Source of the DNA: Nitrospirillum viridazoti CBAmc
GTDB lineage: Bacteria > Pseudomonadota > Alphaproteobacteria > Azospirillales > Azospirillaceae
NCBI RefSeq assembly: GCF_000730165.1
Contig: NZ_CP022113.1
Location: 124,001 to 188,000, forward strand
Length of the DNA stretch: 64,000 bases
Direction: 5' to 3'
The notes under the pieces were generated by a model, which worked only from the letters and a program-made list of their open reading frames with translations, was not told the DNA's origin and ran no database searches. This document shows, one piece after another, positions 1 through 64,000 of this stretch. The translations under genes were made by a program, and so were the position numbers. Position 1 is the first letter of the stretch. Each line of letters opens with the position of its first letter.

Positions 1-319
1 AAGGCGTCGGCGGCCAGCAAACCCAAACCATGATGGTCGCAGAAACGCGCGGCGGTTTGAAAATGATGAGGTGAAATCCGCAGCAGGCCGAAAGAAGCAT
101 CGACCCACTCCGAAAATATTCTCAAGGCTTGTGCCCGATGTTCAGTGCTGATTTGACCTGTCCGTACCTTGATGGACAAGGCCGAGGAAAACTCCGTCAT
201 CACCCAATCGCTGATGACCAGGGCATTAGCGTCCTGCCGGCTCAGCCATGTCTGGATGCGATGCGAAGCGGGCTCATTCGTCAGGGCGGCGACCAGCAGT
301 GAGGTGTCGAGGTAGAGCA

Positions 320-320
<1 letters not shown>
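1..320 (-). CDS. vapC: VapC-like PIN-domain toxin, cut by window edge
   Basis: The reading frame starts at ATG 320-318 and runs off the left edge, so only about 106 N-terminal residues are visible. It begins [13 protein letters not shown], the usual PIN-domain start with the first metal-binding Asp, and has a mid-domain acidic segment ([10 protein letters not shown]) and a LLAADA stretch near the edge, where PIN nucleases carry their C-terminal acidic residues. PIN toxins of this family are Mg-dependent RNases. The start overlaps the upstream antitoxin stop by one base (TGATG), which suggests translational coupling. The C-terminus is not seen, so activity cannot be judged. Confidence 0.85.
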
Positions 321-594
<274 letters not shown>

Positions 595-645
595 TATAGA
601 CCTGTCCCTCCCTGAAAACAATGTCGGTTGCCCGCGCGCGCACCC

Positions 646-1638
646 TCACGCGCAGATCAGGCACTTCTCCTCTTCCTCCGCATCGACCGTGACCGGGGCG
701 GGCGGCTTTTCCGGGCAGAGGCTGGTGGCTTGGCCGTTGAACAGGGGGCAGCTGTCGAACAGGTCGGCCACCCAGTCCACGAACACCCGCACCTTGGGCG
801 ACAGGTGGCGGTTGTGGGGATAGACGGCGGATATAGGCATGGGCTCCGGCTTCCACCGGGGCAGCAGTTCCTTCAGCTGGCCGGACAGCAGGTAGGGCTT
901 GGCCATGAAATAGGGCGGCTGGATGATGCCCAGCCCTTCCAGCCCGCAGGTGAGATAGGCGTCGGCGTCGTTCACGGCGACGGGGCCGGCGGCCTTCACC
1001 TCCTGCACCTCGCCCTCCACGATGAAGGACAGATCGACGATCTTGCCGGTGCGGCTGTGGAAATAGTTCACAGCCTGGTGCCGTTCCAGATCCTCCAGCG
1101 TTTCGGGCACACCGTAGGTGGCGATGTAGGCCGGGCTGGCGCAGGTCACGCCCTGGAATACGCCCACGCGTCGCGCGATGAGGCTGCTGTCCTGGAGATG
1201 GCCCACGCGCACCACGCAGTCCACGCCGTCCTGCACCAGGTCCACCGGCCGGTCGCCCATGCCGATCATCAGGTCGATGTCGGGATATTGCCGGCGGAAT
1301 TCATGGACGCGGGGAATGACCAGCAGCCGGCCGATGGCGCCCGGCATGTCCACGCGCAGCTTGCCGCGCGGGTTCTTCTTCATGTTGGCGAAGGAGGACT
1401 CCGCCTCGTCGATGTCGGACAGGATGCGGACGGCGCGCTCGTAATAGGCGGCGCCGTCCGGGGTCAGGCTCAGGCGCCGCGTCGTCCGCTGCAGCAGGCG
1501 CACGCCCAGGAAGCCTTCCAGGTTCTGGATGATGGTGGTGACGGACGCGCGGGGCAGGCCCAGCGTGTCCGCCGCCTTGGAGAAACTGTTCACTTCCACG
1601 ATGCGGGTGAAGACCTGCATCGCCTGCAACTTGTCCAT
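646..1638 (-). CDS. LysR-family transcriptional regulator
   Basis: 330 residues. The N-terminal winged helix-turn-helix (about residues 1-60) contains FTRIVEVNSFSKAADTLGLP and a second helix with PRASVTTIIQNLE. A periplasmic-binding-protein-like effector domain follows (about 90-295). Overall it resembles the CrgA/PgrR-like subgroup of LysR proteins. The C-terminal tail is odd: after the effector domain it ends in an acidic run and CLICA, beyond the usual family length of about 300. It sits downstream of a TBDR gene on the same strand and has no divergent target next to it, so its regulon is unknown. Confidence 0.9.
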   Translation of the reverse strand: MDKLQAMQVFTRIVEVNSFSKAADTLGLPRASVTTIIQNLEGFLGVRLLQRTTRRLSLTPDGAAYYERAVRILSDIDEAESSFANMKKNPRGKLRVDMPGAIGRLLVIPRVHEFRRQYPDIDLMIGMGDRPVDLVQDGVDCVVRVGHLQDSSLIARRVGVFQGVTCASPAYIATYGVPETLEDLERHQAVNYFHSRTGKIVDLSFIVEGEVQEVKAAGPVAVNDADAYLTCGLEGLGIIQPPYFMAKPYLLSGQLKELLPRWKPEPMPISAVYPHNRHLSPKVRVFVDWVADLFDSCPLFNGQATSLCPEKPPAPVTVDAEEEEKCLICA

Positions 1639-1718
1639 GGGTATCCCCGGAACGAACTTGGGTCCGGAGCAATGTAGGCAGGAACGTTCTTCAGTTCCAG
1701 GGGGTGCCGCCGGAGGCC

Positions 1719-1747
1719 GGGTTCCAGGGATGCGCCCCCTGGAACCC
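1719..1747. other. 11-bp perfect stem-loop after TBDR gene
   Basis: GGGTTCCAGGG, seven bases, CCCTGGAACCC, located 25 bases beyond the stop of the leftward TBDR gene. No T-run follows in either direction, so it is not a classical intrinsic terminator. It may mark an mRNA 3' end or a factor-dependent stop. Confidence 0.45.
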
Positions 1748-1771
1748 GTCCAACCGTCAGGAACCTGAGGC

Positions 1772-4117
1772 TTAGAACCCGGCCTTCAGGGTGACGAAGA
1801 ACTGACGCGGGGCCAGCGGGTAGATGGCGTAGGTGCCGGAGGCCGAGCCCACGGTGATGGTGCTGGCCGCCTGCTTGTCCATCAGGTTGGTGACGTTCAG
1901 CGCGATGGAGGAGGACTTCACGCCCGGGGCGATGGCGCCCAGGTCGTAGCTGGCTTCCAGGTTGAACTGCCAGTAGGACGGGACCCACAGGTCGTTGGTG
2001 TAGGTGGCGTAGCGCTTGCCGTAGTACTCGCCGCTGACCTTGGCCCCGAAGGCGCCGTAGTTAGTGCTGACGATGAAGCGGTTCATCCACTCCGGATCGC
2101 CGGGGATCAGCTTGCCGGCGGTCTGCACCGTGCTGGCGCCGCTGACGTAGTTCTGGTCGTACTGGGAGTGGTTGTAGGACAGGGCGTCATAGACCGAGAA
2201 GTGGTCGCCCAGGTGCACGGTGGCGGCCACGTCCACGCCGTCGGTGGTGACGCTGCCCACGTTCTGCAGGATGCCGACGCCGCCCACGAAGCTGGTGAGG
2301 GTGGCGTTCGGGCTGATCAGCAGCTGACGGTTGCTGAAGTCGACGTGGTAGTAGTTGATCTGCCCGCCGATGCCGGTGATGAAGCCCAGGTCCACCGGGT
2401 GGTCGCCGCGCCAGCCGGCTTCATACGTCCACGAGGTTTCGGGGTTGCCGGTCTTCTTGAACAGGTCGAAGGCGGCCTGGTTGCCCAGGCTCCACGGCGA
2501 GGCGCCGCCCAGGCCGTAGGTGATGTACTGGCGCAGGTTCTTCTGGATGTTGAAGAACAGCTGGTCGTTGCCGGTGATGTCCCACAGGGCGCCCACCTGC
2601 GGCAGGAAACCCTCCTTGGTGTCGATCTGCCCCTCCGGCAGGTTCACGGTGGTGCCGCTGTAAGAACCGGACAGCGGCTGCACCGGCATCTTGCCGTCGG
2701 CGAACTGCAGGCTGGCCTTGAAGCCGGCCTGCAGCTTCACGGTGGGCAGCACCTGCCACTGGTCCTGCAGGTAGGGCTGGATCACGTCATTGGTGATCTT
2801 GCTTTCCACCTGGGTGAACAGCGCATTGTCCGGGACGTCATAGGGCGTCAGCGGATTGGTCAGCGATAGCTGGTACCAGCGGCGGGCGGTGGTGGTCTCG
2901 TTATGCTCCCACCACACGCCGCCTTCGATCTGGTGATCGCCCAGGGTATAGGTGGCGTTGGAGCGCACGCCTTCGCGGTCGATGGTGTATTCGGTGGTGC
3001 GCACGCCGTAGCCGGTGTTGCCCAGCACGGTCTTCAGGTCCTGGGTCGGGTAATAGACCTTGAACACCGAGGCGGCGCCGCTGATGGGCAGGGCCACGAT
3101 GCCGCGGCCGTCGTCATGGTGATAGTAGACTTGGTTGTGCCAGACCAGATCGTCGCTGAACTGGTAGTCATAGCTGACGTAGCCCAGGTAGTCGGTACGC
3201 TGCGCCGCGCTGAAATAGTTGGAATAGTTGGCGCCCAGGGCCGCCGGGGTGTTGCCCTTGGCGTCCACGTAGGTCAACGCCTTGGCCAGGTCCGGATACA
3301 GGAAGGGGCGGGTATAGGGCTGGTAGGCCTGGTTGGCGGCGATGGAGGTCGCGTCCTCGTTGGGCTCGACCTTGTCCGACCAGTCGAAGAAGGCCTTCAG
3401 CGTGCCCTTGTCACCGGCATGCACGAACTTGCCGTTGACCTGGTAGCCGCCCTGCTGGCCGTTGAAGTCCCAGGCGCGGGAGTCCTGGCGCACGAAGGAG
3501 ACGTAACCGCTGTTGCCGCCGCCCAGATCGCCGGTGTCGATGCGGGCGAAGGTGCGGAAGGTGTCGTAGCTGCCGAACACCTGCTCCACCTGCGCGCCGG
3601 CGTCAGCCTTGGGGTCGTCGGAGAACACGGCCAGCGTGCCGCCCAGGTTGCTGGTGGAGGCGGTGCCCAGGTCACCGGCGCCCGACGCCAGGCTGATGCG
3701 GCCGATGTTCTCGCTGATGATGGCGCGCTGCGGCGACAGGCCGTTGTAGTTGCCGTAGGACTGGTCGCCCAGCGGCACGCCGTCCAGGGTGTAGCCCAGC
3801 TGCTGGGCGTTGAAGCCATGGATGTAGAGCGAGGAGTTCTGCTCGTTGTTGCCCCACGGGTCGGCGTTCTGGAAAATGACGCCGGGCAGCATGTTGATGG
3901 CCTTCACCGCATTCACGCCGGGCATGATGGCCTGGATCTCGCGGGTCGGCAGTTCGATTTCCGATGCGGAGCGGCGGGACGAGGTGACGATGACCTCCTG
4001 CATCTGATCGGTGTCGGCGGCGACCGCGTCGGGCGCCTGCTGCGCCGAGGCCGGCAGGGCCAGGCCGGTCATCAGCGCCAGGGCGGCGGCCGATGCCAAT
4101 AGGTGACGGATTTGCAT
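1772..4117 (-). CDS. TonB-dependent outer-membrane receptor
   Basis: 781 residues with a signal peptide (about 1-25, ending PASA), a TonB-box-like segment EVIVTSSRR near residue 42, a plug domain with LYIHGFNAQQLGYTLDGVP and a 22-strand-type barrel ending in QFFVTLKAGF with the terminal Phe needed for BAM recognition. It imports an unknown ligand using energy from TonB-ExbBD, none of which is encoded here. The start is supported by a purine-rich GGGGGAAAG stretch just upstream. It is divergent from soxR, and a 17-bp inverted repeat (4223-4239) lies in the shared region. No neighbouring enzyme reveals the ligand. Confidence 0.92.
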   Translation of the reverse strand: MQIRHLLASAAALALMTGLALPASAQQAPDAVAADTDQMQEVIVTSSRRSASEIELPTREIQAIMPGVNAVKAINMLPGVIFQNADPWGNNEQNSSLYIHGFNAQQLGYTLDGVPLGDQSYGNYNGLSPQRAIISENIGRISLASGAGDLGTASTSNLGGTLAVFSDDPKADAGAQVEQVFGSYDTFRTFARIDTGDLGGGNSGYVSFVRQDSRAWDFNGQQGGYQVNGKFVHAGDKGTLKAFFDWSDKVEPNEDATSIAANQAYQPYTRPFLYPDLAKALTYVDAKGNTPAALGANYSNYFSAAQRTDYLGYVSYDYQFSDDLVWHNQVYYHHDDGRGIVALPISGAASVFKVYYPTQDLKTVLGNTGYGVRTTEYTIDREGVRSNATYTLGDHQIEGGVWWEHNETTTARRWYQLSLTNPLTPYDVPDNALFTQVESKITNDVIQPYLQDQWQVLPTVKLQAGFKASLQFADGKMPVQPLSGSYSGTTVNLPEGQIDTKEGFLPQVGALWDITGNDQLFFNIQKNLRQYITYGLGGASPWSLGNQAAFDLFKKTGNPETSWTYEAGWRGDHPVDLGFITGIGGQINYYHVDFSNRQLLISPNATLTSFVGGVGILQNVGSVTTDGVDVAATVHLGDHFSVYDALSYNHSQYDQNYVSGASTVQTAGKLIPGDPEWMNRFIVSTNYGAFGAKVSGEYYGKRYATYTNDLWVPSYWQFNLEASYDLGAIAPGVKSSSIALNVTNLMDKQAASTITVGSASGTYAIYPLAPRQFFVTLKAGF

Positions 4118-4222
4118 TTCTTTCCCCCAGGGCTACGAAATTGCTGGGGTAATAGCCACGCTACCGCAGTGCGGCAAATTAAGATTTGATTTCAAAATGG
4201 GTGCGGTAACATTACAAAACCA

Positions 4223-4239
4223 TGTAAGTTATACTTACA
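4223..4239. promoter_or_regulatory. 6-5-6 inverted repeat between TBDR and soxR
   Basis: TGTAAG, TTATA, CTTACA: a perfect AT-rich palindrome about 105 bases upstream of the TBDR start, in the divergent intergenic region. It could be an operator for either gene. The cognate regulator is unknown. Confidence 0.4.
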
Positions 4240-4350
4240 ACGAATGGTTTCTGATCGCTTTGATTATATCTTAAGGGCAATATACTGCACATTTGACGCG
4301 GTGGCGAGATGCCGCACATGCGAAGGGGTGCCTGTCCTGTCGTCGCATCC

Positions 4351-4379
4351 TTGCCCCGGTTATCGATGGGCCCTATAAA
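4351..4379 (+). promoter_or_regulatory. Sigma70-type promoter of soxR
   Basis: TTGCCC at 4351-4356 and TATAAA at 4374-4379, separated by 17 bases, a near-consensus vegetative promoter. Transcription would start near 4386, about 27 bases before the soxR ATG at 4413. Predicted from sequence only. Confidence 0.55.
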
Positions 4380-4380
4380 A

Positions 4381-4398
4381 CCTCATCCAATGTTCAGG
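4381..4398. promoter_or_regulatory. Possible SoxR box over the soxR start of transcription
   Basis: CCTCATCCAATGTTCAGG is an 18-bp imperfect palindrome whose outer CCTCA and CAGG arms match the known SoxR box (CCTCAAG...CTTGAGG). It lies downstream of the -10, not between -35 and -10 as at activated SoxR targets. If it binds SoxR it would more likely repress. Eleven of 18 positions match by my alignment. Confidence 0.35.
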
Positions 4399-4412
4399 TT
4401 CAGGTCTGCTCC

Positions 4413-4901
4413 ATGCCCGCTTCGCCAAAGCTGTCCCCTGCCAAACTGAAACGTGAACTTTCCGTGGGGGAGGTGGCGAAACGCGCCGGTGTCGCTGTTT
4501 CCACCCTGCATTTCTACGAGTCCAAGGGCTTGATAACCGCCAGCCGCAGCACCGGCAACCAGCGCCGCTATCCGCGAGAGGTGCTGCGGCGCATCGCCAT
4601 CATCCGCGTGGCTCAGCGCGCCGGCATCGCCCTGGCGGACATCCATGCCGCCCTGGGCACAGTACCGGACGGCCGCACCCCCACCCAGGCCGACTGGCGC
4701 CGCCTGTCAAGTGACTGGAAGGACATGCTGCAGCAGCGCATCGACAGCCTGATGCAGCTTCGCGACCAGTTGGAAACCTGCATCGGTTGCGGCTGCCTGT
4801 CACTGGGCGACTGCCCCCTGCGCAACCCCTACGACCGCTTGGGCGCCGATGCGGCGGGCCCTGTGCTGTTGCAGCCGGGTGTGGGCGGGGCAGCGGAGTG
4901 A
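4413..4901 (+). CDS. soxR: Redox-sensitive MerR-family activator SoxR
   Basis: 162 residues. The MerR helix-turn-helix ([25 protein letters not shown] split over residues 17-41) is followed by the dimerisation helix and the [2Fe-2S] motif [12 protein letters not shown], which keeps all four iron-sulfur cysteines of enterobacterial SoxR. The ATG at 4413 was preferred to an in-frame start 120 bases upstream because it gives the family N-terminal length and fits a good promoter. Members respond to redox-cycling compounds by oxidising the cluster. No soxS lies nearby, as is usual outside enterics, where SoxR acts on efflux and redox genes directly. The divergent TBDR is a possible target, but no box supports that. 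Confidence 0.93.
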
Positions 4902-4925
4902 GGCGACGGTGGTCTTAAGGCAACA

Positions 4926-5072
4926 TCAGGCGGACGTTGCTTGCCGCAACACCGTGCTCAAGGTGGCGAACGGCAGGCCCGACCTCAACGCCAGTTCCAA
5001 ACGGATTGCATCATGACGGGGAGGCGTAGGGCGAGGTTGGAGACCGCGTCCAGGGCCTGCGCCATAGGGTCA
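4926..5072 (-). pseudogene. Remnant of a vapC toxin gene (frameshift and N-terminal deletion)
   Basis: Directly after the antitoxin stop, one frame reads DAVSNLALRLPV and the next frame reads HDAIRLELALRSGLPFATL and on to ATSA and a stop. Joined by one inserted base they give the VapC C-terminal pattern with the conserved ...V[Y/H]DA..LELALR.GLP.ATL. Both a one-base deletion and loss of about 85-90 N-terminal codons, including the first catalytic acidic residues, are evident. The toxin should be inactive, leaving an orphan antitoxin at 5070-5330. Confidence 0.75.
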
Positions 5073-5330
5073 TCGGCGGCCTTCAAGGCGGTATTCATCC
5101 AACTCAGCCATTGCGAAGGGCGTTTGGTCCTTCGCCGCAATGGAATGGCGCAGCGTCGTCAGCGCGGACGCTGCCGCTTTCGCTGAGGCGATATCCTTGC
5201 CACCATCGATAGGACTGAGTTTGGCGACGGGACGACCGTGGCGGGTGATGATTACTTCCTCGCCCACTTCGACCTTATCAAGCAGCGCAGCCAAATGGGT
5301 TTTAGCTTCAAATGCGCCTACGGTGGCCAT
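5070..5330 (-). CDS. Orphan Phd/VapB-family antitoxin
   Basis: 86 residues from the ATG at 5330 (MATVGAFEAKTHLAALL); an alternative ATG lies 12 bases upstream. It has the Phd/YefM fold with the signature GEEVIITRHGRPVAKLSP, and a C-terminal toxin-wrapping region ending DEYRLEGRR. The usual downstream PIN toxin exists only as a broken stub (4926-5072), so this antitoxin has no cis partner. A perfect 8-6-8 inverted repeat (5341-5362) precedes it and is probably its operator. It could still act on another VapC or simply repress itself. Confidence 0.85.
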   Translation of the reverse strand: MATVGAFEAKTHLAALLDKVEVGEEVIITRHGRPVAKLSPIDGGKDIASAKAAASALTTLRHSIAAKDQTPFAMAELDEYRLEGRR

Positions 5331-5340
5331 GGCGGGTCTC

Positions 5341-5362
5341 AAACTGGTTGGAAGACCAGTTT
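5341..5362. promoter_or_regulatory. 8-6-8 inverted repeat upstream of orphan antitoxin
   Basis: AAACTGGT, six bases, ACCAGTTT, starting about 10 bases before the antitoxin ATG. Same arm length and spacer as the repeat before vapB at 573-594 but with different arms. Likely autoregulatory operator. Confidence 0.6.
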
Positions 5363-5444
5363 AATTGAGGGTGAGCTTTTGTCCCCGAAAACTTTACACC
5401 CCCGCGCCCGTATCACCGGCTGTGACGGGGTGGGAAGGGTTGAC

Positions 5445-6506
5445 ATGGCGGTACGGCGATTGATGGCGCAGGGGGTGGTGCTGGCGGCCTTGCTGCCCTT
5501 GTGCACTGGTTGCTTCTTTGCGGCGCGGCAGGGGGTGAAGGCGCTGCGGGGGGATAAGCACACGACGCCGGCGGCTTGCGACGGCACGGTGCTGCCGCCG
5601 GGCATGCCGGCCGGGGTCGATGGTCCCTATGCCCTGGTCCAGCATGCCGTGCCGAGTGCCGCCGCAGGGCGGGAGGTGCAGGTCTTTCTGCCGGCGCAGG
5701 CGCCCGGCCCCAGCCCGGTGATCCTGTTCGCCCATGGCTTTGGCGCCGACCGCTGGACCCTTTATGAAGGGCTGATCCGCCACTTGGTCAGCCGGGGGGC
5801 GGTGGTGGTCTTCGCGCCCTATCCCACCCTGGGCGCCACGCAGGACCAGCGCTATGGCGCGCTGTGGGATGGCTTCGCCGCGGCGGTGGCGGCCGAAGGG
5901 GTGGCCATGGACCTCAGCCGCGTGGGCATCATCGGCCATTCCTTCGGCGGTGGGGCGGTGCCCTTCCTGGCCAGCCGCGCCTTCGTGGATCGGGGTTGGG
6001 GCAGCCGGGGTGGCTTCATCCTGATGCTGGCGCCCTGGTACAGCTATGGCACCAGCGACAATGACCTCGCCCACCTGCCGTCCTGGATCCTGCGCGGCTG
6101 GCAGGTCTATGACGGCGACACCGTGAATGACCAGCGCATGGCGGCGGACCTCTACGCCCACACGCCGGCCACGGCCGGGCGCTATTTCTTCCAGGCCAAT
6201 TCCGGCACGCTGAGCCTGCCCAAGGGGTCCACGTGCCCGTTGACGGCTGATCACCGAACACCCGTTCAGGGCAATTCCCCGCTGCTGCAACGCCTGGCGG
6301 TCTATCCGGTGGTGGATGCGCTGGCTGACCAGGCATTCATGCCCAGCGCCGACACGGCCGCGAAGCTGGCGGCCCTGGGGCACCAGGGCGGCGGATACCG
6401 TCCCCTGGTGCGTGAGGATACGCCCGTCCCGGCCAAGCCGCAGGACGCCTACCGCTGGCCTTGGACGCATCCCCGCAACCCGCGCCAGGGTGAAGGCACC
6501 CCCTGA
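5445..6506 (+). CDS. Lipoprotein alpha/beta hydrolase (esterase/PET-hydrolase-like fold)
   Basis: 353 residues from ATG 5445, preceded by GGAAGGG. The N-terminus has a short hydrophobic segment and a lipobox (LCTGC, Cys near residue 23), so it should be a lipid-anchored periplasmic protein. The hydrolase domain shows an oxyanion-side HGFGADRW motif and the nucleophile elbow GHSFGGGA, followed by a late segment likely to hold the acid and His. The arrangement is like the chlorophyllase/dienelactone hydrolase-related group. The 3' end abuts the convergent FAH gene (stops at 6506 and 6507). The upstream ORF extension was rejected because it runs through the antitoxin operator. Substrate unknown. 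Confidence 0.8.
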   Translation: MAVRRLMAQGVVLAALLPLCTGCFFAARQGVKALRGDKHTTPAACDGTVLPPGMPAGVDGPYALVQHAVPSAAAGREVQVFLPAQAPGPSPVILFAHGFGADRWTLYEGLIRHLVSRGAVVVFAPYPTLGATQDQRYGALWDGFAAAVAAEGVAMDLSRVGIIGHSFGGGAVPFLASRAFVDRGWGSRGGFILMLAPWYSYGTSDNDLAHLPSWILRGWQVYDGDTVNDQRMAADLYAHTPATAGRYFFQANSGTLSLPKGSTCPLTADHRTPVQGNSPLLQRLAVYPVVDALADQAFMPSADTAAKLAALGHQGGGYRPLVREDTPVPAKPQDAYRWPWTHPRNPRQGEGTP

Positions 6507-7490
6507 TCAGCGCACTACGGGCACTACCCGCTGGTCGATGGCGCCGAAGACGCTGGCGCCGTCGGCCAGCTTCACCTCCATGCGCACCCGGTCGCCATAG
6601 CGCATGAAGGGGGTCTTGGGCTCCCCCTCGTCCAGGATCTCAATGCCCCGCCGCTCCGCGATGCAGCTGGACCCCACGGTGCGGTAGCTGTCGTTGGACA
6701 CGGTGCCGGAGCCGATGATGGTGCCGGCGCACAGGTCGCGCGTGCGGGCGGCGTGGGCGATCAGCTCATGGAAGCCGAAGGCCATGGCCCCGCCCTCGGC
6801 GGCGCCAAAGCGGGCGCCGTTGAACCACACGTCCAGCGGCCGGTGCACGCGTCCCTCCCGCCAGGCGTCCCCCAGTTCATCCGGCGTCACCGCCACCGGG
6901 GCCACGCTGCAGGGCGGCTTGGCCTGCACCCAGCCGAAGCCGGTCTTCATCTCGCGCGGCGCCAGCACGCGCAGCGACCAGTCGTTGATCTGCACCACCA
7001 GGCGTACATGGGCCAGCGCCTGCTCCGCCGTCACGCCCAGCGGCACGGCGCCGGTGATGACGCCGAACTCCCCCTCGAAATCGATGCCGTCCGCCTCAGA
7101 TGGCAGGGCCACGTCCTCGGTCGCCGCCAGGAAACGGTCGGAGACGCCCTGGTACATCAGCGGCTCCGTCCCCTGGACGTTGTCGATCTTGAACACCTTG
7201 GCCATCAGCTCGCCATGGCTGAGATAGGCGGAGCCGTCCAGCCATTGCCAGGCGCGGGGCAGGGGGGCCAGGGCCTGGGTGGGGTCGAAGGGGAAGGTGT
7301 CGCGGCCGATATTCACCGCCTCATACAGGGCCTGCAGCGCGGGGGCGACCTCGTCCCAGCGCTCGATGGCATCCTGCAGGGTGGCGGCAATACCGTCGGC
7401 GTAGGCGGCACGGCGCAGATCGCGGGACACGACGGCCAGACGGCCGTCACGGCTGCCGCGTGTCCCGTTGGGCAGGGTGGCGAACTTCAT
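6507..7490 (-). CDS. Fumarylacetoacetate hydrolase (FAH) family protein
   Basis: 327 residues. An N-terminal FAH_N-like domain (about 1-75) precedes the FAH catalytic fold, where the metal-binding acids are visible as DFEGEFG and, about 30 residues later, INDWS. FAH-family enzymes hydrolyse acylpyruvates such as fumarylacetoacetate or act as hydratases/decarboxylases in aromatic meta-cleavage pathways. The gene lies 11 bases downstream of a C-C-hydrolase-like alpha/beta hydrolase on the same strand, so the two are probably one transcript with linked reactions. It could be a true fumarylacetoacetase, but no homogentisate dioxygenase or maleylacetoacetate isomerase is nearby. Confidence 0.85.
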   Translation of the reverse strand: MKFATLPNGTRGSRDGRLAVVSRDLRRAAYADGIAATLQDAIERWDEVAPALQALYEAVNIGRDTFPFDPTQALAPLPRAWQWLDGSAYLSHGELMAKVFKIDNVQGTEPLMYQGVSDRFLAATEDVALPSEADGIDFEGEFGVITGAVPLGVTAEQALAHVRLVVQINDWSLRVLAPREMKTGFGWVQAKPPCSVAPVAVTPDELGDAWREGRVHRPLDVWFNGARFGAAEGGAMAFGFHELIAHAARTRDLCAGTIIGSGTVSNDSYRTVGSSCIAERRGIEILDEGEPKTPFMRYGDRVRMEVKLADGASVFGAIDQRVVPVVR

Positions 7491-7501
7491 CGGATATTCC
7501 C

Positions 7502-8656
7502 TCAGCCCACGTTTCCGCCGAACGTCTCGGCGATCCAGTCGGCGATGTAGTCGCGGCCGTAGGACATGTTGTCCACGCCCACATGCTCGATGCCGCCCTC
7601 GCGCGGGGTGAAGATCTTCAGCTCGCGCTTGGGGCTGTTGACCAGCTGGTCATAGGTCTGGTGGGCGTAGTCCAGGCTGATCTGGCGGTCGTTCTGGCCA
7701 TGGGTGACCAGGAAGGGCACGCGGATTCGCTCCACCACGCCGTTCAGGGTCATGCCTTCCGCCTTGGCGAAGAAGTCGTCCATGTCGGTGGCGCCGAACA
7801 CCCAGCTGACATGGGCCCAATAGTGGGGCACGGGGTTTTCCCCCTCGCGCGCCAGGCGCTTCTGTTGCACCTCGGCCCAATTGTGGTTGGCGCCCCAGAC
7901 GACACCCAGGGCGAAGCGCGGCTCGAACGCCACGGCGCGCGGGGTGAAGTAGCCCCCCAGGGAGATGCCGGTGATGCCGATGCGCTTGGGGTCGACGTCG
8001 CCCTGCGTCTCCAGCCAATCCACCACCTTGGACGCCCATTCCTCCGATTTGTGGGTGGCGGGTAGGTTATGCAGGCGCAGGGCCTCGCCGCTGCCCGGCT
8101 GGTCGATGCACAGGGTGGAGATGCCCCGGCGCAGCAGCGCCTCCGGCAGGCGGGACCAGTACAGCAGCTCCTTGCAGCTATCCAGGCCGTTGACATAGAC
8201 GACCACCGGCTTGGGGCCGGGGCCCGGCGCCCGGGTGTACAGGCCGGCGATGACGCCGCCCTGGTAGGGGATCTCGATGCGCTCGGCGTTCTCCTTGCCC
8301 AGCGCCATGGCGCGGCGGAAGCTGTCCTGCGCCTTGGCATAGGTGTCGGCCCGGCCGGGATGGCCGTGGCCCTGCATGCGCTCCGCCGTCGTGTAGTACA
8401 GCGAGGCGCGCTGCAGCTTGGTCCCGGCGGAGAAGTTGCGGCCCCGGGCCTCGTCCTCGGCGGCCAGGTCGACCAGCTTGTCGGCCATGGCTACCCAGTG
8501 CTTCAGGAACTCCCCCGTGCCGGTATCCTCCCCCCGCGCCGCCGCGTCGCGCAGCGGCCGGCACATCTCATCGATCTCACCGATCTGGGCGCCGGACTCG
8601 ATGGCGATGTCCACCGATAGGTTCCAGACGTAATTCTTGGGGAAGTATTCGAACAT
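7502..8656 (-). CDS. Alpha/beta hydrolase, FrsA/DHPON-hydrolase-like
   Basis: 384 residues from the ATG at 8656 (MFEYFPKNYVWNL). A helical N-terminal cap (about 1-150) precedes an alpha/beta hydrolase core with YVNGLDS near the oxyanion site, nucleophile motif GISLGG, a THGQNDRQI acid loop and a late His in GGIEHVG. This layout matches the family that contains 2,6-dihydroxypseudooxynicotine hydrolase, a C-C bond hydrolase, and FrsA-like esterases. Coupling to the downstream FAH gene favours C-C bond hydrolysis in a degradative route. The upstream 55-residue extension lacks conservation and was rejected. Substrate not determinable. Confidence 0.8.
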   Translation of the reverse strand: MFEYFPKNYVWNLSVDIAIESGAQIGEIDEMCRPLRDAAARGEDTGTGEFLKHWVAMADKLVDLAAEDEARGRNFSAGTKLQRASLYYTTAERMQGHGHPGRADTYAKAQDSFRRAMALGKENAERIEIPYQGGVIAGLYTRAPGPGPKPVVVYVNGLDSCKELLYWSRLPEALLRRGISTLCIDQPGSGEALRLHNLPATHKSEEWASKVVDWLETQGDVDPKRIGITGISLGGYFTPRAVAFEPRFALGVVWGANHNWAEVQQKRLAREGENPVPHYWAHVSWVFGATDMDDFFAKAEGMTLNGVVERIRVPFLVTHGQNDRQISLDYAHQTYDQLVNSPKRELKIFTPREGGIEHVGVDNMSYGRDYIADWIAETFGGNVG

Positions 8657-8973
8657 GGGGTCCTGGCCTCTGGTCGCGAAAGGGGCGCTGGGCCTGGGCA
8701 CCAGGCTGGACGATGGGATGGTGACGGTGCCGTGGCGGCCGCCTATGGGGCTACTTTCCGCCCCGTCTCGCGCTTTCCCTCCCGCCGTCCGCCGGTGGCC
8801 TTGGGCACCAACGATACGCACGTCTGCACCCTGACGCGGGGGCGGCTATTTGGGAAATCGAACGATGCGATGGAGCGCTAACGGTTTGGGTGATGATGCG
8901 GTGCCGCCCGCGCGAGATGGCGCGCCCGGTCCCGGCGCCGTCAAGGGCATGCCGGGACCGGACGCAGGCTGTG
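8657..8973. other. 317-base intergenic region with 11-bp inverted repeat
   Basis: No coding frame is credible here. CCGGTCCCGGC at 8926-8936 and GCCGGGACCGG at 8951-8961 form a perfect stem just beyond the stop of the leftward chemoreceptor gene. It has no T-run, so it is a 3'-end stem-loop of uncertain termination strength. The remainder should hold the promoter of the hydrolase-FAH pair, but I see no clear -35/-10. Confidence 0.4.
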
Positions 8974-11154
8974 TCACGCCGCCCGGATCTTGGCCAGGAA
9001 GCCATCGACGGCCTGACCCAAGCGCCCGGTTTCGTGGGAGATCTCGCCAGAGACCTTCATCACCTGGCTTGCCGCCTCCCGCGTGTCAGCGGCGGCCTGG
9101 GTGACGCCCTGGATGGTGACCGTGACTTCCTGCGTTCCGCTGGCCGCCTGTTGAACGTTGCGGGCGATTTCGGCCGTGGCCGCGTTCTGCTCCTCCACGG
9201 CCGAGGCGATGCCCGTCGTGATGCTGCGCATTTCCTCGATCACCCGGCCCACGCCTTGGATGGTGGTCGCGGATTCCCGCGCCACCTGCTGCATGTTGGC
9301 GATCTGCTGGGCGATCTCGTCGGTCGCCTTGGCCGTCTGATTGGCCAGGCTTTTTACCTCCGACGCCACGACGGCGAAGCCCTTGCCGGCGTCACCCGCC
9401 CGCGCCGCCTCGATGGTGGCGTTCAGTGCCAGCAGGTTGGTCTGCCCCGCGATGGACGAGATCAGCTCCACCACATTGCCGATCTTCTCGGCCGCCGTGG
9501 TCAGGCCCATGATCTGGACGTTGGCCGCGTCCGCCGTGCGTACCGCGTCCGTGGCGATGGTCGTGGATTTGGCCACCTGGCTGGCAATCTCCTTGATCGA
9601 GACAGACAATTCTTCCGTGGCGGCGGCGACCGTCTGCACGTTGGCGCTGGCCTCCTGCGAGCCTTCGGCCACCAGATTGGCCTGGCTGTTGGTCTGGTCC
9701 GCCGTGGCCGTCATGCTGGTGGCAGCACCGCCCATCTGGTCGGCGGCGCCGCTCAGGGTGGCCACCACCGCCTTGACGCTGGCCTCCAACTCATTCGCCA
9801 TGCGGCCCAGGGTTTCCCGCCGCTCCGCCTCGGCGGCGGCCTGCATGGCGCCCCGTTCCTGCTCGGCGCGTTTCAGGTCGGCCGCCATCTTGTTCAGGGC
9901 CTGCGCCAGGGTTCCGGTCTCATCCAGCTGATCGACCACCAGATCCTTGTCCGCCCGGCCGGCAGCCACATCCTCGGCGAAGTGGGCGCTGGCGCGGATG
10001 GGGCGGGCGATGCCGCGGGCGACGAACCACATGCCGCCGACGGCGCCGGCGGCGATGGCCAAGGCCACGACCAGTTGCAGCGCCGTGTCGCGGTTGCCGC
10101 GCTGCTGCAGCGCGCTGTCCAGGGCCGTCGCCTCCGCCATCGCCACCGCCCGCGGCACGTCCACCAGCACGGACCAGGGCGTCTTGGTCCGGCCCAGGGT
10201 GATGGGGGCGAACGCCTTGATGGAGTTGGACGCCGCGTCCATCGTCACCTGCTGCTTGCCGGCCTGGATCACCGCCAGATCGGCCTGCCAGTTGTGGTCG
10301 AAACGCTCGAAGGAACTGCCGATGGCGTCGGGATGCTCGCTGGACGCGACGATCAGGCCCATGTGGCTGATGATGGTGACCGACGCCTTGCCGCCGAAGA
10401 CAGAGGCCTTCACCTGTTCGGCCAGCTGCTGCACGAACGCCAGGTCGAAGTCGGCACCGGCGACGCCGCGGAACTTGCCGTCGATCATGATCGGCACCGA
10501 CATGGTGGCCAGATACACGCTCTTGCCCTGTACGATATAGGGCAGGGGGTCCAGGATGCTTTCGCCGCCGCCGCCCTGCGGCCCGATATACCATCCGCCC
10601 TTCATGACGCCGTTGGGGTGCAGCGCGTGGCTGTCGTATTCCACCAGCGGCTGGATGGCGATGTGGCCCGAAGCGTCGCGCGTCCAATAGGGCAGGAAAC
10701 GTCCCGTGGCATCGGAACCCACTTCATGCTTGTCCTTGAAAGCGGTGTCCTGGCCGTCCAGGGCGTCGGGTTCCCAGGCGCTGTAGGTCCCGTTGAACCG
10801 GGGGTTGGCCTTCAGGACATTCAGCAGGACGGCGTTGAACTGCGCGCGTCGCAGGGCCGGCGCGGTGCCGACCTTGTCCTGGGCGTTGGCCAGCACCTCG
10901 AACGTGCGGGCCATGTCGCGGGCGCTGTCGAACGCCCCATCCAGGGTGGACCGGACAATGCCGGCCTGGGTGGAGGCCAGGGTTTGCAGGCTTTCCCGCG
11001 TCTTGTTATCGCTCAGTTGCCCGACCTGATCGCCAACGAAGGCCTTGGTGTTGCTGGACGCGACCAGTCCATAGCCAACCAGGGCGCCCGTTGCCCCCAA
11101 GACGCACAGCGCGGAAAGTAAACTGATCTTGGTTTGTAAGGATTTAAAGCGCAT
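8974..11154 (-). CDS. Methyl-accepting chemotaxis protein with dCache sensor
   Basis: 726 residues from ATG 11154, preceded by AGGAGG. Layout: short cytoplasmic start, TM1 (about 8-30), a large periplasmic double-Cache domain (about 40-345; [19 protein letters not shown] is typical), TM2 (about 360-385), HAMP ([19 protein letters not shown]), then the long coiled-coil signalling domain with the conserved hairpin tip ([20 protein letters not shown] and [16 protein letters not shown]). dCache receptors often sense amino acids, organic acids or amines. No C-terminal NWE(T/S)F-type pentapeptide is present. No che or flagellar genes are nearby, so it is an orphan receptor; its neighbours suggest it could sense aromatic or related nutrients. 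Confidence 0.93.
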
Positions 11155-11619
11155 GGCAGCCTCCTGGATTATGTGGGCCGGCGAAATCGGCATTTATCCA
11201 GGGGAAAAATACATAGGTAGGATTGTTATGAGGTGATCCAGATCAAGAGGAAATGGTTAATCGCCTTGATCATATACCAACGGATATGTTCACTGCAGGA
11301 GTTCAGTCGCAAATCGATGCCCATTTGGGAATAATAGACGAATAAGTATCGTTAACGGTGTTTTGAGATTGGCCTCATTCGATACCATAACGTCGAACAC
11401 CGGGTGCCGATCAGTCGTGGTCTAGGCACGTTCCCTTGCTGAAGGATGGGATTTCCCTTTTTCCGATGGCGTTCCCGCTATTTCTGCCATCTAAAAAAGG
11501 GCCGCCGGCGGGAAGTCCGGCGGCCCCGAGGTGCCTTCCAGGGGGCCAACCCGAGGAAGGGAACTGGGGAACGATCACCCCATTCCCGTGGTACGGCCGG
11601 GGCGGGGCGGTTCCTGTCG
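11155..11619. other. 465-base intergenic region
   Basis: Relatively AT-rich between 11200 and 11410, consistent with the promoter of the leftward chemoreceptor. The right end holds the terminator of the TBDR gene (11493-11526). No credible ORF, RNA gene or large repeat was seen. Confidence 0.4.
11493..11526 (-). terminator. Intrinsic terminator of TBDR gene 11620-14106
   Basis: On the minus strand, GGGCCGCCGG, an 8-base loop and CCGGCGGCCC are followed directly by TTTTTT. A ten-bp perfect GC stem plus U-tract is a textbook rho-independent terminator, about 95 bases past the stop. Confidence 0.85.
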
Positions 11620-14106
11620 TCAGAAATCGTATTTCAGGCGCACATAATAATAGCCACCGTCGTAACCGTAGGGGCTGCTGAAGGAGTACTGCTGGCCGAC
11701 GCCATAGGTGCCGAACTCCGGCCGGATCTTGGCGGGGTATTTGTCGCCCACGTTCTGGCCGCCGATGCTGGCGGTCAGGTCGTCCAGCACCTTGTATGAG
11801 ACCTCGGCATCGAAGATCCAGGCGGGGTCGAAGTTCTGGCCCAGGCAGGTGGTGCCGCAGATGCTGACGTTGTCTTCCCAGGCGCCGAAATAGCTGGCGC
11901 GGCCCAGGATGCTGAATTTGCCGATGTCCCATACACCGGTCAGCGTGGCGCGGTAGTGCGGGCTTTCGTTCTGCAGGTCCTGCACCTGGCCCAGCCCGAT
12001 GACCGTGGGGTTGTACTTGGTGACGACCGTGTGGTTGATGTTCATGGCCGCGGTGGCGTGCAGCTCACCCGCCGTATCCAGGTCGAAGGTCTTGTTGGCG
12101 ACGATGTCGACGCCTTGGGTGCGGGTGTCGAAGCCGTTGGCGAAGTAGTTGACCTGGCCGCCCACGCCCACCGCCGCCAGCGCCGGCTGGGCCACGATGT
12201 CGGCCGCCGTCACCGAATAGGTGCTGGTGATGCCGATGCGATCCTCGACCTTGATGTTGTAGTAGTCGACGGTCAGGTTGACCTTGTAGGGCAGGTCGAA
12301 AACCAGGCCGCCGGCGATGTTGAACGAGGTTTCGGGCTTCAGCGCCTGGGCGCCGTAATAGCGGGCGATGGCGCTGCCCACGGGGTAGGTGCCCTGTTCC
12401 ACCGGGTTACCGTTCTGGAAGATGGTGGTGACCTTGGACACGTTCTCCTGGCCCGGCGTCGGCGCGCGGAAGCCGGTGTTGACGGAGGAGCGGACGGCCA
12501 GCCAGTCGGTCAGCTGATAGCGGCCGGTGACCTTCCAGTTGGTGGTGTTGCCGAAGTCGCTGAAATCCTCATAGCGCAGGGCGAAGCCCAGGCTCAGGTC
12601 CTTGATCACGTCCGCTTCGGCATCGGCGTAGAAGGCGTAGTTGCTGCGCGGGAACTGGCCGGCGTCGGTGGGCGTGAAGCCCGGCATGCCGTTGGACCCC
12701 ACCGGCACGTAGGCGGCATAGGCGCCGGAGGTGTATGAGGCCGCGTCGCCGGGCGTGATAGTATAGGTCTCGCGCCGGTATTCCGCGCCGCCCGCCAGGG
12801 TCAGGGGGCTGGCGAGCCAATCGATGTGGACCGGGTAGGTCAGGTCCAGGTTGAGGTCGGTCTCCTCCTGCGTCTGGGTGCCGACGTAGAACTGGGTGGG
12901 GCTGCTGGGGCCCAGCGAGGGGTTGACGGTATTGGTCAGGTTGTAGCGCACCTCATCCCGGCCATAGCTGGCGCTGGCGTCGATGATCAGGCCGGACTTC
13001 AGCGTCGTCTTGTAGCCGCCGGTGATGCTGCTATCCAGGATGTCGCCGTAGAACCAGGGGTGGTAGCCGCCCGGGTAGACGCTGGCCCAGGAGAAATTGC
13101 CGCCGCTGGTCAGGGGGAAGGTCGTGCCCAGCCAGCTGCTGACCGGGTCGCGGTAGTAGAAGCTTTCCTTCTCGTTGCTGTGGCCGAAGTTGCCGAACAG
13201 GTAGATCTTGGAATTGTCGGTCAGGTCGATGCCGCTGTTGATGAACAGCCGCTCCGCCTCCACCGCGTTGTCGCCCCAGCGCTGGTTGGGCGTGGGATAG
13301 CCCTTGGGGCCGGGGTTGTAGCCCGACGCCTTGAGGTCGGTGACGTCGCTGCGCTCCACGCCCCGGTCGGTGGGGTCGTTCTTCTGGTACTCGGCGCTGA
13401 TGTTGACGAAGCCACGGTCACCCAGGGGCAGGCCGGAATTCACCTGGATGTGGCCGGTGGCGCCGTCGCCGGCATAGTCCTGGCCCCATTGCACGATGAC
13501 GCTGCCGCCGTCGGCGGCATCCTTCAGGGTGAAGTTCATGACGCCGGCGATGGCGTCCGACCCGTACTGGGCGGAGGCGCCGTCGCGCAGCACCTCCAGT
13601 TGCTTGATGGCGATGGCCGGGATTTGGTTCAGGTCGGCACCCTGCGAGCCCGAGGTCTGAGCATCGCCGGCGATCTGCACCAGGGCCGAGCGGTGGAACC
13701 GCTTGCCATTGATCAGCACCAGGGTCTCATCCGGCGGCAGGCCGCGCAGCGTCGGCGGGCGCACAATGCCCGAGCCGTCGTCGCTGGAGAAATGGCCGAC
13801 GTTGAAGGAGGGCACCAGGGTGCGGATCAGGTCCTGCGTGTCGCTGCCGGCCTGGCGCTCCAGATCCTCCGGCGTGAAGACGTCGACGGGGGAGGGGCTG
13901 TCGGCCACCGAGCGGTCGATACGGCGCGTGCCGGTGACGATGATCTCGCCGAGGTTGTCCGCATCGGCGGGTGCCGTCGCGGCCCAGGCCCCGGATGACA
14001 GCGGAATGGAGGCCAGCGCCGTGCCGGCCAGAAGAGTCAGCGCAGTAAAAACGCGCGCACGTCGCCATTCATGCGCGGACCACCGCGCACTGCCGCAAAA
14101 TCCCAT
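11620..14106 (-). CDS. TonB-dependent outer-membrane receptor
   Basis: 828 residues with a signal peptide ending near AWA (about residue 43), TonB-box-like EIIVTGTRR (about 53-61), a plug with LRGLPPDETLVLINGKR and SAQYGSDAIAGVMNF, and a barrel ending LKYDF. These plug motifs are typical of the large alphaproteobacterial TBDR group that takes up plant- or lignin-derived molecules. It follows the VOC and Rieske genes in the same direction (gap 197 bases), so it may import the substrate for those enzymes, but a separate promoter is possible. An intrinsic terminator ends the unit at 11493-11526. Confidence 0.92.
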   Translation of the reverse strand: MGFCGSARWSAHEWRRARVFTALTLLAGTALASIPLSSGAWAATAPADADNLGEIIVTGTRRIDRSVADSPSPVDVFTPEDLERQAGSDTQDLIRTLVPSFNVGHFSSDDGSGIVRPPTLRGLPPDETLVLINGKRFHRSALVQIAGDAQTSGSQGADLNQIPAIAIKQLEVLRDGASAQYGSDAIAGVMNFTLKDAADGGSVIVQWGQDYAGDGATGHIQVNSGLPLGDRGFVNISAEYQKNDPTDRGVERSDVTDLKASGYNPGPKGYPTPNQRWGDNAVEAERLFINSGIDLTDNSKIYLFGNFGHSNEKESFYYRDPVSSWLGTTFPLTSGGNFSWASVYPGGYHPWFYGDILDSSITGGYKTTLKSGLIIDASASYGRDEVRYNLTNTVNPSLGPSSPTQFYVGTQTQEETDLNLDLTYPVHIDWLASPLTLAGGAEYRRETYTITPGDAASYTSGAYAAYVPVGSNGMPGFTPTDAGQFPRSNYAFYADAEADVIKDLSLGFALRYEDFSDFGNTTNWKVTGRYQLTDWLAVRSSVNTGFRAPTPGQENVSKVTTIFQNGNPVEQGTYPVGSAIARYYGAQALKPETSFNIAGGLVFDLPYKVNLTVDYYNIKVEDRIGITSTYSVTAADIVAQPALAAVGVGGQVNYFANGFDTRTQGVDIVANKTFDLDTAGELHATAAMNINHTVVTKYNPTVIGLGQVQDLQNESPHYRATLTGVWDIGKFSILGRASYFGAWEDNVSICGTTCLGQNFDPAWIFDAEVSYKVLDDLTASIGGQNVGDKYPAKIRPEFGTYGVGQQYSFSSPYGYDGGYYYVRLKYDF

Positions 14107-14303
14107 ATGAAGTCTCCCAGATTATCGTTTCGATACGCTCTGGGTCGCTTCGTGGTGATTTATCCCTATTTGCCCGTTTCGCGCTTGCGGCACGTTTTGC
14201 TCTTGGGGAAAGCGTACGGGACGCGACTTAGGGTTGGGGATGCGACATTTCGCCTTCGGCTGAACGGGATATGACCTTGCCGTGCCGCTGATGGGCAGAG
14301 CGA

Positions 14304-14708
14304 TCAGCGCAAGAGGGGGCTGTCCGGGGCCAAGGCCAGGTAAAGCCAGCCGTCCTCGATGACCAAGGGCAAGGATGCCAAGGACATACCGCGGCAGGGC
14401 CCGTCGGTGCACAGGCCGCTGTCGGCGTCGAAATGGGCGCCGTGGGCGTAGCAAAGGATGCGCTGGCCGTCACCGGACAGGAAGCGGTCCTTGCGGTATT
14501 CCAGCGGTACGCCCTGGTGGGGGCAATGGTTGCGGTAGACCCGGATGCCGTCGCTGCGGCGCAGCGCGAAAACCGTGTCGCGGCCGGATTTGGCCGGGTC
14601 GAAGCCCCGTGCCTGGCCCACCGGCGGCAAGGCATCCAGGGCGCATAGCGGGGTAAGGTGGCTCCTCCCCGGAGCTGCCGCCCCGGGGATATCGGATGGG
14701 ATGGCCAC
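14304..14708 (-). CDS. Rieske [2Fe-2S] ferredoxin-like protein
   Basis: 134 residues from a GTG at 14708, one base after the stop of the upstream VOC gene. Upstream in-frame ATGs lie inside the VOC gene and would give a low-complexity extension, so they were rejected. The cluster ligands are clear: NHCPHQG (Cys, His) and CYAHGAHF (Cys, His), with a following G.C..GPC segment. Small Rieske proteins of this type pass electrons to ring-hydroxylating oxygenases or protect/reactivate iron enzymes. Tight coupling to a VOC dioxygenase-like gene suggests it reduces or maintains that iron centre, as XylT-like ferredoxins do for extradiol dioxygenases; this is inference. Confidence 0.85.
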   Translation of the reverse strand: MAIPSDIPGAAAPGRSHLTPLCALDALPPVGQARGFDPAKSGRDTVFALRRSDGIRVYRNHCPHQGVPLEYRKDRFLSGDGQRILCYAHGAHFDADSGLCTDGPCRGMSLASLPLVIEDGWLYLALAPDSPLLR

Positions 14709-14709
14709 C

Positions 14710-15645
14710 TCAGTGCGCGCCGCCCTTAGGCGGCGGACCGCTGGGGAACCACTTCTCCCGCGCCGTGAACAGGAACAGCTGGGAATTGTCCGCCCCCGGC
14801 GGACGGTGGCGGGCCTCCCACGTGTCGTCGTGCAGGTCCATGTCGGCGTCGTACTCCACATGGCAGCCCAGCGGGCTGTTGAAGTACCAGAACCAGTTGG
14901 ACCCGAGGTAGTGGCGACCGGGCCCCCAGAAGGTGGTGTAGCCCTTGGCCTCGAACTGGGTGCCGGCCAGCAGCACCTCGGTGCCGCTGCCCAGGTGGAA
15001 GGTGAAATGCTCCACCCCCTTCATGAAGGGCGGCGTCTGGATCAGGAACAGGGTGTGGTGGTCCTGCGTGCCTGCCGGGCGCAGGAAGGGGCCGACGCCG
15101 ATGAACTTGTCCGTCAGGCGGAAGCCCAGGCGGCTCACGTAGAAAGCTTCCGCCTGCTCCATATTGGGAACGAACAGCACCACGTGCGACAGGGTGCGCG
15201 GCTCGACCTTCATATCCCAGTTGATGCCCAGCAGGTTGGGCCCGCGCTGGGGCGGGTGGCCGGGGGCGTTGGTCAGGTCGGCCGGGGCGGTGTAGGGCCG
15301 GCGGATGGTCAGCGCGAAGCTGAGGTGGAAACCGGAATCGTCGTCGGCGTGCACACTGCCGCCCTCGCCCCGGCGCACCTCACGGTCTTTGGACAGTTCC
15401 GCGGCGATGGCCTCCAGCGTCGCCGCGTCGCCCACGCCGTAGACGATCTCGCGGATCGAGGGGGCGGGGCCGATGGCCGGCGGCAGGCGGGGGTCGTCGG
15501 CGGCGCGGATGACGACACAGGTGCCGTCCAGCGCCTCGAACCGGCCGTCACCGGCCGGCGTCAGGCCGTAATCCGTCAGATACTGGCTGCAGGCGTCGAC
15601 ATCGTCGACACCGAACACCAGGGCGTCCGGTCCGATGATATTCAT
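14710..15645 (-). CDS. VOC-superfamily (extradiol dioxygenase-like) protein
   Basis: 311 residues from ATG 15645 (MNIIGPDALVF). It has two VOC modules: a degenerate N-terminal one (about 1-125) and a C-terminal one with likely metal ligands in SHVVLFVPN (His), EHFTFHLG (His) and CHVEYDAD (Glu). That 2-His-1-Glu pattern is the hallmark of type I extradiol ring-cleavage dioxygenases and some glyoxalase relatives. The upstream extension was rejected for lack of conservation. A Rieske gene follows immediately. With the FAH and C-C hydrolase genes 6 kb away, it could open a catechol-type ring; the exact substrate is unknown. Confidence 0.8.
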   Translation of the reverse strand: MNIIGPDALVFGVDDVDACSQYLTDYGLTPAGDGRFEALDGTCVVIRAADDPRLPPAIGPAPSIREIVYGVGDAATLEAIAAELSKDREVRRGEGGSVHADDDSGFHLSFALTIRRPYTAPADLTNAPGHPPQRGPNLLGINWDMKVEPRTLSHVVLFVPNMEQAEAFYVSRLGFRLTDKFIGVGPFLRPAGTQDHHTLFLIQTPPFMKGVEHFTFHLGSGTEVLLAGTQFEAKGYTTFWGPGRHYLGSNWFWYFNSPLGCHVEYDADMDLHDDTWEARHRPPGADNSQLFLFTAREKWFPSGPPPKGGAH

Positions 15646-15878
15646 GAGGCGTTCGTCTCCCGAGTAGGGGCCGCCCTCTCCCGCGGGGCGATCCAGCTTG
15701 AAATCTAGGGATCCGGTCGCGCTGTTAAAAACCGTTCCTATCCATTGCACGTATGGATGAAACCGATGGGTCCGCCCGCAGGAGGGGGCGGCATCTATGG
15801 ATGCCGCCAATAGATCCCTAGCGGAAATATCCATTTCCCATGGGGTCGAGGGCCGTCGCCGGTGCCGCCTGATCCCAG

Positions 15879-16865
15879 CTACTGCTGCACCAGTTCCACC
15901 CGCCGGTTCTGCGCCCGGCCGTCGTCGCTGTCGTTGGTGGTGACGGGGGCCAGCGACGCGACGCCCTTGGCCGCCAGGCGCCCTTGCGCGATGTGGTAGG
16001 TGCCGGTCAGGGATTGCGCCACCGCGTCCGCCCGCCTCTGCGACAGGTCCAGGTTGTGGGCGAATTGCCCCTGGCTGTCGGTGTGGCCCACGATGTAGAC
16101 CTTCAGGGCCGGGTTGCTGTTCAGCAGCTTGGCCATCTCATCCAGTTGGGCCTTGGATTCCGGCTTCACCTCCGCCTTGTCGGTGTCAAAGTAGATGCCG
16201 TAGAGCGCGACCTTGCCGCTGCTGGCCAGGCTGTTCTTCATGGTGCCGCTGTCCATGATCTGCACCTGGCCGGTCTGCATGGGCTGGATTTCCACCACCT
16301 CCTCATTCACCAGGGTGCGCTGGTTGGAGCTGTCTTCCATGATGTGCAGGAAGACGTAAGCGTCGCCGGTTGGCCGGGGCAGCTTGGCCAGAATGGTGCG
16401 GTGGGCGCCGCCGAAGGCGGCATTGCCCTTGCCTGGGGTCAGCACCTTGCCGGAGTTGATGACCAGCCGCTGGAAGTCGTCGCCGCATTCTTCCTTGGCG
16501 CAGCGGAACACCATCTGGAAGCCGGCCTTCTGCAGTGCGTCCTGGTAGTTGCGTTCCACCTCCAGCGTCGATTTGCCGGTGGCGATGGTGTACCAGACGC
16601 GGGTCACCTTGCCTTCCAGGTGCAGGCCCTCGGCCTTGTCTTCGTCCTTCACCGGCCGGTCGGGCAGGAAGGCCTCATCGAAGTCCTTGTGTTCATAGGC
16701 GGTGATGGTGGCGCCGGCGAAGCGTGAGACCAGCGGATGGTCTTTGGAACCGGGCACGTCGCCCGCGGCCAGCACCGGGGTTGCCGCCAATAACGGCAGG
16801 GCCACCGTCAGTACTGCCTGGTAGTTCCTGGCTTTAATGGAATGATAACGAGAAAAGATCGTCAT
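15879..16865 (-). CDS. OmpA-domain outer-membrane/peptidoglycan-binding protein
   Basis: 328 residues from ATG 16865 (MTIFSRYHS). A signal peptide ends at VLAAG (about residue 34). The middle region (about 40-210) is unrecognised and contains a Cys pair (FRCAKEECG) that could form a disulfide. The C-terminal OmpA domain (about 215-328) shows YFDTDKAEV, VGHTDSQG and LSQRRADAV, with the diaminopimelate-binding Asp/Arg pattern near the end (GRAQNRRVEL). It probably anchors to peptidoglycan from the outer membrane or periplasm. It stands alone between catabolic and copper genes; no specific partner is evident. Confidence 0.85.
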   Translation of the reverse strand: MTIFSRYHSIKARNYQAVLTVALPLLAATPVLAAGDVPGSKDHPLVSRFAGATITAYEHKDFDEAFLPDRPVKDEDKAEGLHLEGKVTRVWYTIATGKSTLEVERNYQDALQKAGFQMVFRCAKEECGDDFQRLVINSGKVLTPGKGNAAFGGAHRTILAKLPRPTGDAYVFLHIMEDSSNQRTLVNEEVVEIQPMQTGQVQIMDSGTMKNSLASSGKVALYGIYFDTDKAEVKPESKAQLDEMAKLLNSNPALKVYIVGHTDSQGQFAHNLDLSQRRADAVAQSLTGTYHIAQGRLAAKGVASLAPVTTNDSDDGRAQNRRVELVQQ

Positions 16866-17049
16866 GATCGTTCCAAATCCGCTGTCGTTGTTCGTGAAAT
16901 GACGGATTTGGATAGGGTGCGGTCTGCTGCCAGGCAAGGCCAAGGGCCCGATTCTGGACTGGGTATGTCACCGGGAATACGGTGTTAGAGGTAGCGGCCT
17001 GTGCGCCTGGGAGATGACAAGGCCCTTGCGTCCCTTGGTCATTAATATC

Positions 17050-18963
17050 TCAGTGATGGTGATGCCCGCCGCCGCCGGTGGCGAAGGGATGGCGTTCGGC
17101 TTCCTCCGCCTTGGCCGCCAGCACAGCGATCGCGGCCGGCGTCGCCGGGAAAGGGCCCTGCCAGATGGTGCGCAGGGCGCCCCGGCTGTCCACCAGCACC
17201 AGCAGCGGTCCCTCTGGGGCGCCACCAATGGTCCGATAGGCCACGGCCGCTTCCGGACTGGTGCTGCCGCAGGCGGTCGCGGGCGGGGCCCGGTCGGGGT
17301 CGGTGCTGACGATGATGGGCACCACCGGTGTTGCCTGCACCGCCGCCAGGGCTTGTGGGGGCACCTCGGCATAACCAATGGCCAGCAGCAGCGGGTGGCC
17401 GGTGAGGTCGGCCAGGCTGCCGGTCCTGGCCAGCGCGCCGTCGGCCGGACAGCTCAGGTCCAATTCCGGGGCGGGCATGCCCCAGGTCCACACGCCCTTG
17501 GCCTCCGCCACCGTCGTGCCGCTGTTCAGGGTGTGGATGTAGTCGATCAGCGCCCAGCGGTCGTCTTCCGCCAGTTGGCCCTCGAAGGCCGGCATGACCG
17601 GCTTGCCGTCCGGGTCGGGCATGCCGTGGCTCAGCCACCAGAAGATGTCGCCCTCGCTGTGGTCCAGCAGATGGTGGGCCGTCAGGTCGGCGGGCGGGAT
17701 GCTCAGCTTGGCCGCGTCGGGCCCATCACCGGCGCCGCCAGCGCCATGGCAGCGGGCGCAGTGGCCGGGGAACAACGCGGCCCCCTGCGCCACCGAGGCG
17801 GCGGTGAAGCCGGTGGGGGATGACCAGTAACTGGTGGGGAAGGCCTCCACCGTCAGCAGGTCCAGGTCAGGCACGCCGAACCACAGCGCGGCACCGGCGG
17901 CGGCCAGGGCCGGCAGGCGTAGGGCCAGGGCGGGCCGGCGCCAAGCCCCAGGCCAGGGGGGCATTACGGCCAGGGCCAGGCCCAGGATGCCCAGGCCGGT
18001 CAGGAGGATGGCCCTCCACGCCAGGCCGCCGTAGTCGGGATCGGACAGGATCTCGCCGCTGAGTTTGCGGGTGAAGGGCCACAGTGGCTGGTCATGCACC
18101 CCCGGCACGATGCTGGCCAGCCAGGCGGCCAGGGCCACCACGGCAATACCCAGGGACAGTTCCACCAGCACGCAGGTGCGCAACATCCCCAGCGGCACCG
18201 TGCCCCGGGCCAAGCCGGGGGCAATGCGCCAGCGGTTCAGCGCGGCACAGCCCAGCATCAGGGCGAACAGCACGGCCTTGGCGATGGCGACATGGCCATA
18301 CGTGGTGCCGATCAGGCCGGCCAGGGTACCGATCAGGCCCATGCCGTTCAGCAGGGCGGTGGCAGCCAGCAGGGTGACGCAGGTGACGCCCAGGGTAGAA
18401 AAACGCATGGCCAGATCAGCCGCCAGCGCCGGACGCGACAGGGCCAGCAGCAGCCCGGCCATGCCGCCCAGCCAGGCGCCGGCCGCCAGCAGGTGCAGCA
18501 CCTCCGCCACCAGGCCCGGCAGGCTGGCGGCGTCGAAGGTGACGGCGACATGGCCGACGCCGGCGTGCAGCGCCAGCGACAGGCCCAGCAGGCCGGCCAG
18601 CCTTTGCACCGACAACCGTTTTTCCAGGACCACCGCCGCGACCAGCAACGCCAGGCGGGGCAACACGACATGCCCGTAACGGGTCGCCGCCGTGGCAGCC
18701 AGCGCACCCAGCACGGCGGCGGGGTTGTCGTCACCCACGAACACGGCCGCCTGCGCGGCGAACCACAGCAGCCCGGCCGCGACGGCTGTTCCCGCCGCCC
18801 CGCGCGTCCAGCGGCGCAGGGTGGCGGTCAGGTCGTCACGGGCGGGGCCCGCGGGCGCCTTCGCCACCACCAGGGCGGCGAAGGCGGGCAGGCCCCAGGC
18901 GGCCAGCGCCAGGGCGAGATGCAATGCCCGGGCGATGGCCAGGCCGGTTTCCAACGTGTTCAT
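17050..18963 (-). CDS. CopD-cytochrome c-redoxin-like fusion with His tail
   Basis: 637 residues in four parts. Residues 1-290 form a polytopic CopD-type copper-resistance membrane domain. Residues 315-362 add further membrane segments. Residues about 390-485 are a class I cytochrome c with heme motif CARCH (402-406) and a probable Met axial ligand in KPVMPAF. Residues about 490-625 resemble a thioredoxin/SCO fold but have no CxxC. It ends GGGGHHHH, a likely metal-binding tail. It follows CopC by 18 bases. CopD proteins are thought to accept copper from CopC and move it across the inner membrane; the fused cytochrome suggests coupling to redox or to oxidase metallation. The ATG has a weak ribosome site, consistent with coupling to copC. 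Confidence 0.88.
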   Translation of the reverse strand: MNTLETGLAIARALHLALALAAWGLPAFAALVVAKAPAGPARDDLTATLRRWTRGAAGTAVAAGLLWFAAQAAVFVGDDNPAAVLGALAATAATRYGHVVLPRLALLVAAVVLEKRLSVQRLAGLLGLSLALHAGVGHVAVTFDAASLPGLVAEVLHLLAAGAWLGGMAGLLLALSRPALAADLAMRFSTLGVTCVTLLAATALLNGMGLIGTLAGLIGTTYGHVAIAKAVLFALMLGCAALNRWRIAPGLARGTVPLGMLRTCVLVELSLGIAVVALAAWLASIVPGVHDQPLWPFTRKLSGEILSDPDYGGLAWRAILLTGLGILGLALAVMPPWPGAWRRPALALRLPALAAAGAALWFGVPDLDLLTVEAFPTSYWSSPTGFTAASVAQGAALFPGHCARCHGAGGAGDGPDAAKLSIPPADLTAHHLLDHSEGDIFWWLSHGMPDPDGKPVMPAFEGQLAEDDRWALIDYIHTLNSGTTVAEAKGVWTWGMPAPELDLSCPADGALARTGSLADLTGHPLLLAIGYAEVPPQALAAVQATPVVPIIVSTDPDRAPPATACGSTSPEAAVAYRTIGGAPEGPLLVLVDSRGALRTIWQGPFPATPAAIAVLAAKAEEAERHPFATGGGGHHHH

Positions 18964-18981
18964 AAGATGGGTTTAGACGCC

Positions 18982-19356
18982 TTACTTCTGAACCTCAAAC
19001 GTGAAGCTGCCATTGGACTTGTGGGTGTCGACCGAGGTGACGGCCCAGGTCACCGTGTAGGTGCCGGGGGTGGCGCCGTCGATGCCGACGATCAGGTGCT
19101 TGGCGTCCGCCGGATCGGTGTGGGTGTCGCCCTTGTCCACCTTTTTGCCGTTCGGACCAGGCCCGGTGACGGTGATGGTGCTGAACTTGGGCTCCAGATC
19201 CTCGGTGAACCATGCCTCCACCTGGGTGGGGCCGGCGACGGTGCTGCTGGCGGTGGGGACGGAACGCTTCAGGTGGGCGTGGGCGGCCGCGGTGCCGGCC
19301 AGGCCCAGGGCGATGACGAAGGCGGCGGCGGAGGCCGCGACGGTGCGGTAGGTCAT
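18982..19356 (-). CDS. copC: Periplasmic copper-binding protein CopC
   Basis: 124 residues. The signal peptide ends AAA so the mature protein begins HAHLKRSVP, placing His at the N-terminus as in Cu(II)-binding CopC. The second part of the Cu(II) site is visible as SVDTHKSNG (Asp and His). No Met-rich loop is present, so it should be a Cu(II)-only type. The fold is the small beta barrel of the family and the length is normal. It lies between a TBDR and the CopD fusion in one leftward run and should hand copper between them. Confidence 0.92.
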   Translation of the reverse strand: MTYRTVAASAAAFVIALGLAGTAAAHAHLKRSVPTASSTVAGPTQVEAWFTEDLEPKFSTITVTGPGPNGKKVDKGDTHTDPADAKHLIVGIDGATPGTYTVTWAVTSVDTHKSNGSFTFEVQK

Positions 19357-19404
19357 GGGGCGTATCCTTGAGATGAAAGGGGAAACGGGTGACGTGACCG
19401 GGCG

Positions 19405-21717
19405 TCAGAGCGACACTTTCAGGCCGCCGAAGAAAGTCCGCCCCGGGAAGGGATGGTAGAGGAAGTACTTCTCATCATTGAGATTGTCGACGCCCAGGTC
19501 CAGCGTCAAATTGTCCAGCACCTTGTAGTCGATGTGGACGTCGGCGACGAGGAAGCTGTCGAAGGCGCCGAATACCTTGGCCACGCTGTCGGTGTTGTCC
19601 AGCGTCGAATACTGCTTTCCACTATAGCGGCCGGCGATGGTGAAGGCCCATTGCTCGTCCGGCCGGTAGGTCGCCGCCAGGGTGACGCGCCAGTCCGGGA
19701 CGTAGGGCACGTGCTTGCCCGTGGCCGTGGTGCCGGTGGTGCTGGCGAAATTGGGGTCGGACAGGATGGTGCTGTCGACATAGGTGACGCTGCCCGACAG
19801 CTCCAGCCCCTTGACCAGCACATCCTGTTGGCTGGCGGCCAGCTCGACGCCCCGGTTGCGTACCTCATCCACGTTCACGGTGTAGCTGACCGGCGTGGAT
19901 CCCGTCAGGAAGGCGGTCTGGGCGATCAGGGCGTCGTGGGTGTTCTCCTGGAACAGCGACAGGCGGACGCGCCCGTCCGCGAAGGGGCCATCGGTGAAGC
20001 TGCGCTCGATCGCCAGTTCGCCGCTCAACACCCGTTCCGGCTTCAGGTTGGCGTTGGGCGCGGTATAGGTCAGGCCCGTCTGCACCAGCTGGTACAGTTC
20101 GCTGACCGTGGGGAAGCGATAGGCCTCGCCGAACGAGGCGGTGACGTGCCAGTCGCCGGTGGGTGTCCAGGTCAGGGTCGCCTTGGGTGAGAAGGCGCCC
20201 CTTTCCGTGTCCGGCTGCTGCACCCCCTTGCCGCCGCTGTAGTTATAACCGTCGAAGGCCTGCCAGCGCTCCAGCCGTCCGCCCAGGGTGGCGGTCCAGT
20301 CAGGCAGGAAGCTCCATTCATCCTGCGCCCACAGGGCCAGGGTCTGGGTCTTGCCCCGGCCGCTGCTGTACAGGCTTTGACCCTGGTCGCTGCCGCCCTG
20401 CCAGGTGGCGGTGTTGTAGGTGGGATTGACCAGCTCATACTGGTCGGCGTGCAGGCCGGCGCTGACGGTATTGGACGGCGTGGTGCGCCACAGGGCCTTG
20501 GCATCCACATTGGTCCAGTTGGTGCCGTCCATGCGGGCGATGCGGCCGGCGGTGCTGAAGCCGGTGCCGTTGGCGGTCACGCCGGTGGGGGTGCGCTGGA
20601 TGTCGTCCAGCATCTCATAATGGCTGGCCGTCACTTCCGCGTCCCACGTGTCCTTGCTGTCGCTGCGCAGGGTGACGCTTTGGGCCAGATGGCTTTGCCA
20701 CAGGCTGTACTTGCCGCTGGCGAAACCGGACAGGCCGGCGAAGGTGGCGGCACCGGTGCTGTCGCGCAGATAGGTCTGCACGTCCGACGTCGCGTCGTTC
20801 TGCCAGTACCCAAGGGTGTAATTCAGCCGCCAGACCGGTGACAGGTCATACCCCAGCTTCAGCTTGGCGTTGGTCATCTGGGTGTGCAGCAGGCCGCTGG
20901 CGCCCACCACGTCGGCGACGGCCCCCGTCTTGTTCTGTGCCAGGAAGGTGCCGCTGGTGCCGGTGGGCACCTTGGCGTTGGTGACGAAGCTCAGCGGCTG
21001 GCTGTCGCTGTCCTGGTAGTTGGCGCTCAGCGACCAGGTGAACCGCCCCAGGCGGTCGCCGACATGGGCGCTGGTCTGCGAGGTCACCAGATCCTTGTGT
21101 GTGCCATAAAGGCCGAAGCTCTGTACCGCCTCCGACTGGCGGGCATCGGCCTCCAGTTTCTCGGGCGTGCGGGTGGTGATCTGCACCACCCCGCCCATGG
21201 AGTTGCCGGCGTAGGCGGCGGAATAGGGGCCGTACAGCACGTCGACCCGCTCGATCTCCTCCGGCGCCACCAGGCCCCAGCGCGGGGCGCCGATGGTGTT
21301 GTTGTTGGCGATCAGGGCCGAGATCAGCACGTCGTCGGCATAGACCAGGGTGCGGGCGCTGGAGTTCACGCCCCAGGTGCGGGTGGCCAGCACGGCCTGG
21401 GTGTCGCCGTTGTTACGCTTACGCAGGAACAGGCTAGGCAGGTATTTCAGCGCGTCCTCGCTGTCCAGGACGTTCTGCGTTTCCATGACCGTGGCGCCGG
21501 TGACTCCCACCGCGGTCTGCGGGGCGGCGTACTTCTCCAGGGCCGGCCGGTCAGCGGTGATGACGATGGGGTTGGCTGCAAGGTCCAGGTCGGCGTCGGC
21601 CTCCGGCGCCGGGGCGGCCAGGGACGGGGCAGACGGAACCATGCCCAAGAGGCCGACGCCCAGGGCGATGGCGGCGGTGAGCGGGCGGCGCGACGGGCGC
21701 CGGGATAGGCATACCAT
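19405..21717 (-). CDS. TonB-dependent receptor, probably for copper
   Basis: 770 residues: signal peptide (ending SLAAP, about 36), TonB-box-like NPIVITADRP (about 48-57), a plug with LKYLPSLFLRKRN, YADDVLISALI and YGPYSAAYAGNSMGGVVQI, and a barrel ending TFFGGLKVSL. It is 48 bases upstream of copC and in the same unit as DUF2946 and CopD, so copper or a copper complex is the most likely cargo, as for OprC/NosA-type receptors. No Met- or His-rich surface motif is obvious, so the copper role rests on context. Confidence 0.88.
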   Translation of the reverse strand: MVCLSRRPSRRPLTAAIALGVGLLGMVPSAPSLAAPAPEADADLDLAANPIVITADRPALEKYAAPQTAVGVTGATVMETQNVLDSEDALKYLPSLFLRKRNNGDTQAVLATRTWGVNSSARTLVYADDVLISALIANNNTIGAPRWGLVAPEEIERVDVLYGPYSAAYAGNSMGGVVQITTRTPEKLEADARQSEAVQSFGLYGTHKDLVTSQTSAHVGDRLGRFTWSLSANYQDSDSQPLSFVTNAKVPTGTSGTFLAQNKTGAVADVVGASGLLHTQMTNAKLKLGYDLSPVWRLNYTLGYWQNDATSDVQTYLRDSTGAATFAGLSGFASGKYSLWQSHLAQSVTLRSDSKDTWDAEVTASHYEMLDDIQRTPTGVTANGTGFSTAGRIARMDGTNWTNVDAKALWRTTPSNTVSAGLHADQYELVNPTYNTATWQGGSDQGQSLYSSGRGKTQTLALWAQDEWSFLPDWTATLGGRLERWQAFDGYNYSGGKGVQQPDTERGAFSPKATLTWTPTGDWHVTASFGEAYRFPTVSELYQLVQTGLTYTAPNANLKPERVLSGELAIERSFTDGPFADGRVRLSLFQENTHDALIAQTAFLTGSTPVSYTVNVDEVRNRGVELAASQQDVLVKGLELSGSVTYVDSTILSDPNFASTTGTTATGKHVPYVPDWRVTLAATYRPDEQWAFTIAGRYSGKQYSTLDNTDSVAKVFGAFDSFLVADVHIDYKVLDNLTLDLGVDNLNDEKYFLYHPFPGRTFFGGLKVSL

Positions 21718-21800
21718 GAAGGTGATCCCTTCGGGGGACGGCCGGCGGCGGCCCGGGACGGTGCCGGGCGGCGCGGGACACGGCCGTTCAGGACAGGGGT

Positions 21801-21833
21801 GCCGTCGCCGGCCCCGGAAAGGGGCCGGACGGC
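21801..21833. other. Strong stem-loop in leader of copper TBDR
   Basis: GCCGT, a CG bulge, CCGGCCCC, loop GGAAA, GGGGCCGG, ACGGC: a 13-bp stem with one bulge. It sits between the DUF2946 gene and the TBDR gene, about 85 bases before the TBDR start. No T-run, so attenuation or RNA processing is more likely than intrinsic termination. Function inferred. Confidence 0.45.
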
Positions 21834-21891
21834 GGGCGATGTCGGGGATGCCCGAGGTGGGAAGGCCGCTGGAACGCGGGGTGCCCCGGGC

Positions 21892-22446
21892 TCAAGCGGC
21901 CAGGGGCGGGGCGCGGGCGCCGGGGGTGCCGGGCAGGCGCGAGGTGAAACGCCGGGCCCGGGTGCTGGGCCGCCAGCTTTGCCGCGCCTGCCGCGTGGGC
22001 AGCGCCAGGATCAGCAGCAGCAGCGGGACGGCCAGCGCCGCCAAGGCGGCGAAGGCGCAAGGCCCCATATGGTCCTGGTCGCCGCCCGGCCGGTGGTCGT
22101 GATGGCCGGCATGACCTGATGGCGTCAACAGGCCGCCGGGCTCGGCGTCGGGGTGATGGTGATGCACGTGCGCCACGGAGGCGGGCGGCATGGGGGCATC
22201 CCAGGGGGCGTCCATGGGGGCCATCACCTGATCCAGCACGTCATGCACGCCAGGGCAGAGCATGAAGGGCGCCGGCCCGCCACCGGTGTTGACCATATAG
22301 CCGACAGGAATCAGCCCGCGCAGTAGCACCGCCGCCAGCACCAGCCAAGCCCATCCGCGCGGCGCACGCCGGGCCCGTCCGAGGTCCAGGAACCTCAGCG
22401 CGGCGGCCAGCACAGCCGACAGGGGGGACAAGGGGCGGAGTGTCAT
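21892..22446 (-). CDS. DUF2946-family His-rich membrane protein
   Basis: 184 residues from ATG 22446 (MTLRPLSPLS). A transmembrane segment (about 35-55, LVLAAVLLRGLIPVGYMV) is followed by a loop with MLCPG, then a long His-rich stretch (HVHHHHPD, GHAGHHDH) and a second hydrophobic segment after GPCAFAAL. The Cys/Cys pairing and two-helix layout fit DUF2946, a family found beside copper genes. It is first in the leftward copper run and could buffer or sense copper in the periplasm. Function of the family is not established. Confidence 0.8.
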   Translation of the reverse strand: MTLRPLSPLSAVLAAALRFLDLGRARRAPRGWAWLVLAAVLLRGLIPVGYMVNTGGGPAPFMLCPGVHDVLDQVMAPMDAPWDAPMPPASVAHVHHHHPDAEPGGLLTPSGHAGHHDHRPGGDQDHMGPCAFAALAALAVPLLLLILALPTRQARQSWRPSTRARRFTSRLPGTPGARAPPLAA

Positions 22447-22618
22447 AATGCTACTTTTGTGCGCGCAAAGATTGTTAATCAGCAACCAGAACGATGTGCC
22501 GCCAGCATCCTATCCCGGTTCCGATTTGTCTACCCTGAGATGGGTCAAGCCTGCCATCGCCACCGGATCACCGGTGTGGATTCGGCCGGGTGTGCGCTGC
22601 GTCGATCCGATTCTATAA

Positions 22619-22656
22619 AAAAGGCCCACCTCCGGGAACTCGAAGGCGGGCCTTTT
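22619..22656 (-). terminator. Bidirectional-looking intrinsic terminator
   Basis: AAAAGGCCCACC, 14-base loop, GGCGGGCCTTTT; on the minus strand the stem is followed by a TTTTTT run. It lies just beyond the stop of the leftward TBDR gene at 22680. T-runs on both strands would allow termination either way. Confidence 0.8.
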
Positions 22657-22679
22657 CACGACTCCGAACCGTCAGTGGA

Positions 22680-25600
22680 TCAGAATTTGTAACCGGCCGT
22701 GAGGCGATAGTACCGGCCCAGAACGGCGCTGTAGTAGCGGGGAAGGGCTGTGCCGCTCGCGCCCGTATAGCCCGCCTGCGGGAAGGGAACGTGGGAATTC
22801 AGAACGTTATCCACCAGGAAGCGTATGCGATAGCCGCCCTCGAACTCATAGCCGGCCGAGGCGTTGTACATCACGTACGGGTCCATGACCGGGTACTGGT
22901 AGTTGGATAGCGGTGTGTTCACGTTGAGGCGGGTTTCACTATAGTACTGGGTTTGCCATAGGAAATCGAACCCGCCATTCTTGTAGTTGATGTTGGCGGT
23001 GAAGTTGTTGCGGGGTTCTTCCACTGCACCCACCGTGTACTGCTTATCGCCAGTGCCCACCTTATAATAATGGCTGAAGGTGTGCAGGTAATTGACGCTG
23101 AAGTCGATGGCGCCATAGTTGGCTGGCAGGCCCACGTCCTCCAGGTTGAAGGCATAATCCAGTTCGGCCTGCAGGGCCTTGAAGCTTTCGATGGCGGCGT
23201 TGTAGTAGCCCTCGGCCACCGATGTCACCTGCCCACTGCCATCGCGCGCGAAGGTGCCGCAGAACGAATTGCCGGGGGCGCCGTCATAGCAGGCGTCCAG
23301 CAAGTCGGTGGCGCTCAGTTGCGCGATTTCATTGGTGATGTCGATGCTGATGTAATCAGCGGATAGCGTCAGCCCGGGGGTGTAACGGGGGCGCAGCACC
23401 GTGCCCACCGTCCAGCTATCGGCGATTTCGTTCTGCAGGTGTGGGTTGCCGGAACTGGTGCCTGGGCTGGTGAAGTCGACGATGTCGGACGTGAAGGGCT
23501 GGGTGATGCCGGCGGCGGCGCAGTTTGCGGCGCGGTTGGCCGGGTTGGGGCCGCCGGTGATGTAGCGTTGGTCGCAGGGGTCGTCGGCGGTGGTGTAGAT
23601 CTTGCCCGTGGGGCTATAGGCCTCGGTCACCGCCGGGGCACGGAAGGACCGGGTGTAGTTGCCGCGCAGGGTGATGTCGCGGATGGGCTGGTAGGTGCCG
23701 CCGCCGCTGTAGGACCAGAAGGTGCCGGTCTGGCTGTTGTCGACGAAGCGCGCCGCCCCCTGCAGTTCCAGGTTATAGATCAGCGGCAGATTCATGTCCG
23801 GCGCCACCACCGGAATGTCCACTTCGCCGAAGCCTTCGTTGGTGTGGTACTCGCCCGCCACCGGGTCGATGGGAATGCTGTTGCCGAATTGGGTGCGGGT
23901 GCCGTCGCCGTTGGGCTGTCCGTAATAGAACGCACCGGGATCGAAGGCGGTCGTCTCGCGCCTGTATTCATAGCCCAGCGAAAACTTTGCGTCGCCGGCG
24001 GGCAAGGTGACGATGCTGCCGCCGATGTTGGCCAGCACGTCGTACTGGGCATTGTCTTGGCTGGGGTCGGCGATAGCGGTGATGTAATCCGTTGCCGCCT
24101 TGCTGGCGTGGTTGATGCCGAAGATGTTCAACGGCGCGCAGGTGCTGCTCAGCGTGGCGATGGCGGCGTTGGTGTAGCCGGGCGCGCAGACGATGTTGCC
24201 GCTGCTGTCCCGCACCGCGTTGATGGCGTTGAAGAGGTTCTGGGTCACCACCTGCCGGTCCTCGTTCGAGGTTTCCGACTTGCCGTAGGTTCCCGTCACG
24301 TCCCAGTTGAAGGTGCGGTCAAGCGCCGAGAAGTCACCCTCCAGCCCCGCTACGACGCGATAGACGTTGGTCGTGCTACGGAAGGCGCCGGTGGCGAGAT
24401 CCGTGTTGGCGCGGGCCATGTAGAAGGTGCTGGGGTCGGCGTCCGCGGCCACCAGGTTGTTGATGATGGTTTGGCGGTCGGCGGCGCTTAGATAGGGGTT
24501 GTCCGTGCTCAGGATAAGGTTGCCGTTGGGATCGCCCGCATTGCCGAATTGCGCGGTGTTGTAATAGGGCTGGTCGCGCAAGTTGGCGGCACGGAGGTGG
24601 CCGTACCACAGCTCTGTATTGAAACGCACATGGTCGGTCAGGTCGTAATGACTGAGCAACGTGACCTGGGTCCGGTTGCTTTCGACCTGCAGGTTGCCGT
24701 AGTCGGCAAGGGGGAAGCCGCTGCCGCCGGCTTGATAGATGGCGTTGCCTGTCAGTTGGCCATTGATGAACGGCGTCAGCTGGCCGTTGGGGCCGAAGTA
24801 CAGGGCCTGGCCGGCGTCATTGGTGATGGCGGACGCGGCTTGGCCCCGGGAAATAGGTATGCCATCGTCCACCATGGGCATGCCGGTGTTGGTGAAGATA
24901 TTGTAATGCCGGCCGCCGGAATAGAGCTGCTGTGTGAAGGTCTGGCCTTTGGTGGCGCTGCCGTAGAATTTACTGGCGCCGCCAATGGTGCCCTTGCGGT
25001 CTTCGTCCGTAAGGCCATTCTGCTTATCGTACTGGACCGCGACAGTGATGTTGCCGCGGCCGTTGTTGAAGTTCCGGCCCAGCACCGCCGAGGCGTTGTA
25101 GTCGGCAGCGTCGCCATATTCCGACAGGCCGCTGGACACGCTGACGTCGGCGCCCTGGTAATCCTTCTTCAGGATGATGTTGACGGTGCCGGCGATAGCG
25201 TCGGAGCCGTAGATGGGCGCGCCGCCCACCGCCACCACTTCGGTGCGGTCAACCAGGGCCGTGGGGATGGCCGACAGGTCCACCGGGCTGCCGGCGACGG
25301 CGCCGAAAATGGACGAACTGGCGGACGACACGAAACGGCGGCCGTTCACCAGCGTCAAGGTGCGCTGGGAGCCCAAATTGTACAGGTCGGCGAAGGTCTG
25401 GCCGGCGCCAAAGGAACCCTGGCTGCCCACGGGACTGTTGCCCGGGACACCGAACGCCGGCAGCTCTTGCAGCGCTTGGCCCAGGTTGGTAAAGCCACGC
25501 TTCGCGATCTCATCCGATCCCATGACCTCGGCCGGCTGCATGGTGTCGAAGTTGGCGCGCTTGATGCGTGAGCCGGTGATGACGATTTCGTTGAGGGAGG

Positions 25601-25808
25601 TCGTCTGCTGCGTGCCGGTGGCGGCGGTGTCGGCCGGTTGCTGAGCGGCTTGCGCCACCTGCGCCGGCGCAGGAGTTGCGTCCCCAGCCTGCTGAGCCCA
25701 GGCGCTGGCGGCCGTTCCCATGGTGCCGATGGCGGCGCCAACCATCAGGGATAGGCGCAAGGGGTTGATTTTTTGGCAGAAGTGCGACGATTGGGTAGAC
25801 CGACCCAT
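22680..25808 (-). CDS. Large TonB-dependent receptor (1042 aa)
   Basis: 1042 residues. A positively charged start and hydrophobic segment end in SAWAQQ (about 38). A Gln/Ala-rich linker leads to the TonB-box-like LNEIVITGSRI (about 72-82). The plug contains LGSQRTLTLVNGRR and APIYGSDAIAGTVNIILK, and the barrel ends YRLTAGYKF. Length and motifs match the enlarged receptor group of alphaproteobacteria that often import glycans or plant compounds. It adjoins the sucrose locus but is separated by 289 bases and lacks the LacI box, so sharing that regulon is doubtful. A strong palindrome (25825-25848) lies in its leader. Confidence 0.92.
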   Translation of the reverse strand: MGRSTQSSHFCQKINPLRLSLMVGAAIGTMGTAASAWAQQAGDATPAPAQVAQAAQQPADTAATGTQQTTSLNEIVITGSRIKRANFDTMQPAEVMGSDEIAKRGFTNLGQALQELPAFGVPGNSPVGSQGSFGAGQTFADLYNLGSQRTLTLVNGRRFVSSASSSIFGAVAGSPVDLSAIPTALVDRTEVVAVGGAPIYGSDAIAGTVNIILKKDYQGADVSVSSGLSEYGDAADYNASAVLGRNFNNGRGNITVAVQYDKQNGLTDEDRKGTIGGASKFYGSATKGQTFTQQLYSGGRHYNIFTNTGMPMVDDGIPISRGQAASAITNDAGQALYFGPNGQLTPFINGQLTGNAIYQAGGSGFPLADYGNLQVESNRTQVTLLSHYDLTDHVRFNTELWYGHLRAANLRDQPYYNTAQFGNAGDPNGNLILSTDNPYLSAADRQTIINNLVAADADPSTFYMARANTDLATGAFRSTTNVYRVVAGLEGDFSALDRTFNWDVTGTYGKSETSNEDRQVVTQNLFNAINAVRDSSGNIVCAPGYTNAAIATLSSTCAPLNIFGINHASKAATDYITAIADPSQDNAQYDVLANIGGSIVTLPAGDAKFSLGYEYRRETTAFDPGAFYYGQPNGDGTRTQFGNSIPIDPVAGEYHTNEGFGEVDIPVVAPDMNLPLIYNLELQGAARFVDNSQTGTFWSYSGGGTYQPIRDITLRGNYTRSFRAPAVTEAYSPTGKIYTTADDPCDQRYITGGPNPANRAANCAAAGITQPFTSDIVDFTSPGTSSGNPHLQNEIADSWTVGTVLRPRYTPGLTLSADYISIDITNEIAQLSATDLLDACYDGAPGNSFCGTFARDGSGQVTSVAEGYYNAAIESFKALQAELDYAFNLEDVGLPANYGAIDFSVNYLHTFSHYYKVGTGDKQYTVGAVEEPRNNFTANINYKNGGFDFLWQTQYYSETRLNVNTPLSNYQYPVMDPYVMYNASAGYEFEGGYRIRFLVDNVLNSHVPFPQAGYTGASGTALPRYYSAVLGRYYRLTAGYKF

Positions 25809-25824
25809 AGTTGCCCCCGTTGTT

Positions 25825-25848
25825 ATTGATGCCTGTTATGGCATCAAT
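25825..25848. promoter_or_regulatory. 9-6-9 palindrome in leader of 1042-aa TBDR gene
   Basis: ATTGATGCC, six bases, GGCATCAAT, ending 16 bases before the TBDR ATG. Just upstream, TTGACC, AAAC, GGTCA and GGTCAA (25855-25876) form a second nested repeat. Either could be an operator; the first could also fold in the mRNA next to the ribosome site. Confidence 0.55.
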
Positions 25849-26097
25849 GGGAGGTTGACCAAACGGTCAGGGTCAATCCTGTTTTGTTGCTCTCTTGTTG
25901 ATGTTCAAAACGAACGTCGCAAGAATGCAACACAATGAATGGAATTTTATAACTTTCTGGTGCGGTGGGATGGCCGCACCTACCCCCATTCAGGGTAGGA
26001 TGGCTCAACCTGTTGGGGTGGCCATTCGAGGCGCGTGATTACGGCGGTAGCTTACTTGTTCCGACAGCCGATTGATGAGCGGCGACAGGGGCGCGAC

Positions 26098-27015
26098 TCA
26101 GGCGGAGACGGTTTCAAGGTGCGCCCACCCCAGGGCCAAGGCGCCGGCCAGGCCCGCCTCCCCGCCCAGGCCCGGCGGCACGATGAAGCCGGTCAGGCCC
26201 TGGGTCAGGACGGGGTGGTCGATGTAGCCGCCGATGTGACGTTCGGCATGATGGCGGACGCGGTCCAGCAGGCCGAGGCGCCCGCCCACGCCGCCGCCGA
26301 TGACGATGCGCTGCGGCGACAGCGCGAACAGCAGGTTGGCCGCCATCTGGCCCAGATAGTCGCCCACCAGGTCCCAGACGGGATGGTCGTCGGCCAGCTC
26401 CGTGGCCGGCCGGCCCACGCGCGCCTCGATGGCGGGGCCGCAGGCCAGTCCCTCCAGGCAATCGCCGTGATAGGGGCAATGGCCAGCATAGGGGTCGCGG
26501 GCCGGATCGCGGCGCACCAGCAGGTGGCCGCCCTCGGGATGCACCAGGCCGTGTTGCGGACGCCCGCCCACCACCACACCCACGCCGATGCCCGTGCCCA
26601 CGGTCACGTAGACATGGCTGTCCAGGCCCCGCGCCGCGCCCCAGCGGCCTTCGCCCAGGGCGGCGCCGTTGACGTCGGTGTCTATGGCGACCGGAACCCC
26701 CAGGGCGTTGGCAAGATGGTCACGCACCGGCGCGCCGGCCCACCCCGGCTTGGGTGTGCGGGTGATGCTGCCGTATTCCGGGCGGTGGGGATCCAATTGC
26801 AGGGGCCCGAAGCTGGCGACGCCCACCGCGTCCAACCCGCCCATGCGCCCGCCCAGCTCGCGCAGCGTCTCGGCGCAGCGCGCCAGCGTTTCCTCCGGCG
26901 AGGTGGTGGGGATGCGAACGGTCTCGATGGACTGCGGCCGCCCTGTACCCTCCATGACGGCCGCGCCCACGACGGCCTTGGTGCCGCCCAGTTCCACCGC
27001 CCCGATACGCCTCAT
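26098..27015 (-). CDS. ROK-family fructokinase (copy 1)
   Basis: 305 residues from ATG 27015, overlapping the sucrose hydrolase stop by four bases (ATGA). N-terminal phosphate-binding motif ELGGTKAV, catalytic Asp in IDTDVNGAA, and the ROK signature with Zn-binding His/Cys: GLVHPEGGHLLV and CPYHGDCLEGLACGPA, which matches bacterial ROK fructokinases. It should phosphorylate fructose released by sucrose cleavage. A second gene, 34553-35455, encodes about the same protein; I count 17 differences over roughly 298 residues. The C-terminal tail (HLETVSA) differs from copy 2. Confidence 0.9.
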   Translation of the reverse strand: MRRIGAVELGGTKAVVGAAVMEGTGRPQSIETVRIPTTSPEETLARCAETLRELGGRMGGLDAVGVASFGPLQLDPHRPEYGSITRTPKPGWAGAPVRDHLANALGVPVAIDTDVNGAALGEGRWGAARGLDSHVYVTVGTGIGVGVVVGGRPQHGLVHPEGGHLLVRRDPARDPYAGHCPYHGDCLEGLACGPAIEARVGRPATELADDHPVWDLVGDYLGQMAANLLFALSPQRIVIGGGVGGRLGLLDRVRHHAERHIGGYIDHPVLTQGLTGFIVPPGLGGEAGLAGALALGWAHLETVSA

Positions 27016-28883
27016 GACCGGACCTCGATCCAGCGTGCCTGCCAGGCAGCTAGGGGCACGGCCGCCGGGTCGACATCCTTTTCCACCACCACGTCCCGCC
27101 CGGCGGAGCCAGTGGGCAGCGCTACCGTGACCGTCTCGCCCGTCAGGTTGGCTAGGCACAGCAGGGGTCGGAAGCCGACGCGCCGGAAGCCCAGGACACC
27201 CGCCGGTAAGCCAGCCAAGGGCTGAGCAGGTTCCGCGCCATGCAGGGCGGGCAGGCTGGCGCGCACTCTGATCAGCTGATGCAGGGCGGTATGGAACGCG
27301 CCTGCGGCGGTGGCGCCGTCATCGCGTCCAGCGGCCTGGTCCCAGTCCATATGCGGCCGATGCAGCCAGCGGCCTTCGCCATTGGGCAGGCCGGACAGCG
27401 GGGCGTTGGTCAGCGCGATTTCGTCCCCCATGTACAGAACCGGCAGGCCATCCAGCGCCAGGGTGACCTGGTACAGCTGCAGCAGGCGGGCCAGGGCGGC
27501 ATCCGTGTCCGCTTCGCCGGGGCGCCCTTCCGGCCGCAGGCCCACCAGCGAGGCCGCCATTCCGTTGGTGCTGGGTGCGCCGCCGCCGTCTGCCTGGAAG
27601 GCGGCGCCTAGGGCGTAGCTGCCGGCCGTGGCGCCGGCGTAGAAGGCGGAAACCCGGTGCAGCGTCTCTTGCGGGATCAGGGCGGCCAGCGCGTCCCAGA
27701 TGATGTCGTCATGGCAACGGACATAGGTGATCCAGGCCGCCTGCCGCGGCCGCCCAGACAGCCGGTCCAGCAGGGCATGGGCGGGGTTCGCGTCGCCGGT
27801 CGCCTGGGCCAGCCACAGGGCCGTCATCATGCCGTTGTTGTAGGCCAGGTGGCATTCGTTGGCGGCCGGCAGCCCGGTGGCCTCATCCCGGCCGAAGAAG
27901 GACACCACGTCGTCCGGGTCGACGATGGCCTCGCCCTTCAGCAGCACGCCGGGCGCCGCAATGGCCAGCAGCGCCCGCCAGGCCTGCACGATCCAATGGG
28001 TCTGCGGCAGCCCCCGGCAGGACGTGCCCGGCGTCTTCCACAGGAAGGGCGTGCTGTCCAGGCGGAAGACGTCGACGCCCTGGTTGGCCAGGTGCAGCAG
28101 CACCTCCAGCATTTCCAGGAACACGGCCGGGTTGGCGTAATTCAGGTCCCATTGGTAGGGGTAGAAGGTGGTCCATACCCAGGCGCCACCGCCATCGCGG
28201 GCCAGCGACGGCTCGGGGGTGAAATTGCCCGGCGCCGTCTTGGGGAAGACTTGGCCCAGCGTGGCCTCATAGGCGGCGACCTCGTCCGCGCTGTCCAGCA
28301 CGTGGTAATAGGCGCGATAGGTCGGATCGCCCGCCAGTGCGGCTTGGGCCCAGGCATGGTCGCGGGCGGTATGGTTGCACACCACGTCCAGGCACAAGGC
28401 CATGCCGGCCTGGTGGGCATCCTCCGCCAGCGCCCTCAGATCCTCCGCCGTGCCCAGGCGGGGTTCCACCGAACGATAGTCGGCCACGGCGAAGCCGCCG
28501 TCATTGTCGCCGGACTGCATGGCCAGCAGGGGCAGGGGGTGCAGGTAGGTCACACCCAGGTCCGCTAGATAATCCAGCCGCCGCCGCACCCCGGCGAGCG
28601 TGCCGGCGAAGCGGTCGACATAGAAGCAATAGCCCAGCTGGTCCGGCCGCTGGAACCAGTCGGGCTTCGCCTGACGCCACGTGTCCAGGTCGGCCAGGGC
28701 CTGCGGCCGGTTCCGCGCCGCCCGGGTGACGGCCTCACGCACCTGGCCCAGCCAGTGGTCCAGCCAGTGGTCCGGTCCGGGGGTGCCGCCATACAGCCGC
28801 CGCAGCAGGGCGTCGGCCACGGGCCAGTGCCGGTCCAGGCGATCGTGCAGGGCCGCAGCCCGGCTGAAGACGGAAGAGGTCAT
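27012..28883 (-). CDS. suxB: GH13 sucrose hydrolase / amylosucrase
   Basis: 623 residues. An N-terminal helical domain (about 1-85) leads into the GH13 barrel with LDVVCNHT, the nucleophile in DVFRLDS, the acid in LLKGEAIV and the transition-state Asp in RCHDDIIW. A B-domain-like insertion and C-terminal beta sandwich follow. This is the GH13_4 layout of amylosucrase and Xanthomonas sucrose hydrolase (SuxB). No signal peptide, so sucrose is cleaved in the cytoplasm, feeding the overlapping fructokinase. Hydrolysis and glucan synthesis cannot be told apart from sequence alone. Gene symbol by analogy with the Xanthomonas sux locus. Confidence 0.88.
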   Translation of the reverse strand: MTSSVFSRAAALHDRLDRHWPVADALLRRLYGGTPGPDHWLDHWLGQVREAVTRAARNRPQALADLDTWRQAKPDWFQRPDQLGYCFYVDRFAGTLAGVRRRLDYLADLGVTYLHPLPLLAMQSGDNDGGFAVADYRSVEPRLGTAEDLRALAEDAHQAGMALCLDVVCNHTARDHAWAQAALAGDPTYRAYYHVLDSADEVAAYEATLGQVFPKTAPGNFTPEPSLARDGGGAWVWTTFYPYQWDLNYANPAVFLEMLEVLLHLANQGVDVFRLDSTPFLWKTPGTSCRGLPQTHWIVQAWRALLAIAAPGVLLKGEAIVDPDDVVSFFGRDEATGLPAANECHLAYNNGMMTALWLAQATGDANPAHALLDRLSGRPRQAAWITYVRCHDDIIWDALAALIPQETLHRVSAFYAGATAGSYALGAAFQADGGGAPSTNGMAASLVGLRPEGRPGEADTDAALARLLQLYQVTLALDGLPVLYMGDEIALTNAPLSGLPNGEGRWLHRPHMDWDQAAGRDDGATAAGAFHTALHQLIRVRASLPALHGAEPAQPLAGLPAGVLGFRRVGFRPLLCLANLTGETVTVALPTGSAGRDVVVEKDVDPAAVPLAAWQARWIEVRS

Positions 28884-28911
28884 GCCGTGAAAGTTCCAGG
28901 AGGGTCGATGT

Positions 28912-28988
28912 CAAAAAGAACCGGCTGGCGGGAGGGTGCCCGCGACGGGCGTTCCCACTGGGGAGGAAAGTGGGGCCCGCCAGCCGGT
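28912..28988 (-). terminator. Branched intrinsic terminator between TBDR and sucrose hydrolase
   Basis: In the minus-strand RNA a 13-bp outer stem (ACCGGCTGGCGGG with CCCGCCAGCCGGT) encloses two inner hairpins, CCCACT/AGTGGG and GCCCG/CGGGC, and is followed by TTCTTTTT. It begins 8 bases after the TBDR stop and ends about 30 bases before the sucrose hydrolase ATG. It could limit read-through and so set the ratio of receptor to enzyme. Confidence 0.7.
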
Positions 28989-28995
28989 GCCAGGG

Positions 28996-31470
28996 TCAGA
29001 AGCTGTATTTGACGCCGGTCTTGAAGGTGCGGCCGTTGATGGACCGCGCCAGCAGGATGCCGTTGCTGGGCACGGCATCGGTGGTTCCATCCACCTCGGT
29101 CAGGCCCAGGGTGTTGAACAGGTTGTTGGCGGAGAACGACCAGACGATGTCGTTGGTCAGGTTATAGGTGGCGAACAGGTTGACCTGGGCATAACCGGGC
29201 ATCACCAGCTTGTTGGTGGTGTCGGCGTAGCTGTCGGTGGTGCCGATGATGTTCACGCCCACGCTGTAATCGTTGCCCACGTAGGACGGGGTGATCTGAT
29301 AGACGAAATCGGCCTGGCGCTGGGGCACGTTGCCCACGTCGCTGGGGGTGATCTCATCCTTGGTGATGCGGGAATGGGTATAGGTGACGCCCGCGTCCAG
29401 CTGGAAGGCGCCGTAGCGGTAGCTGGCCTCCAACTCCGCCCCCTCCGCGTCATAGACGCGGGAGATGAAGCGCTGGGTCAGCGAGGTCACGTCCTGGTTG
29501 GCTTCTTCGGTGTTGGCGTAGAAGCCGGTGAGGAAGACGCTGAGGCCGACGTCAGACCGCCATTTCACGCCGCCCTCGGCCTGCTTCACCTTGTTCACCG
29601 CGTTCTGATAGGCGGTGGAGCCATCGGCGTTGATGGAACCGAAGGCCAGGCGGTCGGCGTTGGCGCGTCCACCCTCGCTATAGCGCACGAACAGCGCCAG
29701 ATCGTGGTCGATGGCGTAATTGGCGCCGATGGAATAGGAAATGTAGTGCCAGTCGTAATTGACCGGGTTGGCCGCAGACTGGTTGACCACCGGCACCGTC
29801 AGCTCCGGCACCTGCAGCACACCGTCCTGGTTCACGTCCAGGGACGTGGTGCCCGTGGGTCCGGCGTAGCTGCCCGAGGCATGGCCGTAATCGTAGCGCA
29901 GGCTGGCGTCCACCGTCAGCTTGTCCCAGGCCCAGTTCAGGGCGGCATAGGGCGCGTCGATGTCATAGTGCATGTCATAGCTGCGCACGCAGCAATTGCC
30001 CCAGTAGGGCTCGCCATAGGCGACCAGGCCGTTGGAGGTGACGGCCTTGCCACTGGCGTTCAGCACGTTCAGCAGCGCGCCGTCCTTGCCGTTGACCGTC
30101 TCCAGATAGGTGTTCCAGTGCCAGTCCATGTCGATGTTCTGGCGGGCCTTGTAATAACCGAAGGAGACGGCGCCTTTGCCCAGGGGCAAAGTGTCCAGCG
30201 TCTTGGTGACCTTCAGGTCGTTGGTGTAGGTGCCCAGGTCGTTGAGCTTGACGTTGAACAGGGCGATGCGGGATGCCAGCCCGTTGCCGCCCACGCTGGC
30301 GGCGCCGACCGTCTGGCCGGCGTTGGGACCACTGGCGTATTGCAGGGTGGCGCCGGTGCCGCCGATTTCCGTCGCCAGGACGGAGGCGCGGTCCACCTCC
30401 TGCGGGTAGGGGCCAACGAAGTCGCCGGTGTTGTCGGCCACGCGGAACTTGTCGTCCAGCGTCCAGCCGGGCGCCACCTCGAATGAGGCCTCGCCGCCGA
30501 ACGCCGTGCTGACCGGGTGATAGCCGTCGCCGATGTTGGTGGTCAGGCGGTTGCCGTTGGCATCTATCGCCAGGTCCTTGCGGAAGTAAGGTGATTGGAA
30601 GGCGCCGCTCAGCGCGTCGAATCCGGGCAGGGAGGAGATGTGCGGGTTGCTGCCGCTGCCGGAAATGGCCAGCGGCACCGGGAGGTAAACGGGCGAGCGG
30701 TCGTTCAGGTATTTGAAGTCCAGGCGGATGAAGCCCTTTTCCATGTCGTGGGTGACGTTGGCCTTCACCTGGCCGCCGTTCATGGCGTCGTCATAGCCGA
30801 CGGAACGCGGGCCCTCGCCGGTGTGGTAATAACCGCCGACATGGAAGCGCCAGCCGGGGGCGATGGGGCCGCCATAGGCGAAGTCGGCCCGCGTCTCGTT
30901 ATAGTCCAAACCCCGGGTCAGGCCGATGGCTCCCCCCTCCTTCTCGCCGGTGTCGCTGACGAAGTTGATGACGCCGCCGGGCGCGTTGCTGGCGAAGGTG
31001 GAGGCGGAGCCGCCGCGGACGGCCTCCACGCGCGCCACGTTGTAGTCGGCGCGCAGATAGGTGTCGGCGGTGCCGAAGGCGATGTCGCCGAACTGCATCA
31101 CCGGCAGGCCATCCTCCTGCAACTGCAGGAATTTGGCGCCACCGGAGGCGACCGGCAGGCCGCGGACCGCGATGTTGGCGTTGCCTTCGCCGCCCGACGC
31201 CTCGGCCCGGAAACCGGGGATGTTGCGCAGGATGTCGGCGGCGCTGCTGGGCGCGGATTGGGCGATCTGGTCCGGGTTCAGCGTGCTGACCGAGATGCTG
31301 GTGTTGAACTTGCTCTGCGGCAGGGCCGTGGCGGTGATGACGATTTCATCCATGTCCAGGCCCTGCGGGGCTTGGCCCTGGGCGGGAACCTCATCGGCTA
31401 GGGCGGGGGTGAACAGGGCGGGCGTGACGGCGGCACCCAACAGCAGGGCGCGGGCCAAATGGCGCTTCAT
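28996..31470 (-). CDS. suxA: TonB-dependent sucrose receptor (SuxA-like)
   Basis: 824 residues from ATG 31470, preceded by GGGAGA. Signal peptide to about residue 25 (PALADE), TonB-box-like MDEIVITATAL (about 40-50), plug with LRNIPGFRAEAS, LQLQEDGLPVMQFGD and ASTFASNAPGGVINF, and a barrel ending TGVKYSF. It is divergent from the symporter across a region with two LacI-type operators and is followed by sucrose hydrolase and fructokinase. That gene set matches the Xanthomonas sux locus, where SuxA is a high-affinity sucrose receptor. Sucrose as ligand is inferred from context. Confidence 0.88.
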   Translation of the reverse strand: MKRHLARALLLGAAVTPALFTPALADEVPAQGQAPQGLDMDEIVITATALPQSKFNTSISVSTLNPDQIAQSAPSSAADILRNIPGFRAEASGGEGNANIAVRGLPVASGGAKFLQLQEDGLPVMQFGDIAFGTADTYLRADYNVARVEAVRGGSASTFASNAPGGVINFVSDTGEKEGGAIGLTRGLDYNETRADFAYGGPIAPGWRFHVGGYYHTGEGPRSVGYDDAMNGGQVKANVTHDMEKGFIRLDFKYLNDRSPVYLPVPLAISGSGSNPHISSLPGFDALSGAFQSPYFRKDLAIDANGNRLTTNIGDGYHPVSTAFGGEASFEVAPGWTLDDKFRVADNTGDFVGPYPQEVDRASVLATEIGGTGATLQYASGPNAGQTVGAASVGGNGLASRIALFNVKLNDLGTYTNDLKVTKTLDTLPLGKGAVSFGYYKARQNIDMDWHWNTYLETVNGKDGALLNVLNASGKAVTSNGLVAYGEPYWGNCCVRSYDMHYDIDAPYAALNWAWDKLTVDASLRYDYGHASGSYAGPTGTTSLDVNQDGVLQVPELTVPVVNQSAANPVNYDWHYISYSIGANYAIDHDLALFVRYSEGGRANADRLAFGSINADGSTAYQNAVNKVKQAEGGVKWRSDVGLSVFLTGFYANTEEANQDVTSLTQRFISRVYDAEGAELEASYRYGAFQLDAGVTYTHSRITKDEITPSDVGNVPQRQADFVYQITPSYVGNDYSVGVNIIGTTDSYADTTNKLVMPGYAQVNLFATYNLTNDIVWSFSANNLFNTLGLTEVDGTTDAVPSNGILLARSINGRTFKTGVKYSF

Positions 31471-31556
31471 GGTGATCTCCCTAGTTTGTCTTTTTTTTAT
31501 TGTCGATTGTGGGCGACCTCCCCGGCCGCCTCTGGACGCCTTTACCCAAACACACG

Positions 31557-31572
31557 TTACAACCGATTGCAA
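31557..31572. promoter_or_regulatory. LacI-type operator, copy 1
   Basis: TTACAACCGATTGCAA, an imperfect palindrome with central CG as in LacI/GalR operators, 86 bases upstream of the receptor ATG. A near-identical copy lies 160 bases away. Probably bound by the LacI protein encoded at 33395-34492. Confidence 0.7.
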
Positions 31573-31716
31573 TAGTCTTCTGGAGTTTTGCTGAGTGGCT
31601 TCATTCCGCGAATGACACGGTGCGCGACAGGCGCATTAATCTTTATTAACCAAGAGCTTGTCAGTCGGCTTGGTGGTGGGGCAATGGGCCGGCCAGGGCA
31701 GCGGCAATTGTTTTTT

Positions 31717-31732
31717 ATACAACCGATTGCAA
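31717..31732. promoter_or_regulatory. LacI-type operator, copy 2
   Basis: ATACAACCGATTGCAA; fifteen bases (ACAACCGATTGCAAT) are identical to copy 1. It lies 92 bases upstream of the symporter ATG. Two copies with center-to-center distance of 160 bp could allow looping by a tetramer. Confidence 0.7.
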
Positions 31733-31824
31733 TTTTCTGCTGGGGCGATCAAGGTGCGTCCGCTGGGGCTCGCTTCGATGCCGCCCCGGCGCCAAGGATA
31801 AGCAAGAGTTGAAGGGAGGATGGG

Positions 31825-33426
31825 ATGAACGGCGGCAGTCCGCTGGGGTCCTGGGATGTGGCGATCATCCTGGTGTATGTCGTGGTCATCATCGCCATCG
31901 GCCTGGCGGTCAGCCGGCGCCAGCGTACGGCGTCGGACTATTTCCTGGCCCACAAGTCCAAGACCTGGCCCGTCATCGGCCTGGCCCTTCTGGCCTCCAA
32001 CATCTCCAGCACCACGCTGATCGGCCTGGCGGGCGCCGCCTACGACCACGGCATCGCCGTTTTCGATTATGAATGGATGGCGGGTGTCGTCCTGGTGTTC
32101 TTCTGCATCTTCCTCTTGCCCTTCCTGCTCAAGACGGGCGTCTACACCACGCCGGAATTCCTGGAACGGCGCTATGACCGGCGCTCGCGCCTGCTGTTCT
32201 CTGGCCTGACCCTGTTCCTGAACATCGCGGTGGACACGGCCGGCACGCTGTACGGCGGGGCGTTGATGTTCCAGCTGGCCTTCCCGGCCGTGCCCATGGG
32301 CGTCATCGTGCTGCTGCTGGCCCTGGGCGCCGGCATCTACACCACGGCCGGCGGCCTGGCAGCGGTTATGGTGACGGAGACCATCCAGGCCGTGCTGCTG
32401 CTGACCGCCGCCGCCGTCATCGCCGTCATGGCCTTCAGCCAGGCCGGCGGTTGGGACGCGGTGATGGCCGCCACCAAGCCCGAGATGCTGAGCCTCATCC
32501 GCCCGGCCAACGACCCGGTGCTGCCCTGGACGGGCCTGGTCACCGGTGTGCCGCTCATCGGGTTTTATTTCTGGTGCACCAACCAGTTCATGGTGCAGCG
32601 CGTGCTGTCGGCCAAGAGCATCGACCATGGCCGCTGGGGCTGCCTGTTCGCCGGCCTGCTGAAACTGCCGGTGCTGTTCCTGATGGTGCTGCCCGGCACC
32701 GCCGCCCTGTTGCTGTTCCCGGGCCTGCCGCGCGGCGACCTGGTCTACCCCTCGCTGGTGTTCAAGTTGCTGCCCGCCGGCGTGGTCGGGTTGGTGGTGG
32801 CAGGCTTCCTGGCGGCCATCATGTCGGCCACCGCCTCCACCTTCAATTCCGCCTCCACCCTGGTGACCATGGATTTCGTGCGCCTGCGCTGGCCCCACCT
32901 GGGGGAGAAGCGCTTGGTGACCACCGGGCGCCTGGCCACCCTGGCCTTCATGGCCCTGGCCGTACTGTGGGCGCCGCAGATCTCCCGCTTCGGTTCGCTG
33001 TGGCAGTACCTCCAGGCCATCCTGGCCTACGCCGTGCCGCCGGTCGTGGCCCTGTTCCTGGTGGGCCTGTTCTGGGCGCGGGCGAACGCCACGGGCGCCT
33101 TCGCCGCCTTCGCCGGAGGGTTGGCCCTGGGCCTGGGCTTGTTCGTCTATTGCGTGGTGCTGGGGCACGGCGGCCCCCACTTCCTGCTGATGGCGCCCGT
33201 GCTGGTGCTGGCCTCCGCCCTCATCCTGGTGGTGGTCAGCTTGGCCACGGGTGACGGCAAGCCGGGCACCGGCCAATCCAAGGAGGGCGCGGCGCTGGTA
33301 TGGACGCCGGCCGTCTTCCGGGCGGAGACGGCGACCCTGGCGGGGCAGCCGCTGTGGATGAACTATCGGGTGCTGTCGCTGGGCCTGGTGGGCCTCACCG
33401 CGGTCCTGGTGTGGTGGTTCCGCTGA
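31825..33426 (+). CDS. Sodium:solute symporter (SSS/SGLT-like) sugar carrier
   Basis: 533 residues from an ATG preceded by GGGAGG. About 14 hydrophobic segments; the start WDVAIILVYVVVIIAIGL and the segment SDYFLAHKSKTW are typical of SSS proteins. SNISSTTLIGLAG and the late ATASTFNSASTL segment carry the small-residue/Ser-rich helices that bind Na+. Place and operators indicate it takes sugar across the inner membrane after TBDR import. The Xanthomonas sux locus uses an MFS carrier (SuxC) in this role, so an SSS protein here is a substitution. The 3' end overlaps the convergent LacI gene by 32 bases. Confidence 0.87.
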   Translation: MNGGSPLGSWDVAIILVYVVVIIAIGLAVSRRQRTASDYFLAHKSKTWPVIGLALLASNISSTTLIGLAGAAYDHGIAVFDYEWMAGVVLVFFCIFLLPFLLKTGVYTTPEFLERRYDRRSRLLFSGLTLFLNIAVDTAGTLYGGALMFQLAFPAVPMGVIVLLLALGAGIYTTAGGLAAVMVTETIQAVLLLTAAAVIAVMAFSQAGGWDAVMAATKPEMLSLIRPANDPVLPWTGLVTGVPLIGFYFWCTNQFMVQRVLSAKSIDHGRWGCLFAGLLKLPVLFLMVLPGTAALLLFPGLPRGDLVYPSLVFKLLPAGVVGLVVAGFLAAIMSATASTFNSASTLVTMDFVRLRWPHLGEKRLVTTGRLATLAFMALAVLWAPQISRFGSLWQYLQAILAYAVPPVVALFLVGLFWARANATGAFAAFAGGLALGLGLFVYCVVLGHGGPHFLLMAPVLVLASALILVVVSLATGDGKPGTGQSKEGAALVWTPAVFRAETATLAGQPLWMNYRVLSLGLVGLTAVLVWWFR

Positions 33427-34492
33427 GGGCGGCCCCGCAGCTGGCCCGCACCACCAGTTCGGTCGGCAGCATGACCGAGCGGGCGGTGCGGCCGGCGATC
33501 TGCGCGAACAGCAGGTCCACCAGCAGGCGGCCGCCGGTGGCGGTATCCTGGCGCACGGTGGTCAGGGCGGGGTTGTAGAAGGCCGCCATCTGGATGTCGT
33601 CATAGCCAACCACGGCCACGTCCTCGGGCACCTTCAGGCCCTGGTCCTGCAGGGCGCGGATGGCGCTGATGGCGATGACGTCGGAACAGGCGAACACCGC
33701 ATCGAAGGATGCGCCGCCACAGATCAGGCTGCGCATCGCCGTCAGTGCTGCGGCGCTGGCGAAGCGCGTGGGCACGTCCAGCGCTGGATCGGGTTCGATG
33801 CCGGCCGCCGCCAGGGCCGCGACATACCCCTCATGACGCAGGCGGATTTCCGGCACCGTCCGCTGGCCCAGGAACACGATGCGTTGCCGCCCCTGGGCGA
33901 TCAGGTGGGCCACGGCGCGCTCCGCCCCCGCCCGGTTATCGGATCCCACGGTCACATAGTGTTGCTCGGGCAGCTGGGCTCCCCAGACCACCAGGGGCAT
34001 GCCGCGGGCAGCCAGCCGCTCCAGCCCCAGGTGGGCGGTGCTCTGGCCGATGGCGATCAGCCCGTCCACCCGCCCGGTATCGACCAGGTCGGCCATGCCG
34101 TTCGTCCGTCCGGGACCGATCTTGGACAGCAGAAGATCATAGCCGTGGTCGGCAACGGCGTCGGCGATATGGCCCAGCAATTCCAGGAAGAACGGGTCGG
34201 AAATGGGCTGGTCGTGTTCGTGCAGCAGGGGGATGACCACGGCGATGGTGTGCGTGTGTCCCTTGCGCAAACCCTGCGCCCGCGTGTCGACCCGGTAGGA
34301 GTGGGACTCCACCAGGGCCTGGATGCGGGCCCGCGTCTCCTCATTCACCAGCGGGCTGCCGGACAGGGCGCGTGATACGGTCGATTTGGAAACACCGGCC
34401 ATGCGCGCGATGTCGTCCATCTTGACAGCGCCCATCTTGGTCCTCGCCTGGCCTTCCTGTGTCGCGGCCGTCGCGGCCGGCTTATCAGCCAT
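33395..34492 (-). CDS. LacI-family sucrose-locus repressor (SuxR-like)
   Basis: 365 residues from ATG 34492; a later ATG at 34435 (MGAVKMDDIARMAGVS) also has a good ribosome site, so the start is uncertain. The helix-turn-helix reads MDDIARMAGVSKSTVSRALSG, followed by the hinge helix region and a periplasmic-binding-like sugar domain (HTIAVVIPLL to the end) including VGYDDIQMAAF near the C-terminus. It presumably binds the paired operators at 31557 and 31717 and releases them on sugar binding. It is followed on the same strand by nothing, and preceded by the second fructokinase at a distance of 60 bases. Confidence 0.88.
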   Translation of the reverse strand: MADKPAATAATQEGQARTKMGAVKMDDIARMAGVSKSTVSRALSGSPLVNEETRARIQALVESHSYRVDTRAQGLRKGHTHTIAVVIPLLHEHDQPISDPFFLELLGHIADAVADHGYDLLLSKIGPGRTNGMADLVDTGRVDGLIAIGQSTAHLGLERLAARGMPLVVWGAQLPEQHYVTVGSDNRAGAERAVAHLIAQGRQRIVFLGQRTVPEIRLRHEGYVAALAAAGIEPDPALDVPTRFASAAALTAMRSLICGGASFDAVFACSDVIAISAIRALQDQGLKVPEDVAVVGYDDIQMAAFYNPALTTVRQDTATGGRLLVDLLFAQIAGRTARSVMLPTELVVRASCGAALSGTTTPGPR

Positions 34493-34552
34493 GTCCTGAT
34501 CCTGACAGTTCAACCAGCGGACCATACAACAGCGGGTCCGGATTGCCGACGG

Positions 34553-35455
34553 TCACGGCGCGTCCCACCCCAAGGCCAAGGCGCCGGCCAGGCCCGCCTC
34601 CCCGCCCAGGCCGGGCGGCACGATGAAGCCGGCCAGGCCCTCGGTCAGGGCGGGGTGGTCGATGTAGCCGCCGATGTGACGTTGGGCATGATGGCGGACG
34701 CGGTCCAGCAGGCCGGGGCGCCCACCCACGCCGCCGCCGATGACAATCCGCTGGGGCGACAGCGCGAACAGCAGGTTGGTCGCCATCTGACCCAGATAGT
34801 CGCCCACCAGGTCCCAGACGGGGTGGTCGTCCGCCAGGTCCGTGGCTGGCCGGCCCACGCGCGCCTCGATGGCGGGACCGCAGGCCAGACCCTCCAAGCA
34901 GTCGCCGTGATAGGGGCAATGACCACCGTAGGGGTCGCGGGCCGGATCGCGCCGTACCAGCAGGTGACCGCCCTCGGGATGCACCAGGCCGTGCTGCGGG
35001 TGTCCGCCCACCACCACGCCAACGCCGATGCCCGTGCCCACGGTCACGTAGACATGGCTGTCCAGGCCCTGGGCGGCACCCCAACGGCCTTCACCCACGG
35101 CGGCGCCGTTGACGTCGGTGTCGATGGCGACGGGAACCCCCAGGGCGTTGGCCAGGTAATCATGCACCGGCGCGCCGGCCCACCCTGGCTTGGGGGTACG
35201 GGTGATGCTGCCGTATTCAGGGCGATGGGGATCCAGTTGCAGGGGCCCGAAGCTGGCGACGCCCACGGCGTCCAGGCCGCCCATGCGACCGCCCAGTTCG
35301 CGCAGCGTCTCAACGCAGCGCGCCAGCGTTTCCTCCGGCGAGGTGGTGGGGATGCGGACGGTCCCGATGGGCTGCGGCCGCCCTGTACCCTCCATGACGG
35401 CCGCGCCCACGACGGCCTTGGTGCCGCCCAGTTCCACCGCCCCGATGCGCTTCAT
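34553..35455 (-). CDS. ROK-family fructokinase (copy 2)
   Basis: 300 residues, almost identical to the protein at 26098-27015: ELGGTKAV, IDTDVNGAA, GLVHPEGGHLLV and CPYHGDCLEGLACGPA are all intact. Differences are scattered (for example R2K, H/Y and V/A changes) and it ends GWDAP without the HLETVSA tail of copy 1. Homology stops at the gene borders. Its leader can fold over the ribosome site (35456-35501), whereas copy 1 is translationally coupled to the hydrolase, so the two may be controlled differently. It is 60 bases upstream of the lacI gene in the same direction. Confidence 0.9.
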   Translation of the reverse strand: MKRIGAVELGGTKAVVGAAVMEGTGRPQPIGTVRIPTTSPEETLARCVETLRELGGRMGGLDAVGVASFGPLQLDPHRPEYGSITRTPKPGWAGAPVHDYLANALGVPVAIDTDVNGAAVGEGRWGAAQGLDSHVYVTVGTGIGVGVVVGGHPQHGLVHPEGGHLLVRRDPARDPYGGHCPYHGDCLEGLACGPAIEARVGRPATDLADDHPVWDLVGDYLGQMATNLLFALSPQRIVIGGGVGGRPGLLDRVRHHAQRHIGGYIDHPALTEGLAGFIVPPGLGGEAGLAGALALGWDAP

Positions 35456-35501
35456 GCCCTGCCTCCCGCTTTTGAGGCGGGCATCCTGCCAAGGGCAGGG
35501 C
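35456..35501 (-). promoter_or_regulatory. Hairpin enclosing the ribosome site of fructokinase copy 2
   Basis: In the minus-strand RNA, GCCCTGCC pairs with GGCAGGGC directly adjacent to the ATG, and CCCGC pairs with GCGGG inside it; the GGGAGG ribosome site lies in the downstream arm. This could lower or regulate translation. It has no U-tract. Confidence 0.4.
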
Positions 35502-35535
35502 CGTCTGACAACGATGGCAGTTGCCGGCCGCGTGG

Positions 35536-35976
35536 TTAGGCGGCCAGCAATTGCTGTATGTCCGGCACGGGCAGGTTGGTCAGGTCCTTGGCAACCTCAG
35601 CCACGATGACGTCACGGGTCGCCGGGGTCAGATGTTTGCGCAGGATACCCAGGGCGCGCGGCGGAGCGGCCAGTACCATGCGGCCGACCGTGCCGGCCTG
35701 CACCATGGTGTCCAGATGCTGGGCCACATGGGCCAGGAATTCCGCCTCCGCCTGCTCCTGCCAGTCGGTTTCCTCGGTGGCGCTGCGCACGGTGCCCATG
35801 CCGAAGCGCCCGGGCTGGTCGGTACCCAACTCGCGGGTGGGCGTGGTCGGCCGCGTCTCCGTGTGCTGGACGGTCAGGTTCAGGGCTTGGGCGTCGCCAT
35901 CGTTGCGCAGGACCAGCATTTTGGCGCCGTCGCATGTCACGATCCAGCTGTGCCGGGCAATCACAATACCGTCCAT
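35536..35976 (-). CDS. Host attachment protein family (Host_attach)
   Basis: 146 residues from ATG 35976 (MDGIVIARHSWIVTCDGAKM). The layout fits the family: N-terminal nucleotide-like strand IVTCDGAKMLVLRN, central linker with RFGMGT, and C-terminal FLAHVAQHLDTMV...RMVLAAPPRALGILRKHL. The name comes from an early report on plant attachment; the fold is related to archaeal/bacterial release-factor-like (baeRF) proteins and its role is unclear. It precedes the second fructokinase by 80 bases on the same strand, with no functional link visible. Confidence 0.82.
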   Translation of the reverse strand: MDGIVIARHSWIVTCDGAKMLVLRNDGDAQALNLTVQHTETRPTTPTRELGTDQPGRFGMGTVRSATEETDWQEQAEAEFLAHVAQHLDTMVQAGTVGRMVLAAPPRALGILRKHLTPATRDVIVAEVAKDLTNLPVPDIQQLLAA

Positions 35977-36015
35977 GATCTCATCCCTCCCAGTCGATGC
36001 TCGTTCGTCACCCGG

Positions 36016-36060
36016 GCTTACGGGATCCGAATTTACGGGACCCAAGCCTGCGGGGACGCC
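36016..36060. repeat. Three imperfect 15-bp tandem repeats
   Basis: Units GCTTACGGGATCCGA, ATTTACGGGACCCAA and GCCTGCGGGGACGCC, tandem, in the 294 bases between the host-attachment gene and the leader ORF. Nothing else recognisable was seen in that gap (35977-36270). Confidence 0.5.
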
Positions 36061-36270
36061 TGCCGGGGAACGGCGGGGCGGTGGAAAGGTTCCAGCCCTT
36101 CGGGCACCCGGTGGCCAAGAGACGTGCGACACAGGGCGGAATCGACAGCTGGCCCGACAGGGTGGAAAATTTTCCGGCCATCCTCAAGGTCTGGGATTCC
36201 GCTTGTCTCCACACCCGTCCGCACGCCAGTCTGAGGCGAGAGAGCCCGCCCAAGCCTTGAAAGGGGAACC

Positions 36271-36354
36271 ATGACCGTTGCGTCCAACGACCGCCGCCTT
36301 GATGGAATCCCGGTCCGCTTGGATCGTTGCATTACCGGAACGGATGGTCGCTGA
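36271..36354 (+). CDS. 27-codon leader ORF before chorismate mutase
   Basis: Frame starting ATG ACC GTT with a strong AAGGGG ribosome site 4 bases upstream, coding MTVASNDRRL...TGTDGR and ending TGA at 36352-36354. The stop overlaps the chorismate mutase ATG by one base (TGATG). The larger gene has no clear ribosome site of its own, so this small ORF may drive its translation by re-initiation. It has no aromatic-residue run, so it is not a classical aromatic attenuator. Peptide function unknown. Confidence 0.55.
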   Translation: MTVASNDRRLDGIPVRLDRCITGTDGR

Positions 36355-36938
36355 TGGTGCGCCGGCATCTCTTGGCCTGTGTCGCCCTGGGTATGGCCGT
36401 TATCGGCATGGCTTCCGTGGGCAGGGCCGCGCCGCCCGCAGACCCGGCTGACAGCCTGCGGGCCGTCGTCGAGGCCTCGGCCGATCGTCTGGCATTGGCC
36501 CATCAGGTGGCGTTGTCCAAGTGGGACAGTGGTGCCGCGGTGGAGGATGGCGGACGCGAGGCGGTGGTGATCATGAGCGCCGTCTCCCAGGGCGAAGGCC
36601 AGGGGTTGGAGCGCATCTGGGTGGCCAGCGTTTTCCGTGCGCAGATCGAGGCCAACAAGCTGGTGCAATACGGCTTGATCGCGGACTGGGCGCGAAGCGG
36701 GGCGGCGCCGGACCATGCGCCGATTGACCTGGTGCGTGATGTGCGCCCGCAATTGGACACGGCGCAGAAGGCGCTGATGGCTGCCCTGCCGGGCGTGGCC
36801 CCCTTGCGCGCACGGAAGACTTGCCGGGCGGAGGTGGCGGCGGCGGTGAACGATTATCTCTATCGTCGCCAACTGCCGGCGGGCACGCTGGACGCCATCG
36901 CGCTGGACCGCGCCATGGTCGGGGTGTGCGGCGGGTAG
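36354..36938 (+). CDS. Secreted chorismate mutase, AroQ-gamma type
   Basis: 194 residues from ATG 36354 (MVRRHLLACVALG). The signal peptide ends GRAAPP (about residue 25). The helical core shows the gamma-class pattern: RLALAHQVALSKWDSG, VEDGGREAVVI, FRAQIEANKLVQYGLIADW and the disulfide-linked C-terminal Cys residues (KTCRAEV, GVCGG). It should convert chorismate to prephenate in the periplasm. The physiological role of exported chorismate mutases in free-living bacteria is not settled; in some pathogens and symbionts they affect hosts. No other aromatic biosynthesis gene is adjacent. Expression appears coupled to the 27-codon leader. Confidence 0.85.
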   Translation: MVRRHLLACVALGMAVIGMASVGRAAPPADPADSLRAVVEASADRLALAHQVALSKWDSGAAVEDGGREAVVIMSAVSQGEGQGLERIWVASVFRAQIEANKLVQYGLIADWARSGAAPDHAPIDLVRDVRPQLDTAQKALMAALPGVAPLRARKTCRAEVAAAVNDYLYRRQLPAGTLDAIALDRAMVGVCGG

Positions 36939-37062
36939 CCCTGCGTGTGGGGCGCAGGTGGGGTTCGCGGCCCGGGGGATGCGGGCAGAACCGGTCTTGC
37001 GACAGAATGATTGCCTTATCGAGCCCGGCGCCCTGCCGCGGCCCCTATGAAAGCGTACCCCC

Positions 37063-37641
37063 ATGAAAGACCGCATTCGCGTTCGTGAGGACCGTCTCTT
37101 GTCCAAGGGCTGGTCCGAACTGCGCAGCGTCACCTTCGACTATCACCGCCGCGACGGTGACTGGCAGACCATGACGCGCGAGGTTTATGACCGGGGACAC
37201 GGCGCCGTCATCCTGCCCTATGACCCGGTGCGTGGCACCGTGCTGCTGATCCGCCAGTTCCGCTATGCTGCCTACGTCGCCGGCTACACGACCCCCATGA
37301 TCGAGGCGGTGGCCGGCCTGCTGGACGACACCTCGCCCGAGGAAACCATCCGCCGCGAGGCAGAGGAAGAGGCCGGCTGCCGCATCGGTGAGGCGCGCAA
37401 GGTGTTCGAGGCCTTCATGAGCCCCGGCTCCGTCACCGAACGCCTGACCTTCTTCGTCGCCCCCTACAGCGCCGCCGACCGTGTCGGCGCCGGCGGTGGC
37501 TTGGTGGCGGAGGGCGAGGACATCGAGGTGCTGGAGCCCACTTTGGATGAGGCGTTGGCCATGGTGGCCGACGGCCGCATCGTCGATGCCAAGACCATCA
37601 TGCTGCTGCAGTACGCCAAGCTGAACGGACTGGTGGGCTAA
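37063..37641 (+). CDS. Nudix hydrolase, NudK/ADP-ribose pyrophosphatase-like
   Basis: 192 residues similar throughout to GDP-mannose hydrolase NudK, including VILPYDPVRGTVLLIRQFR, FEAFMSPGSVTER and the C-terminal DAKTIMLLQYAKL. The Nudix box GLLDDTSPEETIRREAEEEAG retains the catalytic REAEEE run, but the position of the first conserved Glu (GX5E) is Ser. That Glu is usually less critical than the metal-binding ones, so activity is plausible. It hydrolyses nucleotide sugars or ADP-ribose-type substrates in the cytoplasm. Its stop is 8 bases from the convergent RES gene stop. Confidence 0.85.
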   Translation: MKDRIRVREDRLLSKGWSELRSVTFDYHRRDGDWQTMTREVYDRGHGAVILPYDPVRGTVLLIRQFRYAAYVAGYTTPMIEAVAGLLDDTSPEETIRREAEEEAGCRIGEARKVFEAFMSPGSVTERLTFFVAPYSAADRVGAGGGLVAEGEDIEVLEPTLDEALAMVADGRIVDAKTIMLLQYAKLNGLVG

Positions 37642-37648
37642 CGACCCG

Positions 37649-38146
37649 TCAGCGGGCAAGCCGTTGCTCGTCGTCGATGAGGGTCAGCCGGCGCGGGGCT
37701 GCGGAACCCCATCGCCAGAGCACCAAGTTCAGGTCCATCGCCCCGGCGCCCCGGGCGTAGCTGCGGACCAGCAGGCCGTGGAAGCCTTGTGCGATCAGAC
37801 GCCGGGCGAAGGCCTGGGTGGCGGCCTCCCCCGTCTGGCGCATCCGCTCGCGCCAAGCCGGGTCGGCCAGGCCGTCGGCATCCATGCCTTCCGAGGCCAG
37901 CGCGGCGGTATCGCGGGTGTCGAAGACGGCGGCGATGTCTGCGTCATAGGAGACAAGGGTGGTGGGTTGCAGGGCGCCCACCTGGTTGGCCTCCCGCACC
38001 GCTGTCATGATGGAGAGGGAGCAATAGAGCGCCGGTGTGCCCTTGGCGTTGAAGCGGCCACCATGAAGCTCCGCCCCCCGTCCGGACAGCGGCTCCCGTG
38101 CATACACCGGATTCAGCGCACGATAGAGCAGGCCCCGATACTCCAT
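37649..38146 (-). CDS. RES-domain toxin
   Basis: 165 residues with the RES pattern: LYRALNP (Arg), GGRFNAKGTPALYCSLS (Tyr/Ser) and AVREANQV (Glu), then a late LVLWRWG segment. RES toxins of type II systems degrade NAD+ or ADP-ribosylate targets. The Xre/MbcA-like antitoxin gene lies just upstream (stop to start gap 9 bases), the standard antitoxin-first order. Length is typical. Intact as far as sequence shows. Confidence 0.88.
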   Translation of the reverse strand: MEYRGLLYRALNPVYAREPLSGRGAELHGGRFNAKGTPALYCSLSIMTAVREANQVGALQPTTLVSYDADIAAVFDTRDTAALASEGMDADGLADPAWRERMRQTGEAATQAFARRLIAQGFHGLLVRSYARGAGAMDLNLVLWRWGSAAPRRLTLIDDEQRLAR

Positions 38147-38155
38147 AGGCGGGGG

Positions 38156-38506
38156 CTAGGCGTGGATGCCGGCGTCGACGGCGTCGATATAGTCCAGCAC
38201 ATCGGTGGCCCGGCCGTCGCGCACCAGCTGCATTGCCGTTTGACCGGCGAAGCCGGCCAGGGGTTCGGATCGGTACCAGGCGTAGGCGATCAGGGCCGAG
38301 CCGAAACGTGGCTCGACCTTATTGATGACCTCCACCATTTCCCGCAGTCGCCGCTGGGTCTTGGCGGACCGCAGGCGATCCTTGCGCTGGATGGCGTCGC
38401 GGCCCAAGCCGGCTGACCGGGCGATCTCCTCGCTGGTGGTGCGCAGGCTGTCGGCGATCTTGGCCGGTGCGAACAGGCCGTGGTCCGCGTATTGGGTGAG
38501 TGACAT
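38156..38506 (-). CDS. Xre/MbcA/ParS-type antitoxin of RES system
   Basis: 116 residues from ATG 38506 (MSLTQYADHGLFAP). This start has GAGGA 8-10 bases upstream; the ATGs at 38521 and 38530 would leave the operator next to or within the ribosome site and lack a good one. N-terminal helix-turn-helix (PAKIADSLRTTSEEIARSAGL) and C-terminal DUF2384 toxin-binding domain (FGSALIAYAWYRSEPLAGF, GRATDVLDYIDAVDAG). It neutralises the downstream RES toxin and probably represses the operon at 38534-38551. Confidence 0.87.
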   Translation of the reverse strand: MSLTQYADHGLFAPAKIADSLRTTSEEIARSAGLGRDAIQRKDRLRSAKTQRRLREMVEVINKVEPRFGSALIAYAWYRSEPLAGFAGQTAMQLVRDGRATDVLDYIDAVDAGIHA

Positions 38507-38533
38507 GGCCGCGATCCTCATAGCCACCATATA

Positions 38534-38551
38534 TGACGCAATATGGCGTCA
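38534..38551. promoter_or_regulatory. 6-6-6 palindrome upstream of Xre-RES operon
   Basis: TGACGC, six bases, GCGTCA, within an AT-flanked region 28 bases upstream of the chosen antitoxin start. Probable autoregulatory operator overlapping the promoter. Confidence 0.55.
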
Positions 38552-38577
38552 ATTCCTGCGGCTATCAAGATTGGCGG

Positions 38578-39957
38578 TCAGTCGACATAGACGAGGAACT
38601 GTTCATACCGCCCCGCGTCCGCCCGGGCGACAATGCGCACGCTGCGGCTGGCGTAGCGGGCCTGGTAGATCTCCTCGGTGAAGCCGCCGCGCAGGCGGCG
38701 GGCCATGGGCTTCAGGTCCGTCACGGCGCCCAACGGGCCCAAGGTCGCGGCATAGTCCGCCAGCGCCGCCGGGCTGAAATAGGCGGCGCCATTGGCGGTC
38801 AGGTGGGTGGCGTCGGCGTGGCCATGGGCCAGGCCCTCCAGGAAGGCGCGCGCGGTCGCGGTTTCCTCCGCGCTGGGTTGGGTCGCCAGCGGCAACAGGG
38901 CGCTGATCTTCTGGGCGATGCCGGCCGGGTCGCCATAGTCGCTGTTGACCAGCACGACGATGGCCATGCCCAGGTCCGGCCACACCCGGTTTTCCGCCAG
39001 GAAGCCCGAGACCTCGCCGCCGTGGCGCAGCAGGCGGGCGGCGCCGTCGCTGGTGACCGTCAGGCCCAGGCCATAGCGCGCGTCCTGGCCGTTGTTCAGG
39101 CGCACGCTCGTCTCCATGGTGCGCCAGCTTTCCGGCTTCAGCAGCTTCTGCCCCATCAACGCGATGTCCCAGCGGGCCAGATCCTGCGGCGTCAGGGCCA
39201 ATTGGGCGGCGCCCACCAGCCAGCCGGGCGCCTCCTTCGGGGCGGGGCGCGGCTGGCCCAGGGCGTAGCGGGTGTAGCCGGCGGCGTCCTTGGGGCCCAG
39301 CGGGCCCTTGTCGATGTCGGCGGCGTCCAGGCCCAGGGGCTTCAGCACCCGGTTGGTGAGGAAGGTGAAGAATGGCTGGCCCGAGGCCTTTTCCACGATG
39401 CGGGCGGCGATGGTGAAGCCGGTGTTGGAGTACTGCCAGGCCTCGCCCGGCTGGAAATCCAGCGGTACTCGGGCCCAGCGGTCGAAGATGCCGTCGGCCG
39501 TGATGGGCTTTTCCATCATGGCGGGGACGTAGTCCTGCGGCCAGAAATCGCGATAGCCCGCCGTATGGCTCAGCACCTGGCGGATGGTGATGCGATCGCC
39601 GTCGGTCAGGTTGGGGATGAATTTGCCCACCGTGTCGTCCAGCGACAGCGCGCCATCCTCCACCAGCAGCATCACCGCGGCGGCCGTGAACTGCTTGGAG
39701 ACCGAGCCGATGGCGAAGCGCTGCGCCGGCGTCGCCGCCACCGCCGGTTCCCGCCGCGCCTGGCCATAGGCGTGAACGTAGGCAATGGTACCGTCGCGCA
39801 CCACGGCGATGGAGGCACCGGGCGTGCCGCTATCCGCCAGCGCCTGCGTCACCGCCGCGTCGATCTTGGCGGTCACGTCGGGGGCCAGGTCCGCGCCGGT
39901 GGCGGCGCCAGACAGCAACAGTCCACTCATGAACAGGGTGGCGAGCAACGTACGCAT
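38578..39957 (-). CDS. Serine beta-lactamase-family hydrolase (class C/EstB-like)
   Basis: 459 residues from ATG 39957 (MRTLLATLFMSG) with a signal peptide to about residue 22. Active-site motifs: SxxK as SVSKQFTAAAV, YxN as YSNTGF and the third motif as RHGGEVSG. A C-terminal extension of about 100 residues follows the catalytic domain. Members include esterases, D-aminopeptidases and penicillin-binding-like enzymes; true beta-lactamase activity is not implied. It should be periplasmic. No AmpR-type regulator is adjacent. Confidence 0.87.
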   Translation of the reverse strand: MRTLLATLFMSGLLLSGAATGADLAPDVTAKIDAAVTQALADSGTPGASIAVVRDGTIAYVHAYGQARREPAVAATPAQRFAIGSVSKQFTAAAVMLLVEDGALSLDDTVGKFIPNLTDGDRITIRQVLSHTAGYRDFWPQDYVPAMMEKPITADGIFDRWARVPLDFQPGEAWQYSNTGFTIAARIVEKASGQPFFTFLTNRVLKPLGLDAADIDKGPLGPKDAAGYTRYALGQPRPAPKEAPGWLVGAAQLALTPQDLARWDIALMGQKLLKPESWRTMETSVRLNNGQDARYGLGLTVTSDGAARLLRHGGEVSGFLAENRVWPDLGMAIVVLVNSDYGDPAGIAQKISALLPLATQPSAEETATARAFLEGLAHGHADATHLTANGAAYFSPAALADYAATLGPLGAVTDLKPMARRLRGGFTEEIYQARYASRSVRIVARADAGRYEQFLVYVD

Positions 39958-40148
39958 GAGCTTCCCGGGGTGGGCTGAAGGGACGGTCATCCTGTCACTC
40001 CGTCCCGCTTTAGGAAACGGGGCTTAGTAACGCGCCCAGGCGCCTGCCGTGCCAAAGACCGTCGCCTCCAGCGCAAGAAAAAGGGGACGGCCCTCCGCTC
40101 CTTGGGAAGCACCGCCTTTCGACCGGCGCCGGCGCCCCTGTCACGGGA

Positions 40149-41630
40149 TCAGCGCGCGGTGGCCACCGCCAGGGCGCGCAGGGCCAGGGCCACACCCTCG
40201 CCATAGGCCGGGTCGGCCTTGGCGCAGTTAGCGATGTGGCGCTCCTGGATCGCCGCCTCCGCCCCGCTCAAGGACCGGGCGGTGTTCTCGAACAGCAGCT
40301 TCTGCTGCGCCGGGTTCATCTTGCGGAACAGGATGCCTGGCTGCTCCCAATGGTCGTCGTCCACCCGGTGGTCCCAGTGGGTGGCCGTTCCTTCCAGCGG
40401 CAGGGGCGGCTCGGCGAAGTCGGGATGGTCGGGCCATTCGCCATAGCTGTTGGGGTAGTAGTGCAGCGTGCCGCCTTTATTGCCGTCGGTGCGCATGGCG
40501 CCGTCGCGGTGATAGCTGTGGAACGGGCACTTGGGCGCGTTCACCGGAATGTGGTTGAAGTTCACCCCCAGGCGATAGCGCTGCGCGTCGCCATAGGAGA
40601 ACAGCCGGGCCTGCAGCATCTTGTCGGGGGAGAAGCCGATGCCGGGCACGATGTTGGCGGGGGAGAAGGCCGCCTGCTCCACCTCGGCGAAGACGTTGTC
40701 CGGGTTGCGGTTCAGCTCCATCACCCCGACCTCGATCAAGGGGAAGTCCGCCTTGGGCCAAGTCTTGGTCAGGTCGAAGGGATTATGCTTGTGCGCCTTG
40801 GCCTGGGCCTCGGTCATGACCTGGATGGACAGGGTCCAGCGCGGGTAGTCGCCGGCCTCGATGGCGCCAAACAGGTCGCGCTGGTGGCTTTCGCGGTCCT
40901 TGCCGATGACGGCCTCGGATTCGCCGTCCGTCAGGTTCTCGATGCCCTGCTGGCAGGTGAAGTGGAACTTCACCCAGTGCCGCTCATTGGCGGCGTTGAT
41001 CAGGCTGAAGGTGTGGCTGCCGAAGCCATGCATATGGCGATAGCTGCGGGGAATGCCGCGCTCGCTCATGACGATGGTGACCTGGTGCAGCGCCTCGGGC
41101 AGTAGGGTCCAGAAGTCCCAATTGTTGTTGGCGCTGCGCATGCCGGTGCGCGGATCCCGCTTCACGGCGTGGTTCAGGTCGGGGAAGCGCAGGGGGTCGC
41201 GGAAGAAGAACACGGGCGTGTTGTTGCCCACGATGTCCCAGTTGCCTTCCTCAGTATAGAACTTGACGGCGAAGCCGCGGATGTCTCGCTCCGCGTCCGC
41301 GGCGCCGCGCTCACCGGCCACGGTGGAGAAGCGGACGAACAGGGGCGTCTGCTTGCCCACCTCGGCGAAGATCTTGGCCTTGGTATAGCGGCTGACGTCC
41401 TGTGTGACGGTGAAGGTGCCGTGGGCGCCGCTGCCCTTGGCGTGCATGCGGCGCTCGGGGATCACCTCGCGATCGAAATGGGCCAGCTTTTCGATCAGCC
41501 AGATGTCCTGCAGCAGGGCGGGACCGCGCGGTCCGGCGGTCTGGATATTCACATTGTCCACCACCGGCGCGCCGGTGGCATGGGTCATGTGGGGCGTGGA
41601 CGGGCCACCGGACTCGAATGTATCGGACAT
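40149..41630 (-). CDS. katA: Heme catalase, small-subunit clade
   Basis: 493 residues from ATG 41630 (MSDTFESGG); an ATG 15 bases upstream is an alternative. Active-site His in [12 protein letters not shown], the distal Asn in VGNNTPVFF, and the proximal heme Tyr in [13 protein letters not shown] are present. Length suits clade 3 catalases, which bind NADPH. It dismutates hydrogen peroxide in the cytoplasm. No oxyR is adjacent. It stands alone between the serine hydrolase and an SDR. Confidence 0.93.
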
Positions 41631-41822
41631 GGGTGCGGGCTCCATGAAGGCGTGGGGGAAGCCCGGGGTAGGGCCCCGGTGCTCACGCGTCGGATTTGGC
41701 CCGTAAGCAGGGGCGGGTTTCATTCACAACCCGCCCTGCCGTTGTTGCGCCAACCGCATCACCTCTGCGGTGTTCCGGCGGCCCCTTCGGGCCTACGACG
41801 GCATGACCTCATGCCGCTGGCG

Positions 41823-42566
41823 TCACGCCGTGTAGCCGCCGTCGATGGTCAGGCAGGCGCCGGTGATGAAGCCCGCCTCCGGCCCCGCCAGATAGGCCAC
41901 CAGGCTGGCGATCTCGCTATCCTTGCCCAGGCGGCCGATGGGCATCAGCGTCATCAGGCGGGTCAACACGGCCGGGTCGGTGGGCACCATGTCGGTGGCG
42001 GTGGGGCCGGGTTGGATGGCGTTCACGGTGATGCCCCGGGGGGCCAGGTCGATGGCCATGCCCCGCGTCATCGCCGCCACCGCCCCCTTGGTCATGCTGT
42101 AGACCGATGCGCCGGGAAAGGCGGTGCGGTTGGCCGCTACGCTGCCGGTGGTGATGACGCGCCCGCCCCTGCCCATATGGGGCAGGGCCGCCTGCACCGC
42201 CGCGAAGGCGGCGCGGACATTGACCGCCACCATGCGGTCGAAAGTCTCCAGCGGGTAATCGTCCACCAGGCCATGGGTCAACAGGCCGGCGTTGTTGACC
42301 AGGATGTCCAGCCGGCCCTGCAGCTGCGCCACCTCATCCACCGCCTGGCGCAGGGCGACCACGTCGGCGCTGTCGGCGCGGATGGCCAGGGCCCGGCCAC
42401 CTGCGGCCTTGATCTCATCCACCAGGGCCCCGGCCAGCGCCTCCGACGAGGCATAGGTGAAGGCCACGGTGGCGCCGTCATGGGCCAGGCGGCGGACGAT
42501 GGCGGCGCCGATGCCGCGAGAGCCGCCGGTGACCAGGGCGATCTTTCCGCCGAAGGGAAGGGTCAT
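41823..42566 (-). CDS. Short-chain dehydrogenase/reductase
   Basis: 247 residues from ATG 42566 (MTLPFGGKIALVTGG). NAD(P)-binding motif GGSRGIGAA, NNAG at about 90, and catalytic YSMTKGA (Tyr, Lys) preceded by Ser in TTGSVAAN. Reads like an FabG-type 3-oxoacyl/aldehyde reductase. A perfect palindrome lies in its promoter (42584-42599) and a TetR gene precedes it, so it is probably a TetR-controlled reductase for an electrophile or aldehyde. Substrate unknown. Confidence 0.87.
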   Translation of the reverse strand: MTLPFGGKIALVTGGSRGIGAAIVRRLAHDGATVAFTYASSEALAGALVDEIKAAGGRALAIRADSADVVALRQAVDEVAQLQGRLDILVNNAGLLTHGLVDDYPLETFDRMVAVNVRAAFAAVQAALPHMGRGGRVITTGSVAANRTAFPGASVYSMTKGAVAAMTRGMAIDLAPRGITVNAIQPGPTATDMVPTDPAVLTRLMTLMPIGRLGKDSEIASLVAYLAGPEAGFITGACLTIDGGYTA

Positions 42567-42583
42567 GATGTCTATCTCCATAT

Positions 42584-42599
42584 TGTTACAGATGTAACA
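42584..42599. promoter_or_regulatory. TetR-type operator before SDR gene
   Basis: TGTTACA, GA, TGTAACA: a perfect 7-2-7 palindrome 18 bases upstream of the SDR start. Typical size and symmetry for a TetR-family operator; the TetR gene at 42659-43237 is adjacent. Confidence 0.6.
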
Positions 42600-42658
42600 G
42601 TCTAAAATTAGGCTGAGTCCGATCCTTGAGGCTCATGGAGCCCAAGGGGGTTAAGCAG

Positions 42659-43237
42659 TCACTTCAGGCTCTTCAGCGCCAGGCGGGCCACGCCCCGCAA
42701 CGTGTCGGCGTCGGCGCCGGCCCTGGCCGACACCTTCAGCCCGGCCAGGGTGGCGCCCAGAAAGGCGGCGGCCGTTGGCACGTCCACGTCCGTTCCCATT
42801 TCACCCGCCGCCCGGGCGGCGGTCAGCTGGGTTTCCAGGGCCTGGGCCAGGGTATGGGCCGAGGCGTCACCGATGGCCGCGACCTCCGCGTCCGCCCGGC
42901 CGAACTCGCATACGGCGCTGACGCCCAGGCAGCTGGGATGATGGGACGCCGCCGCCTTGGCGATGAAGGCCATGAAGGCGTATTCCACCCCCGTCAGGGG
43001 CGTGGGCGCCGCCGTCATGGCGTGGATGAAATCGGCCACGTTCTCCTGGTTGTAGCGGCGCAGGGCCGCGAGATAGAGCTGCCGCTTGTCGCCGAAGGTG
43101 TCGTACAGGCTCTGCCGGCTAATCCTCATGGCGCGGAGCAAAGCGTCGGTCGAGGTGCCCTCGAAGCCGTGCTGGGAGAAAAGGGCGATGGCGGCGCCCA
43201 ACGCCACCTCGCCGTCGAATTCCTTGGGTCTCGCCAT
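42659..43237 (-). CDS. TetR-family repressor
   Basis: 192 residues from ATG 43237 (MARPKEFDGEVAL). The helix-turn-helix reads FEGTSTDALLRAMRISRQSLYDTFGDKRQLY. The C-terminal domain (about 60-190), with a Cys in HHPSCLGVSAVCEFG, is of the TetR_C group seen in regulators of reductases and efflux pumps. It lies 92 bases upstream of the SDR gene in the same direction and probably represses it at 42584-42599. Confidence 0.88.
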   Translation of the reverse strand: MARPKEFDGEVALGAAIALFSQHGFEGTSTDALLRAMRISRQSLYDTFGDKRQLYLAALRRYNQENVADFIHAMTAAPTPLTGVEYAFMAFIAKAAASHHPSCLGVSAVCEFGRADAEVAAIGDASAHTLAQALETQLTAARAAGEMGTDVDVPTAAAFLGATLAGLKVSARAGADADTLRGVARLALKSLK

Positions 43238-43561
43238 GATTCCCAGATAGTGATTCCAGACTGATCTGTCCATAATTATTCGACAAAAAGCCGCACGATT
43301 CTTCTAAATCCTTGGATGTGAAACGATATTGGCCGCCGCAAAAAGTGCCGCCCTGCAACATTTAACAAGGCTTAACGCCAAATCGGTGCAGGTCCGGACA
43401 ATAGTGGTGCGGTTGGCGCACATACACTGCAAGGCGAATGGGGGCTAAGCCGCCGCCTGGTTGGGGTCCGTCACGGACCTCTGGCATCCCCCCTGTGATC
43501 ACCAGACCTGAGGCCCGCGGTTCCCCGACTGCCGGCCCGGAACAGAGATGAGGGACGCGAG
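43238..43561. other. 324-base divergent region TetR/LysR with 7-1-7 palindrome
   Basis: AT-rich near 43260-43330, probably the TetR promoter. GGTCCGT, C, ACGGACC at 43465-43479 is a perfect palindrome about 83 bases before the LysR gene and could be its autoregulatory site. No ORF is credible here. Confidence 0.45.
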
Positions 43562-44554
43562 ATGTCAGACGTTGCGATGAAGTACTTCTACGCCACCGCC
43601 ATCCACGGGTCGATGCGCGCGGCCAGCCAGAAGATGAACGTGGCGGTGTCCTCCGTCAGCCGGCAGATCGCCCAGCTGGAGGCGGCCATGGGCATGCCCC
43701 TGCTGGAGACCGGCCGCCGGTCGGTGAAGCTCACCACCGCCGGGCAAATGGTATTCGACTACTACCAGGCGCAGATGGCCGACCGTGAGGCCTTCACCGC
43801 CCGGCTCGAGGCGTTGCGCGGCATGCGCATGGGCACGGTGGAACTGGCGGTGGGCGAGGGCTGCACCGTCCAGGCCGTGCAGGGCGTGCTGGAGACCTTC
43901 CAAAGCCGCTATCCCGGCGTCGAGCTGGCGCTGCACACCGTCTCAACCGCCGAGCTGGTGCGCATGGTGGTGGATGACGAGGTGCACATCGCCATCGGCG
44001 CCCAGATTCCCAGCGATCCCAAGGTGCGCGTCCGCACCTCCGCCCGCCAGCCGCTGATGGTGGTCAGCCGCCCCGACCACGCCGTGGCCAAGCGTGGGGC
44101 GGTGACCCTGCAGGATCTGTCCGCCCACGATCTGTGCCTGTCGCCGCGTGACACCCGCATCCGCCAGCTGCTGTCGGCGGCGGAAATGCGCCACCAGGTC
44201 TGGCTGCGCGCCACCATCACCACCAATTCCGTCCATACCATGCGTGAACTGGCGCTCAGCGGTCGCGCCGCCACCATCCTGCCGCGCGCCGCTGTGCTGG
44301 CCGATCTTGAGGACGGCTGCCTGGTGGCCACGCCGTTGTGCGACGTCGATACCGACACCACGACCGTCGACCTGGTGACCCGCCTGGGCCGTCAACTGCC
44401 CCACGCCGCCACGCTGGCCCTGTCGCTGCTGGAACAGCAGGTGCACCGTTGGGGCCAGGGCGGCGGCTATCAGGCGGGCGCTCCCGCCACCGCGCCCATG
44501 GCCGCGGTTCACGGCCGGGCCGAACGCCGCGTGGGGTTGGAGGCCGTTGCCTGA
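43562..44554 (+). CDS. LysR-family transcriptional regulator
   Basis: 330 residues preceded by GAGGGACG. Helix-turn-helix MKYFYATAIHGSMRAASQKMNVAVSSVSRQIAQLE, then an effector domain with GTVELAVGEGCTVQAV and LSPRDTRIRQLL. The helix spacing is slightly unusual: the first helix begins FYATAIHGSMRAAS instead of the common F..V...gS...AA, but the pattern is intact. The C-terminal 35 residues are Gly/Ala-rich. No enzymatic gene is directly divergent; the next gene on the right is folB on the opposite strand. Target unknown. Confidence 0.87.
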   Translation: MSDVAMKYFYATAIHGSMRAASQKMNVAVSSVSRQIAQLEAAMGMPLLETGRRSVKLTTAGQMVFDYYQAQMADREAFTARLEALRGMRMGTVELAVGEGCTVQAVQGVLETFQSRYPGVELALHTVSTAELVRMVVDDEVHIAIGAQIPSDPKVRVRTSARQPLMVVSRPDHAVAKRGAVTLQDLSAHDLCLSPRDTRIRQLLSAAEMRHQVWLRATITTNSVHTMRELALSGRAATILPRAAVLADLEDGCLVATPLCDVDTDTTTVDLVTRLGRQLPHAATLALSLLEQQVHRWGQGGGYQAGAPATAPMAAVHGRAERRVGLEAVA

Positions 44555-44634
44555 GCCGGCCGCGCCGCCGTGGTCATGGAAAGAGGGCGGGTCTGCCGGT
44601 CCGCCCCTTCGCGCCCGGAGGAGGCCCGCGCGGA

Positions 44635-45000
44635 TTATCCTCTCCCCCGGGTGATGCGCACCGATACGCCGTCGATGATGGCGGGAACGGGGGCGGAGGG
44701 CTTGTCCACCTGCACCGTGATGGTGTCGATGCGGGGGAATTCATCCAACAGGGTGCCGGCCACCGCCTCCGCCACCGCCTCGATGGTCATGAAGCGCCGG
44801 GCGGTGGCGACGCGGGTGGTCGCCGCCGTCAGCTTGGCATAACACACGCTCAGATCCCAATCGTCGGCCTTGCCTGCCACCGACAGATCCAGCGTGCAGT
44901 CCAGCGAGATGTAGAAACGCTGGCCCAGCTTGGCCTCTTCCGCCGTCAGGCCGTGGTGGGCGTAGATGGCGATGCGGTGGACCAGGATGTGATCGGTCAT
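44635..45000 (-). CDS. folB: Dihydroneopterin aldolase FolB
   Basis: 121 residues from ATG 45000 (MTDHILVHRIAIYAHHG). Conserved Tyr/His/His/Gly near the start, LGQRFYISLD and the catalytic Lys in VDKPSAP are present. It converts dihydroneopterin to 6-hydroxymethyl-dihydropterin in folate synthesis. The in-frame upstream extension is a short tandem repeat (45028-45072) and was rejected. Other fol genes are not adjacent. Confidence 0.9.
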   Translation of the reverse strand: MTDHILVHRIAIYAHHGLTAEEAKLGQRFYISLDCTLDLSVAGKADDWDLSVCYAKLTAATTRVATARRFMTIEAVAEAVAGTLLDEFPRIDTITVQVDKPSAPVPAIIDGVSVRITRGRG

Positions 45001-45027
45001 GGGGTGGTTTCCTCTCAAGGCCGGGGG

Positions 45028-45072
45028 CAACGCCACTGGGGTCAACGCCATTGGGGCCAACGCCGCTGGGCC
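45028..45072. repeat. Three imperfect 15-bp tandem repeats in folB leader
   Basis: Units CAACGCCACTGGGGT, CAACGCCATTGGGGC and CAACGCCGCTGGGCC, tandem, ending about 28 bases before the folB start. Copy number could vary between strains. Confidence 0.55.
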
Positions 45073-45264
45073 CGGCACAGGCTGCCCTTTCCCCGGTGCG
45101 CTGTCACGGCCGTTCCGTCACGCCTTGCCCTGCCCGCGCTGTGGCATAAATGTGGGCATGTGATTTGGCTGTTGCGCCGGGAAAGGGGCCGTCGCAGGGT
45201 GGCGCCCTCCGTCCTATAATGGCCATCCCCAGCGGGTTCTCCCGTAAAACCGGATCGTACGCCC

Positions 45265-46371
45265 ATGCCTGCCGCCCCCGCCGGGACTCTCGCCGTCCAC
45301 CGCCAGCGTTTGCGCCTGGATTGCCCCGTCGTTTTCCCCGGCTTCCGCACCCTGACCCCGGCGGAGGAATTTCGGGCCGTGGCAGACTGGTGCGACGCGA
45401 ACGGCGTCACCCATGACCAGTACGGCCAGGGCGACCTGCTGACGGCGTTCGAGGGCACGGTGGCGGGTCTGCTGGGCAAGGAGGCGGCGGCCTTCATGCC
45501 CAGCGGCGTCATGGCCCAGCTGATCGCCATGCGGCTGTGGACCGAGGTCAGCGGCGTACCCCGCTTCGGCATGCCCCACACCTCCCACCTCGCCCTGCAT
45601 GAGGAGGAGGCCTATCAGGCCTTGTTCAATTTCCACGGCGTGCCGGTGGGTGATCGCCGCCGGCCCATCCTGGCCCGCGATCTGGCGGCTGTGTCCCAGC
45701 CGCTGGCGTGCCTGTTGGTGGAACTGCCCTTGCGCGAGATCGGCGGGCAACTGCCGGACTGGGATGAGTTGCAGGCCCTGAAGGAATTGGCGCGGTCGCG
45801 CCAGCTGCCGCTGCACATGGATGGTGCCCGCCTGTGGGAAAGCCGCGCCTATTACGGCCGCAGCTATGCCGAGATCGCCGCCGGCTTCGCCTCCGTCTAC
45901 GTCTCGGTCTACAAGGGCATCGGCGGCGTCGCCGGGGCGGTGCTGGCCGGTGGTGCCGATTTCATCGCCAACGCCCGGCTGTGGCAACGGCGCCTGGGCG
46001 GCACCCTGGTGCGGCAGAGCCCCATGGTGGCCACCGCCGCCATGCGGTTCGAGACGCGGCTGGCCCAGATGGACGCCTGCTACCGCCGCACCCTGGACCT
46101 GGCGGCGGGCCTGGGCGGCATTCCCGGCATCCGCCTGAACCCCGCCGTGCCGCAGACCAACATGCTGCACATCTTCTTCGACCGTCCCGCGGAGATGGTG
46201 GCGGAGACGCGGGACGCCATCGCCGGCGACGAGGGCCGCTGGGTGGCGGGGGAAATCCGCTCCACCGACGTGCCGGGCTGGAGCGTGACCGAGCTGTATG
46301 TCGGCGACACCCTGCTGGGCCTCGACAACGCCCAGGTGCTGCCCTACTTCGCGCGGCTGGCCGGCGTTTGA
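45265..46371 (+). CDS. Threonine aldolase-family PLP enzyme
   Basis: 368 residues. PLP fold type I with the cofactor Lys in VYKGIGG (about residue 217) and the Asp in HMDGARLW (about 186). FMPSGVMAQL binds the cofactor phosphate region. It resembles low-specificity L-threonine aldolases that cleave beta-hydroxy amino acids to glycine and an aldehyde. It is divergent from folB. It differs somewhat from LtaE in the first 50 residues, so a related beta-hydroxyaspartate or allo-threonine preference cannot be excluded. The 282 bases after it (46372-46653) show nothing. Confidence 0.85.
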   Translation: MPAAPAGTLAVHRQRLRLDCPVVFPGFRTLTPAEEFRAVADWCDANGVTHDQYGQGDLLTAFEGTVAGLLGKEAAAFMPSGVMAQLIAMRLWTEVSGVPRFGMPHTSHLALHEEEAYQALFNFHGVPVGDRRRPILARDLAAVSQPLACLLVELPLREIGGQLPDWDELQALKELARSRQLPLHMDGARLWESRAYYGRSYAEIAAGFASVYVSVYKGIGGVAGAVLAGGADFIANARLWQRRLGGTLVRQSPMVATAAMRFETRLAQMDACYRRTLDLAAGLGGIPGIRLNPAVPQTNMLHIFFDRPAEMVAETRDAIAGDEGRWVAGEIRSTDVPGWSVTELYVGDTLLGLDNAQVLPYFARLAGV

Positions 46372-46653
46372 CGGACGGCGCCAAGCGGGTCGTCGCTGTC
46401 TCAGGCGAGCTGAATCTCGCGTAAGCGCTATCCGGAAATTCAACGCCGTATTCGGGATGTCGGATTGTTCGAGAGCGACAATGCAGCACCCCTTCGCGTC
46501 TTTGGCGCGCTGGAATTGGGCGGCGGAATACGGGAACCCCTATCCGCGCGGGGGCCTGTCGATAAAGTCCATTAATTCAATGATAAACGAAACTTCTTGA
46601 GCACGCCGTCGTGTAAGAGTGGGCCATTGTTTTGCAGGGGTACTCGCAGTGCC

Positions 46654-47379
46654 TCACCCCCGCCCCAGGAAGGGCTGCCCTATCGGCAGGATCACGGATT
46701 CCAGGACGTTGATCTCTGCCGGCATCGCCGCGACGCAGTGGATCAGGTCGGCCACGTGTTCCGGCTGCATGGTTTGTTCCGGGCCAAGCCGGTCCAGCCC
46801 GGGAACCAAGTTCGTCATGGCCGAGCCCGGGCGGATGACGCCGGCGGTGATGCCGTGGCCGCGGCCGTCCAAGGCGATGGCGCGCGTCAGCCCGTCCAGC
46901 GCGAATTTCGACGCGGTGTAGGCGGCGGTGTCCTCGCGCGGGGTCAAGGCGGAGATGCTGCCGACCATCAGGATGCGCCCCCGCCGACGGGGTTTCATCA
47001 GCCTAACGGCCGCGCGGCTGCACAGGAACGCCGACGTCAGGTTGATGTCCAGCACCGCCCGCCACCGGGCCAGGGTCAATTCCTCCAGCGGGGTCTTGTC
47101 GGCGATGCCGGCATTGTTCACCAGCAGATCGGGGGAGCCGAGGTCATGGCCGATGGCGGCGAACACGTTCTCCACTTGATCTTCCCGCGTCACGTCGGCG
47201 GCGTAGGCCTGGGCGCTGCCACCGGCGGCCCGCGCCTCGGCCGCGACCGCCTCCAGCCGATCCAAGCTGCGGGCGACCAAGGCAACCTTCATGCCCGCCG
47301 CCGCCAGCCTGCGACCCACGGCCGCCCCGATGCCGGAACTGGCGCCTGTCACGATCGCCACCTGGCCGGAAAGATCCAT
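46654..47379 (-). CDS. Short-chain dehydrogenase/reductase (YdfG/NADP-serine DH-like)
   Basis: 241 residues. Cofactor motif TGASSGIGAA, NNAG in LLVNNAGIAD, and catalytic Ser (GSISALT) and YTASKFA. The C-terminus (HVADLIHCVAAMPAEINV) is typical of classical SDRs acting on small hydroxy acids or aldehydes such as YdfG. GAGGA precedes the ATG. It is divergent from a YkgJ-family gene with only 48 bases between starts, so they share a promoter region. Confidence 0.87.
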   Translation of the reverse strand: MDLSGQVAIVTGASSGIGAAVGRRLAAAGMKVALVARSLDRLEAVAAEARAAGGSAQAYAADVTREDQVENVFAAIGHDLGSPDLLVNNAGIADKTPLEELTLARWRAVLDINLTSAFLCSRAAVRLMKPRRRGRILMVGSISALTPREDTAAYTASKFALDGLTRAIALDGRGHGITAGVIRPGSAMTNLVPGLDRLGPEQTMQPEHVADLIHCVAAMPAEINVLESVILPIGQPFLGRG

Positions 47380-47427
47380 CGTTGAAATCCTCTATTCATG
47401 TTGAACCGACCATGCTTCTAATATGAC

Positions 47428-47955
47428 ATGGACAAAGATAATACGACATCGGCAAACAGTGATGGGCAACGGCCACCCCAAGACCAGGACGCCATCCCCT
47501 GTGACGGCTGCGTCCAGTGCTGTCGGAACGACCAGGTGATCCTGCATCCCGAGGCTGGCGACGACCTGGGGTTCTACCTGTGGGAGCCGATCGTTTCCGC
47601 GCTCTATCCTGGCCGGACCGTGCCGGCGCTGAAGCGCAACCCCGCCACCGGCGATTGCGTCTACCTGGTCGAAACCGGGTGCTCCATCCACGCCCGGCGG
47701 CCCTCGGTCTGCCGCCGCTTCCACTGCGCCCGTACGGCGTTGGCGCTGGAGCGCCTGCCCCGCCGGGTCCGCAAGATCCTGTTGCGGCGTGGGGACGTGT
47801 TTGACGACGCCCTGCTGGCGCGCGGCCGCGACCGGCTGCAACGCGCCCGCGAGATGGGGCTGGAACAAGTGCTGGACACCGACCAGCAGGTGGCGGCGTT
47901 TGAGCGCATCGCGGAGATGCCGCCTCCAAAGCCGGTCCCCCCTAGGCGACGCTAA
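47428..47955 (+). CDS. YkgJ/FliB-family Cys-cluster protein
   Basis: 175 residues. The Cys cluster CDGCVQCCRND near residue 25, a second region with GDCVYL...GCSIHARRPSVCRRFHC matches zinc/iron-chelating YkgJ-type proteins. Function of the family is unclear; Cys ligands suggest an Fe-S or Zn site. The C-terminal third is Arg-rich and Pro-rich. The convergent aldehyde dehydrogenase gene ends 42 bases away. The start has only a weak ribosome site. Confidence 0.83.
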   Translation: MDKDNTTSANSDGQRPPQDQDAIPCDGCVQCCRNDQVILHPEAGDDLGFYLWEPIVSALYPGRTVPALKRNPATGDCVYLVETGCSIHARRPSVCRRFHCARTALALERLPRRVRKILLRRGDVFDDALLARGRDRLQRAREMGLEQVLDTDQQVAAFERIAEMPPPKPVPPRRR

Positions 47956-47997
47956 GCGCCTTTGGGCGAGATCCGATCACCCATGATCGTGTTCCGC

Positions 47998-49410
47998 TCA
48001 ATGGGCACCGTGGACCACCCGGATTTCGGCGTAGGAGCGCAAGCCGGCCACGCCCATGCCCCGCCCGATGCCAGATTCCTTGAAGCCGCCGAACGGCAGG
48101 TCGGGTGTGGCGCCGCCGTGGCCGTTGATCCAGACGGTGCCGGCTTCCAGCCGCCGGGCGACGGCCTCGGCGCGGGCCTGGTCGCCACTCCAGACCGAGG
48201 CGCCCAGGCCGAAGCGCGTGGCGTTGGCCCGCGCCACCGCTTCTTCCTCAATGTCGAAGCCCAGGATGGGCAGCACCGGCCCGAACTGTTCCTCATCCAC
48301 CAGGCGCGCGCCCTCGGTGAGGCCGGTGACGATGGTGGGGGCGATGAAATAGCCCGGCCGGTCCAGGGCGCCACCCCCGGCCAGGATGCGTCCGCCCCGC
48401 GCCCGCGCGTCCTGGAGGATGGCCAGCACCTTGTCGAACTGCGGCCGGTTCTGCACCGGGCCCAAGTCGACGTCCGGCTCGAACCCGTTGCCCAGGCGCA
48501 CCCGCCGCGCCTCCGCCGCCAGGGCTTCGGCCAGCGCGTCGGCGATGGCGGCCTGGGCGTAGACGCGTTTCACCGCCATGCAGATCTGGCCGCTGTTGGC
48601 GAAGGCGCTGGCGAACAGACGGGGGGCGACCGCCGCCACGTCCACATCGTCCAGGACGATGGCGGCGTCGTTGCCGCCCAGTTCCAGCGACACTCTCTTC
48701 AGGGTCGCGGCGGCGGATGCCATTACCTTCTTGCCGGTGGCGGTCGAGCCGATGAAGGCGATCTTGTCGATGCCGGGATGGGTGGTCATCCACCGTCCCA
48801 GGGCGTCGCCACCCGACAGGGTGTTGACCAGCCCGGCCGGCAGGGCGCGGGCGGCGATTTCCCCCAGGCGCAGCGTGGCCAGCGGCGTGAAGGGCGAGGG
48901 CTTCACCACCACCGCGTTGCCGGCGGCCAGGGCCTGGGCCACCATCTGCATGGCCAGGATCAGCGGCGCGTTCCAGGGCGCGATCACCCCCACCACGCCC
49001 ATGGGGACGTAATCCAGGCGCACCGGCCCTTGCGGCCCCTCCCGCAGATAGCCGCCGCCGATGTCCAGCGCCGCCGTCCCCTCGATCCGGTCGGCGGCCA
49101 CCGCTACCTCGCGCCGCGCGGCGGTCAGGGGCTTGCCCTGCTCCCGCGTCAGCAGGGCGGCCAGCGCCTCCGTCTCCGCGCGGATGGCGTCGGCGAAGGC
49201 GCGCATGGCCGCGCGGCGGGCGGCCGTGTCCACCTGCCGCCAGGAGAGGAAGGCCGCCCGCGCGGCGGCGACCGCCAGGTCCAGGTGCGCCTCGCTGGCG
49301 TCCGGCGCCGTCGCGAAGGGCTCACCAGTGGCGGGATCGATGACGGGAAACGCACCATCGGCGGCCATGCCTTCGCCGCCGATGGTGAGAAGGAAGGGCG
49401 CCGACATCAT
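47998..49410 (-). CDS. Aldehyde dehydrogenase, vanillin/benzaldehyde type
   Basis: 470 residues. NAD-binding signature GSTATGKKVM, general base in LELGGND and the nucleophile Cys in SGQICMAVKR are present. It overlaps the upstream CMD gene by four bases (ATGA). In hydroxycinnamate pathways the lyase releases an aromatic aldehyde (vanillin from feruloyl-CoA), which this enzyme should oxidise to the acid. As the hydratase-lyase here has altered active-site residues, the actual aldehyde may differ. Confidence 0.88.
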   Translation of the reverse strand: MMSAPFLLTIGGEGMAADGAFPVIDPATGEPFATAPDASEAHLDLAVAAARAAFLSWRQVDTAARRAAMRAFADAIRAETEALAALLTREQGKPLTAARREVAVAADRIEGTAALDIGGGYLREGPQGPVRLDYVPMGVVGVIAPWNAPLILAMQMVAQALAAGNAVVVKPSPFTPLATLRLGEIAARALPAGLVNTLSGGDALGRWMTTHPGIDKIAFIGSTATGKKVMASAAATLKRVSLELGGNDAAIVLDDVDVAAVAPRLFASAFANSGQICMAVKRVYAQAAIADALAEALAAEARRVRLGNGFEPDVDLGPVQNRPQFDKVLAILQDARARGGRILAGGGALDRPGYFIAPTIVTGLTEGARLVDEEQFGPVLPILGFDIEEEAVARANATRFGLGASVWSGDQARAEAVARRLEAGTVWINGHGGATPDLPFGGFKESGIGRGMGVAGLRSYAEIRVVHGAH

Positions 49411-49745
49411 GACTTGCCTTCAGCCTGTCGCTGCTGGACCACCTCCAGGAACTTGCGGCTGGCGGAGATGGCGGACGGCCAGGACGCGTAAAAGGCCAGG
49501 TGGTTGATGGCCTCGCCGATCTCTTCCACCGTCAGGCCGTTGTCCAGCGCCAGGCCCAGATGGGCCGGCAGCTGCTCCGGCCGGTACATTGAGATCAGGG
49601 CGGCGATGGTGACCAGGCTGCGGTCGCGCTTGGACAGGCCCGGCCGCTCCCACACCTCGTTGTACAGAATGCGGTCGGTGTATTCGACCAAGGCCGGCAC
49701 AACCGCCGCCAACTCATTTCCCTTGCCGCTGCTTGGCCTTTGCAT
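49407..49745 (-). CDS. Carboxymuconolactone decarboxylase-family (CMD) protein
   Basis: 112 residues. The CMD core shows ERPGLSKRDRSLVTIAALI and the active helix LPAHLGLALDNGLTVEEI. The AhpD-type CxxC motif is absent, so it belongs to the PcaC-like group. PcaC-type proteins act in protocatechuate breakdown. It lies 66 bases downstream of the hydratase-lyase and overlaps the dehydrogenase start, so it is in the same operon; role in the pathway unknown. Confidence 0.83.
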   Translation of the reverse strand: MQRPSSGKGNELAAVVPALVEYTDRILYNEVWERPGLSKRDRSLVTIAALISMYRPEQLPAHLGLALDNGLTVEEIGEAINHLAFYASWPSAISASRKFLEVVQQRQAEGKS

Positions 49746-49810
49746 GCGTGGCTCCCTTCCATGCCGGGGGTCTCTGATCGCGCCGGACCAAAGCCCCCTT
49801 ATCGTGCGGG

Positions 49811-50692
49811 TTATTCGGCGCGGACGTAGTTGCCCAGGCCGGGGCGGAAGGACTTCTCGTCCAGGAACTGCTTCAGGCCCTGCTCCTTGCCGCGCTCCGG
49901 ATCCACGAAATTGGTCTGGTCGACCTTGGCGGTCAGGTATTCCGACGCCTGCTCCCAGGTCATTTCGCGCGCATACTTGTAGGCCATCCGGGCCTGGCGC
50001 AGCACGGTGGGGTTCTTGCCCAGCAGCGTCCGGGCGATTTCCGCCGTCCGGGCCCGCAGCTGTTCCTTGGGCACCGCCTCGTTGGCCAGTCCCAGCGCCA
50101 CGGCCTTGGCGCCGTCGAACTTCTCGCCCGACATGACATAGTACAGCGCCTGGCGGTCGCCCATCACGGTGCTGATGGCCTTGGAGACGACGCCGCCGGG
50201 GATGACGCCCCAGTTGATTTCCGACAGCCCGAACACCGCCTTTTCATCGGTGACGGCCAGGTCGCAACAGATCAGCGGCGTGAACGCGCCGCCGAAGCAC
50301 CAGCCGTTGACCATGGCGATGGTCGGCTTGGCGTAGTGCATCAGGGTGCGCCATTGCCAGGCTCGCGTGGAGCGATAGGCGCGGTGGCGCTCGATATCGG
50401 ATAGCCCGTCCGTGGCCCGGAAGAAGTCCTTCAGGTCCATACCGGCGGAGAAGGCCTCGCCCACCCCGGTCAGGACGACGACGCCGCAGCGGTCGTCGGT
50501 TTCCAGCGCGTCCAGCACCTCGTTCATCTCACGGGCCAGCCCGACGCTCATGGCGTTGCGCTTGGCCGGCCGGTTGAGCTGTACCCAGGCGATGCCGTCC
50601 TCAAACTCGACCAGTACTTCCTTGCCACCCGGGATGGGCTTTTCGGCAACGGGCGTCTCAATTTTCGTCATATCGGATGCCATGGCTTCCAC
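49811..50692 (-). CDS. Hydroxycinnamoyl-CoA hydratase-lyase-like (FerB/Ech family)
   Basis: 293 residues from GTG 50692, with AGGAG 7 bases upstream that overlaps the ferA stop. It aligns along its length to Pseudomonas HCHL: NRPAKRNAMS, MVNGWCFGG and the catalytic Glu in LSEINWG (E158, equal to E143). Three substrate-pocket positions differ from the studied enzyme by my alignment from memory: Phe90 for Tyr75, Thr138 for Ser123 and Thr254 for Tyr239. The tyrosines bind the 4-hydroxyl of feruloyl-CoA. Chain cleavage of a different cinnamoyl-CoA is therefore possible. Confidence 0.85.
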   Translation of the reverse strand: MEAMASDMTKIETPVAEKPIPGGKEVLVEFEDGIAWVQLNRPAKRNAMSVGLAREMNEVLDALETDDRCGVVVLTGVGEAFSAGMDLKDFFRATDGLSDIERHRAYRSTRAWQWRTLMHYAKPTIAMVNGWCFGGAFTPLICCDLAVTDEKAVFGLSEINWGVIPGGVVSKAISTVMGDRQALYYVMSGEKFDGAKAVALGLANEAVPKEQLRARTAEIARTLLGKNPTVLRQARMAYKYAREMTWEQASEYLTAKVDQTNFVDPERGKEQGLKQFLDEKSFRPGLGNYVRAE

Positions 50693-50703
50693 GGGGATGC
50701 TCC

Positions 50704-52806
50704 TCAGTCGGCGATGAACAATGCATCAAGCGCCATGACCCCCTCGCCCTCCGCGAAGACGGTCAGGGGGTTGACGTCCACTTCTTTGATTTCGGGATGG
50801 GCTCGCAGCAGGGTGCCCAGCGCCATGACGGCGTCGGCCACAGCTTCCACGTCTCGCGGCGCTTGGCCGCGGAAGGCGCCCAGCAACTTGGCGCCGCGCA
50901 TCCGTCGCAGACGCTCCAGGATCTGATCACGGCCGGCGTGGGCCGGCAGCATCTCGATGGCGTCCAGAGCCTCTACCCACACGCCGCCCAGGCCTAACAC
51001 CACGAAGGCGCCCCAGTCCGGGTCGTTGCGGCCGCCAATCACCAGTTCCAGGCCCGGCCGCGCCATCTGCTCGATCAGGATGCCGTCGATAGCCCCACCA
51101 GCCCTGGCCCGATCCGCGCTGTCCGTCAGGCGCCGCCAGCCGGCGCGCAGCGCCGCTTCGTCCTTGACGCCGACGATGACGCCGCCGACTTCGCTCTTAT
51201 GGGTCAGCCAGGTCGCCTGCAGCTTCATGACCAGGGGGTAGGTGATGCGCGAGGCCGCCGCGACGGCGGCCTCGACGTCCTGGACCAGCGCACCTTCGGG
51301 CACCGGGATACCTATGGCCGAAAGCAGGGCCTTGCCCTCATATTCCGGCAGGGGGCCATGCCGCGACAGCGCCGGCGCCGGGGGCGGCGGCGCTGTGCGT
51401 TCCGCGGCCCGCGCATACGCCACGGCCCGGCCGTTGACGGCGCGGAAGGCTCGCAGCGCCCGCTCCGGTGAACGGAACAGCGGCGTGCCGGTTTCGCGCA
51501 AGGGCGCGACGCAGCCGGGATCCAGCGGCGATTCATCGCCCAGGATGGCGACGGTGACCGGCTTGGACGCCGTCAGGGCGACGGGGGCGATGGCCTCCGC
51601 CTTCGCGCGCTGCTGCCAGGGACCGCCGCCGGCCATGGCCAGCAGGACGGAACCGACGGCGGGATCGGCCAGCATGGCGCTGGTGGTTTTGCCGAAGACG
51701 GACGCGTCGGAGAAGCCGGCGGTGCCGACATCCAGAGGATTGCTGATCTCGCATTGCGGCGGCAGCAGCTGGCGCAAGGTGTCCGCCGTGTCCCTACCCA
51801 GGGCCGCCACCTCCAGGCTGATCTTCTCACAGAAATCGAGGCTGAGGCCCCGCACCGCGCCGGAATTGGTGATGACGCCGACCCTGCCTTGTGTCGGCTC
51901 GGGGAACCGGTAGAGGATGGCGGCGGCGTCGAACAGTTCGTCCATGGTTTCGACCAGGACGACGCCTTCATCCTCCACCGCCGTCTTCATGGCAGCGTAG
52001 TCGCTGACCATGGCGCCGGTATGTGACAGCGCCGCCGCCCGGCCTGACGCGCTGGCGCCGGGATGAACCATCAGGATGGGCCGGCCGGCCTCCCGCGCCA
52101 CCCGCGCCGCCGCCAGGAAGGCGGCCGGGTCGCGGATCTGCTCGACATAGGCGGCGATCAGGCCCACGCCTTCGTCCACCAGATGGCGGATGACATGGTC
52201 GATGCGGACGACCGCCTCATTGCCGGTGGTGACCACGTGCGAAATCCGCGCGCCGCGCGCCAGCAGGGCGGACCGGATGTTGGACGCCATGGCGCCGCTC
52301 TGGGCCACCACCGCGGCATGCGGCGGGCCGGCCATCGGCTGGAAGTCCAGCGATTCAAAGCTGAGCGCCGCGCCGTTGGCGTAGTTGACGAAGCCCAGGC
52401 AGTTGGGGCCCAGCAGCGCCAGGCCGCCGGTCCGGCACATAGCCGCGATTTCCTCCTGCTCGCGACGACCTTCCTCTCCCGCTTCGCCGAAGCCGGCGGC
52501 GAAAACGACGGCGCCGCCCACGCCTCGTTCGATGCAGGCCCCGATCGCCTCGCGCACCGCCTTGTGTGGCACGTTCAGAACCGCGACATCGACGCCGTGG
52601 GGCAGGTCGTGCAGCGATTTCAGGCAGGGAACGCCATTGATCTCGGTGCGCGTCGGGCTGACCAGGTACAGCGGCCCGGTGAAACCGGACCCCGCGATGT
52701 TGCGCAAAACGGCGCCGCCCAGCGACGCGGGCTCGGGCGAGGCGCCCGCCACGGCGACCGAGCGTGGCTGCAGCAGGCGTGTCAAATCCAGTTGGGGGGC
52801 CCGCAT
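50704..52806 (-). CDS. ferA: NDP-forming acyl-CoA synthetase (FerA-like)
   Basis: 700 residues with both halves of the NDP-forming acyl-CoA synthetase fold fused. The N-terminal CoA-binding/ligase part has SVAVAGASPE and LLGPNCLGFVNY, and the region ALSHTGAMVSDY; the C-terminal ATP-grasp part has YEGKALLSAIGIPVPEG and PLVMKLQATWLTHKSEVGGV. This is the type of the SYK-6 feruloyl-CoA synthetase FerA. It would activate a hydroxycinnamate for the downstream lyase. ATG directly follows the aldolase stop (TGAATG). Gene symbol by analogy only. Confidence 0.82.
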   Translation of the reverse strand: MRAPQLDLTRLLQPRSVAVAGASPEPASLGGAVLRNIAGSGFTGPLYLVSPTRTEINGVPCLKSLHDLPHGVDVAVLNVPHKAVREAIGACIERGVGGAVVFAAGFGEAGEEGRREQEEIAAMCRTGGLALLGPNCLGFVNYANGAALSFESLDFQPMAGPPHAAVVAQSGAMASNIRSALLARGARISHVVTTGNEAVVRIDHVIRHLVDEGVGLIAAYVEQIRDPAAFLAAARVAREAGRPILMVHPGASASGRAAALSHTGAMVSDYAAMKTAVEDEGVVLVETMDELFDAAAILYRFPEPTQGRVGVITNSGAVRGLSLDFCEKISLEVAALGRDTADTLRQLLPPQCEISNPLDVGTAGFSDASVFGKTTSAMLADPAVGSVLLAMAGGGPWQQRAKAEAIAPVALTASKPVTVAILGDESPLDPGCVAPLRETGTPLFRSPERALRAFRAVNGRAVAYARAAERTAPPPPAPALSRHGPLPEYEGKALLSAIGIPVPEGALVQDVEAAVAAASRITYPLVMKLQATWLTHKSEVGGVIVGVKDEAALRAGWRRLTDSADRARAGGAIDGILIEQMARPGLELVIGGRNDPDWGAFVVLGLGGVWVEALDAIEMLPAHAGRDQILERLRRMRGAKLLGAFRGQAPRDVEAVADAVMALGTLLRAHPEIKEVDVNPLTVFAEGEGVMALDALFIAD

Positions 52807-53595
52807 TCAGACCTCCCCCCGGCCGACGCGGAACGGGGCGACCTTGTCCATCGCCGCCTTCAGCGCGTTCTTGTACATGACCATGTCGGACTGCCAGGCG
52901 ATGTAGCGGGCGCCGCGCCCGACCCAGGCCTTCAGGCCGTCGGGGCTGCTGGCCACCACGCCGTAGTGCTTGCCGGCGCGGGCGCAGGCTGCAACGACCT
53001 CATCCACCACCTTGGCCACGTCGGGATGGTCCGGCTCGCCCGGATGGCCCAGGGACTGGCTGAGATCGCCGGTGCCGATGAAGGCGACGTCCAGTTGGTC
53101 CAGGGCGCACAGCGCGTCGATGTCGGCGGCCATGCGCGCGTTCTCGACATGGACGGCGATCAGCGTGTCGCGATTGGCTTGCTCGATGTAGGTCTTGGCC
53201 GGGGTGTAGGCGTAGTCGCCCGCCCGGCAGCCGGGGGCCCAGCCGCGCTCGCCCAACGGGTGGTATTTGGCCCGGCGGATGACGGCGCCGGCCTCGGCGG
53301 CCGAGCTCAGCGATGGCACCTGCACGCCGCTGGCCCCACTATCCAGGGCGTGCAGGATGGTGGCCTCGCCGGCATCGCTGGTGCGGACGATGGCGCTCAT
53401 CCCCACCAGCTGCGCCGCGCGGATCAGGTCCTCGACCTCGCCATGCGTGAAGTTCGCGTGTTCGGTATCGATGATGATGAAGTCAAAGCCGGCGAGGCCG
53501 ATCATCTCCACCAAATTCGCGGACGCGAACTTGACGAACGTGCCGATGACGACCTCGCCCTTTTCCAGGCGCCGTTTGGCTAGGCTATTGATCAC
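52807..53595 (-). CDS. HpcH/HpaI-family aldolase
   Basis: 262 residues. The TIM-barrel metal-dependent class II pyruvate aldolase family is indicated by IIIDTEHANFTHGEVEDLI, the metal Glu in VHVENARM, the Asp in GTGDLSQSLG and the Arg/His residues in RAKYHPLGERGW. Members cleave or form bonds with pyruvate, such as 4-hydroxy-2-oxoheptanedioate aldolase. It is the first gene of the leftward operon with ferA, ferB, CMD and ALDH. A pyruvate-releasing step is not part of the standard ferulate route, so its substrate may be unusual. Confidence 0.85.
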   Translation of the reverse strand: MINSLAKRRLEKGEVVIGTFVKFASANLVEMIGLAGFDFIIIDTEHANFTHGEVEDLIRAAQLVGMSAIVRTSDAGEATILHALDSGASGVQVPSLSSAAEAGAVIRRAKYHPLGERGWAPGCRAGDYAYTPAKTYIEQANRDTLIAVHVENARMAADIDALCALDQLDVAFIGTGDLSQSLGHPGEPDHPDVAKVVDEVVAACARAGKHYGVVASSPDGLKAWVGRGARYIAWQSDMVMYKNALKAAMDKVAPFRVGRGEV

Positions 53596-53956
53596 AAAGC
53601 ACCTCCCGCCTGCGACGTCTCTTGGGACCGGACGTCTGCCGCCCGGTCATCCAATGCAAACGTGGATGGGGAATCAAATGCTGATTGATGCCTTGTCCGA
53701 TAACGGCCCGGTATCGGAGGGCGCTGCCTACGGACCGATGCCGTGGCGGTATCGGAGCGCTGGTCAAAAAGAATTAGACGGCTAACGATGTAGCGGTCCT
53801 ACTGTTCTCATAAACTATTGCCGGGAATTTCAAGAAAGCTCCGCCGGGCCTCCATGTCGCTTGGACGTGTAGCATCTTGAAGAGCGTGTGGGAGGCGGCG
53901 TGTACGGAAAGAACGACTTGCGGGCTTCATTGGCGCCGTCGGCGGAAAAGGTGGCC
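53596..53956. promoter_or_regulatory. 361-base divergent promoter region with two CGGTATCGG motifs
   Basis: CGGTATCGGAG at 53709-53719 and again at 53747-53757, 38 bases apart. The first also forms a 6-9-6 inverted repeat with CCGATA at 53697-53702. The region separates the aldolase-ferA operon from the cupin operon. The same 9-mer stands before the TBDR at 59049. Probable operator shared by both operons; no regulator gene is in the cluster. A GTG at 53888 could extend the cupin by 23 codons. Confidence 0.55.
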
Positions 53957-54808
53957 ATGACCCCTTTCAAGCCGGCCTCTTACGGTCGCTTCTATGAAGA
54001 GATGCCGGTGGAGGAGAGCGAATTGGCTTCCACCTGGCTGACGCGTGGCCAGAACCTGATCGTGGCCTACAGCGCCGTGCGTTCCGGCGCGGTGCTGGCG
54101 CGCTCAGGCCAGATCGATGAATACGCCGTCGTCCTTCCCGACGCGGGTTTGAGTGTTGAGATTACGGCCGGCGGCCAGACGGAGACGGCGCACGGGCCGT
54201 GCGTGGCCTTCATCCCGCCCGGCGACAGCAGCGTCCGCGCGCTGGGCGACGGCGGCCTCTATCGGCTGATCACCACCCGGTCGGCGGATCTGGCGGCCCG
54301 TTGCGCCAACGCCGGCGACTTCGCCACGCCCGATCTGAACGTTCCGGAGTTCACGCCCTGGCCCGACCCGGTCGGCGGCTGGCGCATTCGGGTCTATTCC
54401 GGCGACGTGCCGTCGCAGCCGGGCCGCTTCGGCAGAATCTACCGCTGCACCACCATCATGGTGAACCTGACCAGCGGCCGCGCGGGTCCCCGCGACCCGG
54501 CCGACTTGTCACCCCACCACCATGATGATTTCGAGCAGTATTCCATCGCCACGGCGGGCGAATTCATCCACCACCTGCGCTGGCCCTGGACGGGGAACAG
54601 CGCGCACTGGCTGGAGGACCAACATGCCTACTGCGCGGCGCCGTCGGTCGCGGTGATACCACCGCCGGCGACCCATACCTCGCAGGGGATGAGCACCGGC
54701 CTCAACCGCCTGGCGGACGTTTTCTGCCCGCCGCGCCACGATTTCTCCGCCCGCGAGGGCTGGGTGCTGAACGCGGCCGACTATCCGGCGCCGGACCCGG
54801 CGCCATAA
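53957..54808 (+). CDS. Cupin-fold protein of unknown function
   Basis: 283 residues from ATG 53957 (MTPFKPASYGRF), with AAGG upstream; a GTG at 53888 is possible. The N-terminal half looks like a degraded cupin (PCVAFIPPGDSS), and the C-terminal half has metal-binding-like His residues in SPHHHDDFEQYSI, GEFIHHL and VIPPPATHTSQ, the two-motif cupin pattern. It may be an isomerase or dioxygenase-like protein. It is first in the rightward operon with a DUF6282 protein, a carrier and two amidohydrolases. I do not recognise a characterised homologue. Confidence 0.7.
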   Translation: MTPFKPASYGRFYEEMPVEESELASTWLTRGQNLIVAYSAVRSGAVLARSGQIDEYAVVLPDAGLSVEITAGGQTETAHGPCVAFIPPGDSSVRALGDGGLYRLITTRSADLAARCANAGDFATPDLNVPEFTPWPDPVGGWRIRVYSGDVPSQPGRFGRIYRCTTIMVNLTSGRAGPRDPADLSPHHHDDFEQYSIATAGEFIHHLRWPWTGNSAHWLEDQHAYCAAPSVAVIPPPATHTSQGMSTGLNRLADVFCPPRHDFSAREGWVLNAADYPAPDPAP

Positions 54809-54869
54809 ACAGGAACCCCAAATACGAACCGCGGCCAGCGCGGCGCATCTGAAAACGGGAGGATAGAGT

Positions 54870-55781
54870 ATGACGGATCGCAGGATTGACGATCTGCTGG
54901 TCGGTGCCGTGGATCTGCATTGCCACAGCGGCCCTTCGGTCATGCCGCGCCGGCTGAACCATGTCGAGGCCATCAGGGACGCCGAGGCCGCCGGCCTGCG
55001 GGCCATCCTGTTCAAGGATCACTATTATTCGGTGACGCCCGTGGCCGAGCTGCTGAAGGAGACGATGAATCCCAAGATTCAACTCCTGACCGGCGTTCCA
55101 CTGAATAACACCACGGGCGGCCTGAACCCCTACGCGGTGGAGCATGGCTTCAAGCTAGGCGCCCGCTTGGTGTGGATGCCCACCTTCTCCGCCGCCAACC
55201 ACATCCGCCATTCGCATCGGCGCCAGTTCCTGCCCACGAAGGACCAGATGCTGCCGCCGCGCGCCCTGACCGTGGTGGATGATCGCGGCGCGCTGCTGGA
55301 CGAGGTCAAGGTCATCCTGGACCAGATCGCGCAGTATGACGCCATCCTCTCCGCCGGCCATCTGCACATCAGCGAGATCTGGCCGCTGTTCGCCGAGGCG
55401 AAGACGCGGGGAGTCAAGCGCCTGCTGGTCAACCATCCCACCTTCCTCATCGGCTGCGGCCCGGCCGACATGAAGGAACTGGCCGGCATGGGCGCCTATC
55501 TGGAGCATTCGTGCTGCATGTGGGCCGGCGTCCAGGGCAAGAACTACACCGCCGACAGCTTGAACCAGGTGATCAAGGCCGGCGGCGTGGACAGCACCAT
55601 CATCGGCTCCGACCTGGGCCAGGTGGGCAACCCAACGCCGGTGGAAGGGTTCCGCCATGTCATCGGCATGTGTATCGAGTTGGGCTATTCCGACGACGAC
55701 ATCCGCAAGATGATCAGCCTGAACGCCAGCCGGCTGGTCGGGTTGGACGAACCGGCGCGTGAGCAATCCGCCGCGGAGTGA
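54870..55781 (+). CDS. DUF6282-family, amidohydrolase-like TIM-barrel protein
   Basis: 303 residues preceded by GGGAGGATAG. DLHCHSGPS near residue 15 is a metal-binding HxH motif like those of amidohydrolase-superfamily enzymes; FKDHYYS, HLHISEIW, VNHPTF and GSDLGQ supply further His/Asp residues of a metal barrel. DUF6282 proteins lack an assigned function. With two more amidohydrolase-2 proteins downstream, this is the first of three metal hydrolases or decarboxylases in one operon. It probably acts on a ring-cleavage or lactone intermediate; inferred only. Confidence 0.75.
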   Translation: MTDRRIDDLLVGAVDLHCHSGPSVMPRRLNHVEAIRDAEAAGLRAILFKDHYYSVTPVAELLKETMNPKIQLLTGVPLNNTTGGLNPYAVEHGFKLGARLVWMPTFSAANHIRHSHRRQFLPTKDQMLPPRALTVVDDRGALLDEVKVILDQIAQYDAILSAGHLHISEIWPLFAEAKTRGVKRLLVNHPTFLIGCGPADMKELAGMGAYLEHSCCMWAGVQGKNYTADSLNQVIKAGGVDSTIIGSDLGQVGNPTPVEGFRHVIGMCIELGYSDDDIRKMISLNASRLVGLDEPAREQSAAE

Positions 55782-55846
55782 TCCTGGCCGGCGGCGGGGA
55801 ACGCCGCCGCGCCACAATAAAAATCCAGACCAGGGAGGTACCGAGC

Positions 55847-57178
55847 ATGCCGGCCAATCCGCTTGACGCCATCGCCGTCACGCCGATGCGTTTGCGGCAG
55901 TACGTCATCGTTGCGCTGTGCTGCTTGATCAATGTCACCGAGGGTTACGACATGATGTCGGCGGCCTACACGGCGCCGTTGTTCTCCGCCGAATGGGCCG
56001 TGCCCAAGGCGACCCTGGGCCTGCTGTTCAGCATGGGGTCGCTGGGCTTGGCGCTTGGCGCGTTCGTGGCGGCGCCCCTGGGGGAACGGCTGGGTCGGCG
56101 CGGCGTGACGCTGATCGCCCTGGTCGCCATCACCATCGCGCATGGCCTGTCGTCGATCGCCGCTTCCATTGAGGTGCTGATGGCCCTGCGCTTCCTGATG
56201 GGGGCGGGGTTGGGCATCCTGGTCGTCAGCCTGAACGTGCTGGTGTCCGAGTTCGCCAACAACCAGCGGCGCAACCTCATGCTGTCGATGCTGCACACCG
56301 GCTTCACCATTGGCATGATGATCGGGGGGGCGGTCGCCGGCTTCCTGCTGGTGCCGTACGGCTGGCGGTCGGTCTACGTCTTCGGCATGGGCATGAACGC
56401 CGTGCTGCTGCTGGCGTTGGCCCTGTTCATGTGGGAATCACCCGCTTATCTGGTGTCGGCGCAGCCCCGGGGCGCCCTGGCCCGCATCAACCGGATCCTG
56501 GCCGGCCTCGGCCTCGATCCGCTGGTTGAACTGCCGCCGCGGCCCGAGCGGGCGCGGAAGGAGAATGGCGCGGTCGCCCTGCTGGCCAAGGATGCCTGGC
56601 GGCTGTCCGTCCTGATGTGGCTGGCCTCCTTCATCTATGCCTTGGTCGGCTATTTCCTGCTGAACTGGAAGCCGACGGTGCTGGTGGAGGCCGGGCTGAC
56701 GCCGACGCAGGCCAGCTTCTCCGGTGTGCTGCAGGGCATCGTCGGTGCCACCGGCCACCTCACCGTGGGCGCGTTTTCCCGCCGCGTGGGTGAGGCGCGC
56801 ATGACCGCCATCTTCTTCATCCTGATGGGTGCGATGCTGGTCCTGTTCGGCAGCGTGCATGCCGGGGTGCCGGTGATGATCGCAATGGCCTGCGTGCTGA
56901 CCTACTTCACTGTCGGCGCCTATACTGGCGTGTTCCTGACCGCCATCGCGCTCTATCCCCAGCGGCTGCGCAATTTCGGCGTGGGCTTCGTCGTCGGGTT
57001 CGGGCGCGCCGGCGCCGTCGTCGGTCCGTTGATCGGCGGCCTGCTGCTGGGGGCGGATGTGGGGCGGGCGGCTACCTTCGCCTTCTTCGCCGCCATGAGC
57101 GCGATACCGGCGGTCGCGATGCTGCCCCTGAGCCGCAAGCCCGGCCAGCCGGCCCCGCTGACCACCGCGCCGACCTGA
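55847..57178 (+). CDS. MFS aromatic-acid:H+ symporter-like carrier
   Basis: 443 residues from ATG 55847, with GGGAGG upstream; an upstream extension overlapping the previous gene was rejected. Twelve hydrophobic segments. The first has INVTEGYDMMSAAY (the EGYD motif is near the DGYD motif of the AAHS family) and the inter-helix loop GERLGRRGV fits the MFS loop 2-3 signature. AAHS proteins such as PcaK and VanK import benzoate-type acids. It should import the aromatic acid or its derivative across the inner membrane after TBDR transport. Confidence 0.85.
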   Translation: MPANPLDAIAVTPMRLRQYVIVALCCLINVTEGYDMMSAAYTAPLFSAEWAVPKATLGLLFSMGSLGLALGAFVAAPLGERLGRRGVTLIALVAITIAHGLSSIAASIEVLMALRFLMGAGLGILVVSLNVLVSEFANNQRRNLMLSMLHTGFTIGMMIGGAVAGFLLVPYGWRSVYVFGMGMNAVLLLALALFMWESPAYLVSAQPRGALARINRILAGLGLDPLVELPPRPERARKENGAVALLAKDAWRLSVLMWLASFIYALVGYFLLNWKPTVLVEAGLTPTQASFSGVLQGIVGATGHLTVGAFSRRVGEARMTAIFFILMGAMLVLFGSVHAGVPVMIAMACVLTYFTVGAYTGVFLTAIALYPQRLRNFGVGFVVGFGRAGAVVGPLIGGLLLGADVGRAATFAFFAAMSAIPAVAMLPLSRKPGQPAPLTTAPT

Positions 57179-57218
57179 CCATACGGCACGATACGATAAT
57201 CGGGGGGATGAAGGGGCT

Positions 57219-58118
57219 ATGAGCCAGCAAGCGGGCAGGGAACCGATCTACGACGCGCACGCGCACGTCTTCACCAATGATGCGGCGCGCTATCCCATGG
57301 ACACGCGCAACGCGCGGGAGGGGGAGGACAACCTGCGCCGGCGCATTGCCGCCGACCCCATAACGGCGGAGCGACTGCGGCAGTGGTGGGAAGCCAGCGG
57401 CGTCGTCGCCGGTGCGGCCGTGCAGTACAACACCATTTACAAGACCGACAACCGCTACCTGCTGGACGCCACGTACGCGCATCCGGACAAGCTGTCGGCC
57501 GTGGTGATTCTGGACGCCCAGGATCCGGAGACGCCGGCGCAACTGACCCGCATGGTGATCGAGCGGGGGATCGTGGGCCTGCGCCTGTTCGGTTATCCCG
57601 ACGCCACCGGCGCCTATCCCTGGCTGGATTCCGAGGCGGCGCTCCGCACCTGGGCGGTCGCCGACCGCTTTGGCCTGACCATGGTGGTGATGTACGCCCC
57701 GGGCGTGGCCTCGCCCGCCCCGCTGGCCCGCGTCGGCAGCCTGGCCCGCCGATTTCCGCGCCTGCGTATCGCGCTGGACCATTTCGGCTGGCCGGGCGGT
57801 GGCGACCCTCAGCAGCTGGGCCTGGTGCCGGTGCTGGAGGCCATGCGGAAGCATCGCAACGTCTACTATAAGCTGACGACCATCAATTTCCGCATGTTCG
57901 ACCAAGCCGGCGTGGACCATGCGGCCTTCGTCCGCCGCGCGGTGGACGTCATGGGGGCAGACCACGTCATGTGGGGCTCCGACGTCGGCAACACCCAAGA
58001 AAGTTACGAGAGCATGGCCGCGCAGGCGCGCGCGTCGGCGGTGCTCCTCGATGAGACGGAGCGGCGGCTGTTCCTGTGCGACACGGCGCGCAGCCTGTTC
58101 CAGCGCGGCGACAGGTAA
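57219..58118 (+). CDS. Amidohydrolase-2 family protein (PDC hydrolase/decarboxylase-like)
   Basis: 299 residues. The HxH motif in YDAHAHVFTND, the late LDHFGWPG and WGSDVGN match the amidohydrolase-2 family that includes 2-pyrone-4,6-dicarboxylate hydrolase LigI, gamma-resorcylate decarboxylase and ACMSD. It probably hydrolyses a lactone or decarboxylates an aromatic or ring-cleavage acid. The next gene starts 6 bases after its stop, so the two are cotranscribed. Which reaction is not certain. Confidence 0.83.
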   Translation: MSQQAGREPIYDAHAHVFTNDAARYPMDTRNAREGEDNLRRRIAADPITAERLRQWWEASGVVAGAAVQYNTIYKTDNRYLLDATYAHPDKLSAVVILDAQDPETPAQLTRMVIERGIVGLRLFGYPDATGAYPWLDSEAALRTWAVADRFGLTMVVMYAPGVASPAPLARVGSLARRFPRLRIALDHFGWPGGGDPQQLGLVPVLEAMRKHRNVYYKLTTINFRMFDQAGVDHAAFVRRAVDVMGADHVMWGSDVGNTQESYESMAAQARASAVLLDETERRLFLCDTARSLFQRGDR

Positions 58119-58123
58119 GCGCC

Positions 58124-58936
58124 ATGACGGTTGAGCGCCCCTTTGCCGAACCGCCCATCGTCGATGCGCATGCCCACATCCTGACACGGCGCATGCCATT
58201 GCGGGACGATGCCTGGATCCGGCCGGACTATGATTACACGGCCGAGGATTTCCTGGAGGACCTGGACCGGCACGGCATCGCCTTCGGGATCGTCACCGCT
58301 GCCAGCCTCTACGGCGATTACAACGACTACACCCTGTTGGCGCTGGGGCGGTACCGGCGCCTGCGCGCGACGGTGATGCTGCAGCCCGACACCGACCTGG
58401 CGACCCTGCGCCACCTGCGGGACCAGGGCGTCGTGGGCGTGCGCATGCAGTGGAAGGTAGACCAGGCGCCGCCCGACTTGCGCAGCTATCCCTACCTGAA
58501 ATTCCTTAATCGCCTGGCCGACTGCGGCATGCATGTCGAGTTGAACGCCAGCGCCGTCCAATTGGCCATCGTGCTGCCGGCGTTGGAAGCGCACGGCGTC
58601 AACGTCGTGGTCGATCACTTCGGCCTGCTGCGTGCGCCGGAAGGTATGGAGGGCGCCGGCTTCCAGGCCATGCTGCGGGCGGTCGCGGCGGGGCGGACCT
58701 GGGTCAAGATCTCCGCGGGCTTCCGCCTGGACCCGGCGATCCGCCAGGCCTGCGCGGCGCGCCTGCTGGTGGAGGCCGGTGGGGAGCGCCTGCTGTGGGG
58801 CAGCGACGCGCCCTTTGTGGGGAAGGAAGGCGCCGTGACGTACGCGGACGCCCTTGCACACTTCCATGCGCTGGTGCCGGACCCGGCGGTGCGCCGCCAG
58901 ATTTCCGACGCGGCGTTGCGTCTGTGCTTCTTCTGA
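58124..58936 (+). CDS. Second amidohydrolase-2 family protein
   Basis: 270 residues from ATG 58124 (MTVERPFAEPPIVDAHAH); upstream in-frame start rejected because it lies inside the previous gene. It has the metal HxH in VDAHAHILTRR, the VDHFGLLR motif and LLWGSDAPFVG near the C-terminus. It resembles but is not identical to the preceding protein: the regions after HxH differ, so a different substrate is likely. Together with the DUF6282 gene this is a three-enzyme metal-hydrolase set. Confidence 0.83.
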   Translation: MTVERPFAEPPIVDAHAHILTRRMPLRDDAWIRPDYDYTAEDFLEDLDRHGIAFGIVTAASLYGDYNDYTLLALGRYRRLRATVMLQPDTDLATLRHLRDQGVVGVRMQWKVDQAPPDLRSYPYLKFLNRLADCGMHVELNASAVQLAIVLPALEAHGVNVVVDHFGLLRAPEGMEGAGFQAMLRAVAAGRTWVKISAGFRLDPAIRQACAARLLVEAGGERLLWGSDAPFVGKEGAVTYADALAHFHALVPDPAVRRQISDAALRLCFF

Positions 58937-59048
58937 CGCGGGCGACCGCATCAAATCAGGGACCTCTTTTCCGAGTATGGGGTGGGCTCCACCGCGTGAG
59001 CGCCCTTTCCCCTTAAGGGCTTGGCTTGGGCGATTTTTGATGCCGAAA

Positions 59049-59057
59049 CGGTATCGG
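59049..59057. promoter_or_regulatory. CGGTATCGG motif upstream of TBDR
   Basis: CGGTATCGG in AAACGGTATCGGTTT, with symmetric AAAC/GTTT flanks as in a regulator operator. It is about 107 bases before the TBDR start. Copies of the 9-mer at 53709 and 53747 suggest a shared regulator. Further on, CCGAATG/CATTCCGG (59129-59146) forms a hairpin just before the ribosome site. Confidence 0.5.
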
Positions 59058-59163
59058 TTTTGCCGATTGCGGCATTGGATTTTCGTCATCGTATAAATGA
59101 ATATGAAAATAACAAACAATGAGCATCCCGAATGACCTTCATTCCGGAGCGGGGAGGGAACAG

Positions 59164-62061
59164 ATGAGCGATAGGCTGCCTAACGATTCCAGCCAACTGT
59201 TCTTGGGCACAGGCGGTCGCCGGCCGCTGAAATATGGGGCCGTCAGCCTGCTGGCCATCAGTGCCGCGCTGGCGATGACCGCGCCGCACCAGGCCGCTGC
59301 GCAGAGTGTCCCGGCGGAAGCCAGCGCGCCTGCGGGGGACCTTGAGGAAATCATCGTGACCGGCACGCGCATTTCCGGCTTCACGGCGCCCACGCCGATG
59401 ACGTCGCTGAGCGCGGTGCAACTGCAGGACAAGGCGGTCAGCACCGTCGCGGACATGCTGCTTGAAGTGCCGCAGTTGCGGATCAATCAGAACATCGGCA
59501 AGTCCAGCGAACCGATCGGTGCCTCCAACGCCGACCTCCGTGGCTTGGGCACGCAGCGCACCCTGGTGCTGATGAACGGCAACCGTGTCGGCATCACCGA
59601 TCCGGCCGGGACCATCGACACCAACATCATTCCCGTGGCGTTGATCAAGAACGTCGACATCGTCACCGGGGGCGCCTCCGCCGCCTACGGTTCCGACGCC
59701 GTCGCCGGTGTGGTCAACTTCGTCCTGGACAAGGATTTCGAGGGAGCGAAGGCCGACATCTCCTACGGATCGACGGAGCATGACGACTTCCGCCGTCCGG
59801 ATGTCAATTTCGCCCTGGGCCATGGCTTCGCCGACAACAAGGTGCACATCGAGGTCGCGGGCGACTTCATGCACAATTCGGGTGAGAGCAGCCAGGCGTC
59901 GCGCTCCTGGGGCGCCAACGGCACCGTGCAGTTGACCAACCCGGCCTATACCAAGACCAACGGCCAGCCGCGCCTGCTGATCGTCGACCACGGCACCTAC
60001 TCGCAGATGACGGCCGGCGGCGTTGTCGGCCTGTCGGGCGGCACCAACACACTGGCGCTCAGCCTGGCCAACAAGCTGGGCTTCGCCCCGGGCACGGGCG
60101 TGCAGTTCGGGTCCGACGGCAAGCCCACCCCGTTCCAGTATGGCACCAACATCGGCGCCACCTTCATGCAGGGCGGCGGCGGCGGCTCCGCCATCAATGA
60201 CGGCAACCTGCTGCCGGAGATCGACCGCAAGAGCGGTTACGGCCGGATCAGCTATCAACTGGCCGACAACATCACCCTGTTCGCGGACATGCTGTATTCG
60301 CAGGTCCACGCCAATTCGGACCTGGCGCCCAATCCCGACGTCGGCACCATCACCATCCGCAACGACAACGCCTTTCTGGATCCCAGCGTCAAGGCGGCGA
60401 TGGCGTCGCTGAAACTGGCCAGCATTCCCTTCGGTCGCCTCAACTACGAGGATGGGAATTCCGAGTTCCGGACCGTGACCAAGACCCGCCGCTGGACCTT
60501 CGGCGCCGAGGGTTCCTTCGGGCGGAACTGGAACTGGAGCGTTACCGGTCAGCTGGGCCGCAACACCTATGATGAGTTCGCGGACAACAACCGCATCTCG
60601 CAGCGGTGGACTTACGGCCTGGACTCGGTGATCAACCCGGCCACGGGCCAGGCCATCTGCCGGGTGAAGCTGGCCAACCCGAACCCTACGGCGGCCCAGG
60701 ACCCGTATGGCGACATCCGCAGCTGCGTGCCCATCAATCCCTTCGGTGCAGGCTCCATCAGCCAGCAGGCGCTGGGCTACTACCTCGGCACCTCGACCAT
60801 CACCGCGGACATGCATCAGGACGTCTACGCAGCCAACATATCGGGCTCGCCCTTCTCCACCTGGGCGGGGCCGCTGTCGGTCGCGGCTGGCGCGGAATAC
60901 CGCATCGAGAAGACGGTTCAGACCTCGGACGCGAACTCCGTGCTCAGCCGCTGGCGGTCCATCAACGGGCAGCCATTCTCCGGCGAATACAATGTGAAGG
61001 AAGCATACAGCGAGGTCGTGGTGCCGCTGGCCGAGGACATGACGCTGGCCCACAAGCTGGAGCTCAACGCCTCGGGCCGCTATACCGAGTATTCGACCAG
61101 CGGTGGCGTCTGGGCCTGGAAGTTCGGCGGCAACTACGAACCGATCGAGGACGTGCGTTTCCGTGGCACAGTGTCCCGCGACATCCGCGCGCCGAACAAC
61201 TATGAGCTGTTCTCGCAAGGCAACCAGGTGATCAACGCCATCATCGACCCCCGCACCAACGTGGCGCGGCAGACGACGCAGATCACGGGCGGCAATCCCA
61301 ACCTCCTGCCTGAGGAGGCGGACACCTATTCGGTGGGCGTCGTCTTCAAACCGAGATGGCTGGACGGGTTCCATGCCTCTCTCGACTACTACAACATCGA
61401 GATCAAGAATGCGATTTCCACGGTGGCGGCGCAGGACATCGTGAATTTCTGCTTCAATGGGCAGTCTGTGTTTTGCTCTGGTGTCATCCAGACGGGGGGT
61501 ATCATCACCCGCGTCAACATCATCCCCTTCAACGCCAACTCCCAGCGGGCGGCGGGCGAGGACTTCGAGGCTGAGTATTCTTTCCCCCTCACCCTGCTGA
61601 ACAACGATGGGGATGTGCAACTGCGGGTCCTGGCCAACCATGCCGATACGCTGACCACAACGGCGAACGGCGTATCCAACGACTATGTCGGCCTCGCCGG
61701 CATCTCACCGCCCCCGGCGGGCGTGCCGGAATGGCGCGTGAACGTCGACGCCAACTACAGCTTCGACAAGTGGAGGCTCGGGGTGGGCTATCGCTATATC
61801 TCTGGCGGCAAGTTCGACACACGCTTCAACCTGACCACCTTGGACATCGCCAACAACGACATCTCCGGCATCGGGTATTGGGACGCCAACGTCTCCTACC
61901 GGCTGAACGAGAACCTGACGATTTACGGCTCTGTCGAGAATCTGACCGATGAGGCCCCGCCGATCACGCCCAACGGCATCGTGCAGCCTACCATCGCCAA
62001 CTCCCCCTTCTTCGACAATCGCGGCCGCTTTTGGGTATTGGGCGTGCGTGCACGGATGTGA
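59164..62061 (+). CDS. TonB-dependent outer-membrane receptor
   Basis: 965 residues from ATG 59164, preceded by GGGGAGGG. Signal peptide to about residue 47 (AAAQSV), TonB-box-like LEEIIVTGTRI (about 59-69), plug with LRGLGTQRTLVLMNGNR and GGASAAYGSDAVAGVVNFVL. The barrel ends VLGVRARM, without the usual terminal aromatic residue. It is last in the rightward operon or has its own promoter at 59049. It likely imports the aromatic substrate of the cluster. An intrinsic terminator follows. Confidence 0.92.
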   Translation: MSDRLPNDSSQLFLGTGGRRPLKYGAVSLLAISAALAMTAPHQAAAQSVPAEASAPAGDLEEIIVTGTRISGFTAPTPMTSLSAVQLQDKAVSTVADMLLEVPQLRINQNIGKSSEPIGASNADLRGLGTQRTLVLMNGNRVGITDPAGTIDTNIIPVALIKNVDIVTGGASAAYGSDAVAGVVNFVLDKDFEGAKADISYGSTEHDDFRRPDVNFALGHGFADNKVHIEVAGDFMHNSGESSQASRSWGANGTVQLTNPAYTKTNGQPRLLIVDHGTYSQMTAGGVVGLSGGTNTLALSLANKLGFAPGTGVQFGSDGKPTPFQYGTNIGATFMQGGGGGSAINDGNLLPEIDRKSGYGRISYQLADNITLFADMLYSQVHANSDLAPNPDVGTITIRNDNAFLDPSVKAAMASLKLASIPFGRLNYEDGNSEFRTVTKTRRWTFGAEGSFGRNWNWSVTGQLGRNTYDEFADNNRISQRWTYGLDSVINPATGQAICRVKLANPNPTAAQDPYGDIRSCVPINPFGAGSISQQALGYYLGTSTITADMHQDVYAANISGSPFSTWAGPLSVAAGAEYRIEKTVQTSDANSVLSRWRSINGQPFSGEYNVKEAYSEVVVPLAEDMTLAHKLELNASGRYTEYSTSGGVWAWKFGGNYEPIEDVRFRGTVSRDIRAPNNYELFSQGNQVINAIIDPRTNVARQTTQITGGNPNLLPEEADTYSVGVVFKPRWLDGFHASLDYYNIEIKNAISTVAAQDIVNFCFNGQSVFCSGVIQTGGIITRVNIIPFNANSQRAAGEDFEAEYSFPLTLLNNDGDVQLRVLANHADTLTTTANGVSNDYVGLAGISPPPAGVPEWRVNVDANYSFDKWRLGVGYRYISGGKFDTRFNLTTLDIANNDISGIGYWDANVSYRLNENLTIYGSVENLTDEAPPITPNGIVQPTIANSPFFDNRGRFWVLGVRARM

Positions 62062-62085
62062 TCCTCCCTTGAATTCCCGTGCGCA

Positions 62086-62122
62086 GGGCGTCGGGGCGTT
62101 ACCGCCCCGGCGCCCTTTTTTT
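62086..62122 (+). terminator. Intrinsic terminator after TBDR
   Basis: GGGCGTCGGGGCG, TTAC loop, CGCCCCGGCGCCC, then TTTTTTT. A 13-bp stem with one wobble pair and a strong U-tract, 25 bases past the TBDR stop and upstream of the convergent GMC gene. Confidence 0.88.
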
Positions 62123-62187
62123 AACGCGCAATGAAAACGGCGGCATGGGATCTCTCCTATGCCGCCGGGCGGGTGTGTCTGACGTGC

Positions 62188-63792
62188 TTAATCCTGCTGG
62201 CGGATCAGGTCGGCGGCCTTTTCCGCCACCATGATCACGGGGGCGTTGGTGTTGCCGCCCGGGACCGTCGGCATGATGGAGGCGTCGACGACGCGCAGGT
62301 TCTCCGCCCCGATGACGCGCAGGCTGGGATCCACCACCGCGCCGTCGCCCCGGCCCATGCGGCAGGTGCCGACGGGATGCTGGGTGATGCGCAGGTTGGC
62401 GCGGATGTAGGCGTCCAGCTCGGCGTCGCTCTGCCGCTCGGCACCCGGCCTGGCCTCCCGCAGGACGCGGGTGGCCAGGGGGCCGGCGCCGAACAGCGTG
62501 CGCACGGCGCGGATGCCCCGTCGTAGTTCGGCGAAGTCGCGCTCATGCGACAGCAGGTTCAGCTCTATGCGCGGCGTGTCCGCCATGTCCGCGGAACGCA
62601 AGGTCAGCCGTCCCCGGCTTTCCGGGTGCAGTTGGATCACCATGATCGAGAACATGTCCTGCAGCCGCTTGCCAAGGCCGGGCGTCCAGATCTTGGCGTC
62701 CAGCCGCACCGGCATGACCATCAGCTGGATGTCCGGCCGCTCAAGCTCCGGCAGCGTCCGCAGCAGGGCGGCGCAGCTGGTTATCTGGGAGGCGAACGGT
62801 CCCGTGCCCAGCAACGCCCAGCGCAGGACGGACAGGGCCGCCCGGTCCAGCCGCAATTGCTTCAGGAAGGTGTCGCCGCTGGTGGCGAAGTCCATGTAGA
62901 CGATGGGGTGTTCGGACAGGTTGGCGCCCACGCCTGGGCTGTCCACCACCACCCCGATCCCGTGTTCGCGCAGCTGCGCGCCGGGGCCGACGCCGGACAG
63001 CATCAGCAGGTGGGGGGAATTGTAGGCGCCACCCGCCAGGATGACGTCGCGTCGTGCCCGCGCCTGATGAGTCGCCCCCTCGCCACGGTATTCCACGCCC
63101 ACGGCGCGGCGGCCCTGGAACAGGACGCGGGTGACCTGGGCGCCTGATATCAGCCGCAGGTTCGGACGTTTCAGCGCCGGGCGCAGATAGGCCCGCGCGG
63201 CGCTGGATCGGCGGCCGCGACGGTCGACCGTCACCTCGCTCAGAGAGAAGCCCTCCTGCCGCTCACCGCTCAGGTCGTCGCTGTGCGGGAATCCGGCGGC
63301 GGCGGCCGAGGCCAGGATCTGCTCCGTCAGCAGCGCGCGGTGGCGCACGGGTGTCACCTGGATGGGGCCGTCGCCCCCGTGCCAGGGGCCTGCGCCACGC
63401 CAGCTGGTCTCCATCTTGCGGAAATAGGGCAGCACGTCGTCATAGCCCCACCCCGGGCAGCCCAGGTCGCGCCATTCGTCATAATCGCGCGCGTGGCCGC
63501 GCATGTAGATCATGCCGTTGGTGGTGGAACAGCCGCCCAGCACGCGCCCGCGCGGGAGCGGCAGGTGGCGCCCATCCAGGTTGGGCTCCGGCTCCGACAT
63601 ATAGCCCCAGTCCTTGGCCGGGTCGGCCATGGCCGCCATGAAGCCCAGCGGCATGGCGTGAAACGGGCTGGAATCCGGGCCGCCGGCCTCGATCAGCAGG
63701 ACGCTGCGGCGCCCATCCTCACTAAGGCGGTTGGCCAGCACGCATCCCGCTGATCCGGCGCCGACGATGATATGGTCGAAGTCCTGAGTCAC
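62188..63792 (-). CDS. GMC-family FAD oxidoreductase (choline/alcohol dehydrogenase-like)
   Basis: 534 residues. The FAD-binding GAGSAGCVLANRL near residue 10 and the GMC signature regions (GRVLGGCSTTNGM and AGGAYNSPHLLMLSGVG) are clear, with the C-terminal catalytic His in QHPVGTCRMG and Asn in GGNTNAPVIM. Family members oxidise primary alcohols. It converges on the TBDR gene and could oxidise an aryl alcohol for the cluster, but it has its own promoter region, so the link is inferred. Confidence 0.85.
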   Translation of the reverse strand: MTQDFDHIIVGAGSAGCVLANRLSEDGRRSVLLIEAGGPDSSPFHAMPLGFMAAMADPAKDWGYMSEPEPNLDGRHLPLPRGRVLGGCSTTNGMIYMRGHARDYDEWRDLGCPGWGYDDVLPYFRKMETSWRGAGPWHGGDGPIQVTPVRHRALLTEQILASAAAAGFPHSDDLSGERQEGFSLSEVTVDRRGRRSSAARAYLRPALKRPNLRLISGAQVTRVLFQGRRAVGVEYRGEGATHQARARRDVILAGGAYNSPHLLMLSGVGPGAQLREHGIGVVVDSPGVGANLSEHPIVYMDFATSGDTFLKQLRLDRAALSVLRWALLGTGPFASQITSCAALLRTLPELERPDIQLMVMPVRLDAKIWTPGLGKRLQDMFSIMVIQLHPESRGRLTLRSADMADTPRIELNLLSHERDFAELRRGIRAVRTLFGAGPLATRVLREARPGAERQSDAELDAYIRANLRITQHPVGTCRMGRGDGAVVDPSLRVIGAENLRVVDASIMPTVPGGNTNAPVIMVAEKAADLIRQQD

Positions 63793-63963
63793 CGCTCCCT
63801 CACGCCTCCTTGGCCCCGTTTCTTGGAACGAGTTGTTGCATAATAACGGAATATGTTCAACAATAGCAAACGACAGCGATGCCCATGGCGCCTGAACGGG
63901 CCCTTCCTGAACGGCCTGCGCCGTGAGGTAAGCTGTCCCCTCATCATACCCAGACGGTGGAAA
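63793..63963. other. Intergenic region with TTGTTG/CAACAA inverted repeat
   Basis: TTGTTG at 63833-63838 and CAACAA at 63858-63863 flank an AT-rich 19-base spacer (CATAATAACGGAATATGTT). It is the likely promoter of the leftward GMC gene and may also serve the rightward ORF that begins at 63964. Confidence 0.4.
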
Positions 63964-64000
63964 ATGCCGGATATCGTGGCGGATCAGAATGCCCTGGAGA
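63964..64000 (+). CDS. Start of unidentified rightward ORF, cut by window edge
   Basis: ATG at 63964 opens a frame that begins MPDIVADQNALE and remains open to the edge. GGTGG precedes it at short spacing. Twelve codons are too few for identification. A divergent regulator of the GMC gene would fit the position, but nothing in the visible part proves it. Confidence 0.3.
   Translation, partial: MPDIVADQNALE

Follow-up and report, generated by a model that had tools for sequence, protein, structure and literature searches.

We found that the two divergent operons in the window (the whole 64,000-nt stretch analysed here, positions 124,001 to 188,000 of the forward strand of NZ_CP022113.1, Nitrospirillum viridazoti CBAmc) behave as one system, as a preliminary description of this DNA had supposed: they are co-conserved and have a promoter motif in common. 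Our favoured reading, to which we give a probability of roughly 0.55, is that they belong to one catabolic island dedicated to one class of growth substrate, which is most probably an alpha,beta-unsaturated acid (cinnamate-like or otherwise) and not an ordinary cinnamate with a free 4-hydroxyl such as ferulate. All eleven genes of the preliminary description are where it had placed them, with reading frames and families confirmed, while its boundaries, 47998..62061, were too narrow, as an SDR-family gene and a GMC oxidase gene on either side belong to the cluster as well. The features are as follows.

46654..47379, minus strand: SDR-family oxidoreductase, with which the leftward operon ends (SDR matches in NCBIfam, all of the 25 listed below their cut-offs)
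47998..49410, minus strand: aldehyde dehydrogenase, ALDH (PF00171, 1.6e-147; no NCBIfam cut-off reached among the best 25 of 42 matches)
49407..49745, minus strand: carboxymuconolactone-decarboxylase-family protein, CMD (PF02627, 2.4e-18)
49811..50692, minus strand: HCHL-type hydratase/lyase, Tyr75 to Phe variant (NF006588, active-site comparison, clade)
50704..52806, minus strand: NDP-forming acyl-CoA synthetase with FerA-type domain order (CoA_binding_2, Succ_CoA_lig, ATP-grasp_5)
52807..53595, minus strand: HpcH/HpaI-family class II pyruvate aldolase (PF03328, 3.6e-28)
53767..53782, plus strand: promoter- or operator-like motif AAAAGAATTAGACGGC in the divergent intergenic region (matrix match)
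53888..54808, plus strand: bicupin protein without a family (predicted model, bicupin structure matches)
54870..55781, plus strand: DUF6282 protein, predicted amidohydrolase-type metal hydrolase (PF19799, 1.1e-72; model)
55778..57178, plus strand: MFS transporter of aromatic acid/H+ symport (AAHS) type (PF07690; TIGR00895 below cut-off)
57219..58118, plus strand: AH1, Amidohydro_2 protein (PF04909, 2.4e-31; alignment)
58076..58936, plus strand: AH2, Amidohydro_2 protein, LigI/2ffi relative (PF04909, 4.8e-31; alignment)
59119..62061, plus strand: TonB-dependent receptor-like outer-membrane protein, TBDR (980-aa ORF, named by sequence and syntenic copies)
62188..63792, minus strand: GMC oxidoreductase for alcohol oxidation, with which the extended part begins (NCBIfam choline-dehydrogenase-type matches below cut-off)

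The cluster extends about 11 kb beyond the window in locus L015, where we found a second ALDH, an FAD monooxygenase (3-hydroxybenzoate-6-hydroxylase-like by NCBIfam), hydrolases and a luciferase-like monooxygenase (LLM), the last of these joined in a single operon with a flavin reductase and the esterase-like ABH3. Both operons are syntenic in Niveispirillum (L011 and L016, 70-89%) and in L012, a locus from the window's own genus (92-98%). At the edges of the cluster, the SDR gene is syntenic in L011 (75%) and L012 (96%) and lies within the cluster in L017 (61%) and L031 (51%); the TBDR is likewise syntenic in L012 (97%) and, truncated where the contig stops, in L011 (71%), and of the 17 named cluster loci 13 have a GMC homologue no more than 10 kb from DUF6282.

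The synteny search that the preliminary description had called for showed co-conservation of the DUF6282 operon with the synthetase/HCHL operon: in all 17 named loci whose DUF6282 is at least 73% identical, plus a congener, the fetched flanks hold the FerA-type synthetase, the HCHL and the cupin, and a FerA gene was seen in the fetched flanks of none of the 63 loci with DUF6282 below 70%. Joint occurrence spans Azospirillaceae, Caulobacteraceae, Parvularculaceae and sphingomonads, with the gene set recurring and the gene order varying by lineage (Marinicaulis has the same genes in another order). DUF6282, cupin, FerA, HCHL, HpaI, ABH1 and LLM, at least seven genes, are present in every carrier examined, with the hydrolase ABH1 at 74-96% and LLM at 72-97% in 18 of 18 cluster genomes and HpaI, with identities from 53% upwards, in 19 of 19. 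By comparison, the best values reported in a class sample of 385 genomes, with the window's own genome excluded, were 58% for HCHL, 68% for ABH1 and 66% for DUF6282. That the set recurs against so scarce a background shows that the two operons did not come to lie together by chance. Part of the island's spread is probably due to horizontal transfer. A point against our reading is that FerA, cupin and HpaI are more diverged than RecA when Terricaulis is compared with the window.

The shared motif points the same way. We built a matrix from 18 other loci, one of which (L012) is a near copy of the window site, and the best match to it in the 64-kb window, at 18.9 bits, was the site in the divergent intergenic region. 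Of the 18 loci, 14 have the motif on the cupin side, and 14 have it on the FerA side. Sites outside the matrix were also seen at the ABH2-LLM promoter in two of four genomes checked (the window genome and Marinicaulis), and Marinicaulis has a further one between AH1 and CMD; the R. histidinilytica stretches L149 and L150 yielded no site, though the ABH2-LLM operon is present in L149. That two unrelated operons merely lie side by side is thus barely credible: distant relatives do carry DUF6282, cupin and HpaI without FerA or HCHL, but joint occurrence across four lineages despite changed gene order, and a divergent promoter motif common to both operons, argue against it.

The HCHL at 49811-50692 passes the NCBIfam model for p-hydroxycinnamoyl-CoA hydratase/lyase (NF006588, 406.5 bits against a cut-off of 276), and the 19 cluster copies form one clade with support of 100/100. 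Glu143, which we take to be the catalytic residue, is kept in 19/19. At position 75, where a Tyr presumably meets the phenolic hydroxyl, every one of the 19 has Phe, while four of four solved relatives have Tyr; 29 control sequences have 24 Tyr and five Phe, so that Phe75 is no proof of a new substrate. Position 239 is variable, even in 6p5u, the best solved relative, which we assume to be FerB_B11 and which is sister to the cluster clade with modest support (82/73). FerB_B11 is reported to be a vanillin-making enzyme (PMC5863372).

This sister position, together with the curated HCHL cut-off, speaks for an ordinary hydroxycinnamate route (ferulate, p-coumarate, caffeate or sinapate) in which FerA, HCHL and ALDH would lead to the benzoate, the other genes being accessory or serving vanillate or syringate. 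We nevertheless consider such a route unlikely. Tyr75 is lost throughout the cluster clade; the window genome already encodes another HCHL, of classical type, which retains Tyr75 and lies next to an ALDH, as well as a third copy adjoining a gene judged by eye to be a ligase; and, as the preliminary description had noted for a gene set larger than ferulate conversion to vanillate needs, DUF6282, bicupin, HpaI, LLM and AH1/AH2 are superfluous for ferulate. The synthetase (50704-52806) has CoA-binding, succinyl-CoA-ligase-like and ATP-grasp domains in one chain, and its best PDB relatives are 4-hydroxybutyrate, 3-hydroxypropionate and DMSP enzymes, so that its own substrate cannot be named from sequence. 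The labels FerA-type and HCHL-like, which point to ferulate, are weakened by these relatives, by the separate Phe75 clade and by the second classical HCHL, and plain ferulate as the sole substrate is unlikely.

Loss of Tyr75 would also fit a non-aromatic unsaturated acid, e.g. a terpenoid dienoate such as abscisic acid, from which two carbons would be removed in a CoA-dependent manner before LLM and esterases act on the resulting ketone; the joining of LLM, flavin reductase and ABH3 in one operon would suit such a Baeyer-Villiger step. There is a precedent in Rhodococcus P1Y, where abscisic acid breakdown reportedly begins with shortening of the acyl part to dehydrovomifoliol (PMC7996341). At the same time, the AAHS-type carrier, the 3-hydroxybenzoate-6-hydroxylase-like monooxygenase and a BphC-like extradiol dioxygenase in 14 of 19 cluster genomes suggest an aromatic ring, and we regard a non-aromatic substrate as improbable. 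The BphC-like enzyme has no match in the window genome, so that the lower pathway differs among carriers.

The preliminary description had counted three metal-dependent barrel enzymes, and this is fair: two are Amidohydro_2 proteins, and the third, DUF6282, is an amidohydrolase-type barrel by its model, with metal binding predicted. The model (pLDDT 90.1) matched 2i5g best in Foldseek (TM 0.66/0.62, E 2.2e-8), followed by renal-dipeptidase and phosphotriesterase-type entries, and the HxH motif, later His and terminal Asp (H17, H19, H164 and D248) are invariant in 33 sequences, consistent with the predicted amidohydrolase-type metal hydrolase. The neighbouring "cupin" (53888-54808) matched nothing in Pfam or NCBIfam at E 0.001, and its confident model (pLDDT 89.5) has, by structure matches, two cupin barrels in one chain; the alignment revealed a C-terminal His-His-Glu-His site and many invariant Arg. 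It is 6-14% identical, over the 50 matches listed, to proteins such as oxalate decarboxylase, quercetinase and the AerE/BacB isomerases, and its reaction is not predictable from its bicupin matches. Seed globulins are among the 50 listed.

The aldolase matches 3qz6, 2vws and others in the PDB and, like the HpaI, GarL and YfaU class II pyruvate aldolases, keeps in the 3qz6 alignment what we take to be the catalytic positions (Asp/His, Arg, Glu, Asp), but it scores well under the cut-offs of all four NCBIfam equivalogs that it matched, including the 4-hydroxy-2-oxoheptanedioate aldolase model TIGR02311 (136.8 against 368.8 bits). The CMD protein is below the cut-off for PcaC, 4-carboxymuconolactone decarboxylase (TIGR02425, 55.8 against 155.7 bits), and the carrier below that of TIGR00895 (259.2 against 418.55 bits), its start being probably an internal ATG.

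AH2 matches 2ffi (4.4e-40) and LigI (4d8l, 3.9e-16), keeping HxH, the later His and the Asp, and Thermus oshimai has DUF6282 with an extradiol dioxygenase, a PIG-L protein and 4-carboxy-4-hydroxy-2-oxoadipate aldolase (DUF6282 contexts in Thermus and Alicyclobacillus differ from the cluster). Both observations would suit a lower pathway of 2-pyrone-4,6-dicarboxylate/4-oxalomesaconate type, in which the amidohydrolases, DUF6282 and HpaI handle cinnamate-derived protocatechuate or gallate. We find this highly improbable: of the Arg positions that are presumably functional in 2-pyrone-4,6-dicarboxylate hydrolase (124, 130, 183 and 217), AH2, which is distant from LigI in sequence, keeps 124 and 217 and has no Arg at 130 and 183. 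Moreover, we recognised no dioxygenase for protocatechuate or gallate in the island, and both LigB-type matches in the window genome are on other contigs. Four of the 17 named loci showed no AH1/AH2 in their fetched flanks (L020, L023, L030, whose flank ends early, and L031, where they lie about 23 kb off), so that these two may be less central.

Returning to the cinnamate-like or other unsaturated acid, we propose the following route from the families present. The substrate would be taken up by the TBDR and the MFS carrier, and alcohol or aldehyde forms of it may be turned into the acid by the GMC oxidase and the second ALDH. The synthetase would then make the CoA thioester, and the variant HCHL, with its catalytic Glu kept, would hydrate the double bond and release acetyl-CoA, leaving a shortened carbonyl compound for oxidation by ALDH. 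The flavin monooxygenases (the 3-hydroxybenzoate-6-hydroxylase-like enzyme, and the luciferase-like one with its flavin reductase) and alpha/beta hydrolases could oxygenate and open the remaining ring, after which AH1, AH2, DUF6282 and the bicupin may act on polycarboxylic intermediates by hydrolysis, isomerisation or decarboxylation, and a pyruvate-type unit would be released by the HpaI aldolase. The order from carbonyl oxidation onwards is a proposal. In favour of the final stage, an HpaI-family gene adjoins DUF6282 in the majority of the other DUF6282 loci that we looked at (within 2 kb in 53 of 63 non-cluster loci). Within the cluster, HpaI lies within 10 kb of DUF6282 in only five of 17 named loci; in the others it is farther away or, in G464-G466 and the fragmented G476, on another contig. 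The lactone hydrolysis, decarboxylation and pyruvate release put forward in the preliminary description would likewise follow from family membership.

More tentatively, and well short of even odds, the island may encode an undescribed natural-product pathway in which a re-purposed HCHL, blind to the free phenol, removes the acid side chain (e.g. of a 4-O-linked phenylpropanoid or lignan-type acid, or a terpenoid dienoate), and in which DUF6282, cupin and HpaI constitute a hydrolysis/aldol module, not recognised before, to which many Proteobacteria connect different feeder pathways. In agreement with the preliminary description, we found no described pathway with this gene set in open-licence papers. 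The FerA/FerB (Fcs/Ech, HCHL) conversion of ferulate to vanillin has the same synthetase domain order, HCHL family and nearby aldehyde dehydrogenase, but the window's HCHL is in its own Phe75 clade and is joined to DUF6282, bicupin, HpaI, AH1/AH2 and LLM. The Novosphingobium pinoresinol pathway is similar in being a sphingomonad route for a phenylpropanoid dimer; it reportedly begins with reductive furan-ring cleavage and ends with a lignostilbene-type dioxygenase, and a term search of the paper gave no hits for lactone, TonB, aldolase, cupin or luciferase and, for GMC, a hit in a reference only (PMC12607616).

Taken as one island, these odd neighbours become a single testable pathway of about two dozen genes, which looks like a whole missing degradation pathway beyond the known ferulate-to-vanillin route. 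It offers a defined way to find the function of DUF6282, and it also holds a bicupin without a family. Genes called ferA or HCHL in such genomes should not be tallied under ferulate degradation. Should the acid prove to come from lignin or from plants, the island would be a new entry point for its use by bacteria.

All of the reading frames named in the preliminary description were found in the window (on contig C4 of the 7.38-Mb genome), and their names are backed by Pfam and NCBIfam to different depths: among the matches listed, HCHL alone reached an equivalog cut-off, most of the other enzymes could be assigned at family level only, and the 'cupin' was without a family match. The leftward operon is transcribed in the order HpaI-FerA-HCHL-CMD-ALDH-(SDR), where HpaI is the HpcH/HpaI aldolase and FerA the NDP-forming acyl-CoA synthetase, and the rightward operon in the order cupin-DUF6282-MFS-AH1-AH2-TBDR, where AH1 and AH2 are the two Amidohydro_2 proteins; several of these genes overlap or nearly touch. 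A small CxxCxxCC-type reading frame between ALDH and SDR (47428-47955) is a conserved hitch-hiker, with one copy in a Niveispirillum locus (L016 2406-2870) that matches PF03692 and another in the congener's locus, L012. The window also holds a gamma-type chorismate mutase (36327-36938; NF006741, 162.8 against a cut-off of 158) and an HPII-related catalase (40149-41723; far under the HPII cut-off), neither of which showed any sign of belonging to the island.

The preliminary description had proposed looking for synteny of the DUF6282 side with the ferulate genes, and the gene set does recur across lineages, in varying order. Among the 82 genomes of the order sample (own genome included), eight had DUF6282 matches, and an identity of at least 89% was reached only in the own genome and in G073 and G063. 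Both operons are syntenic in G073 (locus L011, 70-89% identity; L011 and L016 are one Niveispirillum contig and were counted once) and in the congener G063 (L012, 92-98%). From a scan of named genomes we took the best 80 of 286 relatives, so that the distant class is a sample. FerA, HCHL and cupin were present in all 17 of these loci with DUF6282 of at least 73% identity (Niveispirillum, Terricaulis, Marinicaulis, Rhizorhabdus, Sphingomonas, Novosphingobium, Sphingobium and others), and AH2 lay within 5 kb in 13 of the 17. In the fetched flanks of the 63 loci with DUF6282 under 70% identity, FerA was never found and a weak HCHL-like match (25-30%) appeared twice; some of these loci are short contigs, with flanks on both sides of 2 kb in 58 and of 5 kb in 46. 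In sphingomonads ALDH stands behind DUF6282 and AH2-AH1-MFS is inverted, and in Marinicaulis HpaI-FerA-HCHL and cupin-DUF6282 share one strand. Plasmid carriage of the island was dropped, as every plasmid DUF6282 match was below 60% identity. The DUF6282 gene of G063 is split across two frames (L012 11655-12562; G063:C243:23655-24562): either the assembly, which has about 730 contigs, is wrong here, or the gene is broken and the rest of the cluster conserved.

The island continues 3' of the window, in the adjoining stretch L015, over window coordinates of about 64.0 to 75.3 kb, with the following genes:

Genes of the island in L015, past the window
Second ALDH
IclR regulator
FAD monooxygenase (FADMO); closest in NCBIfam to 3-hydroxybenzoate 6-monooxygenase, at 282.5 bits against a cut-off of 459
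L015 5787-6968, alpha/beta hydrolase ABH1; Pfam Abhydrolase_1 marginal, 26.4 bits against a cut-off of 25.8
VOC protein
LuxR-type gene
LysR-type gene, named from sequence
ABH2-LLM-ABH3-CMD2-flavin reductase (ABH2 and ABH3, alpha/beta hydrolases; LLM, luciferase-like monooxygenase)

Terricaulis repeats the order GMC-ALDH2-IclR-FADMO-ABH1-VOC. ABH1 (74-96% identity) and LLM (72-97%) were each present in all 18 cluster genomes searched, that is, carriers of the close DUF6282 and FerA/HCHL island; in fragmented assemblies they are on contigs other than that of DUF6282. A 385-genome class sample (own genome aside) gave best reported identities of 68% for ABH1, 66% for DUF6282 and 58% for HCHL, with distant ABH1 copies (39-68%) in 24 other genomes. 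Nearly the whole set is packed into about 33 kb in Marinicaulis, where a BphC-type extradiol dioxygenase and a protein of fumarylacetoacetase type are among the genes; for IclR and VOC that stretch gave no match.

Only five of the 17 named loci have HpaI within 10 kb of DUF6282, and we considered whether the BphC-like dioxygenase stands in for it elsewhere. The complementary pattern seen in 10-kb flanks vanished at genome level, with HpaI of at least 53% identity in all 19 cluster genomes (on a contig separate from DUF6282 in G464-G466 and G476). Fourteen of the 19 have the BphC-like protein at 53% identity or above, encoded on the same contig as DUF6282 or LLM; matches were weaker in G462 (best 38%) and G472 (best 41%), and at E 1e-10 neither the window genome nor its congener nor G475 gave any. 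Two further genes give a hint of one-carbon release, for example by demethylation: a FolD (tetrahydrofolate dehydrogenase/cyclohydrolase) gene, run against Pfam, inside the island at L020 12384-13289 and surrounded by a reading-frame cluster of five loci, and a MetE-like gene in the Marinicaulis island (L031 10942-11976). A reading frame adjoining LLM in Terricaulis (L152 7944-9092), judged by eye to be like a riboflavin (RibB-type) enzyme, would fit flavin supply.

The divergent intergenic regions share a common motif, G[AC]ATT[AG]GAC (the AAAGAATTRGACG motif), which occurs exactly toward cupin in 14 of 18 loci (missing in L018-L020 and L027) and toward FerA likewise in 14 of 18 (missing in L012, L016, L017 and L031); since the loci are related in sequence, these counts are not independent. 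A 16-column matrix was built from 28 sites, none from the window, although the near-copy site of L012 was included. Its best match in the 64-kb window is at 53767, upstream of cupin (18.9 bits), the next best (14.4 bits) being inside an ORF call. When each locus was shuffled three times by mononucleotide, the mean number of matches at 14 bits was 0 to 0.33. In L015 the best match (15.8 bits) is between the LysR and ABH2 genes and overlaps the most upstream possible ABH2 start. Marinicaulis has matches upstream of ABH2-LLM (15.9 bits) and between AH1 and CMD (17.1 bits, inside the longest CMD ORF call). The Terricaulis match near ABH2 is doubtful, sitting where two called ORFs overlap, and no match was found in L149 and L150 (R. 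histidinilytica), though L149 carries ABH2-LLM. The predicted ABH2-LLM site is thus clear in two of the four genomes checked. A perfect inverted repeat as operator was also considered, but yielded just a 5-base half-site in six loci, and the directly conserved motif is the better candidate. That the two operons are unrelated and merely lie side by side is disfavoured by their joint recurrence with changed order and by the shared promoter motif.

Relative to 2j5i numbering, Glu143 is retained in the window HCHL, with Phe occupying position 75 and Thr position 239. Position 75, where a tyrosine reportedly holds the phenol in crystal structures, is Phe in all 19 cluster HCHLs. All four solved relatives have Tyr there; of 29 other alphaproteobacterial rows, two of these 29 being further copies from the own genome, 24 have Tyr and five Phe, the Phe rows coming from G140 (three), G289 and G378. 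Some alphaproteobacteria (G140, G289, G378, G455) have three to five HCHL paralogues, suggesting that HCHLs diversified beyond hydroxycinnamates. Tyr239 was rejected as a second specificity marker: it is lost in all cluster copies, but 7xwc (Ile) and 6p5u (Ala) are also without it, and position 239 is uninformative because 6p5u is the vanillin-making FerB_B11. FerB_B11 is reported to form vanillin in combination with a synthetase (PMC5863372). Another HCHL in the window genome has Tyr75, Ser123 and Tyr239 and adjoins an aldehyde dehydrogenase, and a third adjoins a reading frame that by eye is a ligase; ferulate is therefore probably served elsewhere than by the island.

Outside the island, the 63 other DUF6282 loci have an HpaI-family gene within 2 kb in 53 cases and, within 5 kb, a large or small cupin gene in 50 and a dihydroorotate-dehydrogenase-like gene in 37 (one small cupin and one dehydrogenase-like protein were run against Pfam). 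In seven of the 11 plasmid regions viewed, a gene annotated as aldolase/citrate-lyase lies near DUF6282, accompanied in five of the seven by genes for TRAP or tripartite tricarboxylate transporters. These recurrent neighbours suggest that DUF6282 probably acts before aldol cleavage, its substrate probably being a small oxo- or hydroxy-carboxylate on the way there. On a Thermus oshimai plasmid (L101 6324-10990) the neighbours of DUF6282 are a dioxygenase, a PIG-L protein and a 4-carboxy-4-hydroxy-2-oxoadipate aldolase; together they make up a putative meta-cleavage cluster of the protocatechuate/gallate type, which may offer an independent handle on the DUF6282 reaction. A PDB profile search with DUF6282 returned repeat proteins only, taken as spurious. 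The DUF6282 alignments drew on selected members of the 80 loci; L054 and L063 were excluded because of stops, and some ends were cut back. Cupin alignment A3 held the window protein and 28 of 32 matches, L043 being excluded because of a stop and L024, L030 and L033 as near copies. For 4-pyrones (kojic, comenic, chelidonic acid) as substrates of the wider DUF6282/HpaI core, nothing useful appeared among the literature matches listed, and AH2 was rejected as a LigI pyrone hydrolase, as it lacks two of LigI's four arginines.

Comparison with RecA, together with the HCHL tree, suggests that the island may have spread in part horizontally. Between the window and Terricaulis, DUF6282 (87%), HCHL (88%) and CMD (83%) exceed RecA (72%), and FerA, cupin and HpaI (68%) fall under it. 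In sphingomonad-type loci DUF6282 is at 77-84% and RecA at 73-77%, with FerA (51-57%) and cupin (59-62%) under RecA; in Marinicaulis, RecA (78%) lies between DUF6282 (74%) and HCHL (83%). DUF6282 exceeds RecA in most other loci, and so does HCHL in many. A blanket claim of higher conservation for the cluster than for RecA was given up, and transfer stays a suggestion, because FerA and cupin are not above RecA. All 19 cluster copies fall in a single clade of the HCHL tree (100/100); inside it, those of the window, the congener, Niveispirillum, Terricaulis and Marinicaulis are joined with strong support (100/98).

The two operons are one real system, wider and more coherent than could be seen from the window by itself. 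The earlier proposal of a route longer than ferulate conversion is supported, and its remark that no characterised pathway has this gene set agrees with our search of open-licence PubMed Central papers, where no description of the gene set or pathway was found. The island is best classed among the catabolic clusters that cleave a side chain in a CoA-dependent way, and its lower half is unusual.
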